38,461 bases of DNA from Burkholderiales bacterium. Its GTDB lineage: Bacteria; Pseudomonadota; Gammaproteobacteria; Burkholderiales; Burkholderiaceae_C. The stretch lies in the NCBI GenBank assembly GCA_947372465.1, contig CANBTT010000029.1, positions 1-38,461 on the forward strand, given 5' to 3'. The position numbers and the translations under genes are program-made. Each line of letters opens with the position of its first letter. Position 1 is the first letter of the stretch. Under the pieces are notes generated by a model, which had not been told where the DNA came from, did no database searches, and saw nothing but the letters and a program-made list of their open reading frames with translations. Shown here piece by piece: positions 1-38,461 of the stretch.

Positions 1-243
1 CAAGCCTTTACTGTTTTTTTGCCGGTTAAAAGTGTTGGGGTCATGGGGGATGGGAGGACCTATGATTACGTGGTTGCTTTGCGAGCTGTCCAAACTTCAG
101 ACTTCATGACCGCTGACTGGGCTGAATTACCCTATGCTTTGCTTAAAAAGGTCTCCTCTAGGATCATCAACGAAGTCAGAGGTATCAACAGAGTCACTTA
201 TGATGTGAGTTCAAAGCCACCTGCAACCATTGAGTGGGAATAA
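1..243 (+). CDS. guaA: GMP synthase (glutamine-hydrolysing), C-terminal 80 residues
   Basis: This is the 3' end of guaA, cut by the left edge of the window; frame 1 is open from base 1 to TAA at 241-243. The enzyme makes GMP from XMP, ATP and glutamine in the cytoplasm. The visible part is the C-terminal dimerisation domain, with the near-invariant stretches [39 protein letters not shown] and the terminal KPPATIEWE. The stop codon is intact, so the gene looks functional. In many bacteria the last bases of guaA are the attachment site of genomic islands, and the toxin-antitoxin and conjugation-type genes that follow fit that. Identification is near certain; its use as an attachment site here is inference. 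Confidence 0.97.
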
Positions 244-291
244 TAATTATTCCGGTCGTAAAAGAATCTCTCATTCATTTCCACTGAAGAT

Positions 292-648
292 TTAACGGTG
301 CAATTCTTCACGAATAACTTTGCGCACAGTTTCCTCTATTGTATGAATCGTCATCGCCTGTCTTAGGGTGGCATTGATTAACGTCTGATAGCCTCTCCCA
401 CCAGCCTGCGCGCGGTACCACCCAAGTACGTCTGGGTCAAGCGTAATGTTGATTTTTTTCTTTTTAAGTTCCGAACGAAAAGCCACCTTACCTTCAGGGG
501 GGGTAACCTCCTTGCCGGCAATCTTCCATACGCCACGATCAAGGCCAAGTTCTGTTAACTCTGGAAGTTCATCGTACTCTTGAGGAGATACTTCGTGCAA
601 ATCAACTTTTGCTAAATTACTGCCTAAATTTTGATTGTTCGCGCTCAT
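292..648 (-). CDS. brnA: BrnA-type antitoxin
   Basis: Antitoxin of a type II BrnT/BrnA module, 118 aa. The C-terminal half has the BrnA pattern: a KVAFRSELKKKKINITLD strand, then helices (DPDVLGWYRAQA, GYQTLINATLRQAM) that form the ribbon-helix-helix DNA-binding fold of this family. The N-terminal half is acidic and probably wraps the toxin. The start lies 32 bp inside the end of the upstream brnT gene, so the two are translationally coupled, in the toxin-first order usual for this family. BrnA proteins repress their own promoter, and a large dyad lies upstream of brnT. Assignment rests on sequence pattern and gene order. Confidence 0.88.
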   Translation of the reverse strand: MSANNQNLGSNLAKVDLHEVSPQEYDELPELTELGLDRGVWKIAGKEVTPPEGKVAFRSELKKKKINITLDPDVLGWYRAQAGGRGYQTLINATLRQAMTIHTIEETVRKVIREELHR

Positions 649-886
649 TTGCTTTCCTCATTGAATAAATGTGGCGAGCATCGCCACGTTGGACGTAGCC
701 AACCACCATCAAACGACCATACAAGTATCCAAAACAAACCATGCGTTTTTCACCATAGTTTTGTCTTTCATCCTCAAATTCAAACGTTGGACCGTCAAAA
801 ATCACTTCAGCATCCGCAAAATCAAGGCCACGGTCAACCAATGTTGCTTGTCGCTTCGATTCATGCCAAGTTAACTTAAAGCTCAT
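617..886 (-). CDS. brnT: BrnT-type ribonuclease toxin
   Basis: Toxin of the BrnTA module, a RelE-fold ribonuclease that slows growth when free of BrnA. From the ATG at 884-886 it is 89 aa and starts MSFKLTWHESK, matching the usual BrnT opening (aromatic-W-x-E-x-K). It continues with GLDFADAEVIF, the FEDERQNYGEKR block and a C-terminal RHIYSMRKANERE helix, all family hallmarks. An in-frame ATG at 914-916 would add 10 residues, but it has no Shine-Dalgarno sequence and overlaps the -35 box, so I prefer the inner start. With the promoter seen here the mRNA would begin about at this ATG, that is, it would be leaderless or nearly so. Nothing looks broken, so this module is probably active. Confidence 0.87.
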   Translation of the reverse strand: MSFKLTWHESKRQATLVDRGLDFADAEVIFDGPTFEFEDERQNYGEKRMVCFGYLYGRLMVVGYVQRGDARHIYSMRKANEREQSKFRQ

Positions 887-893
887 TTGACGT

Positions 894-940
894 ATTTTAA
901 AGATAATTATCTCCATGTCAAGATGATTATGGAGATAATT
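894..940 (-). promoter_or_regulatory. brnTA promoter with a 36-bp operator dyad
   Basis: A perfect inverted repeat has 12-bp arms at 905-916 (AATTATCTCCAT) and 929-940 (ATGGAGATAATT) with a 12-bp spacer. On the minus strand a sigma70 promoter reads TTGACA (916-921), 16-bp spacer, TAAAAT (894-899). One arm fills most of the -35/-10 spacer, so a dimeric repressor, by family knowledge BrnA/BrnT, would block RNA polymerase. Predicted transcription start is near 887, directly next to the brnT ATG. Confidence 0.75.
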
Positions 941-1108
941 AGAGGTGATCGAATTCTATAGATTTGAACGACTCAAGGGTGACACTTTCTAATAATTGGG
1001 GGGTAGTGAGATGCATTAATTAGGTGCATGATGATATTTCAGGTAAATCCCCATCCACAAAAGAGTAAGAATAAGGATTAAAAAAGTTGCAGCAATCGTT
1101 TTTTTCAA

Positions 1109-1136
1109 TTGCACTTCACATGCAAATGGATAAGAT
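1109..1136 (+). promoter_or_regulatory. Promoter of the DUF2281-like antitoxin gene
   Basis: TTGCAC at 1109-1114, a 16-bp spacer and TAAGAT at 1131-1136 fit a sigma70 promoter 25 bp before the ATG at 1161. An inverted repeat TTGCA-N7-TGCAA (1109-1125) overlaps the -35 box and could be the antitoxin's operator. AGGAG at 1149-1153 is the ribosome binding site. Confidence 0.5.
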
Positions 1137-1160
1137 TGATATGTTCCTAGGAGATCAATA

Positions 1161-1376
1161 ATGAGTATTTTAGAACTAATTGAAAAAGTTAAGAATCTGC
1201 CAAAAGATAAGCAAATTGAGGTCATGGACTTTGTGGAGTTCCTGTCCTCCAAGAAGATTCAAAGCGTTGACAAAATACCGAATCTAGAAAATTCTCCCCT
1301 TAAGATATTCCGTACTAATCCTTTCATAGTTACTGGTTTTACTCCATTTACTAGGAATGAGGCAAATGAGCGCTAA
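1161..1376 (+). CDS. DUF2281-like small protein, probable antitoxin of a PIN-toxin pair
   Basis: A 71-aa protein starting MSILELIEKVKNLPKDKQ, then EVMDFVEFLSSK. This LPxxxQxEVxDFVEFL pattern is typical of DUF2281-like small antitoxins found before PIN-domain (VapC-like) toxins. The C-terminal tail (FTPFTRNEANER) is the kind of extended toxin-binding segment seen in such antitoxins. AGGAG sits 7 nt before the ATG. The following gene fragment overlaps its end and begins like a VapC toxin, which supports the antitoxin role, but that toxin is truncated, so this antitoxin may be an orphan. Confidence 0.65.
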   Translation: MSILELIEKVKNLPKDKQIEVMDFVEFLSSKKIQSVDKIPNLENSPLKIFRTNPFIVTGFTPFTRNEANER

Positions 1377-1500
1377 AGATTTTGTAGACTCAAATGTATG
1401 GCTTTATTCTTTAATCAAAAGCCCTGAATTGGAGAGAAAAAATCAAATAGCATATCAACTACTAGACAATTTAGGGCTTCATGTTGTTAGCTCACGGTAA
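1366..1500 (+). pseudogene. Truncated PIN-domain (VapC-like) toxin, 44 residues
   Basis: The reading frame starts at ATG 1366, overlapping the end of the antitoxin gene, and stops at TAA 1498-1500. It encodes MSAKDFVDSNVWLYSL, the first beta strand and first acidic residue of a PIN domain (DSNVWLY), then a helix (KNQIAYQLLDNLG) and a second strand (LHVVSSR). A complete PIN toxin is about 130 residues with three or four acidic catalytic positions; only the first is present. The end falls in the strand after which family members continue into the second catalytic region, so I read it as a 3'-truncated toxin gene. The next 150 bp show no continuation in any frame. Confidence 0.68.
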
Positions 1501-1589
1501 ATGTCTGGTGCCTGTGAAACGCTAATTTTGTACCTACACAACCGCGTCAAGACGTCAAAGACGCTACTTGGCTTGACCGCTGAAGTCAT

Positions 1590-1628
1590 TTGCCAAGCAG
1601 ATGATCTTGGTGTAAAATGTGTACACAT
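1590..1628 (+). promoter_or_regulatory. Promoter and TGTACA operator of the Phd/YefM antitoxin gene
   Basis: TTGCCA (1590-1595), a 17-bp spacer and TAAAAT (1613-1618) form a good sigma70 promoter. The perfect 12-bp palindrome ATGTGTACACAT (1617-1628) begins within the -10 box and contains the TGTACA core described for YefM-YoeB operators. Autorepression by the antitoxin encoded from 1655 is the likely role. Confidence 0.72.
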
Positions 1629-1654
1629 AGATTCACAATCGAAGAGGTATCCAC

Positions 1655-1942
1655 ATGGAAACGACAAAGGTAGGCATACGCGAGTTCCGTTCCGACTTGG
1701 CCGAGTACATTGCATCCAGCACGCCCGTTGCAGTCACGCGGCATGGCCAGACCGTTGGGTACTTCATCCCCACAAAGGGACAAGTTGAAGCAGACATCGC
1801 AGCGTTGAAAAAAGCCAGTGAGACCTTGGACAAGCTGCTTGAGGCGCAGGGCGTAGACGTGGAGTCCGTGGTTGCAGACTTCAAAGCAGCACGTAGGAAA
1901 ACCAGTATGCCCTCAAAGAAGCTCACTGTCAAAACGGCATGA
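1655..1942 (+). CDS. Phd/YefM-family antitoxin
   Basis: A 95-aa antitoxin. The N-terminal METTKVGIREFRSDLAEYI and then TPVAVTRHGQTVGYFIP give the Phd/YefM fold: a strand, the REFRxxLxxYI helix, then the VTRHGxxVGYFIP strand pair used for dimerisation and DNA binding. The rest is a basic, helical toxin-binding tail. GAGG at 1644-1647 sits 7 nt before the ATG. Its stop overlaps the start of the PIN-domain gene (ATGA), a standard antitoxin-toxin coupling. Family knowledge says such proteins repress their own operon, and the palindrome at 1617-1628 fits. Confidence 0.87.
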   Translation: METTKVGIREFRSDLAEYIASSTPVAVTRHGQTVGYFIPTKGQVEADIAALKKASETLDKLLEAQGVDVESVVADFKAARRKTSMPSKKLTVKTA

Positions 1943-2160
1943 ATGGTAAAGCTATCGTTCTTGATGCGAACATTCTTATTCGTGCGGTGATGGGAAAGAG
2001 GGTGCGTGAACTGATTTTTGGTAGCGTAACAACGGTCAAATTCTTTGCCCCCGATGTTGCATACGCAGATGCGCGAAAGTATCTGCCTGCGCTGTTAATA
2101 AAACGTGGTATTGATTCCAGTGCAGCAATGTTAGTGCTGGATCAGCGGCGCTTGTCTTAG
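1939..2160 (+). pseudogene. Truncated PIN-domain toxin, 73 residues
   Basis: It starts at ATG 1939, overlapping the antitoxin stop, with IVLDANILIRAVMGKRVRELI, the first strand and first catalytic Asp of a PIN domain. It continues FFAPDVAYADARKYLPALL, the region that carries the next acidic residue in this subfamily. It stops at TAG 2158-2160, about 60 residues short of a full PIN domain, so the C-terminal acidic residues are missing. Reading the other two frames downstream does not restore a PIN-like sequence, so a deletion or rearrangement is more likely than a simple frameshift. The product is probably not an active RNase, though it could still bind the antitoxin. Confidence 0.7.
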
Positions 2161-2215
2161 ATTTCTCGATTCCTCATACCCCAAAAGTCCCAAAGCGAAG
2201 AAGAGATGTCTGTGG

Positions 2216-3115
2216 TCAATGTGCCCCTAGGTAACACCCCTCAACCCGCTCCCCATCCACTTCATCACCTTCTTCACTGCACAGGGCGGCAATCAAGGCT
2301 TGGTCCACCACTTGGCCGGGTAGGAGCAGTTCTTCATTCGTCCAGCGCTTGACCAAGTGGCCGTTGGCCACGCCGCCCGTGTGTGGGGCTTGATAGGCGC
2401 GTCGATGTTGCATGGTGATGCCGCTGTTGGCGTTCGCTATGAAGCGGCTCTCGCCCAGGGCCCAAGGTTCAAAGTAGGCATTCGCAGCAACATCGACTTG
2501 GCGAAAGTAGCTGCGTGCGCCTTCGGCCTTGAGTTGTTTGCGCACGGTGCGGGTGATCAGGCCTTGCAAATGGTCGAGTGCGGCATCCTCCAATGTGTTC
2601 AGGTTTTCGGTCCTCATGTCTTGCCCAGCCAAGGCTGCGTTGGTGGTCAACTCGACAGGCAACACTTTCACCATGGCTTTGACCACGTCGCGGTGGGGCG
2701 CTACAGCGGTGGCCACGCCGCGTGTTTGCGGTTGGATGGGGCAGCGAATTTCCACAAAGCGCGGCTTCACAGGTCCGGTGCAGCCGTCGTGGTGGTAGTA
2801 CTCGCCTTGGCTCAGCCGCCCTTTGCTGGAGCGCCCACGCACGTCGCGATAAGTTGGGTGTTGGGTGTGCGAATTCAGGCAGACGACCAATCCGGTGGTA
2901 TCGATCAATTGGTAAAAAGCCTCGCGCCACTCGGGCAAGAGCAGCTTGTCGTGCAAGTAGTCACTGGGCTCGGTCTCTTGATGACCCACTTCACCTTCAA
3001 TCACCAAAACAAAGGGCTTGGGCCGACGCACCCGCCACAAGGCGTTGGCAAACTCCAGCACTGAGCTTTGCGGGAGTGTTTGGGTTGCGTCGTTGGGGAG
3101 CGTGTTGTCGGACAT
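2216..3115 (-). CDS. Uncharacterised protein, possibly Fe(II)/2-oxoglutarate-dioxygenase-like
   Basis: A 299-aa soluble protein with no signal peptide. I do not recognise a named family. It has an HxD-type motif in EYYHHDGCTG near the middle and, near the C-terminus, FIANANSGITMQHRRAYQ, which resembles the distal-histidine strand of TauD/TfdA and clavaminate-synthase-like oxygenases (usually a D/N-N-x-x-x-x-H-x-R pattern with an Arg that binds 2-oxoglutarate). That gives a possible 2-His-1-carboxylate iron site, but the rest of the jelly-roll pattern cannot be confirmed by eye. It stands alone between the toxin-antitoxin loci and the efflux operon, and no clear ribosome binding site precedes the ATG at 3115. 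Treat the oxygenase idea as a hypothesis. Confidence 0.5.
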   Translation of the reverse strand: MSDNTLPNDATQTLPQSSVLEFANALWRVRRPKPFVLVIEGEVGHQETEPSDYLHDKLLLPEWREAFYQLIDTTGLVVCLNSHTQHPTYRDVRGRSSKGRLSQGEYYHHDGCTGPVKPRFVEIRCPIQPQTRGVATAVAPHRDVVKAMVKVLPVELTTNAALAGQDMRTENLNTLEDAALDHLQGLITRTVRKQLKAEGARSYFRQVDVAANAYFEPWALGESRFIANANSGITMQHRRAYQAPHTGGVANGHLVKRWTNEELLLPGQVVDQALIAALCSEEGDEVDGERVEGCYLGAH

Positions 3116-3583
3116 GTTACAGTTTCGGGTGTGTCGTGCTGGAACAGCCAGCTTGGAGAAGTGCCAATTTTAGGGCGGTTTAGCGCGCAATGACATATGC
3201 CCTGGCAATGGCAGAAACAGAGTTTTCAGGCACATTGGTCTTTCAAATGATTTCCAGCTTTTGCTGGGGGGCGTAAAACGCTTTCGAGCTTGGACAGAGC
3301 TCAACACCTTCACTGGGGTTTTTCTTCAATGAGACCTCGGCTTCATTCTAAGAAATACTGGCGGATCTGCAATTAAGGGGGGGTACTTCAAGAACCAGTA
3401 CATGGCAAATTGGCCATTTATTCAACCAGGTCCGCGCAAATCCACGCTGTTCACTGCACGAAGGGTGTCAATTTCACCTGATTGCGTCCACTTGTCATAG
3501 TCACAGCCCATAAGATCATTGATAATTCAGAGATAGACGCGGCCGAAACTGCCGCAATCCATTGCTGCTTTTTGAGGTCTCTC
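3116..3583. other. Gene-free divergent region before the efflux operon
   Basis: About 470 bp between the divergently read 299-aa gene and the efflux adaptor. I see no convincing gene, no RNA gene and no clear sigma70 promoter. A small hairpin CCAGC-TTTT-GCTGG lies at 3254-3267. The efflux operon promoter must lie here but I cannot place it. Confidence 0.5.
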
Positions 3584-4708
3584 ATGTTCAAAGTTAGTCC
3601 ATTGCTTCAAACGGGGATGAAAAATCATTTTCTCGGGGCCCTTCTTTTGCTCGCTATTGCGTTGGGGGCCTCATCTCAAGCTTTAGGGGGGGCTTCCGTT
3701 TTATTGCCCCTCAATCCAAAGCAGCAGGCCATTTTGGGCATACAAGTGAGCCAGTTGCAGTCCTCCAGTGGCGCTCAATTGTTGGTCAGTGCTTCGGTCG
3801 TTACCCCTCCAGGAAAAGAGTTCACCATCTCCGCACCCTATGCGGGGCAAATCTCTCGCTTGTTTGCAGGCGTTGGGGACTCGTTCAAAGTCGGTGCCCC
3901 CTTGGCTCAGTTCACCAGCCCCATGCTGGGAGACGCGAGGCGCTTATTGAACGAAGCGAACATTGACTATAAAAATGCAAAAGCGGCAACCGAGCGAGAC
4001 CAAGCCATGTTTGATGAAGGCATTATTCCAGCGGTGCGGCTTCAATTGACCCGGTCCAAACAAGAAGCGGCTTTGGCGCAGTTGCATGCCCGGGAGGCTG
4101 AATTGTCAGCCTCCGGCACTTCTTTTGATGTGGGATCTGGCTATTCAACGGGCACATTGAAAGCGCCCGTTTCTGGCACTGTCCTGGAGGCCTTTACGGC
4201 CGTGGGCCAAAGAGTGGAGGCGGGCACTGTGCTTTTTAAGTTGGCCGATGCTTCGCAGTTGCAACTGGACTTGCAGCTCTCTTCAGACAAAGCCGCTCAG
4301 ATCCAAGTGGGTGATGAGGTGAGCTTGGTCGCTCGCAGTGCCAAAGCCAAAATCATCGGTGTGAGCCGTGCGGTTGACAGCAGTCAATTGGCCCGCGCAC
4401 GCGCTGTGGTCACGACTCGAGGCAGCTTGCAAGCTGGCGAGTTGGTCTCGGTCATGGTTCAAGCCAGAGGACTTTTAAATGCATCAAAGGGGAGCGATCG
4501 CTGGTTGCTGCCCACTCGTGCGGTGACCCAGTGGAAAGGCCAGCCTTTTGTATTTGTCGCAAACGAGCAAGGTTTTGAGGCCAAGCGTGTCTTGGTCATT
4601 TCATCGACCGATGACATGTCAATTGTTGAGGTGTCTATGCCTTTAGGTGCCAAGGTCGCTATAACAGGCATTGCTTCATTGCGCGCCATGTTACAAAAGG
4701 ATGAGTGA
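3584..4708 (+). CDS. RND efflux periplasmic adaptor subunit (HlyD/CzcB family)
   Basis: Periplasmic adaptor linking an inner-membrane RND pump to an outer-membrane channel, 374 aa. I chose ATG 3584 because GAGG (3574-3577) sits 6 nt upstream; the frame is open further up but without such a site. The N-terminus is a signal peptide with hydrophobic core FLGALLLLAIALG. Two half-motifs of the lipoyl/barrel-sandwich domain are visible (ISAPYAGQISRLFAGVGDSF and APVSGTVLEAFTAVGQRVEAG), separated by the helical hairpin. It lacks the long His/Met-rich extensions of some CzcB/CusB proteins. Its stop overlaps the pump start by one base (TGATG), so the two are coupled. Confidence 0.9.
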   Translation: MFKVSPLLQTGMKNHFLGALLLLAIALGASSQALGGASVLLPLNPKQQAILGIQVSQLQSSSGAQLLVSASVVTPPGKEFTISAPYAGQISRLFAGVGDSFKVGAPLAQFTSPMLGDARRLLNEANIDYKNAKAATERDQAMFDEGIIPAVRLQLTRSKQEAALAQLHAREAELSASGTSFDVGSGYSTGTLKAPVSGTVLEAFTAVGQRVEAGTVLFKLADASQLQLDLQLSSDKAAQIQVGDEVSLVARSAKAKIIGVSRAVDSSQLARARAVVTTRGSLQAGELVSVMVQARGLLNASKGSDRWLLPTRAVTQWKGQPFVFVANEQGFEAKRVLVISSTDDMSIVEVSMPLGAKVAITGIASLRAMLQKDE

Positions 4709-7700
4709 TGTTTGAGTTTCTCGTCCGATGGAGTCTTCGCTTTCGAGGCTTGACCCTCCTCGGGGCATCGTTTTTGTGTGTGGCTGGCGTTTACGCCTGG
4801 CTCAATTTGCCCATTGACGCTTTTCCCGACATCTCGCCTGTTCAAGCCAAAGTGATCCTTAAGATCCCTGGGATGACCCCCGAAGAGGTGGAGCAACGCA
4901 TTGTCAAACCCATTGAGCAAGAGTTGCTCAGCATTCCAAAAAAACGCATCGTTCGCTCCACGTCCAAGTACGGCATCGCAGACATCACGATCGATTTTGA
5001 GGAAGGCGTGGACTTGTACTGGGCACGTCAGCAAGTTGCTGAGCGCTTGGCCTCCATGGTGCGGGACTTGCCCAGCAGTGTGAGTGGTGGCTTGGCGCCC
5101 ATTGCCACGCCTTTGAGCGAGGTGTACATGTTCACCCTTGAGGGCGACGCATTCAGTTTGGCTGAAAAGCGTCGCGTATTGGATTGGGTCATCCGCCCAG
5201 AGTTGCGCACGATCCCCGGTGTGGCTGAGGTGAACTCTCTAGGCGGAGAGGTCCAAACCTTTGAAGTCATCCCCAACACAGCAAAAATGGCCGCAATGGG
5301 GGTCAGCATGTCTGAGCTTCGCCAAGCGCTATTGGCCAACAACAGCAACGACGGTGCTGGTCGCTTAACTTCAGGTGACGAAGTTTTGGTGGTGCGCGTC
5401 CAAGGCGCTGTCAAAACACTTGATGACTTGCGCGCCGTGAGATTAAACAGCGCCCACAAAACCATTGTGCAACTCGATGACGTTGCCAAAGTGACTTTGG
5501 GGGCTTTAACGCGCTATGGTGCCGTAACGCACGATGGTCAGGGGGAAGCGGTCGAAGGTTTGGTGCTAGGCATGCGAGGCGTGAATGCCCGGCAGTTGGT
5601 CAGTGCTGTGGATGCCAAATTGGCGGAGTTGGATGCACGCTTGCCCAAAGGCATGACGGTGAAAACCTTCTACAACCGCGGTGAACTGGTCACCCGTGCA
5701 GCCGACACAGTGATCCACGCCTTGATCGAAGCCGCTGTCTTGGTGTGTATCACTTTGTATCTATTTTTAGGCGGTCTCAGAGCCTCCTTGGTGGTGGCCA
5801 TTGCCCTGCCGTTGTCGCTCTTGAGCACCTTTGTGCTCATGCGCGTATTTGGTTTGACGGCCAATTTAATGAGTTTGGGTGGCTTGGCCATTGCCCTTGG
5901 GATGCTGGTGGATGCGGCTGTCGTGGTGGTTGAAAACATTGAGACAGCCTTTGCCTCGCACCCCAAAGGACACGGATTGTCTAAAGCAGAAATTTTGCTC
6001 AAAGCCGTGCGTCAAGTGATCAAGCCAGTGGTCTCAGGGGTGTTGATCATTTGCGTGGTCTTTCTGCCCTTGCTAAGTCTAGAGGGCTTGGAGGGCAAGT
6101 TGTTTGCCCCAGTTGCTGCAACCATTGTCATGGCTTTGGTCTCGTCTTTGTTACTGGCCTTCACACTGATCCCTGCTTTGGCTTCCATGACTTTGAAAGA
6201 AGAAGGTGCACATGCATCTTTTTTGATGGAAAAAATCCATGTTATGTATGTGCGTGCACGCGAACGCATATGGGCCAAGCCAATCTGGTTGTACGGCTTG
6301 TCACTCACATCCTTGCTTGTGGCAGCGGTGCTTTATGGCTCCATTGGGAAAACCTTCATGCCCACATTGGATGAGGGCGATGTCTTGGTTCAATTGCAAA
6401 AGTTACCCTCCATCTCACTTGAAGCTTCGCTTGAAATAGACACCCGTGTCCAACAAGCCATTTTGGACAATGTGCCCGAGGTGAAGTCAATCGTGGCTCG
6501 GGTGGGTTCGGATGAGTTGGGGCTCGATCCCATGGGGCTCAATGAGACCGATTCCTTTCTGGTCCTCAAGCCCAAGAAAGAATGGCGAGGGAGCAAGGAA
6601 GACATCATCAACGCCCTAAGGCTTGTGCTGGAAGGTTTTCCTGGCTTGGTCTATGGTTTTACGCAACCCATCGAAATGAGGGTCTCCGAAATGCTCACGG
6701 GAACTCGCGGGGACGTGGCGATCAAAATTTTTGGCACTGATTTGACACATTTGAATCAAGCCGCTCAGTTGGTGGCCTCGGCAGTGCGGGCCATTCCTGG
6801 AGCCTCAGAGGTCATCGCGCCCAAAGCAGAAGGTTTACAGTACGTCTCTGTCAATTTAAATCGATCGACGATCGGGCAGGCTGGATTCAGCGTTGAAGGC
6901 CTTCAGCAAGCGTTTAAAAACCAAATTGAAGGGGAGTCCTTGGGCTACGTTTTGCAAGACGGCGTTCGGGTACCGTTGACCTTGAAGGGCAATGGGGATT
7001 TAAATCAAAGCACTGAAGCCTTCAAAAACTTGCAGTTGGCTGCACCTGATGGACGCATTTGGATGGCCAGTGCGTTGGCCGATATTCGATTGGTGGATGG
7101 ACCCATCCGGGTCGATCATGAACAAAGTGCTCGTTTCACGAGCATTCAAGTCTCGGTCGATGGTCGTGATCTCACGGGCTTTGTCAGTGAAGCGCAAAAG
7201 GCCGTCTTGGCATTGAGCTTGCCCGCTGATGTGCATCTGGTTTGGGGCGGACAATTTGAAAATCAACAGCGCGCGGCTGCTCGATTGGGGTTGGTCATCC
7301 CAGCGGCACTGGTCTTGATTTTCACCATTTTGGTGATGACATTTGGTTCATTTGTACAGGCAGGTATTATCTTTTTGAACATCCCCTTTGCGCTGGTTGG
7401 GGGCGTGGTGGCCTTGTCCGTTTCAGGTGAGTACTTGTCTGTTCCCGCCTCTGTGGGCTTCATCGCCTTGCTGGGCATTGCGGTGCTCAATGGGTTGGTG
7501 ATGGTGACGCACTTCAATGAAAGGCTGCTTGATGGGGAGCCCATTCACGAGGTTGTGCGAAAAGGCTCAGAGCGGCGCTTGAGACCTGTTTTGATGACCG
7601 CTGTGATCACAGCACTAGGGATGATCCCTTTGCTGTTTGCGACGGGCCCAGGTTCTGAAATTCAACGTCCCTTGGCCATTGTGGTCACGGGAGGCTTGTT

Positions 7701-7815
7701 CAGCTCTACTTTGCTCACCTTGCTCTTGCTGCCCAAGTTGTTTGAGCGCTTTGGAGCACTTGAGGGCGAAGACTTTGCTGTCATCAAAAAAATACTATCT
7801 TGGAGAAACCCGTGA
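4708..7815 (+). CDS. Heavy-metal-type RND efflux pump (CzcA/CusA family)
   Basis: Inner-membrane proton-driven RND pump, 1035 aa, the usual length. AAGG lies 7 nt before ATG 4708. It starts with one TM helix, then the porter-domain opening LPIDAFPDISPVQAKV typical of metal pumps. In TM4, D402 and E409 (LVDAAVVVVEN) form the proton relay. CzcA has an additional Asp earlier in TM4 where this protein has a small hydrophobic residue. The second large loop carries DPMGLNETDSFLVLKP and EMRVSEMLTGTRGDVAIKIFG, closer to CzcA/NccA than to CusA; the CusA methionine triad appears absent by my recollection of that sequence. So divalent cations such as Co, Zn or Ni are more likely than Cu/Ag. The substrate is inferred, not shown. 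Confidence 0.92.
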   Translation: MFEFLVRWSLRFRGLTLLGASFLCVAGVYAWLNLPIDAFPDISPVQAKVILKIPGMTPEEVEQRIVKPIEQELLSIPKKRIVRSTSKYGIADITIDFEEGVDLYWARQQVAERLASMVRDLPSSVSGGLAPIATPLSEVYMFTLEGDAFSLAEKRRVLDWVIRPELRTIPGVAEVNSLGGEVQTFEVIPNTAKMAAMGVSMSELRQALLANNSNDGAGRLTSGDEVLVVRVQGAVKTLDDLRAVRLNSAHKTIVQLDDVAKVTLGALTRYGAVTHDGQGEAVEGLVLGMRGVNARQLVSAVDAKLAELDARLPKGMTVKTFYNRGELVTRAADTVIHALIEAAVLVCITLYLFLGGLRASLVVAIALPLSLLSTFVLMRVFGLTANLMSLGGLAIALGMLVDAAVVVVENIETAFASHPKGHGLSKAEILLKAVRQVIKPVVSGVLIICVVFLPLLSLEGLEGKLFAPVAATIVMALVSSLLLAFTLIPALASMTLKEEGAHASFLMEKIHVMYVRARERIWAKPIWLYGLSLTSLLVAAVLYGSIGKTFMPTLDEGDVLVQLQKLPSISLEASLEIDTRVQQAILDNVPEVKSIVARVGSDELGLDPMGLNETDSFLVLKPKKEWRGSKEDIINALRLVLEGFPGLVYGFTQPIEMRVSEMLTGTRGDVAIKIFGTDLTHLNQAAQLVASAVRAIPGASEVIAPKAEGLQYVSVNLNRSTIGQAGFSVEGLQQAFKNQIEGESLGYVLQDGVRVPLTLKGNGDLNQSTEAFKNLQLAAPDGRIWMASALADIRLVDGPIRVDHEQSARFTSIQVSVDGRDLTGFVSEAQKAVLALSLPADVHLVWGGQFENQQRAAARLGLVIPAALVLIFTILVMTFGSFVQAGIIFLNIPFALVGGVVALSVSGEYLSVPASVGFIALLGIAVLNGLVMVTHFNERLLDGEPIHEVVRKGSERRLRPVLMTAVITALGMIPLLFATGPGSEIQRPLAIVVTGGLFSSTLLTLLLLPKLFERFGALEGEDFAVIKKILSWRNP

Positions 7816-9083
7816 GCCGTTTCTTGACGTCTTTTGCGGCAAGCAGCGTGCTTGTCGCTTCGTTTGTACATGCTCAAACGCCCGCTGCTTTATCGATTTA
7901 TTTGCCCGCTGAGCCCCTGGTCAAGGAGGCCGTCATCAACAGCCCTTTGATGGACATGGCAAGGTCGAAAAAAAATGCGGGTACCGCTCGCGCGCAAAGC
8001 ATTGATGCCGGGGCGGCTGAATTCACACTGCGCAGCACGATTCAACGTCGTCAAGATGCGCTCCTGAACGCTCAACTGCACGAATCGATGCTCAGCATTG
8101 AGCGCCCCATCCGGATGTGGGGCAAGCGTGGTCTGGATGCCCAATTGTCCAAGCAAACACAAGCATTTGTTGACATTGAATACGCTGACGCGATGCACGA
8201 AGGCACACGAGAGCTCATGCGGCATTGGTTTTCTTATTTGCGCACCTTGGTGGATGACAAAATCGCACAAACCCAGTTGGACTTGGCGCTCAAGATGCGC
8301 CGATTGACCCAAGTTCAGTTCAAACAAGGCGAGATCTCCCTACTCGATGAACAACTCGCAATTGCAGAATATGAGCGCATCAATGCGGCTCGAATGGTAG
8401 TGCGCGCTCAGTTGCAGAGCACCTCGTCTGTCTTTGCGCATCGATACCCAAGTGTGAAATTGCCCCTCGATCTTCCTGAGCCCCTTGGGGCCAGTGGACG
8501 TTCGATTTTGCCCGCACTCCATGAGTCGATGTCGGTGATGCGACAAGAGTTTTTAGAGAAAAATCATGAACTCAATATGATGCGCATTGATGCAAAACGA
8601 TTGCAATTGGTTGCAGAGCGGGCCAGCAAAGACCGCATGCCCGATCCAACCGTGGGCGTCTTTACCGCTCGTGAGCGCTCTGGAGCAGAAGCAATTTCTG
8701 GTGTTTTATTTTCATTTCCTCTGGCAGGACCTGCGCGCGAGGCCCATTCGAATGCGGCGCTGGCTGAGGCACAAGCGGCGAGCGACAAGGTCCGACTCGC
8801 CGAGCAACAACTCGGTGCCTCCTTTGACAACATGTGGATTCAATTCCAGAGCAAAAGGGATGCGGCGCAAGGCTTGCAGTTGGCTTGGAAAACGCAAGCT
8901 CAAGCTGCAGAGAAGACTTTAAAAGCCTTCGCGCTAGGGGAGGGCAACTTGTCTCAAGTGTTGATGACTACTCGCTTTGCGAGTGAAAATCTGAGTGCGG
9001 CTGAACACATGAATTTAGAGACTCTAGAGTTGTTGGCCTTGATCCGTTTGGACTTGCATCAAATGTGGGATTTCGATGAGTAG
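7812..9083 (+). CDS. TolC/CzcC-family outer-membrane efflux protein
   Basis: Outer-membrane channel of the tripartite pump, 423 aa. The likely start is GTG 7812, with GGAG (7802-7805) 6 nt upstream and a GTGA overlap with the pump stop. A signal peptide (SRFLTSFAASSVLVASFVHAQ) is followed by two helical OEP repeats rich in Ala, Gln, Arg and Glu, for example the FKQGEISLLDEQLAIAEYER block, where the FKxGEISLLDxQ pattern is typical of TolC repeats. In the second repeat FALGEGNLSQVLMTTR is the equivalent turn. It is the third gene of the operon and needs the adaptor and pump to work. Confidence 0.88.
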   Translation: MSRFLTSFAASSVLVASFVHAQTPAALSIYLPAEPLVKEAVINSPLMDMARSKKNAGTARAQSIDAGAAEFTLRSTIQRRQDALLNAQLHESMLSIERPIRMWGKRGLDAQLSKQTQAFVDIEYADAMHEGTRELMRHWFSYLRTLVDDKIAQTQLDLALKMRRLTQVQFKQGEISLLDEQLAIAEYERINAARMVVRAQLQSTSSVFAHRYPSVKLPLDLPEPLGASGRSILPALHESMSVMRQEFLEKNHELNMMRIDAKRLQLVAERASKDRMPDPTVGVFTARERSGAEAISGVLFSFPLAGPAREAHSNAALAEAQAASDKVRLAEQQLGASFDNMWIQFQSKRDAAQGLQLAWKTQAQAAEKTLKAFALGEGNLSQVLMTTRFASENLSAAEHMNLETLELLALIRLDLHQMWDFDE

Positions 9084-9119
9084 TGCCTCTCATTGATTTG
9101 ATGGGGCGGCTTCCTTTTT

Positions 9120-10223
9120 TTATGGAGCGCTTAGATTTTGCATGGCCTTTGCAAAATCAAACGCATCGCTTTTTTGGGTGTATCCCAATCTTTCTGCCTG
9201 CCCAGCTCGCTTATCTGCTTTGATCAAAAGCACCATGCTGGCCACAACCCTCTCGTCATCGAGGCTGTTCATGGTGCTGACGGTGTAGTGATAGGGGTTG
9301 TGGTAGTGATAAATGGCTTTGAACAAGACATTTTGTTCCCGCACAGTGAGCTCTTTGATGCAGTCCATTTGCGCCAACAGTGCGGCGCCTACAGGTCCAT
9401 GGTGGCCTTTGACAGCCACGACTGCCTTTTGTTCGTTGAGTTGAAACGTTTTAATTTTTCCTACATCGTGCACCAAGGCCAACAAAATCAGGAGTGCGTC
9501 TTGCCGATCCAGTTCAAATCCACTTTGAGCGGCAATCAGTAAAGAGAGGTCTGTTTCCAGCCCTTGGTAGATGAAGCGTTCTCGCTCAATGAGGGCGTAA
9601 GCGGCAACGCGAATGGAGTGATCCAAAAGCGAGCAGTTTCCATGGTGATGGGTTGGTATGCCACTTTGTTTGCTTGCACCTGCTTGCAGTGGCCATGAGG
9701 GCGTGTCGTTTGCGACGCTTGAGGCAGGGCAGTCTTTGTTGAGACAAAGCAAAGCCAGGCAAGATGCCATGGCGTGTGCTATGCGGGGATTGGATAAACG
9801 GGTTGATTCAATGAATTTCAAGATCAAAGGTGCGTGCTCGTATTCAACACTTTTGAGGAACCAATCCGGTAGACCGCCTGTGAGCGTTGTCGCTGGTAAA
9901 TGGCTTTTTATAATATCTCCAACGGCTCCCATGCTCGAATGCAAGCCAAAACGTTCCCCTTCTATTAAAGCCAACAGTTGCTGTGTCCTTGAGCGTGTTT
10001 GGCGTCTAAGAGCCAAGACAAAGCAAAGGGCACAAACCAACGTGTCTAGGAGCAAGAGTTGCATCGAGTCTTCAATGCGGGACAGGGTCCAGTTCAGTTG
10101 GTTTTCTCTTGTAGAGGTGCCGCTTGTTAATTGCACCGCATACAGATTCAAAAGCAACCACCAGGTCGCGCTCGTCATCGCCAAAGCGCGAACAAATGTT
10201 TGAATGGACTTGGCTTTTCTCAT
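9120..10223 (-). CDS. Membrane-anchored HD-domain protein, TraI_2/MOBH-HD-like
   Basis: A 367-aa protein with two N-terminal hydrophobic segments (about residues 13-31 and 56-73) and a C-terminal HD metal-phosphohydrolase domain. The domain shows THHHGNCSLLDHS (H202), the HD pair H252-D253 in LALVHDVGKIK, and KGHHGP (H274-H275). The 'HHH...LLDHS...HDVGK' spacing resembles the HD domain at the start of MOBH relaxases (TraI_2) of integrative elements, but the protein is much shorter than a relaxase and is membrane-anchored. A nucleotide phosphohydrolase is an alternative. It follows the 171-aa gene by 14 bp, so they are probably co-transcribed. No comparable gene lies in the catabolic region, so I attach it to mobile-element functions, as inference. 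Confidence 0.7.
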   Translation of the reverse strand: MRKAKSIQTFVRALAMTSATWWLLLNLYAVQLTSGTSTRENQLNWTLSRIEDSMQLLLLDTLVCALCFVLALRRQTRSRTQQLLALIEGERFGLHSSMGAVGDIIKSHLPATTLTGGLPDWFLKSVEYEHAPLILKFIESTRLSNPRIAHAMASCLALLCLNKDCPASSVANDTPSWPLQAGASKQSGIPTHHHGNCSLLDHSIRVAAYALIERERFIYQGLETDLSLLIAAQSGFELDRQDALLILLALVHDVGKIKTFQLNEQKAVVAVKGHHGPVGAALLAQMDCIKELTVREQNVLFKAIYHYHNPYHYTVSTMNSLDDERVVASMVLLIKADKRAGQAERLGYTQKSDAFDFAKAMQNLSAP

Positions 10224-10237
10224 GGGCCGTCACAATT

Positions 10238-10753
10238 TCAATCGGTTTGGGATGCTTCAGCCACGGATGCCCTGGGCCACTTCGTTTGTGTTTCTGCAAC
10301 GAGAAGGGCGCTTTTGTCGTACCACTTAGGGGAGGGGCCTCTGAGCTGCCCCAAAGTTTTACGTGCTTGTCTGTAAATCAAGATCAATTCCCGCATTTGA
10401 ATCAGCACGCCATGGACTTGTGAAGCATGCGCTTTGAACGCTTTTGTTTTGTGCTGAAAAATCAAAAGCCTTGCCATCGGGATTCTTCTTGCCCTCCATA
10501 GGCCCATTGCAAAATTCCTTCGCCATTGCACAAACAGGGGGTGTCTTTCGCCTGTAAAGTGCTGTTCATCTTTTGGATAGGCGAACCACTGAATGCGAAT
10601 GCGTCCCGTGTGCACGGGCTGCCAGTTGTTGAGTTGTTGATCCAAGTCGATCAAGGTCTCTAAGCACTCGTACATGAGTGTGACCAAGACCTGGAGCCTG
10701 TTGGAGTAGGTCTCTAGAGAGACAAGACGCTCCTCGTCAAGATGATGGTCCAA
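10238..10753 (-). CDS. Hypothetical protein co-transcribed with the HD protein
   Basis: A 171-aa soluble protein I do not recognise. It is rich in Leu, Gln, Arg and Trp, with long predicted helices (for example YSNRLQVLVTLMYECLETLIDLDQQLNNW and later HGVLIQMRELILIYRQARKTL) and a basic C-terminal third, as in many small accessory proteins of integrative elements. The first codon appears to be TTG at 10751-10753, with GAGG 7 nt upstream. A 20-bp dyad lies just before it. The helix-rich, basic character would suit a nucleic-acid or protein partner, but no function can be assigned. Confidence 0.6.
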   Translation of the reverse strand: MDHHLDEERLVSLETYSNRLQVLVTLMYECLETLIDLDQQLNNWQPVHTGRIRIQWFAYPKDEQHFTGERHPLFVQWRRNFAMGLWRARRIPMARLLIFQHKTKAFKAHASQVHGVLIQMRELILIYRQARKTLGQLRGPSPKWYDKSALLVAETQTKWPRASVAEASQTD

Positions 10754-10768
10754 GATATTGCCTCATTT

Positions 10769-10788
10769 ATGAATACTCAAGTATACAT
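10769..10788 (-). promoter_or_regulatory. 20-bp operator-like dyad before the 171-aa gene
   Basis: The imperfect palindrome ATGAATACT-CA-AGTATACAT has 8 of 9 arm positions matched. On the minus strand it contains TATACT, a plausible -10 box, and sits 16 bp upstream of the TTG start. A repressor bound here would cover the core promoter. The surrounding 70 bp are strongly A+T-rich. The -35 box is weak. Confidence 0.5.
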
Positions 10789-10826
10789 AAATAAAGCAAA
10801 ATAGATATTTTATAATTATTTAAAGA

Positions 10827-11816
10827 TCAGGGTTGAGTAGATATTTTTGCTGTCTCTGCAACACTTGTCCATCGCTGCAGATCTTCTTTAAGGAGTTTGC
10901 TGAATTCCTCTGAAGTGGTGCCTAAAGCTTGAACAGACATCGAATTCATGGCTTGTATGACATCGGCTTGCTTGAGAACTTTGTTCACTTCTGTTTCAAG
11001 CAGTTTGACAACGTTTGCAGGTGTGCCAGAGGGAGCAAAAAGAGCCGTCCAGACTTTGAATTCAACCCCTGACAGGCCAACCTCGGCCATCGTGGGTACA
11101 TTGGGCAAGCTTGCTAGACGCGTGGGTGCGGTCACTGCCAAGGCTCTCACATTGCCAGTTGCGAGTGCGGGCAGTGCAGGCCCGGGGTCCGACATGATCA
11201 TGAGCAAGTCTCCAGACATCATGGCGTTGATGGACTCTGTCGTGCTTTTAAATTGGATGAACTCGCCAGGTGTACCCGTTTTCATCTTGAACAGTTCACT
11301 TGCAAATTGAAACAAGGGGCCTGATCCGCCGTAATTGGACTTGTTGGGGTTGGCTTTCATGTAGTTCACCAAGTCTTGCACATTATGAATGGGCAGTTTG
11401 GCATTGACCAGCAAGATGAGTGGAAAATGGGTCACCATGCTGATGGGCGTGAAGTCTTTTGTTGGAGAGTACTTGAGTTTAGGCGTCAAAATAGGGGTAA
11501 AGACCATGTTGCCCGAGGGGCCCATCAGCAAGTTGTATCCATCTGGATTGGATCTGGCGACATATTCCGAGGCGATGATGCCGCCCGCACCCACTTTGTT
11601 TTCCACAATCACGCCCTGATTCAAATTGGCAGATAGTTTCTGCGCAACGACCCGAGTCATCATGTCGACCCCGCCCCCAGCACCTTGACCCACAATGATG
11701 TGAATTGGTTTGCTGGGAAACTCCTGCGCACAGGCTTCAAAACTGAGTGACAGATTCAAAACCATTGCGCTCATGAGCTTGAACAATGCGAGGACTTTAA
11801 TGCTTGGATGTTTCAT
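10827..11816 (-). CDS. Bug/TctC-family periplasmic solute-binding protein (1 of 3)
   Basis: Periplasmic receptor of the tripartite tricarboxylate transporter type, abundant in Burkholderiales. I prefer ATG 11816; a TTG start at 11825 would add three residues. A signal peptide ends near FEACAQ, after which FPSKPIHIIVGQGAGGGVDMM gives the Bug signature (FPxKPIxxIVxxxxGGxxD). The body has ENKVGAGGIIASEYVARSNPDGYNLL and SLPNVPTMAEVGL, both standard. These proteins bind carboxylates or aromatic acids between two lobes. No TctA or TctB membrane subunit is nearby. It is read in the same direction as the dioxygenase-like gene and the second Bug gene upstream, suggesting one transcript of three. Confidence 0.93.
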   Translation of the reverse strand: MKHPSIKVLALFKLMSAMVLNLSLSFEACAQEFPSKPIHIIVGQGAGGGVDMMTRVVAQKLSANLNQGVIVENKVGAGGIIASEYVARSNPDGYNLLMGPSGNMVFTPILTPKLKYSPTKDFTPISMVTHFPLILLVNAKLPIHNVQDLVNYMKANPNKSNYGGSGPLFQFASELFKMKTGTPGEFIQFKSTTESINAMMSGDLLMIMSDPGPALPALATGNVRALAVTAPTRLASLPNVPTMAEVGLSGVEFKVWTALFAPSGTPANVVKLLETEVNKVLKQADVIQAMNSMSVQALGTTSEEFSKLLKEDLQRWTSVAETAKISTQP

Positions 11817-11872
11817 GTCAAACAATGCCGGGTTGGGTTTGCAGTAGGATCAAAAAAAAGAAGCGCTACACA

Positions 11873-12415
11873 TCAATTAAAAATTTTCGCTTTCAATTGA
11901 TTTGACCATTGCTCTTGGGTGATTTTTGTGGGATTGTCTTTGATCAAATCTTCTGTGATTTTCATGATCTCGGCGATCGGCGCGTTCAGATCAATTGGAA
12001 TGCCATAGGGCTGCTCGACATACCAAGGCGTCACGCAGTACAACTCAACGCGGTTGCCATCTGGATCAAAGAAGTAAATGCTCCATGCATTTCCGTGGGT
12101 GATGGTGCGCTGGATGGGCACTTGATCGGCAAGCAAGTTCTTGTAGTAGACGATCAAATCTTCTAGGCTATCGACTCGGAAAGAAATTTGGTTGATCGGC
12201 GACGTTTCAGGATCATCCCTGCGCCCCGAGGCCACGACCAATTGATGGTGCTCATTGGCGTTTCGGCTCATAAAAGCGATCTCACCGCCCAAGTAATACT
12301 CCCCTCGATCGGTCAAGACCAAGCCCAATGTTTTTTGATAAAAAGCGATCATCTGATCCAAATCGCGTACTTGTACGCCAACGTGTGTGAGTTGAACATT
12401 AGGTGGGCGTTTCAT
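11873..12415 (-). CDS. One-domain VOC protein with the extradiol dioxygenase signature
   Basis: A 180-aa single-domain vicinal-oxygen-chelate protein. I chose ATG 12415 because AAAGGA sits just upstream; the frame extends further but that part has the composition of a shadow of the neighbouring gene. H11 (LTHVGVQVRD), H56/H57 (NEHHQLV) and E124 (NRVELY) give the metal site. Residues 105-124 match the PROSITE extradiol ring-cleavage pattern exactly: I-x-H-x5-I-Y-x2-D-P-x-G-x3-E. In this class Fe(II) opens a catechol or hydroquinone-type ring next to the hydroxyl. It lies between two Bug receptor genes, probably one operon with them, and opposite an FAH-family hydrolase of the type that acts after ring opening. 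Its substrate is unknown. Confidence 0.82.
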   Translation of the reverse strand: MKRPPNVQLTHVGVQVRDLDQMIAFYQKTLGLVLTDRGEYYLGGEIAFMSRNANEHHQLVVASGRRDDPETSPINQISFRVDSLEDLIVYYKNLLADQVPIQRTITHGNAWSIYFFDPDGNRVELYCVTPWYVEQPYGIPIDLNAPIAEIMKITEDLIKDNPTKITQEQWSNQLKAKIFN

Positions 12416-12455
12416 AGGTTTTCCTTTAAAGGTTTGAACAACGGTTGGGTTTTGA

Positions 12456-13442
12456 TCATTGTCTTTCAATGTGTTTGATCTCAACGACTTTCTTCCAGCG
12501 GGTGATTTCTCTGTCGATTCTTGCGCGCATCTCCTCAGGGCTTGAGGGCGTAGGGGTTCCACCAAAATCGGAGAATTTTTGTTTGACCTCGGGCGTGTCA
12601 AGGAACAAGCGAATTTCTTGATTGAGCTTCTCAACGATGGGCCTGGGTGTACCGGGCGCCACTGCAACGCCCAGCCATGAGCTGAATTCAATGCCTGGCA
12701 ATGTTTCAGAAACGGTTGGAATGTCTGGCGACATGGGGGAGCGACTTTCGGAGGAGACGGCCAATGCACGAATTTTTCCTCCCTTGAGTTGACCAAAGGT
12801 GAACGTTGCGGTTTCAATCATGACATCGGTGCGTCCTCCAAGCAACTCCATCATGGCGGGTGCTGCCCCTTTGAAGGGAACGTGCAGCATGTTGATCCCC
12901 GCTTCAATGCAAATCCACTCACCCAGCAGGTGATGAAGGCTGCCCGCACCCGTTGAGGAGAAGCTGATTTGCCCAGGTTTTGCCTTTGCCAAGGCAATCA
13001 ACTCGGTCAATGATTTAATGCTTGATTCTTTGACGACGGAGATGACCATTGGGTAGGTCACAATGGTTGAGACCATGCCAAAGTCCTTGACAGGATCGTA
13101 GGGCAATTTTTTGATGATGGCTGCAGACGTGGGATGTCCCCCAGTGAGCAAGACCAAGTTGAGTCCATCGGGATTCGATTTGGCGACAAAATCATTGGCA
13201 AACGCACCTCCAAACCCCACTTTTTGTTCCACCACCACGGGTTGAGCGAAACGCTCAGACATGCGCTGAGCGAGCATGCGGCTCACGATATCGGTGCTGC
13301 TGCCAGCGGCAAACCCCACCACGAAACGCATGGGGCGATTGGGGAAATCAGTGGCCGTGGTTTGAGCCCAAGCGCCGAGTGAGAAAGCGATCAAGGCCAA
13401 AGCGCTTAAGAGGGATTGGTAAATGTGATTCATCAAGAGCAT
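12456..13442 (-). CDS. Bug/TctC-family periplasmic solute-binding protein (2 of 3)
   Basis: A second tripartite-tricarboxylate-type receptor, about 325-328 aa; ATG 13442 or ATG 13433 may be the start and neither has a clear ribosome binding site. The signal peptide core is LLSALALIAFSLGAWAQ. The mature part opens FPNRPMRFVVGFAAGSSTD (Bug pattern with a substituted glycine motif) and has KVGFGGAFANDFVAKSNPDG and PDIPTVSETLPG. It is clearly distinct from the first Bug protein, so the pair probably binds different ligands. No TctAB is nearby. It heads the minus-strand unit of three genes, divergent from the FAH hydrolase gene. Confidence 0.92.
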   Translation of the reverse strand: MLLMNHIYQSLLSALALIAFSLGAWAQTTATDFPNRPMRFVVGFAAGSSTDIVSRMLAQRMSERFAQPVVVEQKVGFGGAFANDFVAKSNPDGLNLVLLTGGHPTSAAIIKKLPYDPVKDFGMVSTIVTYPMVISVVKESSIKSLTELIALAKAKPGQISFSSTGAGSLHHLLGEWICIEAGINMLHVPFKGAAPAMMELLGGRTDVMIETATFTFGQLKGGKIRALAVSSESRSPMSPDIPTVSETLPGIEFSSWLGVAVAPGTPRPIVEKLNQEIRLFLDTPEVKQKFSDFGGTPTPSSPEEMRARIDREITRWKKVVEIKHIERQ

Positions 13443-13774
13443 TGAAAGGTTGTAGAAAAGAGTTCAAGGCCAGGCGCCTATCCTGACCAATTATCGTCAT
13501 CCAATGCGTGAGCTTGGCTCATCGTAAGCCCTAAGACTTTTTGAGAATTCCTGTCTTCAAAAGTCCAGGCCGAGCACCCTGACATGGGCTGCGCGTGCGT
13601 ATTTCTTTCATTTTTCGCATCACAGCCCTCTATTTAACGATTTTGAGCCCGTTTTTTAGTGGATTTACCAATACGCATCAAGGAAAATTTCAATTAAGAT
13701 CGGGGCGAATTAATTGCTAATGTTTAATTAGAAAAGATTGATTTAACACTTATTTTTATCACTAAAGGACTGAT
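13443..13774. other. Divergent intergenic region, A+T-rich on the right
   Basis: A 332-bp region separating the Bug 2 gene from the FAH gene. No gene is visible. The right part (about 13700-13760) is very A+T-rich and contains repeated TTAATTA-like blocks (TTAATTGCTAATGTTTAATTA), a plausible regulator site or UP element. No reliable -35/-10 pair can be fixed by eye. AAAGGA precedes the GTG start of the FAH gene. Confidence 0.45.
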
Positions 13775-14707
13775 GTGAAGATTCTCTATTTCAACGATTT
13801 CAGATTGGGTATTTTAAAAGGCGATCACGTGGTGGACGTGACTTCATTGGTGGAAAATATCCCCCACTCAGGTCCTGGCGACTTGATCAACGGTGTCATT
13901 GAGCATTTTGACGATTTCAGACCTCGCATTGAGGCCTTGGTGGCCAAAGAGAGTGGTGTACCTTACGCGGGTCTGAGAATCCGTCCCCCTTTGCCTAAGC
14001 CCACAACGATTGACTGCATGGCCGTCAATTACATGGAAGACGGTACCAAAAGTGAGCCTGCACCCATCAATGCATTTTTGAAGTCACCCACAGCCATCAT
14101 TGGGCCTGGTGAAAAGATGGTGTTGCCTGACATGGCTGCCTCTGTCTTTGAAGGTGAGGCTGAGTTGGCTTTGGTCATTGGCAAACGTGCAAGTCGCGTG
14201 TCTCAAGCCGATGCAATGAAGCATGTTTTTGGTTACGTCAATTTCATTGACGGTTCGGCCCGCGGTGTCAAGCCCGATACCAATGTCTTCTACCAAATGA
14301 AGTCCAGACAAACCTTTGCACCGATTGGCCCATACATTGTGACGGCCGATGAGATCAAGGATCCGCAAGAGTTGAAGGTTCAATTGTGGGTGAACGGCAA
14401 TTTGCGACAAAACTTCAACACCAATGACATGGCGCATAAAATCCCTCGCTGTATTGAGTGGGTCAGTCACATCCACGACTTGTTACCCGGTGACATTTTG
14501 GCCACTGGAACCAATCACCGTGGCTTGAATGCTTTCCAACACAACGATAAAGTTGAGTTGGAAGTTGAGGGCATGGGCCGTTTGGAGATCACGGTGCACG
14601 ATGACTTGCACCGCACATGGACGCGCGACACGCGTCTAGAGCGTGAGCAAAAAGGCTTGTCTGTGATCAATGATCAATTGACCGGTAAATACGCGCCCAC
14701 CAAGTAA
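13775..14707 (+). CDS. FAH-family (fumarylacetoacetate hydrolase-like) hydrolase
   Basis: A 310-aa soluble hydrolase starting at GTG with AAAGGA upstream. The C-terminal catalytic domain has FEGEAELALVIG (E128 and E130) and NFIDGSARG (D159), the acidic residues that bind Mg/Ca in this family, and TGTNHRG near the end. Family members cut C-C bonds of acylpyruvates, such as fumarylpyruvate or fumarylacetoacetate, or act as hydroxydienoate hydratases and isomerases after aromatic ring cleavage. Here it is the first gene of the forward catabolic run and lies opposite the extradiol-type dioxygenase. The exact substrate cannot be told. A terminator hairpin follows the gene. Confidence 0.9.
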   Translation: MKILYFNDFRLGILKGDHVVDVTSLVENIPHSGPGDLINGVIEHFDDFRPRIEALVAKESGVPYAGLRIRPPLPKPTTIDCMAVNYMEDGTKSEPAPINAFLKSPTAIIGPGEKMVLPDMAASVFEGEAELALVIGKRASRVSQADAMKHVFGYVNFIDGSARGVKPDTNVFYQMKSRQTFAPIGPYIVTADEIKDPQELKVQLWVNGNLRQNFNTNDMAHKIPRCIEWVSHIHDLLPGDILATGTNHRGLNAFQHNDKVELEVEGMGRLEITVHDDLHRTWTRDTRLEREQKGLSVINDQLTGKYAPTK

Positions 14708-14720
14708 AAGCTTGGATTTT

Positions 14721-14748
14721 CACTCGGTTTTTAACCTAAAATCGAGTG
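14721..14748 (+). terminator. Hairpin after the FAH gene
   Basis: CACTCGGTTTT (14721-14731) pairs with AAAATCGAGTG (14738-14748) with one G-T pair. It is followed by GGTTTC rather than a U tract, so it may be an RNA-stabilising hairpin rather than a terminator. A clearer terminator lies 40 bp further on. Confidence 0.45.
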
Positions 14749-14789
14749 GGTTTCACGGGCCGTGCAAGCGGTGAGCAAGAACTGAAAGT

Positions 14790-14827
14790 CCCATGAAGGC
14801 CTTGCGTTTTCATGGGTCCTTTTTTTT
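14790..14827 (+). terminator. Rho-independent terminator between the FAH and SDR genes
   Basis: CCCATGAA (14790-14797) pairs perfectly with TTCATGGG (14809-14816), followed by TCC and eight Ts. It should end FAH transcription, so the SDR gene at 14910 probably has its own promoter or is read through. Confidence 0.78.
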
Positions 14828-14909
14828 GATGTGCCACACCGCAGTCCGTTTGAGCCTGTTGTTTGAAAAAAACATTGTTTGAATTCTATTTTTTGAAGGT
14901 CTTAAAGTC

Positions 14910-15671
14910 ATGTCTGAACGCAAAAAAGCTCTGGTCACTGGTGGCGCAACGGGAATTGGAAAAAGCGCTGTGCTCGCTCTAGCTCGGGCGGGATACGATG
15001 TGGCGATCAATTACGCATCCAGCGCTCAGGCGGCAAAAGACACAGAGAAAGAAGCGCAAGCCCTTGGCGCGAAAACATTGCTGCTTCAGTGTGATGTGAG
15101 CGATGAGAAAGCGGTCAGAGCGATGGTGGCTGAAGTGGAGAAGTCTTTTGGGCACTTGGACGCTTTGATCTCCAACGCTGGCACCACTGCCAAATGGAAG
15201 GTCAAAGACCTCGAGAGCTTGGACATGGATGAATGGGACCGCACTTTTGCGGTCAATGTCAAAGGGCTCTTTCAGGTGGTCAGGGCATGTGTCCCTTTGC
15301 TGAAAAAAGGGACCAATCCAAGCATTGTGAACACCGCAAGCATTGTGGGTCTGCGCCCAGGGCCCCAACCGCTTCCCTATGCGGCCAGCAAAGCGGCCGT
15401 GGTGAACATGACCAAAACATTGGCATGGAATTTGGGCCCAGAAATTCGCGTCAATGCAGTCGCGCCTGGCTGGATGGAGGGCGACTGGATGCAAAGAATG
15501 CTGGGTGAGAAGTACGACGACTTGATGGGCAAGCGCGCCAGAGCGACTCCCTTGAAGCGCTGTGTGACCGCCGATGATGTGGCGGAAACCATGCTCAACT
15601 TGATCCAATCCAACCGTTTTGTGACGGGTGAGATCATTGTGATCGATGGTGGTTTTACAAGCTCCACCTAA
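14910..15671 (+). CDS. Short-chain dehydrogenase/reductase (FabG-like)
   Basis: A 253-aa NAD(P)-dependent oxidoreductase of the classical SDR type. The cofactor loop GGATGIG (11-17), the SNAG motif (88-91) and the catalytic S144-Y157-K161 set are all present, and the C-terminus ends in the typical VTGEIIVIDGG. A distal GAAGG precedes the ATG. It is followed by the aryl-CoA ligase gene 28 bp downstream and heads a forward run with an amidohydrolase and two crotonases. In that setting it may oxidise a 3-hydroxyacyl-CoA or a cis-dihydrodiol; I cannot choose. The active site looks fully intact. Confidence 0.93.
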   Translation: MSERKKALVTGGATGIGKSAVLALARAGYDVAINYASSAQAAKDTEKEAQALGAKTLLLQCDVSDEKAVRAMVAEVEKSFGHLDALISNAGTTAKWKVKDLESLDMDEWDRTFAVNVKGLFQVVRACVPLLKKGTNPSIVNTASIVGLRPGPQPLPYAASKAAVVNMTKTLAWNLGPEIRVNAVAPGWMEGDWMQRMLGEKYDDLMGKRARATPLKRCVTADDVAETMLNLIQSNRFVTGEIIVIDGGFTSST

Positions 15672-15699
15672 GTCAACAACATTTACTGGAGTCATTTAA

Positions 15700-17349
15700 A
15701 TGCTAGAAGGTTTTGTTCCATTTCCAAAAGAGTTTGCTGCCAAGTACCGTGAAAAGGGATACTGGCAAGACAAGTCGCTGGCCAATGAGTTTGGTGTTGT
15801 CTATCAAACGTTCAGTGAGCGTGTGGCCCTTGTCGACGGTGACCAAGAGTTCACTTACGCGCAAATTGATCGCATCACGACCAACTTGGCTTTGAACTTG
15901 TTGGACATTGGTTTAAGGCCCTTGGACCGAGTCGTGCCAACACTGCCCAATGTGCATGAATTTGTTTTGTTGTACTTCGCTTTGCAAAAGATTGGCGCAA
16001 TTCCAATCGCTGCATTGGTCACACACCGATTTGCTGAGATCAACCAGTTCACTCAGTTGTCTCAATCCACCACGTGTGTCTACCCTGATCGATCAGGGGA
16101 TTTTGAGTTCTCACCCATCATCGAGCGCGTTCAAGCGCAAAATCCGAGTCTAAAGATTCGAATTGTTTTGGGTCAGGCCAAACCCGGCGAGCACTCGCTA
16201 AGAGATTTGATTGATCGCCCGGCCACCTTGGACCCACAGCGCTTAAAGTCGATTCAAATCGACCCCATGGATCCGTGTATTTTTCAGCTCTCGGGTGGCA
16301 CGACGGGTATTCCAAAGTTGATACCTAGAACCAACAACGATTATGCCTACAACTCAAAAGTGGCGGCCTCTGTGTGCGAGGTCAATGCGGAGTCTGTTCT
16401 TTTGTTGGTCTTGCCGATAGCGCACAACTTGCCGCTTGCATGTCCTGGTATTCAAGGCTTCATGTTCAATGGCGCCAAAGTGGTGGTTCACCACAACACG
16501 CGTCCAAAGGAAATGTTTGCTTTGATCCAAAAGCACAAAGTGACACATCTGAAAGTGGTACCTGCGTTGCTCATTCGCTTGATCAATGACCCCAGTGCGA
16601 CAGAATTTGATTTGTCGTCCTTGAAGTTCATTCAAAGTGGTGGTCAGCGCATGCAGCCAGAGGTTCGCTTGAAAACCCGTGCTTTGATTCCAGGTGTTTT
16701 TGTGCAAGAAAATTTTGGGATGTCTGAAGGCACGTTGATGTTTGTGAGAACAACGGATCCTGATGAGGTCAAGATGCAGACCTGTGGACGCCCAGTGTGT
16801 GAGGACGATGAGGTCAAGTTGCTCGATGAAGAGGACCGAGAGGTGGCACTTGGGGAAGTGGGGGAGTTGACCGTTCGTGGCCCCTACACTTTGAGAGGCT
16901 ACTACGGCGTACCTGAATACAACGCGCGTCAATTCACAAGCGATGGGTTTTATCGTTCGGGAGATTTGATGCGCATGCACCCCTCAGGTAACTACGTTGT
17001 TGAAGGACGCAAAAAAGATTTGATCAACCGCGGGGGTGAGAAGATTTCAGCCGAAGAGGTTGAGAATTTGATTCTCATGCACCCCAGCGTTCAAAATGTG
17101 GCCTGTGTGCCCATGCCCGATCCCAATATGGGAGAGAAGATGTGCGCATTTGTCATTTTGAAATCTTCCACGTCCTTGGTGCTCAAGGACTTGGTTGACT
17201 TTTTGTTGACCAAGGAAATCGCAAAATTCAAACTCCCTGAGCGACTGGAAGTTCTGGCCGATTTTCCGGTCTCCACTTTTGGGAAAGTCTCCAAAAAGGC
17301 TTTGGGTGAATTGATCACTGAAAAACTGTCCAAAGAAGCGGCGCACTGA
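15700..17349 (+). CDS. Aryl-acid AMP/CoA ligase, EntE/DhbE-like, possibly salicylate-type
   Basis: ANL-superfamily adenylate-forming ligase, 549 aa, related to 2,3-dihydroxybenzoate- and salicylate-AMP ligases. GGAG lies 8 nt before the ATG. The P-loop-like SGGTTGIPK is at 198-206, the ENFGMSEG motif and YRSGDL motif follow, and the catalytic lysine is K529 in GKVSKK. In the acid pocket, H242-N243 (PIAHNLPLACPG) match the His-Asn of DhbE, and C248 takes the place of DhbE Ser240; salicylate-activating relatives (MbtA, YbtE, PchD) have Cys there. This predicts a 2-hydroxybenzoate-type substrate. No peptide-synthetase or siderophore genes are near, so an aryl-CoA for catabolism is more likely than a siderophore. 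Confidence 0.85.
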   Translation: MLEGFVPFPKEFAAKYREKGYWQDKSLANEFGVVYQTFSERVALVDGDQEFTYAQIDRITTNLALNLLDIGLRPLDRVVPTLPNVHEFVLLYFALQKIGAIPIAALVTHRFAEINQFTQLSQSTTCVYPDRSGDFEFSPIIERVQAQNPSLKIRIVLGQAKPGEHSLRDLIDRPATLDPQRLKSIQIDPMDPCIFQLSGGTTGIPKLIPRTNNDYAYNSKVAASVCEVNAESVLLLVLPIAHNLPLACPGIQGFMFNGAKVVVHHNTRPKEMFALIQKHKVTHLKVVPALLIRLINDPSATEFDLSSLKFIQSGGQRMQPEVRLKTRALIPGVFVQENFGMSEGTLMFVRTTDPDEVKMQTCGRPVCEDDEVKLLDEEDREVALGEVGELTVRGPYTLRGYYGVPEYNARQFTSDGFYRSGDLMRMHPSGNYVVEGRKKDLINRGGEKISAEEVENLILMHPSVQNVACVPMPDPNMGEKMCAFVILKSSTSLVLKDLVDFLLTKEIAKFKLPERLEVLADFPVSTFGKVSKKALGELITEKLSKEAAH

Positions 17350-17370
17350 TATTTTTATTTCGAGCTTGAT

Positions 17371-17384
17371 GGCCCCTTGGGGCC
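17371..17384 (+). terminator. Hairpin after the ligase gene
   Basis: GGCCCC-TT-GGGGCC followed by TCTTGATTTTTA. The two-base loop is tight, so the actual helix is shorter, but the G+C-rich stem and downstream T-rich stretch fit a weak terminator or attenuator inside the forward run. Confidence 0.45.
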
Positions 17385-17423
17385 TCTTGATTTTTATAGA
17401 CTCTTATACTGAACTGAACAACC

Positions 17424-18266
17424 ATGCGAATCATTGACCTGCATTGTTACCCTGGGACTCAAACTTGGATTGACTCACAAGGCCCTTATCCGGCCGAATT
17501 GGCCAGGTACTGGAAAAGAGACTGGGTGGCCAAGAGTGAAGAGGATGTGATTGCTGAATTCACCCAGGCTGGAGTACAAGCCTGTTTGGTGGCGTTGGAT
17601 CTGGAGACAACGGTCGCCTCACCACCTTGCACGAATGAATACGTTCATGGCATGTGGCAACGCCACCCAGACCGTGTCATTCAGTGCTGGGGGGCTGTAG
17701 AGCCCGCAAAAGGTGAGATCGCGATTCAACAAGCTAAAAAAGCGGTCAAAGAGTTGGGCTTCATTGGCTTTCACTTTCATCCCATTATGCAGCACTTTGC
17801 TGTCAACGACAGGCGCCACTACGACCTCTTTGAAGTCATCAACGAACTCGGTGCCGCAGTGATGGTGGACGTGGGTACAACCGGCATGGGGGCCGGCATG
17901 CCAGGCGGCAACGGCGCAAGAGTGCGACATGCCCACCCCTCGCACATCGATGACTTGGCGGCAGACTTTCCCAATTTAAAAATCATCATGGCACACCCCG
18001 GTTGGCCTTGGGTGGAGGAGACCACGGCTGTCGCCTTGCACAAAGGCAACGTCTACTGGGAGATGTCGGGCTGGGCGCCCAAGCACTTTCCTGGTAACTT
18101 GAAGGTGGATATTCGCGGTCGACTCCAAGACAAGATCATGTTTGGCAGCGACTATCCCAGTTTGCCCTATGAGCGCATCATGCGTGAATGGTCAGAGTTG
18201 GGTTACAAAGATGAGGTGATGGAGAAAATCATGCACGGCAACGCTGAACGCGTTCTTGGACTTTAA
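17424..18266 (+). CDS. Amidohydrolase-2 family (metal-dependent hydrolase), altered metal site
   Basis: A 280-aa TIM-barrel protein of the amidohydrolase-2 (ACMSD/LigJ-like) family. Usual landmarks are MAHPGWPW (H191) and FGSDYP (D243). The first motif is DLHCYPG, that is H7-x-Y9 instead of H-x-H, and the strand that usually offers a second His reads VMVDVGTTG (D149). FHFHP gives H117 and H119. So the metal site differs from the textbook one. The 'VDVGTTGMGAGMPGG' region recalls hydrolases that cleave aryl-beta-ketoacyl-CoA thioesters (CouO type) in phenylpropanoid catabolism; that link is from memory. The neighbours (CoA ligase, SDR, crotonases) fit such a role. No ribosome binding site is evident. 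Confidence 0.8.
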   Translation: MRIIDLHCYPGTQTWIDSQGPYPAELARYWKRDWVAKSEEDVIAEFTQAGVQACLVALDLETTVASPPCTNEYVHGMWQRHPDRVIQCWGAVEPAKGEIAIQQAKKAVKELGFIGFHFHPIMQHFAVNDRRHYDLFEVINELGAAVMVDVGTTGMGAGMPGGNGARVRHAHPSHIDDLAADFPNLKIIMAHPGWPWVEETTAVALHKGNVYWEMSGWAPKHFPGNLKVDIRGRLQDKIMFGSDYPSLPYERIMREWSELGYKDEVMEKIMHGNAERVLGL

Positions 18267-18289
18267 CCTTTAAAGAAATACACTCAAAG

Positions 18290-19123
18290 ATGTCAAACGC
18301 CTTCGATCCCTCTAAGCAAAGCACCGATGCACCCATTCAGTTTGCACTGGAGGGGCATGTTGCAGTGCTCACCTTGAACAGAGCTGCCACACGAAACGCC
18401 TTAAGTGGTGAAGAAATGTTTCTTGCTTTCGAGTCGATTTTTGCTTACATGAACCAAAACACCCAAATCCGCGCAAGTGTACTGACTGGCAGTGGAACGG
18501 CCTTTTGTTCTGGCGGCAACATTGCTGAAATGCGTGACAAAGAGGGCATGTTCAAGGGAGGCCCCACTGAGATTGCACAAAATTACAAAAAAGGCATACA
18601 ACGAATCCCTCGCGCTTTTCAAACCTTGACGGTGCCCATGATCGCAGCTGTCAATGGTGCGGCGATCGGTGCTGGAAACGACCTCGCTTGCATGTGTGAC
18701 ATTCGCTTGGCGAGCGAAAAAGCGGTGTTTGCCGAGAGTTTTGTAAAGGTGGGCATCATCCCTGGAGACGGTGGATGTTGGCTTTTGCCCAGGGTGATTG
18801 GCTACGCCCATGCGGCCCAGATGGCGCTGAGTGGTGACAGCATCGATGCCAAGGAAGCATTGAGGATCGGACTGGTCACGAAAGTGGTGGCACCTGAAGA
18901 ATTGATGAAAGAGGCGATGCTCGTTGCTCAAAGCATTGCCAAGAACCCGCCTCAAGTCTTGCGCTGGACCAAGCAGTTGATGCAAGAAGCCAGGGGCAGC
19001 ACTTTGGACCAGGCGCTGGAGCGCGCGGGTGAGTTCCAAGGCCTGGCGCATCAAACACAAGATCACATGGAAGCATTGAATGCTTTTTTTGAAAAGCGTG
19101 AACCTCAATTTTCTGGACATTGA
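18290..19123 (+). CDS. Crotonase-family protein without the two catalytic glutamates
   Basis: A 277-aa enoyl-CoA hydratase/isomerase family member. The oxyanion-hole motifs FCSGGN and NGAAIGAGNDLA are clear. Compared with rat enoyl-CoA hydratase, Glu144 is replaced by Asp (GAGND) and Glu164 by Phe (AESFVKVG), while an Asp appears in IIPGDGGCW, close to the position of the isomerase Asp of PaaG-type enzymes. So simple hydration is doubtful and isomerisation, a retro-aldol or a C-C hydrolase reaction is possible. It lies 23 bp after the amidohydrolase gene and directly before another crotonase gene, in one run. Confidence 0.88.
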   Translation: MSNAFDPSKQSTDAPIQFALEGHVAVLTLNRAATRNALSGEEMFLAFESIFAYMNQNTQIRASVLTGSGTAFCSGGNIAEMRDKEGMFKGGPTEIAQNYKKGIQRIPRAFQTLTVPMIAAVNGAAIGAGNDLACMCDIRLASEKAVFAESFVKVGIIPGDGGCWLLPRVIGYAHAAQMALSGDSIDAKEALRIGLVTKVVAPEELMKEAMLVAQSIAKNPPQVLRWTKQLMQEARGSTLDQALERAGEFQGLAHQTQDHMEALNAFFEKREPQFSGH

Positions 19124-19193
19124 GACCATTGCTTTGGATCGATTGCCTTTGCCTTTGCTTGGCAAGACCACACTTAAAGAAAGTCATTGTTTC

Positions 19194-19964
19194 ATGAGCC
19201 CTCAAGTCTTGATCAGAGAAAGCGTTGTAGAAGGCGTTGCTGTGCTTCGCTTGAACCGTCCAGAGGTGCTCAATGCCCTCAATTTAGAGCTTCGTCGCAC
19301 ATTGGCGCAGGTGTTCACTGATTTGGATCGCGATGACACGGTGAAATCCATTGTGTTGGCTGGATCGGCCAAGGCCTTTTGCGCGGGTGCCGATCTCAAT
19401 GAATACGTCGATGCAAAGCCCATGGAAATCGTTGCTCGTCAAATGGGTGGCTTGTGGAGCGCCATCAGTTCGTGCTCCAAGCCCGTGGTCGTGGCCCTTA
19501 GAGGTTTTGCACTTGGGGGCGGCTTGGAGTTGGCCATGCACGGTGACATCATTGTGTGTTCTGAGTTGGCCAAGATGGGGCAGCCTGAGGTGCAAATTGG
19601 CTTGATGCCTGGAGGAGGCGCCACCCAACGCCTCACGCGCGCGGTCGGTAAATTCAAGGCCATGAAATGGCTTTTAACGGGCGCACTGTTCTCGGCCAGG
19701 GAAGCCTTTGACATGGGACTGGTCAGCGAAGTGGTGCCCGACGAGGAGGTGGATGCCAGGGCCTTGCAGTTGGCCAAGCAATTGGCCAAGGGCCCTCAGC
19801 AAGCGATTCGATCCATCAAACAATCTGTTTTGCAAAGCATGAATGTGCCCCTTGAACAGGGCTTGGAGTTTGAGAGAAAATCTTTTCAGCTGCTGTTTGC
19901 AACCGATGACAAAACAGAAGGCATCCGCGCGCGTTTAGAAAAAAGAGACGCAAAATTTAACTGA
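19194..19964 (+). CDS. Enoyl-CoA hydratase (catalytic glutamates present)
   Basis: A 256-aa crotonase; ATG 19194 gives the standard family length, while an upstream extension would run into the previous gene. It has FCAGADL, GFALGGGLELA (first Glu) and GQPEVQIGLMPGGGATQRL (second Glu). This is the complete catalytic pair of trans-2-enoyl-CoA hydratases, unlike the preceding paralogue. With the ligase and SDR it could hydrate an enoyl-CoA such as a cinnamoyl-CoA or a ring-opened unsaturated acyl-CoA. It is the last gene of the forward run; a strong hairpin follows. Confidence 0.92.
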   Translation: MSPQVLIRESVVEGVAVLRLNRPEVLNALNLELRRTLAQVFTDLDRDDTVKSIVLAGSAKAFCAGADLNEYVDAKPMEIVARQMGGLWSAISSCSKPVVVALRGFALGGGLELAMHGDIIVCSELAKMGQPEVQIGLMPGGGATQRLTRAVGKFKAMKWLLTGALFSAREAFDMGLVSEVVPDEEVDARALQLAKQLAKGPQQAIRSIKQSVLQSMNVPLEQGLEFERKSFQLLFATDDKTEGIRARLEKRDAKFN

Positions 19965-19980
19965 GCACACCTCTAAACCC

Positions 19981-20009
19981 CAAACGTTAAAGCGCGGCTT
20001 TAACGTTTG
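19981..20009. terminator. Bidirectional terminator between convergent genes
   Basis: A perfect 13-bp inverted repeat: CAAACGTTAAAGC (19981-19993), loop GCG, GCTTTAACGTTTG (19997-20009). It lies between the enoyl-CoA hydratase (+) and LLM oxygenase (-) genes, so it can end both transcripts, although neither side has a long T run. Confidence 0.72.
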
Positions 20010-20025
20010 TTGCGCTGGTGGATTG

Positions 20026-21051
20026 TCATGCCAGTGCCATGCTGTCCTCAAACGCTGGCATCACTTCAGATTCAAAGCTTTCAAGAGAGTACCGAGACTC
20101 CTCTAAGCTCAAATCTCCAAAAGCAAAGCGCGTCAAGATATAGTTCACGCCTGTGATCTCTATTTCCCGTTCCAACTGCTCGCGCACCTGCGCGGAGGTG
20201 CCGACCAACACGATGCCACCTTTGACGGCTGCGTCGTAGTCTTCAGGGATGGAGTACTTGGTCATGGGGTTGCCATTGGCTCGCCACAAATACTGCAAGC
20301 TTTGGTACCATTTGTCAAACCCCTTTTTGCCCAATGCATAGGCTTTTTCATAACTCTCGGCGATCACAATGTGCCGGCCTAGTCCCATCTTGGGCATGTC
20401 TTGCAGATCAGAATTTTGCTCGGCCCAAACTTCCCTGTACCGGTCCGTGATGGCTTTGACGGGCGCACCCGGTCCGTTGCAAACAATGTTGACATTGTTT
20501 TGAGCAGCCCAAGGGACTGCATGGGGCTGAGACATGCCGTACCAAATGGGCGGAGTGGGTTTTTGTATGCATTCAAGCTCGATGGGCACATTTTTGAAGT
20601 TGAAATGCTCGCCTTCAAAATTGATGAGCCGCTCTTTGAGTCCCATCATCACCACATCAAAGGACTCGATGTAGAGTTTGCCTGAGTTCTCTGCATTCAC
20701 ACCAAAGTAGCCCATCTCATAGGGTGAACTCCCGCGACCGATGCCCAGCTCCAAGCGCCCGCCACTCATTTGGTCAAGCATGCAGACCTCTTCAATGATG
20801 CGGATGGGGTGTGTCAGGCTCAGCGTGTACACCAAAGGTCCAAAGCGCAGTCTTTTGGTTCTTTGAGCGACGGCGGCCAAAAACACGCTGGGTGAGGACG
20901 CCATGCCAAGCGGCGTGCCATGGTGTTCGGCAATGTGGTAAGCATAAAAGCCTGCACGGTCATAAATTTCCGCAAGCTTTAAACGATTTTCAAAATGGTC
21001 TTGAATAGAGACCTGACCGCGGTCAAGGTGATCAAAAACGCCAAATTTCAT
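20026..21051 (-). CDS. LLM-class (luciferase-like) flavin-dependent monooxygenase
   Basis: A 341-aa bacterial-luciferase-like oxidoreductase, which uses FMNH2 or F420 supplied by a partner. MKFGVFDHLDRG and the ERAGFYAYHIAEHHGTP-type segment near residues 30-48 are typical, followed by SGGRLELGIGRGSSPYE and a C-terminal domain common in this family. The ATG at 21057 has AAGGA with no spacing, whereas ATG 21051 has it 6 nt away, so I use 21051. It starts 2 bp after the cupin gene stop. No flavin reductase is in the window. The substrate is unknown; such enzymes often hydroxylate or cleave aromatic or heteroaromatic compounds. Confidence 0.88.
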   Translation of the reverse strand: MKFGVFDHLDRGQVSIQDHFENRLKLAEIYDRAGFYAYHIAEHHGTPLGMASSPSVFLAAVAQRTKRLRFGPLVYTLSLTHPIRIIEEVCMLDQMSGGRLELGIGRGSSPYEMGYFGVNAENSGKLYIESFDVVMMGLKERLINFEGEHFNFKNVPIELECIQKPTPPIWYGMSQPHAVPWAAQNNVNIVCNGPGAPVKAITDRYREVWAEQNSDLQDMPKMGLGRHIVIAESYEKAYALGKKGFDKWYQSLQYLWRANGNPMTKYSIPEDYDAAVKGGIVLVGTSAQVREQLEREIEITGVNYILTRFAFGDLSLEESRYSLESFESEVMPAFEDSMALA

Positions 21052-21053
21052 GT

Positions 21054-21593
21054 TCATTCCTTGTTCAGTGGATCAATGCCATCGATCAACACAAAGGCAA
21101 CTCGACAGATGTCGTTGGAGTTGTTCACCCAGGCGTGATTGGTGCCTTGCTGCACCATGATGTCGCCAGTTTTCATGTGGACCTCAGAATCATCCAGGAG
21201 CATATCAATTTCGCCCGACAATACAAACGCGTAGTCAACGCTGGCTGTTCGGTGCATGAACGCGTGTCTGGCTGGGGTGCTGGCCGTGTCCTTCACGCCC
21301 ATCTCTTTTAAGATGTCCTCTTGAGAAACAGCAGCGCTTTGCTTGCTGACAGGGGGGAAGTCCACCACGCGCAAAACAGAGCCGCCTTTTGGGGGGGGCA
21401 CACCAATGGTTCGATCGGCTAGATCGCGTCGCGTGTCGAGTTTTGCAGGGGTTTCATCGGTCACCCAGATCAAAGTGCTCACCAGTCCAGTGCCAGGTCG
21501 CACTTTTTGGTTGGGCGCAAACCCATCCATTTCAACAATGGCTTTGCCTTGGTCGTCGTGACCGGTGACGATTCTTCTGATGCGATGATCCAT
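21054..21593 (-). CDS. Cupin-domain protein
   Basis: A 179-aa single-cupin protein. The C-terminal barrel has RTASVDYAFVLSGEIDMLLDD, then MKTGDIMVQQGTNHAWVN with the G-D-x(4-6)-G-x-x-H pattern, and ends VAFVLIDGI. A likely metal-binding His in the second motif is kept (TNHAWVN); the first motif has few His, so the metal site is incomplete. Gentisate dioxygenases are two-cupin proteins of about 350 aa, so this is not a typical one. It is directly upstream of the LLM monooxygenase gene and most likely shares its transcript, possibly as a helper or regulatory protein. The start codon has no visible ribosome binding site. Confidence 0.82.
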   Translation of the reverse strand: MDHRIRRIVTGHDDQGKAIVEMDGFAPNQKVRPGTGLVSTLIWVTDETPAKLDTRRDLADRTIGVPPPKGGSVLRVVDFPPVSKQSAAVSQEDILKEMGVKDTASTPARHAFMHRTASVDYAFVLSGEIDMLLDDSEVHMKTGDIMVQQGTNHAWVNNSNDICRVAFVLIDGIDPLNKE

Positions 21594-21711
21594 GATGTAT
21601 TGGGTTTGTGGGTATAGAAATTATAAAGGATGGGTTTTTTTCGAGGCCTTGATGGCCTCAAACGCCTCAAACGCCAAAGGCAAGGATCTTTTTGCTCGTG
21701 TTCAAGGGGGA

Positions 21712-22746
21712 TCAATCCACTGTCGCGCCAGAGGCTTTGATGGCCGGAGCCCAGCGTTTGTTTTCATTTTGGATGAACCTTGGCATGTCTGCGACTTTGA
21801 TGTGCTCTGGGGGTTCAATCCCACCTTTTTCTAGAATCGCTGCGTAGGCCGGTGTGGCTTGATAACGTTTGATGAAGTCAGCCAGCATCTCAACCACAGG
21901 AGCGGGCATGTTGGCTGGGCCCGCAAAAGCGAGCCATCCTGACCAGTCAAATCCAGGGACGGCGTCGGAGATGGGCGGAACATTGGGCAACAAGGTGGAC
22001 CTCTTGGACATGGAAGATCCCAGTCCAATCAAAGAGCCTGATTTGATGTTGGGGCCGGCCAATGCACCATCAATGAAGGACATGTCCACTTGGCCAGACA
22101 AAAGATCAACCATGCCACTGTTGGAGCCTTTGTATGGAATGTGGATGATGTCAAGATTGAGTTGCTTCTTTAAGATCTCCATGAAAATGTGTTGCGGTGA
22201 GCCGTTGCCTGAAGAGCCGTAACTGAATTTACCTGGATTTTTACGCACGACTTCAATCCACTCGCGCATGTTCTTGGCGGGAAAAGAGGGGTGGATGGTC
22301 AGGTACAAATTGGTGACCGCCAATTTGGCAATGGGCGTCAATTCTTTGGCTGGATCGATGCCTGGTTTGGACATCAATTGAGGCGCCATGCTGAAGGTGG
22401 TCACCGTGGGCAAGAACAAGGTGTAGCCATCGGCAGCAGAGGACGCGACCATTTTGGCGGCAAGAAGCGTGGAAGCGCCTGCTTTGTTGTCGACAACAAC
22501 GGAGGTTTTCCAAGCATTTTGAAGCTCCTCGGCCAAGGCCCTGCCCATCACATCAACCAGTGAGCCCGGAATAAAGGGCACGACAAGTTTGATGGTCTTG
22601 TTCGGATAGGTGTTTGTGCCTTCAAGCAGTGAGGGTGCTTGGGCTTTGTTTTCTTGCGCGAGCGAGTGGGTGCACACCATGAGCCAAGGCAGGAGAAAGC
22701 CAATAAAGACAGAAGGCTTGAATTGAATTGAGTTGCGCAAAGTCAC
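21712..22746 (-). CDS. Bug/TctC-family periplasmic solute-binding protein (3 of 3)
   Basis: The third tripartite-tricarboxylate receptor, 344 aa, starting at GTG 22746 with AAAGG 7 nt upstream. A signal peptide (FIGFLLPWLMVCTHSLAQ) precedes YPNKTIKLVVPFIPGSLVD, the Bug pattern with a Pro-Gly variant of the glycine loop. The body has DNKAGASTLLAAKMVASSAADGYTLF and STLLPNVPPISDAVPG. It stands upstream of the cupin/LLM pair, is read the same way, and is divergent from the Rieske alpha gene. No TctAB is nearby. All three Bug proteins lie within the catabolic region, so each may feed the same or related pathways. Confidence 0.92.
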   Translation of the reverse strand: MTLRNSIQFKPSVFIGFLLPWLMVCTHSLAQENKAQAPSLLEGTNTYPNKTIKLVVPFIPGSLVDVMGRALAEELQNAWKTSVVVDNKAGASTLLAAKMVASSAADGYTLFLPTVTTFSMAPQLMSKPGIDPAKELTPIAKLAVTNLYLTIHPSFPAKNMREWIEVVRKNPGKFSYGSSGNGSPQHIFMEILKKQLNLDIIHIPYKGSNSGMVDLLSGQVDMSFIDGALAGPNIKSGSLIGLGSSMSKRSTLLPNVPPISDAVPGFDWSGWLAFAGPANMPAPVVEMLADFIKRYQATPAYAAILEKGGIEPPEHIKVADMPRFIQNENKRWAPAIKASGATVD

Positions 22747-23048
22747 CGATAGACCTTTGTTTGTGTTGGTAAAAAAAGAGAGTCCATGCGTAGGGCCTTG
22801 CCAGTCAAGGCAAGAAATACATCACAAGCGCGAGAGCTTTGAAAAACGCATCAAAAATGACTTTTCAATTATGGACAAACTCGGCCGTGAGTCAATAGGG
22901 TTTTCAGGGGTAAAAGAGCTGACATTCGAGGGCGTTTTTTCCACAAAGCCATCAATAATTTGACCTGTCTTTGCGCGCGTCTTTCAAACCCCATCAAGAT
23001 CGACAGCATTTTTTCTATGCGTTTCATTTTCAGTTACTCTAAGCAGGC
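22747..23048. other. Divergent intergenic region before the Rieske alpha gene
   Basis: A 302-bp region between Bug 3 (-) and Rieske alpha (+). No gene is visible. An inverted repeat GCCTTG-N5-CAAGGC lies at 22795-22811, with perfect 6-bp arms, about 50 bp upstream of the Bug 3 start; it may be an operator. No sigma70 promoter can be placed with confidence. Confidence 0.45.
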
Positions 23049-24359
23049 ATGAACGGCATGACCCACACACTCAACAGCAAGGTGCCAGGCTTGACTTGGC
23101 CAAAAGAAGACTTTTCAAGGGTGCCCTACGAGGTCTTTACGGATCCGCAAATTTTTGAAAGAGAAAATAAAAAAATTTTTCAAGGCGAGGTTTGGAATTA
23201 CCTGGCCCATGAGGTAGAGCTGCCCCATCCTGGAGATTTCGTCACCAATTGGGTCGGCAGCACGCAAGTGGTGGTGGTTCGTGACAAGGATCAAAGCATC
23301 AGTGCTTTTGAGAACTCCTGTGCTCACCGAGGCGCACAACTGGTCACTCAAGTGCGAGGAAACATGGTCAAAGTTTCGTGTCCCTATCATCTGTGGGCCT
23401 ACTCGTTAAAGGGGGATCTGATTGGCGTGCCCATGGCCCAAGGGGTGAACGGCAAGGGCGGCATGCCCAGTGGTTTTAGCAAAGCAGATCATGGCTTGAA
23501 AAAGCTTGTGGTGCAAACCCATGGGGGCTTGATTTTTGGCACCTTTTCAAAGCAGCCGCCCAATTTACAAAGTTTTTTGGGTCCCCATTCTTTGTCTCAA
23601 ATTGATCGTTTGCTTGTGCAAAGAAAGCCCAAAGTCTTGGGCTATTTGAGGCAAAGAATTCCAGGCAACTGGAAGTTGTACAACGAAAATGTGAGAGATC
23701 CTTACCACGGCTCCTTGCTGCACCAGTTTCAAGTCTCCTTTGGTTTGCAACAACCCACCATGAAGGGGGGGATCAAATTGGATGCCGATTTAAAGAACAC
23801 CTGGAACCATTCAATTTTGAGTGAAACAGACAAAGACAACCAACAATTGATGGAAAAAGCTTTTGAGGGGACAGGCAAATACAACCCCAATATGAAAATG
23901 GCCGATCCAGCCCTCACGCAAGTGCCCTTGGATTTGGCCGATGGTTACAAGACGACCATTTTGTCAATTTTCCCCACTCTGATTGTCGCTCAAGTCGACA
24001 ACACCTATGCGATTCGTCACTTGCGACCCAAGGGGCCCGACATGGTGGAGTTGCACATCACGTATTTGGGCTTTGAGGGGGATACTCAAAAGCAAACGCA
24101 TGACAAACTTTTAACCGCCAATTTCATTGGCCCTGCAGGATACATCTCCTTGGAAGATGGGGAAGCGTTGCGCTTGGTTCAAGAGGGCATCAAGTCTCGT
24201 GCGCCTGGCACCCACGAAGTGCTTGAAATGGGCGGCGTTGGGCCCATCGAGGACACGGACTATTTGTCACAAGAAATTTCAATTCGTGGGTTTTGGTCGC
24301 ATTATCACAAGATCATGGATTTTCAAGCCAATGATGAACCCACAGAGCGCACCCAATGA
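23049..24359 (+). CDS. Aromatic-ring-hydroxylating dioxygenase, alpha subunit (NagG/TphA2-like)
   Basis: Rieske non-haem iron oxygenase large subunit, 436 aa. Rieske motif: C91-x-H93 (CAHRGAQ) and C111-x2-H114 (CPYHLW). Catalytic iron: D217, H220 and H225 in ENVRDPYHGSLLH; the third carboxylate is probably in ISLEDGEAL. The N-terminal third, with GVPMAQGVNGKGG and RIPGNWKLYNENVRDPYH, resembles salicylate 5-hydroxylase and terephthalate dioxygenase large subunits. So it probably mono- or dihydroxylates a benzoate-type acid. The beta subunit follows 58 bp downstream. No ferredoxin or reductase is in the window, so electrons must come from another locus. Confidence 0.93.
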   Translation: MNGMTHTLNSKVPGLTWPKEDFSRVPYEVFTDPQIFERENKKIFQGEVWNYLAHEVELPHPGDFVTNWVGSTQVVVVRDKDQSISAFENSCAHRGAQLVTQVRGNMVKVSCPYHLWAYSLKGDLIGVPMAQGVNGKGGMPSGFSKADHGLKKLVVQTHGGLIFGTFSKQPPNLQSFLGPHSLSQIDRLLVQRKPKVLGYLRQRIPGNWKLYNENVRDPYHGSLLHQFQVSFGLQQPTMKGGIKLDADLKNTWNHSILSETDKDNQQLMEKAFEGTGKYNPNMKMADPALTQVPLDLADGYKTTILSIFPTLIVAQVDNTYAIRHLRPKGPDMVELHITYLGFEGDTQKQTHDKLLTANFIGPAGYISLEDGEALRLVQEGIKSRAPGTHEVLEMGGVGPIEDTDYLSQEISIRGFWSHYHKIMDFQANDEPTERTQ

Positions 24360-24417
24360 ATCCTTTTTTTGAACCCACAAAAGGCTGGCTTTCTCTCTGT
24401 GATGTAGGGGTTGAAGG

Positions 24418-24897
24418 ATGAATGCGCTCGAACTCGATTTGAAAGCACGACAATTTTTCAATGTCTATGCGCAAAGTCTTGACCAAGAAAACTTTGCACT
24501 TTGGCTCACGCTCTTTGAGCCCAAGGCGTGCACCTACGAGGTCCTCTCTAAAGAGAACAAAGATTTGGGACTGCCTTTGCCCATCATGGGGTGTTTTACG
24601 TTTGGCATGATCCAAGACCGCGTGGCCATGTTGGCCAAAGGCGTGTTGACTTTTCGCCGCTCATCGTTGCTTAGACAAGTCAGCAATGTTCAGGCCCACA
24701 GGCTTGATGACGCAAGCATCCAAGCCAAGGCCAATTTGGTGGTTTACCAATCAAGCGAGGAGGGCGTGTCTTCTCTCTACATGGTGGCAAGGTATGAGGC
24801 CGTCTTGCTGCAAGGGACGGGAGACTTTAAAATTCAAAACATGTCGGTCGTCGTCGAGTCCTTTGGGATCGACACGATGCTGGCGGTACCGCTTTAA
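24418..24897 (+). CDS. Aromatic-ring-hydroxylating dioxygenase, beta subunit
   Basis: A 159-aa NTF2-fold small subunit of a Rieske oxygenase. Family features are the opening LDLKARQFFNVYAQSLDQENFALWLTLF, where family members read 'F...YA..LD..d...W..lF', the central RRSSLLRQVSN (usually 'R..h.isnv'), and YMVARYEAVLLQ. AGGGG is 7 nt before ATG. Its pairing with the alpha subunit and the alpha3beta3 assembly are established for this family. It shares the transcript with the alpha gene and converges on the glutamine-synthetase-like gene 42 bp further on. Confidence 0.88.
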   Translation: MNALELDLKARQFFNVYAQSLDQENFALWLTLFEPKACTYEVLSKENKDLGLPLPIMGCFTFGMIQDRVAMLAKGVLTFRRSSLLRQVSNVQAHRLDDASIQAKANLVVYQSSEEGVSSLYMVARYEAVLLQGTGDFKIQNMSVVVESFGIDTMLAVPL

Positions 24898-24939
24898 GCG
24901 TGTGCCCGCATGGCCTTGTCGATGAAGGCTAAGAGGAAC

Positions 24940-26433
24940 TTAAATGCGACTGAAGTACTCTTGCGCATCAAATTTTTTAGGATCCAATGCACTTTCAAAG
25001 CGTTTGAGTTCTGCGTGCTTGAGGGTGCTGTAGTAGCGCACAAACGAAGGACCGAAGCTTTCTTGCATGAGCGCGCTCTTTTCAAAGGCTTCAAGCGCCA
25101 ACTGAAAAGTCTTGGGTATGCGCTGTGTCACGCTTTTTTCTTCATCCCCAACCCCATACGGTGATTGGGTAGCAAGGGGCGTTTTTTGAGTCTTGTTGAT
25201 GCCATCAAGGCCCGCATAAATTTGTGAGGCCATGTACAAATAAGGATTGGCGGCGGGTTCACCCAGGCGATTTTCAATTCGACTGGATGGATCCATCGGC
25301 TCACCAATGACTCTGAGCATCGCGCCCCGATTGTCTCGCCCCCAAAGAATGAACTCTGGCGCCAGCGCATTGGGCTGAAAGCGACCGTAGCCGTTGAGGG
25401 TTGGCGTGCACAAAAGCGTGGTGTCCTTGGCGTTGTTGAGCAAACCAGCCAAATAATGCTCGCCCACCTCAGACAAAGAATACTGCGCCTCCAAGGGGCT
25501 TGCACCCTCCTTGAGGGCCGTTCTTTGAAAGGCATTGGCATTGGTTTTTAAATCCACCAAGGATTGGTGCAAGTGCCAACCGCTTGACATGATGCAATCA
25601 AAGGGGGGGCGGCACATGAAGGTTGCGTGGTAACCAGCGCGAGCCAATGCTTGTCGAACCGCGCTCCTAAAAAGCACCATGTTGTCTGCCGCTTCCAACG
25701 CGTTGCTGGGTGCAAAGACGGCCTCAACTTGACTGGGGCCGAATTCGGTTTCCAAGGAGATGAGGGGCATACCCAGGCCCTGGGCGGTGTGTTGCACAAT
25801 CGCCATGGGCTCATCACACAGGTCGCTCCAAGACTCGGAGAGCAAGTTGTAACCTGGGTGAATCAATTGCACTTCTGGCGCATTCCCTGGCCACGATGCC
25901 AAATATGGGTTGAGTTGCTTGCTTTGGTCGGTGATTTTGTAGATGTGGAACTCAATTTCAAGTCCACATTTGAGTCCAAATCCATGTGACTTGAGACTGT
26001 TCAATGCACGCTCCAGCACCCGCCTTGAGTCCATGGGAACGGGTTGCCCGTCTTGAAACCATGCTTGGCATTGAAGCCAAGCGGTTTTGGGTGACCAGGG
26101 CAGGCGCTTTAGACTTTTGGGATCTGGTAAAAGCGTCACGTTGTTGCCTTGACCAAAGCCGTCCAAGCCTTGGGTGCCCCCAGGCTCGAAGACTTTAAAG
26201 GCGGTGCGGTCTGAGCTGTCTTTGAGCAGCAAAGTGCTGACCATGCCAACGCCAGATCTGAGGGCTTGTTTGGCAAAGTCGAGCATCAAGGTTTTGGTGC
26301 GGGTCGTGCCGTGAATGTCGCACCAAGAAAAGCGCACCTGATCCACCTCCCATTCATCGATCTTTTTTAAGCAAGCTTGAAGGGCATTTTCACGCTCCTT
26401 GTCGTCTAAGCCGCAGAGGGTTGAGAAGTGCAT
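24940..26433 (-). CDS. Glutamine synthetase family ligase (gamma-glutamylamine/anilide-type)
   Basis: A 497-aa type-I-like glutamine synthetase fold protein. I place the start at ATG 26433; the frame goes further into the Rieske gene end but that part is shadow. Motifs: E159-I-E161 (GLEIEFHIYK), H287-L-H289 (SSGWHLHQSL), NGYGRF and R385-x-E387-x-R389 (SRIENRLGEPAANPYL). The C-terminal residues YYSTLKHAELKRFE match the GS tail. Paralogues in this family make gamma-glutamylpolyamines (PuuA) or gamma-glutamylanilide (AtdA1/TdnQ). Its neighbours are Rieske oxygenases, as in aniline clusters, but no GATase partner is present here. A true glutamine synthetase is unlikely in this setting. The substrate is unknown. 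Confidence 0.86.
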   Translation of the reverse strand: MHFSTLCGLDDKERENALQACLKKIDEWEVDQVRFSWCDIHGTTRTKTLMLDFAKQALRSGVGMVSTLLLKDSSDRTAFKVFEPGGTQGLDGFGQGNNVTLLPDPKSLKRLPWSPKTAWLQCQAWFQDGQPVPMDSRRVLERALNSLKSHGFGLKCGLEIEFHIYKITDQSKQLNPYLASWPGNAPEVQLIHPGYNLLSESWSDLCDEPMAIVQHTAQGLGMPLISLETEFGPSQVEAVFAPSNALEAADNMVLFRSAVRQALARAGYHATFMCRPPFDCIMSSGWHLHQSLVDLKTNANAFQRTALKEGASPLEAQYSLSEVGEHYLAGLLNNAKDTTLLCTPTLNGYGRFQPNALAPEFILWGRDNRGAMLRVIGEPMDPSSRIENRLGEPAANPYLYMASQIYAGLDGINKTQKTPLATQSPYGVGDEEKSVTQRIPKTFQLALEAFEKSALMQESFGPSFVRYYSTLKHAELKRFESALDPKKFDAQEYFSRI

Positions 26434-26509
26434 GGTGGAGGACCTGCTGGTTGGTGTGTCAATGAAAGGGGCAAACTCGAAGTGCAGTGGCGCGCGAGGG
26501 TGTCTCGGC

Positions 26510-27886
26510 TCAAGAGGCGGCGGTGCTTTGGCCAAGCCATTGGCAGGCCTCTTGTTTTCGCTGCACTTGTGCTCGCCACCAATCCGACCACTGCTCAGCC
26601 GGGGCGACACCGTCCACGGTGTCGGGCCCAAAGCGCATGTTGGCGATGGCGCTGCTGGACACGCCAGGCGCGGGAGCGCCATTTTGAGTGTCTTCAATGG
26701 CCTTTAGAAGGACCCGTCGGTTGGCCATGATGAGCACGTCCGAGGTGCCCAAATGCTCTTGTGTTCTGTCTTGGATGGCCCCCATGCTCTCAACGGCCCA
26801 TTGGTCGTGCACATTGATGTCTTCCTCACCCATCCCAAGATAAGTTTGCTCGACTTGCTCTTTGGCATTGAAGCCCCAACGGTTGTGGGCGCCTGATTTT
26901 GGAATGTAGTCTGGCAATGAAATGAACTGCAAGCGTTGTTCACGCATGGCCTCTTTGTTCAATGGCTTGTCAAAACTTGTGAAAAAAGAATACCAATACG
27001 TGTGTTCATCATCGACTGGCACATGAAACTGAGTGATGGTCAAACGCTCTGACAGCGGAATCACAAACGTTGCTGGGAAAATGGATTGGGTCACTCGCAC
27101 ATGCGTTAGGGACTCGTTCATGCTCCGAAGAGACGTGATCTCCATGCCATAGGGCTTGCTCTCAAAGCTGATGCTCGGTTGGCAAAACTCACGCATGATC
27201 TTGGTCATGGGCCACTTTTGCCCACCGATCTCGCCTGCACTTGCACTCCTGAACTGTTTGCCAGCATCGTTGTCACCAATGTTTTGAAGATCCTCGTCGT
27301 TTAAAAAACGATGCAAAAACGAGGGGTGAGCTGGGTCAATGCCCACCTCAAATGCTTGCAGCCAATTGGCGTTCCAGCGTCCCTTGAATGCAAAGCTGTG
27401 GCTGGACGGGGCTTCAAAACAATCGAACTTTGGAAAGTCGGGCGGCGTTTGGTTCGCCGGCCCCATCCAAGCGAAAATGACGCCTGCTTTTTCGATGACA
27501 GGATAGTGGCGTTGTGTCACGTGCTCTTTGAGTCTTGAGCCCGTGGGCTCTGCCGGTGTGTCCAAACAGGTCCCTGAGACATCGAACTTCCAGCCATGAA
27601 AAGGGCACCTCAAACCATTGCCCTCGTACCTTGCAAAAGACAGATCGACACCTCGGTGCGCACAATGCTTGTCCAGGAGTCCAAATTGACCGTCTTGGTT
27701 TTTAAACAGAACCAGATCCTCGCCAAAGACTCGAACGCTTTTGACCGGACGCTCTTGCATCTTGGGGTCAAGTCTTGGGTCAAATTCGTCGACCAATGCG
27801 ATCGGTTGCCAGTACAGGCGAAGCAACTGGCCACAAGCGCTTTGGGGGCCCACTTGCGTCAACAGTGCATTTTGTTGGGCTTTCAT
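26510..27886 (-). CDS. Rieske oxygenase, phthalate 4,5-dioxygenase-like
   Basis: A single-component-type Rieske oxygenase, 458 aa from ATG 27886. I use this start because AAGGAG lies 9 nt upstream; ATG 27895 touches the same site with no spacing. Rieske ligands are C75/H77 (CAHRG) and C94/H97 (CPFHGW). Catalytic iron: D184, H187 and H192 in GIDPAHPSFLH. The C-terminal region with ESMGAIQDRTQEHLGTSD matches the phthalate-dioxygenase subgroup. No partner reductase is near. It is followed 76 bp later by the GS-like gene in the same direction, and the two form an obvious minus-strand unit. The substrate is probably an aromatic carboxylate or amine. Confidence 0.92.
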   Translation of the reverse strand: MKAQQNALLTQVGPQSACGQLLRLYWQPIALVDEFDPRLDPKMQERPVKSVRVFGEDLVLFKNQDGQFGLLDKHCAHRGVDLSFARYEGNGLRCPFHGWKFDVSGTCLDTPAEPTGSRLKEHVTQRHYPVIEKAGVIFAWMGPANQTPPDFPKFDCFEAPSSHSFAFKGRWNANWLQAFEVGIDPAHPSFLHRFLNDEDLQNIGDNDAGKQFRSASAGEIGGQKWPMTKIMREFCQPSISFESKPYGMEITSLRSMNESLTHVRVTQSIFPATFVIPLSERLTITQFHVPVDDEHTYWYSFFTSFDKPLNKEAMREQRLQFISLPDYIPKSGAHNRWGFNAKEQVEQTYLGMGEEDINVHDQWAVESMGAIQDRTQEHLGTSDVLIMANRRVLLKAIEDTQNGAPAPGVSSSAIANMRFGPDTVDGVAPAEQWSDWWRAQVQRKQEACQWLGQSTAAS

Positions 27887-28244
27887 GGCGTTCATCTCCT
27901 TCTTGGGTCGCGGTGCGCCCTGGTTTGTTCGGATGTGCCCTTGCACCTGATTAAAACGCATGGGCTTTCTTTGTTTTATTATGGGCTATTGCTGTGGATT
28001 TTTTTCATGCTTTGATTTTTCTTTTGCATCATGGGGTGCGTGTTTTTTCTAGATTGCTGACCCCCGTTTGCAAAGGGGTGACCTTGGTGTGCAAGATGCG
28101 CGCGAGCCCATGGGTCTTGAAAAGCTTGGTTATTCTGGGGTCCAAGAGACTTTTTCAAGGGTAATTCTTAGGAGAAAAGAAGGGCTTTTTTGTTAAAATT
28201 TGGCGCTGTTAATGAAGATTTTTTCATTCCTACTAGGAGAAACT
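27887..28244. other. Divergent region between the Rieske and ABC transporter genes
   Basis: About 360 bp holding no gene. It contains the dyad at 28063-28078 (below) and the ribosome binding site AGGAG (28235-28239) of the substrate-binding protein. I could not fix a -10/-35 pair in either direction. Confidence 0.45.
28063..28078. promoter_or_regulatory. Possible operator dyad upstream of the ABC importer
   Basis: CCCGTTTGCAAAGGGG is a 16-bp palindrome with one mismatched pair around the centre TTTGCAAA. It lies between the divergent oxygenase and importer genes, where a shared regulator could act. Confidence 0.35.
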
Positions 28245-29444
28245 ATGAAATTTGCCCTTAAAGCCCTTGTTTTAGCAGGCTTTTCAGTCTTGAACCTGGG
28301 ACTGGGTTCAGTGGTCTTGGCCGAAACGGTCAAAATTGGTTTTATCAGCTCTTACAGCGGCGCCGCTGCAGCGCAAGGGGATCAGCTCGACAAGGGCGTG
28401 AAGCTTTACATGAAGCTCAATGGTGACAAACTGCCCCCAGGTGTGAAGGTGGAGTTGATCACCCGTGACGACACAGGCCCCAACCCTGATGTGGCCAAAC
28501 GTGTTGCGCAAGAGTTGATCGTTCGTGACAAAGTGCAGTTTTTGACGGGTTTGGTTTGGACGCCCAATATGGCCGCCATTGCGCCCTTGACCACAGAGGC
28601 CAAAGTGCCTTTCATCAGCATGAATGCGGCGGGTGCACGCGTGATGAACAATGCGCCTTACATGACCCGTGTGTCGTTCACGCTTTGGCAATCGGCTTAT
28701 CCCCTGGGGCAGTGGGCGGCAAAGAAATACAAAAAAGCCTACACAGCAGTGAGTGACTTTGCACCTGGTCACGAAGCAGAGGAGGGGTTTATCAAAGGCT
28801 TCAAAGAGGGTGGCGGCGAAGTGTTGGGCAGCGTGCGTGTCCCCTTGGCCAACCCAGATTTTGTGCCCTTTATGCAAAGAATCAAGGACGCCAAACCTGA
28901 TGTGCTCTTTGGGTTCAACCCCGCAGGCAAGGCCGCAACGGCGATGATGAAGTCTTATGCCGATTTGGACTTGCCAAAGGCTGGCGTGAAGTTCATCGGA
29001 ACGGGTGACATCGTGACCGACGAGGAACTCCAAGGCATGGGCGACGTGGCACTGGGGGTGACCACTGTGCACCATTACTCTGCGGCCTCAGATCGCCCAG
29101 CCAACAAAGCCTTTGTCGCTGCTTACAAAAAGGAATACGGTGCTGACTTGAATCCTGGCTTCATGGTGGTTGCGGCTTGGGATGCAATGGACGCTATTTT
29201 TGCAGCCATTCGTGAGCAAGGCGGCAAAGTCGATCCAGACAAGTCGATGGAGTTTTTCAAGAAATGGAAAAGCACGACAAGCCCCAGAGGCGCCTTCTCA
29301 ATTGACCCAGAGACGCGAGACGTGATCAATCCTGAATATTTAAGGGAAGTCAAAAAAGTCGGCGGTAAACTGGTCAATGTGGAGATAGAAACCATTGGCA
29401 CGGCTGTGAAAGATCCCATGAAAGAGGCGGACAAGAAGAAGTAA
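28245..29444 (+). CDS. ABC importer periplasmic substrate-binding protein (LivK-like, HAAT family)
   Basis: A 399-aa periplasmic receptor, type I fold, of the branched-chain/aromatic acid uptake family. The start at ATG 28245 has AGGAG 5 nt upstream. The signal peptide core is LKALVLAGFSVLNLGLGSVVLA. The mature protein opens VKIGFISSYSG, with LITRDDTGPNPDVAKRVAQELI and MNAAGARVM typical of the Peripla_BP_6 domain. In aromatic degraders such receptors bind benzoates, phenylpropanoids or amides rather than leucine. It is the first gene of the five-gene importer unit. A double hairpin follows, which would give it a higher transcript level than the membrane subunits. Confidence 0.93.
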   Translation: MKFALKALVLAGFSVLNLGLGSVVLAETVKIGFISSYSGAAAAQGDQLDKGVKLYMKLNGDKLPPGVKVELITRDDTGPNPDVAKRVAQELIVRDKVQFLTGLVWTPNMAAIAPLTTEAKVPFISMNAAGARVMNNAPYMTRVSFTLWQSAYPLGQWAAKKYKKAYTAVSDFAPGHEAEEGFIKGFKEGGGEVLGSVRVPLANPDFVPFMQRIKDAKPDVLFGFNPAGKAATAMMKSYADLDLPKAGVKFIGTGDIVTDEELQGMGDVALGVTTVHHYSAASDRPANKAFVAAYKKEYGADLNPGFMVVAAWDAMDAIFAAIREQGGKVDPDKSMEFFKKWKSTTSPRGAFSIDPETRDVINPEYLREVKKVGGKLVNVEIETIGTAVKDPMKEADKKK

Positions 29445-29452
29445 AATGGCCC

Positions 29453-29513
29453 AAGCTTGAACAGCAAGCTTGCAATGCATAGCCCTTAAGTGCATCTTGG
29501 CACCTAAGGGCTA
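29453..29513 (+). terminator. Tandem hairpins between receptor and permease genes (attenuator)
   Basis: The first is AAGCTTG-N5-CAAGCTT (29453-29471). The second is TAGCCCTTA (29480-29488) with TAAGGGCTA (29505-29513), an inner GTGC/GCAC stem, and TTTT after it. Placed after the receptor gene, they probably stop part of the transcript and protect the receptor mRNA, a common way to make more receptor than permease. Confidence 0.7.
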
Positions 29514-29538
29514 TTTTCTCGATGAGAGCTGAACAATC

Positions 29539-30414
29539 ATGGAATCTTTTTTGTCGTCACTGGTGAGCGTTGCCTTTCATGGCCTGGCCTATGGCATGAT
29601 TTTGTACGTCATCTCTGTAGGCCTGTCGGTGACCATGGGGCTGATGGGGTTTACCAATTTGGCGCATGGGGTCTTTGCCATGACGGGTGGCTATGTGCTG
29701 GTGGTGTCCTTGTCCAAGTTTGACATTCCCTTTCCTTTGGCCTTGTTGCTGTGTTTTGGCTTGGTGGCTTTGGTGAGCGTGGTGCTTGAGCGCACCTTGT
29801 ACGCCAGACTTTACGGCGAGACAGAGCTCGAGCAAGTGCTTTTCACCATCGGTTTGATTTATATGTCGGTGGCCGCGGCGAGATTGATTTTCGGCACACT
29901 GCAGCAGCCCGTCATTTTGCCCGAGTACTTGAAGGGACAATTTTCGCTCCTTGGTCGAGACTTCCCGGCTTACCGTGTCTTTTTGATTGTGTTCACCTCT
30001 GTGATCATTGCGGCCCTTTGGTTTGGTGTGGAGAGAACCATTTGGGGTGCCAAAGTGCGTGCTTCAGTTGATAACCGAGCCATGGCACAGTCGATTGGCA
30101 TCAACACGAAGAGATTGTTCACCATGACCTTTGCTGTGGGCAGTGGCTTGGCTGGTCTGGGTGGAGGCCTGGGCGCGGAAATTGTGGCGATTCAGCCCAC
30201 CTATCCCTTTGAGCAGTTGGTCTTCTTTTTGATCGTTGTCTCGGTGGGGGGATTGGGCAGTTTGCGGGGGCCCTTTTTGGCGGCGCTTTTGATTGGTGTG
30301 ACCGACACGGCGTGCAAGTATTGGCTGCCGCAGTTTGGTGCGTTTTTTATCTACATTGCAACCATTGGATTGTTGCTTTGGAGGCCGCAAGGCTTATTGG
30401 GGAAGAGATCATGA
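29539..30414 (+). CDS. livH: Branched-chain-amino-acid-type ABC permease (LivH-like)
   Basis: A 291-aa inner-membrane permease with about eight hydrophobic segments. Family marks are GLSVTMGLMGFTNLAHGVFAMTGGY near the N-terminus and the EAA-type cytoplasmic loop around VRASVDNRAMAQSIGINTKRLF, followed by GSGLAGLGGGLGAE. The C-terminus ends in LLWRPQGLLGKRS, typical of LivH. Its ATGA overlap with the next permease gene couples translation. With LivM it forms the membrane channel of the importer. Substrate type is set by the receptor, so an aromatic acid rather than leucine is likely given the neighbours. Confidence 0.93.
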   Translation: MESFLSSLVSVAFHGLAYGMILYVISVGLSVTMGLMGFTNLAHGVFAMTGGYVLVVSLSKFDIPFPLALLLCFGLVALVSVVLERTLYARLYGETELEQVLFTIGLIYMSVAAARLIFGTLQQPVILPEYLKGQFSLLGRDFPAYRVFLIVFTSVIIAALWFGVERTIWGAKVRASVDNRAMAQSIGINTKRLFTMTFAVGSGLAGLGGGLGAEIVAIQPTYPFEQLVFFLIVVSVGGLGSLRGPFLAALLIGVTDTACKYWLPQFGAFFIYIATIGLLLWRPQGLLGKRS

Positions 30415-31415
30415 GTCAACTGGTGGGTTACACGGTCGACACGCGTGTTCGGTGGACCGAATATTTGCCATGGGTGTTGGCGCTGTTGGTGTATTTTTTC
30501 TTGCCCGACTATTTGTCTTTGGGGGCGAGGGTGCTTACCTATATATTGTTTGCCCTGTCTTTGGATTTGATCATTGGGTACGCAGGCATCATCACCTTGG
30601 GGCATGCTTCATTTTTTGGTCTAGGCGCTTACATCACGGGCATTTTGTCAGCCAAGCTGGGCGTCACAGATCCCTTGGTGCAATTGTTGGCCAGTGCTTT
30701 AGGTGCGGGTTTGCTGGGCTTTGTAACGGGTGCGGTCATTTTGAAGATGAAGGGCCTGACGCAGTTGATGCTGACCTTGGCGATTTCTGCCCTGTGTTTG
30801 GAAGTGGCCAACAAGGCAACCTTTATCACGGGCGGGGCAGATGGTTTGTCAGGGATGGAGATTGCGCCCATCCTGGGCGTTTTTAAATTTGACCTCTTTG
30901 GCAAGACGGCTTATTTGTATTGTTTGTTTTTGCTCTTTTTTGCTTGGATTGTGATTCGTCGACTGATCTATTCTCCTTTTGGTGTGTCTTTGATGGGTGT
31001 GCGTGAAAACAGTGCTCGCATGCACGCGATCGGGGCGCCTGTCTACAAAAAATTGATGACCGTGTACACCCTCTCTGCCTTGATTGCGGGTGTGGCGGGC
31101 GCACTGTTGGCGCAAACCAATCAATTTGTCGGTTTGAATGTGTTGGGTTTCGAGCCCTCAGGAGAGTTGTTGGTGATGTTGATTTTGGGCGGCGTTGGGC
31201 GCTTGTATGGTGCCTTTGTGGGGCCGCTTGTTTTTTTGCTTGCACAGGACTATTTGGCCAAACAGTTCCCCGAATATTGGTATTTTGGCATTGGCCTCTT
31301 GCTGGTGGTGGTGGTCCTCTTTGCGCGCGGGGGGGTTCTGGGTCTCATGGATAAATTCTTGTCTCAATGGGGAAAAAAAGCAAAAGGCAAACAAGCAGGA
31401 TCTGAAACATCATGA
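30411..31415 (+). CDS. livM: Branched-chain-amino-acid-type ABC permease (LivM-like)
   Basis: A 334-aa inner-membrane permease. ATG 30411 overlaps the LivH stop by 4 bp; the frame extends upstream but the overlap and GGAAGAG site support this start. It has YAGIITLGHASFFGLGAYITG in the first half and the EAA loop MGVRENSARMHAIGAPVYKKL in the second, both LivM hallmarks. The last 20 residues are Lys-rich and cytoplasmic. It pairs with LivH. Its stop overlaps the LivG start by 4 bp. The set is complete and looks intact. Confidence 0.93.
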   Translation: MSQLVGYTVDTRVRWTEYLPWVLALLVYFFLPDYLSLGARVLTYILFALSLDLIIGYAGIITLGHASFFGLGAYITGILSAKLGVTDPLVQLLASALGAGLLGFVTGAVILKMKGLTQLMLTLAISALCLEVANKATFITGGADGLSGMEIAPILGVFKFDLFGKTAYLYCLFLLFFAWIVIRRLIYSPFGVSLMGVRENSARMHAIGAPVYKKLMTVYTLSALIAGVAGALLAQTNQFVGLNVLGFEPSGELLVMLILGGVGRLYGAFVGPLVFLLAQDYLAKQFPEYWYFGIGLLLVVVVLFARGGVLGLMDKFLSQWGKKAKGKQAGSETS

Positions 31416-32161
31416 CGCATGCACTGGAAACCCGTGGTTTGTTCAAAAGCTTTGGTGCCTTGACGGTCGCTGACAACATCGATTTTCAGTTAGAGGTCGG
31501 TGCGCGCCATGCCTTGATTGGTCCCAATGGAGCGGGCAAGACCACCTTTGTGAATTTGCTCACTGGGCGATTGACGCCCTCTAAAGGGCAGGTCTTCCTT
31601 GCAGGCGAGGAGGTCTCAAACTTGACGCAATCTGAGCGCGTCAAAAAGGGCTTGGGCCGCACCTTTCAAATCAACACCTTGTTTGGCAAGATGAGCGTTT
31701 TGGACAATGTGGCTTTGGGCGTTGCTGAGAGACTGGGCCTGTCTTCAGGTCTTTGGAGAACGGCCAAGTCCTACGCCAATGTCACAGAGGAGGCCATGTC
31801 GATGCTCGAGTTGCTAGGCATTCAGGCCGATGCGCAACACATTGTGAAAGATTTGCCTTATGGCAAGCAGCGCTTGGTGGAGATTGCCATTGCCTTGGGA
31901 CTCAAGCCCAAAGTGCTGCTGCTTGATGAGCCCGCCGCAGGCGTGCCTTCGATGGAGTCTGAGCGCATCTTGAGTGCATTGGATATCTTGCCCAAAGACA
32001 TTGCCATCATGATCATCGAACACGACATGGATTTGGTCTTTCGATTTGCAAAAAAAATCACGGTCTTGGTCCAAGGTGCTGTCTTGTGCGAGGGCACGCC
32101 CCAAGAGATCTCAAAAGACACACGAGTGCACCAAGTGTATTTAGGAGAGCAGCATGCATGA
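31412..32161 (+). CDS. livG: ABC transporter ATP-binding protein (LivG-like)
   Basis: A 249-aa ATPase of the Liv type. Walker A is GPNGAGKTT, the LivG-specific long insertion (RTFQINTLFGKMSVLDNVALGV) is present, the signature helix reads YGKQRLVEIAIAL (LSGGQ-like position modified as in LivG), Walker B is LLLDEPAAG, and the switch His is in IIEHDMD. It overlaps LivM by 4 bp and LivF by 8 bp, so the five genes are one operon. It powers import together with LivF. Confidence 0.94.
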   Translation: MTHALETRGLFKSFGALTVADNIDFQLEVGARHALIGPNGAGKTTFVNLLTGRLTPSKGQVFLAGEEVSNLTQSERVKKGLGRTFQINTLFGKMSVLDNVALGVAERLGLSSGLWRTAKSYANVTEEAMSMLELLGIQADAQHIVKDLPYGKQRLVEIAIALGLKPKVLLLDEPAAGVPSMESERILSALDILPKDIAIMIIEHDMDLVFRFAKKITVLVQGAVLCEGTPQEISKDTRVHQVYLGEQHA

Positions 32162-32864
32162 ACCCCATCAGTCGTTGAAGCTCTCCGGGGTGTGGGCGGG
32201 GTATGGAGAAACCTTGGTGCTTGAAGAGGTGAGCTTTGAGGTGCCAGAAAAAGGCGCCTTGGCGATCTTGGGACGCAATGGTGTGGGCAAGACGACCTTG
32301 CTGGCAACCATCATGGGGCATACCCAAATGCAGCAAGGCAAGATTCTCTACCGTGGTCAAGAGATACAGGGCTTGCCCGTTCATGAAAGAAGTCGCTTAG
32401 GGATTGGCTATGTGCCGCAAACGCGAGACATCTTCCCCTCGCTGAGCGTTGAGGAGAATTTAAAAGTTGCTGCTCGCACGGGCCAATGGCCTTTAGAGCG
32501 GGTGTATGACCTCTTTCCCAGGTTGTACGAGCGGCGGATCAATATGGGCAACCAACTCTCAGGGGGTGAGCAACAAATGCTCTCCATTGGGCGAGCCTTG
32601 ATGGGAGACCCGTCCTTGTTGCTCTTGGATGAGCCCATGGAGGGCTTGGCGCCAGTGATTGTGGAGATGCTGCTTGGTGTCTTGCGCCGCTTGATTCACC
32701 AAGAGTCCTTGACCGTGGTGTTGGTGGAGCAATCGGCCAAATTGGCGCTTCAAGCCACAGAGCAAGTCATTGTGCTCAGTCGTGGGCAAATCATTCACCA
32801 AGGCCAGAGTGAGGCCTTGCTTGCCGACTCGCATCTCTTGTCCGAATTGATCGTTGCCCACTGA
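32154..32864 (+). CDS. livF: ABC transporter ATP-binding protein (LivF-like)
   Basis: A 236-aa ATPase, the second of the pair. Walker A GRNGVGKTT, the Q-loop region LGIGYVPQTRDIFPSLSVEENL, signature LSGGEQQMLSIGRAL, Walker B LLLDEPMEGL and VVLVEQSAKLALQATEQVIVL are all in place. It is the last gene of the importer unit, overlapping LivG by 8 bp, and a terminator-like hairpin follows before the FAD monooxygenase gene. All motifs are intact. Confidence 0.94.
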   Translation: MHEPHQSLKLSGVWAGYGETLVLEEVSFEVPEKGALAILGRNGVGKTTLLATIMGHTQMQQGKILYRGQEIQGLPVHERSRLGIGYVPQTRDIFPSLSVEENLKVAARTGQWPLERVYDLFPRLYERRINMGNQLSGGEQQMLSIGRALMGDPSLLLLDEPMEGLAPVIVEMLLGVLRRLIHQESLTVVLVEQSAKLALQATEQVIVLSRGQIIHQGQSEALLADSHLLSELIVAH

Positions 32865-32910
32865 TGGTGTCGGCCCTTGAGTGGCAAGGGTGACCCATTG
32901 AGCGTCGTTG

Positions 32911-32930
32911 GCCCCTTAGGGGCATTTTTA
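32911..32930 (+). terminator. Terminator after the importer operon
   Basis: GCCCC-TTA-GGGGC (32911-32923) followed by ATTTTTA. The stem is short but G+C-rich with a T run, so it likely ends most importer transcripts before the FAD monooxygenase gene. Confidence 0.6.
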
Positions 32931-32943
32931 AATTGAAATTCTT

Positions 32944-34167
32944 ATGAACACAAACCATGCAAGCGCCCAGCCAATCCTTGTTGTAGGAGGGGGTGTGGCG
33001 GGTTTGTCCACGGCCTTGGCCCTTGGACTGAAAGGCTTGCCGGTTCAACTCTTGGAGCAAGCCGATCAAATTGGTGCCATTGGTTACGGCGTTCAAATGG
33101 GGCCCAACGTGGTCCCCATGCTCAGAGCTTTGGGGGTTGAGAAGGAGGTGGTTGAGGCCTCCTATTTGCCGCCAGACATTGAACTGCTGGATGCTTACAC
33201 CAGTGAGCGTTTGACGCATTTGCCCTTGAAGACCCCCGCCTTTTTGAACCGCTACCAAGGTTTGCCCTATTTGGCCATTCACCGTGTGGACTTGCACGAG
33301 GTGTTGCTCAAAGCGTGTGCCAAGTTACCTCACGTGCATTTGAATCAATCCACCACGGTCATCGATTTTGAGCAAGATCACAATGGGGTGCGTGCGATGG
33401 GCTCTGAGGGTCAAGTGTTTGTTGGACGCGCTTTGATTGCTGCGGATGGACTGCGCTCTAAACTGAGGGCCAAATTGCATCCAGAAGATTCACCTGTCGA
33501 GAGCGGGTATGTTGCGCACCGCTGCTTGCTGCCCATGTCGCAGTTGCCGGATGTCCTCAAGTCCCGCGCTGGCGTGACGATGTGGACGGGCAAAGGTTTT
33601 CATGTGATTTATTACCCATTGAGAGGCTCGAGTGTTTTAAACATGGTGCTGGTCGTTCAGCTTCCTCAAGGCGTGCAGACGGTGAGCGATCAGGCCTATG
33701 CAGATCACATCGAGCGCATCAAGTCCGAGGTGAGCGAGCCCGCTAGAGCGGCCATGGGGCACATGGATTTGAAGAGGCGTTGGGCCATTGCTGACAGAGA
33801 ACCCCTTCGCGGCTGGAGCGACAAGCGCGTCACGCTCCTTGGTGACAGTGCCCACGCCACCTTGCAGTCCTTTGCACAAGGTGCGTGCATGGCGATGGAG
33901 GACTCGGTGGTCTTGGCTGAGTTGCTTGGCAACTCGGCCTTGGATGTTCAAGAGGCCTTCAAGGCGTTTGAGAAAAAGAGATTCTTAAGAACCGCGCGTG
34001 TTCAATTGCAGTCACGCAGTTTGTGGGAGGATTTTCATTGCGGTGGGCATTGGGCTGCGGTGAGAACGGCGCGGTTTACAGAACAAAAAACGGAAGACTT
34101 CTTTCGCTGTTTGGATTGGCTTTGGACGCCCATTGATCTTTCTCTCGCTCAGGTAAAAGGCGCATGA
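32944..34167 (+). CDS. FAD-dependent monooxygenase (3-hydroxybenzoate 6-hydroxylase/salicylate hydroxylase-like)
   Basis: A 407-aa class A flavoprotein monooxygenase. FAD motif G15-x-G17-x2-G20 (VVGGGVAGLS); RVDLHEVLLKAC; DG motif LIAADGLRSKLR; GD motif VTLLGDSAHATLQSFAQGACMAMED. The last stretch is nearly the same as in 3-hydroxybenzoate 6-hydroxylases, which give gentisate, and salicylyl-CoA 5-hydroxylases are also in this superfamily. So para-hydroxylation of a hydroxybenzoate (free or as CoA ester) is the best guess. The gene starts 80 bp after LivF, read the same way, beyond a hairpin. No strong ribosome binding site is visible. Confidence 0.88.
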   Translation: MNTNHASAQPILVVGGGVAGLSTALALGLKGLPVQLLEQADQIGAIGYGVQMGPNVVPMLRALGVEKEVVEASYLPPDIELLDAYTSERLTHLPLKTPAFLNRYQGLPYLAIHRVDLHEVLLKACAKLPHVHLNQSTTVIDFEQDHNGVRAMGSEGQVFVGRALIAADGLRSKLRAKLHPEDSPVESGYVAHRCLLPMSQLPDVLKSRAGVTMWTGKGFHVIYYPLRGSSVLNMVLVVQLPQGVQTVSDQAYADHIERIKSEVSEPARAAMGHMDLKRRWAIADREPLRGWSDKRVTLLGDSAHATLQSFAQGACMAMEDSVVLAELLGNSALDVQEAFKAFEKKRFLRTARVQLQSRSLWEDFHCGGHWAAVRTARFTEQKTEDFFRCLDWLWTPIDLSLAQVKGA

Positions 34168-34226
34168 GGTGCACCCCCCTTGTCGATCAACCGAGCGCTG
34201 GGTTGAAGTCATTCGAAGCGTTTGTA

Positions 34227-34655
34227 TCACATGGACAGGTGCTTGGCCTTGCTTTGAGAAATTTCTTTCAAGCTCATCTCCGGATGCTTGGGCGCGTGAT
34301 GTTGTATCAATTGGAAGATCAATTGCCCAATGCTCTTGGCCGTGATCAAGCTGAATTGTTTGGCGCCAAATTTAACCATGAAGGCCGATGAGCTCACGTT
34401 GAGGTACACATCGATGAGGTGTTCATCGTCGTCTTTGAAGACCCGCAGTCTTAGGACGTAGTCCAGTCCCAAACGAAGCATTTGATGCTTGACCTGGACG
34501 AGCACATTGGGGTCGTCGACCTTGAACAAGGCTTCCAAGCATGGCAGTTCCAACTCCATCAAACGCGTCAACTCAGGCCCGCGACCCATTGCTTCCAAGG
34601 CATACATGGCTTCAATGGGATTGACGGGGATGCATTGCTCAAGCGCTTGATTCAC
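34227..34655 (-). CDS. Hypothetical protein, unknown family
   Basis: A 142-aa protein read against the FAD monooxygenase gene. I prefer GTG 34655, as GAGG lies 6 nt upstream; a TTG 12 bases earlier is the alternative. It has no signal peptide or TM segment. It contains LxxLxEL-type helices (GPELTRLMELELPCLEALF), an acidic patch (FKDDDEH), a beta-like DVYLNVSSSAFMVKFG, and a C-terminal basic tail. I do not recognise it and see no catalytic motif. Its basic tail and small size would suit an element-encoded accessory protein, but that is a guess. Confidence 0.6.
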   Translation of the reverse strand: MNQALEQCIPVNPIEAMYALEAMGRGPELTRLMELELPCLEALFKVDDPNVLVQVKHQMLRLGLDYVLRLRVFKDDDEHLIDVYLNVSSSAFMVKFGAKQFSLITAKSIGQLIFQLIQHHAPKHPEMSLKEISQSKAKHLSM

Positions 34656-34792
34656 TGTTTGCCTCAATATTTTTATCGTTTCTATTGATAAGCAAGAAGC
34701 GTGACAATATTTAAGCGCCTTGCGCGCCCCAAGATGGTGCGCACAAGGTCAAGTCGCCCAACTGGGCGTCGATTTGAGTGCTTGCTGCACGA

Positions 34793-36157
34793 TCAGTGCT
34801 GGGCGCGGCTTTGGAGTTCTTTGATGAGGCGCATGCCAGATTGGGCCAAGCTGGCTTTGAGTTCTGGCAATTTGGGGTGAATCAATCGACCGTTTTCTTT
34901 GCGTGTTTCTCCTGCAATGACGACGGTGTCGATGTTGGCCAAGCTCGTTTGCATCACCACCGAGTTGATGGGGTCGTGCACTGGGGACATGTTCAAGTCA
35001 TCTGCGTTGATCAGCACGAGATCGGCTTGTTTGCCCGCTTTTAGGCTTCCAATCTTGTCGTCCAACTTCAAGGCTTGTGCTCCTTTGATGGTGATCCATT
35101 CAAGGGCTTGCTTGCAATAAATGGTGGAGGTGTCGGGTAACTTTTGAAGCTGCTCTTTGGAGTGCGCATTGTCCAAAGCCCGTTGCGTGCCCAAGGCAAA
35201 GCGAGCGACGCTGAACATGTCGCCCGAGATGCTTGACTCCAAGTCCACGCCCAAGGAGGGCGCGGCCCCAAGCTGCAAGAGCCTTCCCGTGATGGCCATG
35301 CCGTGACCTTGCGTCATTTCGGTCTCTGGTGTGAGAGAAAACGTCACGCCCAAATCGATCATCATTTTGAGCTGGGCATCGGTCAAGTTGTTGCCGTGCA
35401 CAATGTTGTTGTTCTTGCCCATCAAGCCGTCTTTGACCAGTCTCTCCCAGCCGTCGGGTGTCTTGGCGGCAGCGCCCGCACAGTGCATGCTGGCAATGAG
35501 GTTGAATTCTCTGGCCAACTCGAAGTCGTGAACCGCCACCTCATAGGTGGAGTAATGGGGGCCAAGAATGGCCAAACCTAAGCTGAGCAATCCTTGCTCT
35601 TTGAAGCGGGTTTTTAAGAGCCGCTCAACCTCAGCGCGTGGGTGGGGAATTTCGCTGAAGTGCTTTTGACCGGGTTTGGGGTCTGGTTTGGGGGAGCCAT
35701 GAAAAAACACGGCCCTGATGTTGGCGTCCATCAGGCCATCAATGGCTCGGTCCGTGTGTGCAGGTGTTGGGTTGTTGTGGCACCAGTCGCCAAGCGTGGT
35801 TGTGCCGCAGTTGATCTGGTTCAGAGCCCCCAGGAGGGTTGCAATGTAGATGTCCTCGGGTTGGAAATTCGTTGCCAAACCCGCATGCATATTGGCAAAA
35901 TACTCCAGTATGGTCCAGTTGCTTGTGACGCCGCGCAAGGCCGTTTGCCAAGTGTGCATGTGCGCATTCACAAGTCCTGGAATTAAAATTTTGCCTGTGG
36001 CATCGATCTCCTTGCTGGATGCGCTGCTGGAGGTCTTGAGGTTGCGTCCAATTTGAACGATGGTGTCGGCCTCATACAGCAGGTCCGCATTTTGCAATTC
36101 CCCCAACTCTGGATCCATGGTCAAAATGGTGGCGTTTTTGATGAGCGTTTGAGTCAT
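34793..36157 (-). CDS. Amidohydrolase family protein, TrzA/AtzB/cytosine-deaminase-like
   Basis: A 454-aa metal-dependent hydrolase. ATG 36157 is preferred; a GTG 9 bp earlier is possible. Landmarks: NAHMHTWQTALRG (H-x-H), ASMHCAG and VHGNNLT (His ligands) and LGVDLESS (Asp), the pattern of the chlorohydrolase/aminohydrolase branch (TrzA, AtzB, SsnA, guanine deaminase), and a C-terminal GSLKAGKQADLVLIN. These enzymes remove amino or chloro groups from N-heteroaromatics. In a cluster with an LLM oxygenase and a GS-like amine ligase it hints at a nitrogen-containing substrate. It is read opposite the FAD monooxygenase, alone. Confidence 0.88.
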   Translation of the reverse strand: MTQTLIKNATILTMDPELGELQNADLLYEADTIVQIGRNLKTSSSASSKEIDATGKILIPGLVNAHMHTWQTALRGVTSNWTILEYFANMHAGLATNFQPEDIYIATLLGALNQINCGTTTLGDWCHNNPTPAHTDRAIDGLMDANIRAVFFHGSPKPDPKPGQKHFSEIPHPRAEVERLLKTRFKEQGLLSLGLAILGPHYSTYEVAVHDFELAREFNLIASMHCAGAAAKTPDGWERLVKDGLMGKNNNIVHGNNLTDAQLKMMIDLGVTFSLTPETEMTQGHGMAITGRLLQLGAAPSLGVDLESSISGDMFSVARFALGTQRALDNAHSKEQLQKLPDTSTIYCKQALEWITIKGAQALKLDDKIGSLKAGKQADLVLINADDLNMSPVHDPINSVVMQTSLANIDTVVIAGETRKENGRLIHPKLPELKASLAQSGMRLIKELQSRAQH

Positions 36158-36444
36158 GGACGGCACTTTCTCTTTGGGGGTTCAAAAGGGTTCAATGTAA
36201 AGCCTAAGCACCTGCAGTGCCTTGGCACTTATTTTAGAGGAGAAGTGTCTGCAAACGAAGGGGTTTCAACCAAGGGTTTTGACTAGTGTTTGTGACGCAG
36301 GGCTGTGTTTTTTGCACGCCAAAGAGCCAGATAAACTCGAGGGGACAAGGCTCTTTACACTTCTATTGACTTTAAACACATTTCCTACGCAATTGAGACC
36401 TATAGTCAAGCGTGTTCCCCAATCTTCCCTCAAAGGAGTTCGAT

Positions 36445-37065
36445 ATGATCCCAACAACATTCAACCCCATGCCCACGTGTGCCAAAGCTCGGTTCAACCC
36501 TTTGTTTTTAAGTCTCTTGGCGGGTGGACTTGCAAGCAGCCTGTGCGCGCAGACCCCAGCCACTGCTCAAACCCCAGTTGGCGTCATCAAGGGACATGAA
36601 ACCAATTGGATCGGTGAGCACCATCCCATGGGGGAGATGGTTCAAAAGATGCACGAGCGGCATTTGGTGCAGTTTGACCAGCAGCAAGCGGCCTTGAAAA
36701 AACAATTGAATTTGACCCCGGCCCAAGAACCCCTGTGGGAGACGTTCATTCAAACGGTGCGTCCTTTGGCCCCTGTCAAGCCGCCCTTTGATCGTGCGCA
36801 GATGAGAGAGATCGCTCAACTGCCGGCGCCTCAAAGGGCACAAAAAATGTTGGCCTTGCATGAGGCGCAACACGACGCCATGCTCGTGCAAGTCAAGTCC
36901 CACATCGAGGGCATGAGCGTGTTTTATGCGCAACTCAGTGCCGAGCAACAAAAGACCTTTGACCAAGTGACCTTGAAGCACCAACGAGGCATGATGCACG
37001 CGGGTCACTTGATGCACCCTGGGCCCATGATGCACCCAGAGGCGATGACGCCTCCCAAGCTTTAA
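36445..37065 (+). CDS. Periplasmic LTxxQ (Spy/CpxP-like) protein
   Basis: A 206-aa periplasmic protein. ATG 36445 has AAAGGAG 6 nt upstream. A signal peptide (FLSLLAGGLASSLCAQ) precedes a helix-rich, His/Met/Gln-rich mature part. LNLTPAQEPLWETF (LTxxQ-type motif), AQKMLALHEAQHDAML, a second 'L-S-A-E-Q-Q-K-T-F' copy, and a His/Met-rich end (MMHAGHLMHPGPMMHPEAM) match the Spy/CpxP family, which act as ATP-independent chaperones and envelope-stress or metal sensors. The Met/His tail suggests metal binding. It has no regulator or sensor kinase beside it, and its relation to the RND pump at 3584-9083 is open. Confidence 0.83.
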   Translation: MIPTTFNPMPTCAKARFNPLFLSLLAGGLASSLCAQTPATAQTPVGVIKGHETNWIGEHHPMGEMVQKMHERHLVQFDQQQAALKKQLNLTPAQEPLWETFIQTVRPLAPVKPPFDRAQMREIAQLPAPQRAQKMLALHEAQHDAMLVQVKSHIEGMSVFYAQLSAEQQKTFDQVTLKHQRGMMHAGHLMHPGPMMHPEAMTPPKL

Positions 37066-37078
37066 GTGCTAGAGGCAC

Positions 37079-37108
37079 AAAGCGCAACGCCTGAGGCGTT
37101 TTGCGCTT
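37079..37108. terminator. Hairpin between the LTxxQ gene and the thioesterase gene
   Basis: AAAGCGCAACGCC-TGA-GGCGTTTTGCGCTT, a long stem with a two-base bulge, lies 14 bp after the LTxxQ stop between convergent genes. It probably ends the LTxxQ transcript and may serve both directions; no long T run follows. Confidence 0.55.
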
Positions 37109-37244
37109 GGATGCATCAGCGTGTCATGACCGCGGGCTTCCAACGCAGTGCGTTGCGGCCCCTTATTTGTACAAGCCCACAGGGGGATAGGCTTGGCACA
37201 GGCTGGGCTGCCAAGCCTTCAGACAACTCAGGCGACGCTTCAAT

Positions 37245-37685
37245 TCAAGGCTGAACCCGTTCAAACTCGCACAATCTTTTGAACTCTTCGGGAATTGCAA
37301 CCGCCTTGATTTTGTTGGGGTCCTCTGGGTGTTGGATGCCAAACACACGTGTCTCCTCGCCCTCGCAAATCAAGTCCTCACCTCTCATCACCACATGTTT
37401 GTGGATGAACACCTTGGCTCTCCACTCTGACACGCTCGTGTAGATTTGAAGGGTCTGACCATAGGTTGCAGGTTGGTTGAATTTGGTGTGAATTTCTAAG
37501 AGTGGCGTGCCCAAGATGCCATTGGTTTTTTGCATCTCTCGCCAATGCGGCAAGCCACAGCTCTTGAAAAAATGCACAGAGGAGGCGTCCATCCAACGCG
37601 AGTAATTGGGGTAAAAGACGATGCCCGCAGGGTCACAGTCTCCAAAGCTGATGGTGTAGTCATAACGAACGGTTTTGCGCTGCAT
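37245..37685 (-). CDS. 4-Hydroxybenzoyl-CoA thioesterase-like
   Basis: A 146-aa hotdog-fold thioesterase very like the Pseudomonas 4-hydroxybenzoyl-CoA thioesterase: SFGDCDPAGIVFYPNYSRWMDA, the catalytic Asp at D18, FKSCGLPHWREMQ, GTPLLEI, a KHVV strand and IPEEFKRLCE at the end, all in the same order and spacing as I recall. It would hydrolyse an aryl-CoA to a free aromatic acid, probably a hydroxybenzoyl-CoA. It lies alone, 20 kb from the CoA ligase, which it may complement functionally. No strong ribosome binding site precedes the ATG. Confidence 0.93.
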   Translation of the reverse strand: MQRKTVRYDYTISFGDCDPAGIVFYPNYSRWMDASSVHFFKSCGLPHWREMQKTNGILGTPLLEIHTKFNQPATYGQTLQIYTSVSEWRAKVFIHKHVVMRGEDLICEGEETRVFGIQHPEDPNKIKAVAIPEEFKRLCEFERVQP

Positions 37686-37945
37686 GGTGGTCGGTGTAGG
37701 GGATTCAAAGGTCGGTGAAGCATTCTAAAACATTCAACCAAGCAGCCGTTGAACGCCCAAGTGCATGCTTTGAAAGGGGATGCAAAAAGACGGTTTTTTT
37801 AAAGACGACCCAAGCCCGTGCCCCTTTAGCATGAACAAGTCCTCTTAAGCCCCCCCCAGGTCCTCGTTTGAACTCTTTTGTCTTTGTCGAGCAAAAAGTC
37901 TATCCGGGGGCGGCTTTTGAGGCTTGATACGCAAAGGGGGCAGAC

Positions 37946-38461
37946 ATGCACATGCAAGAGATGATGGAAAACGACCAAGCCAAGTTGCGCGACTGGATTC
38001 GAGCCGAGGGGCTTGGAGGACTGCTCGCGCAGTATCCTGTGGATCTCAAGTCCTTGCGGGCTTTGGGGACCATGGGGCTGGGCTTGGCGCTCAGTGGTGC
38101 AGGCGCTCTAGAGCCCGCGGGTGTCTTCAGTGCGATGTCTCTGGCTTTGAGCGCGTGGGGGGCGAGTGGCTCGGCCAAGCATTTTTTTGAGCATTTGAAA
38201 TGGCCGGCCTTTTTGAATTCGGAATTGGGGCTGCAAAGTGCCCAGGCGCCCGTTGGATTTCCTTCGGCGAGCAACCCGCATGCCTATTTGATGGGGTACA
38301 CGGTGGACAAGGGGCAAGCCATTCATTTGTCTGGCGAGCACTTGAGCCGGCATTTCATGGTGGGTGGCATGACGGGGGTGGGCAAAACGGTGAGCGCCAC
38401 CTTGTTGATGGCGCAGCAAATGTCCAAGGGCGGTGGGGTGCTGTGGGTGGACGGCAAACTC
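37946..38461 (+). CDS. TraD/VirD4-like coupling ATPase, N-terminal part (cut by window end)
   Basis: The frame is open from ATG 37946 to the last base, so the gene runs off the window. AAAGGGGG precedes the start. The first 172 residues include a hydrophobic stretch (about 34-75, LRALGTMGLGLALSG and on) that may anchor it in the membrane. A Walker A motif, GMTGVGKT (141-148), follows HFMVGG, and then VLWVDGKL, where relatives read 'DGK'. This order fits the type IV coupling protein / TraD family of integrative elements, which recruits DNA to the secretion channel. A FtsK-like ATPase is the alternative. It points to conjugation genes beyond the right edge. Confidence 0.78.
   Translation, partial: MHMQEMMENDQAKLRDWIRAEGLGGLLAQYPVDLKSLRALGTMGLGLALSGAGALEPAGVFSAMSLALSAWGASGSAKHFFEHLKWPAFLNSELGLQSAQAPVGFPSASNPHAYLMGYTVDKGQAIHLSGEHLSRHFMVGGMTGVGKTVSATLLMAQQMSKGGGVLWVDGKL

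Follow-up and report, generated by a model that had tools for sequence, protein, structure and literature searches.

The sad genes of Hydrogenophaga are among the closest described relatives of the locus analysed here, and sadA and sadB start the degradation of 4-aminobenzenesulfonate in that genus (PMC5632844). The sadA-sadB-sadC set was published for this compound; its authors expect an unidentified natural analogue to be the original substrate, the genes are conserved across Hydrogenophaga strains presumably little exposed to xenobiotics, and in the comparison of Hydrogenophaga genomes by Gan et al. H. intermedia alone has 4-sulfocatechol genes (PMC5632844). In the open-access literature we found no report of glutamylation by SadB and recognised none of glutamylation of 4-aminobenzoate. 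In aniline clusters, as a sequence-only reading of the present DNA had pointed out, a glutamine synthetase (GS)-like enzyme glutamylates the amine and a Rieske dioxygenase then acts. A glutamyl organic amide synthetase (GoaS) group has been proposed, with an N-terminal loop (residues 68–81 of NpaA1) that is absent from GSI, with metal and glutamate residues retained but ammonium-site residues (Glu357 and Asp50 are named) lost in its ligases, and with organic amines rather than ammonia as acceptors of the glutamyl group (PMC11335346).

The sadA-sadB-like pair and its neighbours

The window, by which we mean the whole 38,461-nt stretch of DNA that was analysed, comes from a freshwater bacterium and carries a sadA-sadB-like pair together with a second Rieske oxygenase, a transporter and a hydroxylase-like gene:

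23049–24359, + strand: alpha subunit of a ring-hydroxylating dioxygenase in the TphA2/NagG/AndAc group (436 aa; Pfam matches to Rieske at 64 bits and to Ring_hydroxyl_A at 52 bits)
24418–24897, + strand: ring-hydroxylating dioxygenase beta subunit (159 aa; Ring_hydroxyl_B, PF00866, 29.9 bits)
24940–26433, − strand: SadB-like GS-fold protein, predicted glutamate-amine ligase (497 aa; Pfam Gln-synt_C 244.7 bits)
26510–27886, − strand: SadA-like phthalate-type Rieske terminal oxygenase (458 aa; Pfam Rieske 62.5 bits, LigXa_C 81.1 bits)
28200–32864, + strand: branched-chain-amino-acid-type ABC transporter (one binding protein, a pair of permeases and a pair of ATPases), running divergently to the SadA-like gene
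32944–34167: 3-hydroxybenzoate-6-hydroxylase-like gene (model score 345 bits, cut-off 459)

All four enzyme genes of the sequence-only reading (GS-like, phthalate-type Rieske, alpha and beta) lie where it had placed them, and the coupling it described between the first two is borne out, as they share a strand with 76 nt between the Rieske stop and the GS start. For the ligase, the mechanical open reading frame extends to 26697, but a start at the ATG at 26433 fits the length of 497 aa shared by 10 of its 11 nearest homologues. A ribosome-binding-site-like GGAG precedes the SadA-like start at 27886, and the stop codons of the GS and beta genes converge 42 nt apart. Where dS was finite, dN/dS ranged from 0.035 to 0.21 (several dS values exceeded 1, and two of the SadA comparisons had reached saturation); all four frames are thus under purifying selection, which is more than chance would give.

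The GS-like and phthalate-type Rieske genes are homologues of sadB and sadA, and in 79 of 80 Burkholderiales loci, Hydrogenophaga included, the GS-like gene has a SadA-type gene beside it. The SadA/SadB core is thus already known from the operon for the dye chemical 4-aminobenzenesulfonate, and the proposal that it forms a new arrangement does not stand. What sets the window clade apart is the absence of an adjacent sadC-type ferredoxin, a match to which was found in 65 of the 80 loci and not in L031–L033. No ferredoxin or reductase gene adjoins the pair in the window, and the window contig has no Fer2 domain. The ABC transporter is retained in L031–L033, and a relative with its five genes in the same order (46–57% identity) lies directly downstream of sadA-sadB-ferredoxin-reductase on plasmid 1 of Polaromonas sp. 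JS666.

For the alpha subunit, the best PDB matches were 7vju (344 bits; its name says no more than Rieske protein), the terephthalate dioxygenase 7q04 (342 bits) and salicylate 5-hydroxylase 7c8z (328 bits), which agrees with the 'NagG/TphA2-type' label given earlier. Scores against the AndAc model (alpha, 365 bits; cut-off 750) and the AndAd model (beta, 91 bits; cut-off 230) were lower than required for assignment. Terephthalate dioxygenase holds the carboxylates of its substrate through Arg309 and Arg390 (chain positions 311 and 392 of 7q04); alpha retains the first of these arginines (R323) and has Leu aligned with the second. The suggestion that alpha/beta takes part in an arylamine route was unsupported: the pair (23049–24897) occurs in two of the 80 loci and in four of the five genomes of the window clade, and in the fifth (G054, locus L033) it is missing while the SadA/SadB pair, the transporter and the flanking genes remain. 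This distribution and the opposite strand make it likely that SadA/SadB form one system and that alpha/beta belongs to a separate aromatic-acid pathway (salicylate- or phthalate-like) at the same place, a reading compatible with the route that we prefer below. Pointing the other way, alpha/beta is intact, under purifying selection and at the same spot in the three relatives compared, and only the 42-nt gap parts it from the ligase in the window.

Residues of the ligase and the oxygenase

The closest PDB match of the GS-like protein was NpaA1 (8wwu; 333 bits), an arylamine-glutamylating ligase, with any other sequence at 135 bits or less. Together with the Rieske gene alongside in nearly every locus, this relationship supports the earlier view of the protein as a predicted arylamine glutamylator. 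Its N-terminal loop (NpaA1 68–81) is present and is gapped in the genome's own GlnA. The metal and glutamate residues are conserved, the flap Glu of GlnA (E327) is aligned with Leu, the Glu aligned with position 357 is retained, and the position aligned, with some uncertainty, to Asp50 is Glu.

The tunnel of these ligases runs between subunits, and its bottleneck in NpaA1 (F75', F86', W235) becomes K75, F86 and F235 in the window ligase, which also has Arg at NpaA1 position 80. At position 235, where the Trp of NpaA1 is essential, the Phe is shared with the aniline-type ligase L009. Phe75 lines the tunnel of the naphthylamine and aniline ligases and is replaced by Lys in SadA-linked ligases; position 75 is Phe or His in five other ligases, and Lys in four further family ligases whose locus yielded no usable SadA match. 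By tree and alignment, all 107 ligases that pair with a SadA-type Rieske protein have Lys75, and SadA R264, which aligns with the substrate anchor Arg244 of phthalate dioxygenase, does not vary among the 100 SadA rows aligned, although the rows behind both counts are related, some being one gene fetched twice, and do not represent independent events. The other two phthalate anchors are not conserved (Ser182 to P188, Arg207 to Met), leaving one of three. By motif, the SadA-like protein has Rieske ligands C75/H77 and C94/H97 and iron ligands H187/H192; it is 49.8% identical to its counterpart on pSA3 of Novosphingobium resinovorum SA1, which degrades sulfanilate. Because of the constancy of Lys75 and R264 we favour an acidic arylamine, and the aminobenzoate-type substrate suggested earlier would fit these residues and Arg80.

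Proposed route and substrate

We consider it probable that the SadA/SadB-like pair carries out gamma-glutamylation, then ring dioxygenation, of an anionic arylamine. By analogy with NpaA1 and the aniline ligases, the GS-like ligase would spend ATP to couple the amino group of an anionic arylamine, probably imported by the neighbouring ABC transporter, with the gamma-carboxyl of glutamate. As in the aniline system, the phthalate-type oxygenase would then attack the amide-bearing ring carbon and its neighbour, and the dioxygenated adduct would yield a catechol and glutamine.

An unlinked ferredoxin and reductase would have to supply the electrons. Within the window genome, the strongest SadC match (C19:25598-25918) is 42% identical to a SadC of Hydrogenophaga, and the other four clade genomes have equivalents at 40–42%; it may be the donor. 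We rejected it as a displaced SadC: relatives at 64–65% occur in G035, G037 and G048, where no SadB match reaches E 1e-100, and the scores of genuine SadC genes against the C19 protein are lower. For the JS666 ferredoxin reductase, a relative lies at C6:36126-37259 (37%), but best matches were 34–39% in all eight genomes searched, so that no specific partner can be named. VanB has served as reductase for both TsaM and phthalate dioxygenase.

The absence of a GATase held up in a Pfam scan of 20 window proteins (14 further open reading frames lay outside it), but it is not peculiar to the window, since three GATase-class queries found none in any of the 80 Burkholderiales loci. A search run without a positive control likewise returned no relative of the JS666 GATase in the window genome (0 of 8 genomes searched). 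Among 13 plasmid loci that are more distant, five (L003, L004, L005, L112 and L124) do have a GATase-class gene, and such genes, as the expected partner, favour a gamma-glutamyl intermediate.

Our leading candidate substrate, put forward tentatively, is the vitamin precursor 4-aminobenzoate, which would yield protocatechuate; a class III extradiol dioxygenase that could receive it lies next to ligK in the window genome. This enzyme says little about the substrate, because its model matches 75 of 84 genus genomes, 72 of them over the cut-off, and intradiol dioxygenase (62 of 84) was not discriminating as a co-occurrence marker either. An acidic arylamine such as 4-aminobenzoate is further favoured by TsaM, another Rieske oxygenase, which accepts both p-toluenesulfonate and 4-methylbenzoate, and by the plasmid loci, 6 of 13 of which carry PnbB (PF16155, 4-hydroxylaminobenzoate lyase) and one pcaGH. 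Neither of these genes, nor a GATase, was found around any of the 80 Burkholderiales loci.

The same chemistry might instead serve another acidic amine, which we hold to be possible but somewhat doubtful: 4-aminobenzenesulfonate, 3-aminobenzoate, an aminosalicylate, or a naturally occurring amine released from lignin or humic matter or when folate is broken down. The first is the compound that the sad genes have been assigned to, but 4-sulfocatechol genes are confined to H. intermedia among the genomes compared (PMC5632844). The gentisate dioxygenase of L043 has a match near 30 of the 80 loci, and a 3-hydroxybenzoate-6-hydroxylase-like gene lies near 23 (L031–L033 included) as well as in the window; both would suit some such amine. 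4-Sulfocatechol is opened by a two-subunit intradiol dioxygenase, and the three intradiol frames of the window genome (315–328 aa) are longer than that kind, which may also speak against the sulfonate. The sulfomuconolactone hydrolase model gave one match among eight candidate proteins scanned, at 211 bits (cut-off 500).

An ordinary glutamate ligase for ammonia or polyamines, unconnected to ring oxidation, is a highly improbable reading of the GS-like protein. The GS fold, the matches to models of type III GS and glutamylputrescine synthetase and the uncertainly aligned Glu at the ammonium Asp50 speak for it, but NCBIfam scores fall far under their cut-offs (202 versus 469.6, 194 versus 650 and 191 versus 429), the Rieske gene adjoins in 79 of 80 loci, the flap Glu is replaced, the tunnel Lys should repel cationic amines, and the genome has a single further GS domain, within a 476-aa open frame.

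Returning to the acidic arylamine route, we tentatively propose that SadA/SadB pairs are mainly a natural 4-aminobenzoate system (gamma-glutamyl-4-aminobenzoate, then 3,4-dioxygenation to protocatechuate) recruited by sulfanilate degraders, with Lys75/Arg80 as a switch between acidic and neutral substrates and the window lineage uncoupled from its own ferredoxin. The tunnel lysine and the 4-hydroxylaminobenzoate lyase neighbourhood would then give the published question of which natural compound the sad genes serve a concrete, testable answer, and the residue at position 75 would offer a sequence rule for separating acidic-arylamine from aniline-type ligases in metagenomes.

Comparison with described systems

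Relative to the sad operon for 4-aminobenzenesulfonate 3,4-dioxygenase in H. intermedia PBC (PMC5632844), the window has the same order, a phthalate-type Rieske gene and then a GS-like gene. Best-stretch identities to ten Hydrogenophaga loci were 62–64% for SadA (78% for one fragment) and 56–59% for SadB, compared with about 50% and 42% for the pSA3 pair of N. resinovorum SA1. Unlike the operon, the window lacks a SadC ferredoxin gene after the ligase and has a convergent alpha/beta pair and an adjoining ABC transporter, and no clear 4-sulfocatechol genes were seen in its genome.

For alpha/beta, terephthalate dioxygenase and salicylate 5-hydroxylase are the nearest solved relatives, although the contig has no ferredoxin domain and only one of the two terephthalate arginines is kept; AndAc/AndAd anthranilate dioxygenase is among the nearest modelled relatives, with both scores under cut-off. 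With the GoaS group (PMC11335346), the window ligase shares the N-terminal loop. Its residue pattern is mixed: the metal and glutamate positions are kept and the flap Glu is aligned with Leu, but the Glu aligned with 357 is retained and the position aligned with Asp50 is Glu. The aniline dioxygenase (AtdA/TdnQ/DcaQ) and 1-naphthylamine NpaA systems likewise place a ligase of the same group (37–39% identity) beside a Rieske oxygenase. The window lineage differs from them in lacking the GATase-like hydrolase gene, in having a phthalate-type oxygenase without a dedicated small subunit, and in replacing Phe75 of the all-aromatic tunnel bottleneck (F75', F86', W235) with Lys.

Gene content and spread of the locus

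All four genes proposed by the sequence-only reading exist at the positions it had given:

23049-24359, plus strand, TphA2/NagG-type Rieske alpha subunit gene
24418-24897, plus strand, beta subunit gene
24940-26433, minus strand, GS-like (SadB-like) ligase gene, starting with the ATG at 26433
26510-27886, minus strand, phthalate-type (SadA-like) Rieske gene, 76 nt upstream of the ligase gene

The alpha and beta genes converge on the ligase gene, with 42 nt separating the stops. The mechanical frame of the ligase gene extends to 26697, overlapping the upstream gene; a start at the ATG at 26433 fits the 497-aa length that ten of the 11 closest homologues share. Against homologues in the other members of the window clade (L031, L032, L033 and L013, from genomes G040, G081, G054 and G036; the window's own genome is G000), dN/dS was 0.035-0.21 for all four genes wherever dS was finite, with dS saturated in the SadA comparisons with L032 and L013 (a 108-aa fragment) and above 1 in several others.

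The best solved relative of the ligase was 8wwu (333 bits; next, 135), the structure entry cited for NpaA1, the arylamine-glutamate ligase of the 1-naphthylamine pathway (PMC11335346). Its plasmid relatives included the classical aniline and naphthylamine clusters (37-39%) and closer ligases (41-45%) from Cupriavidus, Caballeronia, Paraburkholderia, Methylobacterium and Polaromonas JS666; all these closer ligase genes have a phthalate-type Rieske gene directly 5' of them. The same Rieske/ligase pair sits on pSA3 of N. resinovorum SA1, named as a 4-aminobenzenesulfonate degrader in PMC5632844.

A scan of genome contigs for the ligase gave at least 576 loci, of which we analyzed the 80 best, covering up to 10 kb on each side (many contigs were shorter). 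A SadA-type gene was present in 79 of these 80. The Rieske/GS-like coupling is real, and the chemistry suggested earlier, glutamylation of an amine before Rieske oxygenation, was judged sensible. The same best 80 loci contained a SadC-type ferredoxin in 65 cases (three of the 15 lacking one, L065, L086 and L101, are on contigs below 5 kb), a GntR gene in 37 and alpha/beta genes in two. In a quick-method ligase tree of 98 rows (duplicates L012-L030 omitted), the window and L031-L033 formed one group (support 100), nested in a Burkholderiales group of 81 rows (support 100), the Hydrogenophaga rows among them. Within the window's genus, 25 of 84 genomes had the ligase at E ≤ 1e-100, and the G005 match is L048 (Limnohabitans sp. 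JirII-31), at identical coordinates, which suggests that this genus is Limnohabitans.

Ligase tunnel and oxygenase residues

Our NpaA1 numbering agreed with PMC11335346 at V68, A69, I70, G71, P72, F75, M81, F86, V201, E232, E234 and W235. On this numbering, the window ligase keeps E232 and E234, has F86, L201 and F235, and carries K75 and R80. In NpaA1, F75' lies at the tunnel bottleneck and contacts the ring, and aniline activity was almost completely gone in F75A (PMC11335346). Lys75 occurred in 107 of 107 ligases with a SadA-type Rieske hit at the locus and in four further family ligases lacking a usable SadA hit (L013, L023, L070 and L099), while the other five had Phe (L006, L009, L117 and L118) or His (L116); Arg80 occurred in 104 of the 107. 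Because the 116 rows are related by descent and some genes were fetched twice, Lys75 represents a clade-level pattern rather than 107 events. The metal and glutamate positions are intact, and a Leu aligns with the GlnA flap Glu, which we take to be E327, in both the window ligase and NpaA1. Contrary to the lost residues listed in PMC11335346 (Glu357 and Asp50), a Glu aligned with position 357 is retained in all 116 rows, and the window ligase has Glu at the position aligned with Asp50.

R264 of the SadA-like oxygenase, invariant in 100 of 100 SadA rows (those above 380 aa among 107), aligns with phthalate dioxygenase Arg244, which anchors phthalate along with Ser182 and Arg207 (PMC10511449). 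The other two anchors are not conserved; the window protein has P188 and Met there in the HMMER alignment. TsaM accepts p-toluenesulfonate and 4-methylbenzoate alike (PMC10511449), as is also stated for the pathway (PMC10579966), and sulfonate and carboxylate can therefore be interchangeable in a Rieske site.

The alpha/beta pair is a member of the terephthalate dioxygenase/salicylate 5-hydroxylase/AndAc group. Of what we take to be the two terephthalate dioxygenase arginines, the first is kept (R323) and the second is replaced by Leu; the arginine stretch resembles salicylate 5-hydroxylase more than terephthalate dioxygenase. The genes are conserved.

Candidate natural substrate

For the sad system, PMC5632844, which also mentions strain A37 (the source of L103), gives the authors' view that the original substrate was an unidentified natural analogue. 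The ligase matched 685 plasmid records, from which we fetched 18 loci; the 13 best of them (H1-H13) carry the pair. Six of the 13 (L003, L004, L111, L112, L113 and L124; plasmids of Cupriavidus, Caballeronia, Paraburkholderia and Methylobacterium) encode the 4-hydroxylaminobenzoate lyase PnbB, the current Pfam name for DUF4863, called by Pfam in L004 (201 bits) and L113 (214 bits) and by tblastn to L004 in the others (61-81%). Nitroreductase genes lie near PnbB in L003, L004, L111, L113 and L124 (44% match in the last). Of the 13 loci, one (L115) has pcaGH and more beta-ketoadipate genes, and five (L003, L004, L005, L112 and L124) have a GATase-class gene. This gene content suggests that 4-substituted benzoates undergo gamma-glutamyl chemistry on the way to protocatechuate.

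The natural substrate may instead be a different acidic amine, such as 3-aminobenzoate or an aminosalicylate: among the 80 Burkholderiales loci analyzed, the highest-scoring of at least 576 found, none matched PnbB, pcaGH or GATase (three queries for the last), and 30 matched the gentisate dioxygenase of L043. A 3-hydroxybenzoate-6-hydroxylase-like gene was found in 23 of these 80, including L031-L033, and the window itself contains:

32944-34167, FAD monooxygenase with 3-hydroxybenzoate 6-monooxygenase as its nearest match (345 bits, cut-off 459)

The window's genome also encodes ligK (399 bits against a cut-off of 304.5) and, close to it, the beta subunit of a class III extradiol dioxygenase (569.7 against 317), a cluster we read as protocatechuate 4,5-cleavage; the fused protocatechuate 4,5-dioxygenase model scored 531, under its cut-off of 837. 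Of the 84 genomes of the genus, 72 exceeded the cut-off of the class III model. We hypothesize that the natural substrate is 4-aminobenzoate, and this, with the putative lysine switch, is the useful addition of our analysis.

The window clade and the sad operon

No ferredoxin domain was found on the window's contig, nor any ferredoxin match adjoining the pair in the five window-clade genomes (in G036 the pair is on a short contig). Instead, the alpha/beta genes are present in four of these genomes; G054 (L033) has only paralogues at 38-39%. All five share an unlinked ferredoxin, but its relatives are scattered through genomes without SadB, so that it is only a possible partner. An orphan 2Fe-2S ferredoxin gene (L119:7596-7949, G000:C19) has relatives widespread in the genus. 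In G000 and G054 it overlaps with a gene for a TctC-type binding protein, and in G036 and G081 the two are 2-3 kb apart. ABC transporter genes flank the SadA-like gene opposite the ligase, and a five-gene relative in identical order (46-57%) lies 3' of the JS666 genes.

Elsewhere in the window, a luciferase-like monooxygenase and a cupin gene (20026-21593, 4-nt overlap) are kept near a TctC gene in L031-L033. Positions 13775-19964, mostly syntenic in L031-L033 to the limit of those stretches, encode a co-directional FAH-family protein, SDR, amidohydrolase, two enoyl-CoA hydratases and a 2,3-dihydroxybenzoate-AMP-ligase-like enzyme (515 bits, cut-off 724), and resemble a CoA-dependent pathway for aromatics or fatty acids. 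At 3482-9083, inspection by eye suggests an adaptor, a CzcA/CusA-like pump and an outer-membrane factor, a putative RND efflux set of the heavy-metal type.

The sad operon (sadA-sadB-sadC) of Hydrogenophaga intermedia PBC is described as fairly conserved across the Hydrogenophaga genomes reported at that time (PMC5632844). Our link to it is based on loci of Hydrogenophaga strains other than PBC, on SA1 and on gene descriptions. Contrary to what had been proposed, the arrangement is not new; it is a SadA/SadB-like pair. Since it has no ferredoxin neighbor, we do not class it as a sad operon; it would probably work like one.
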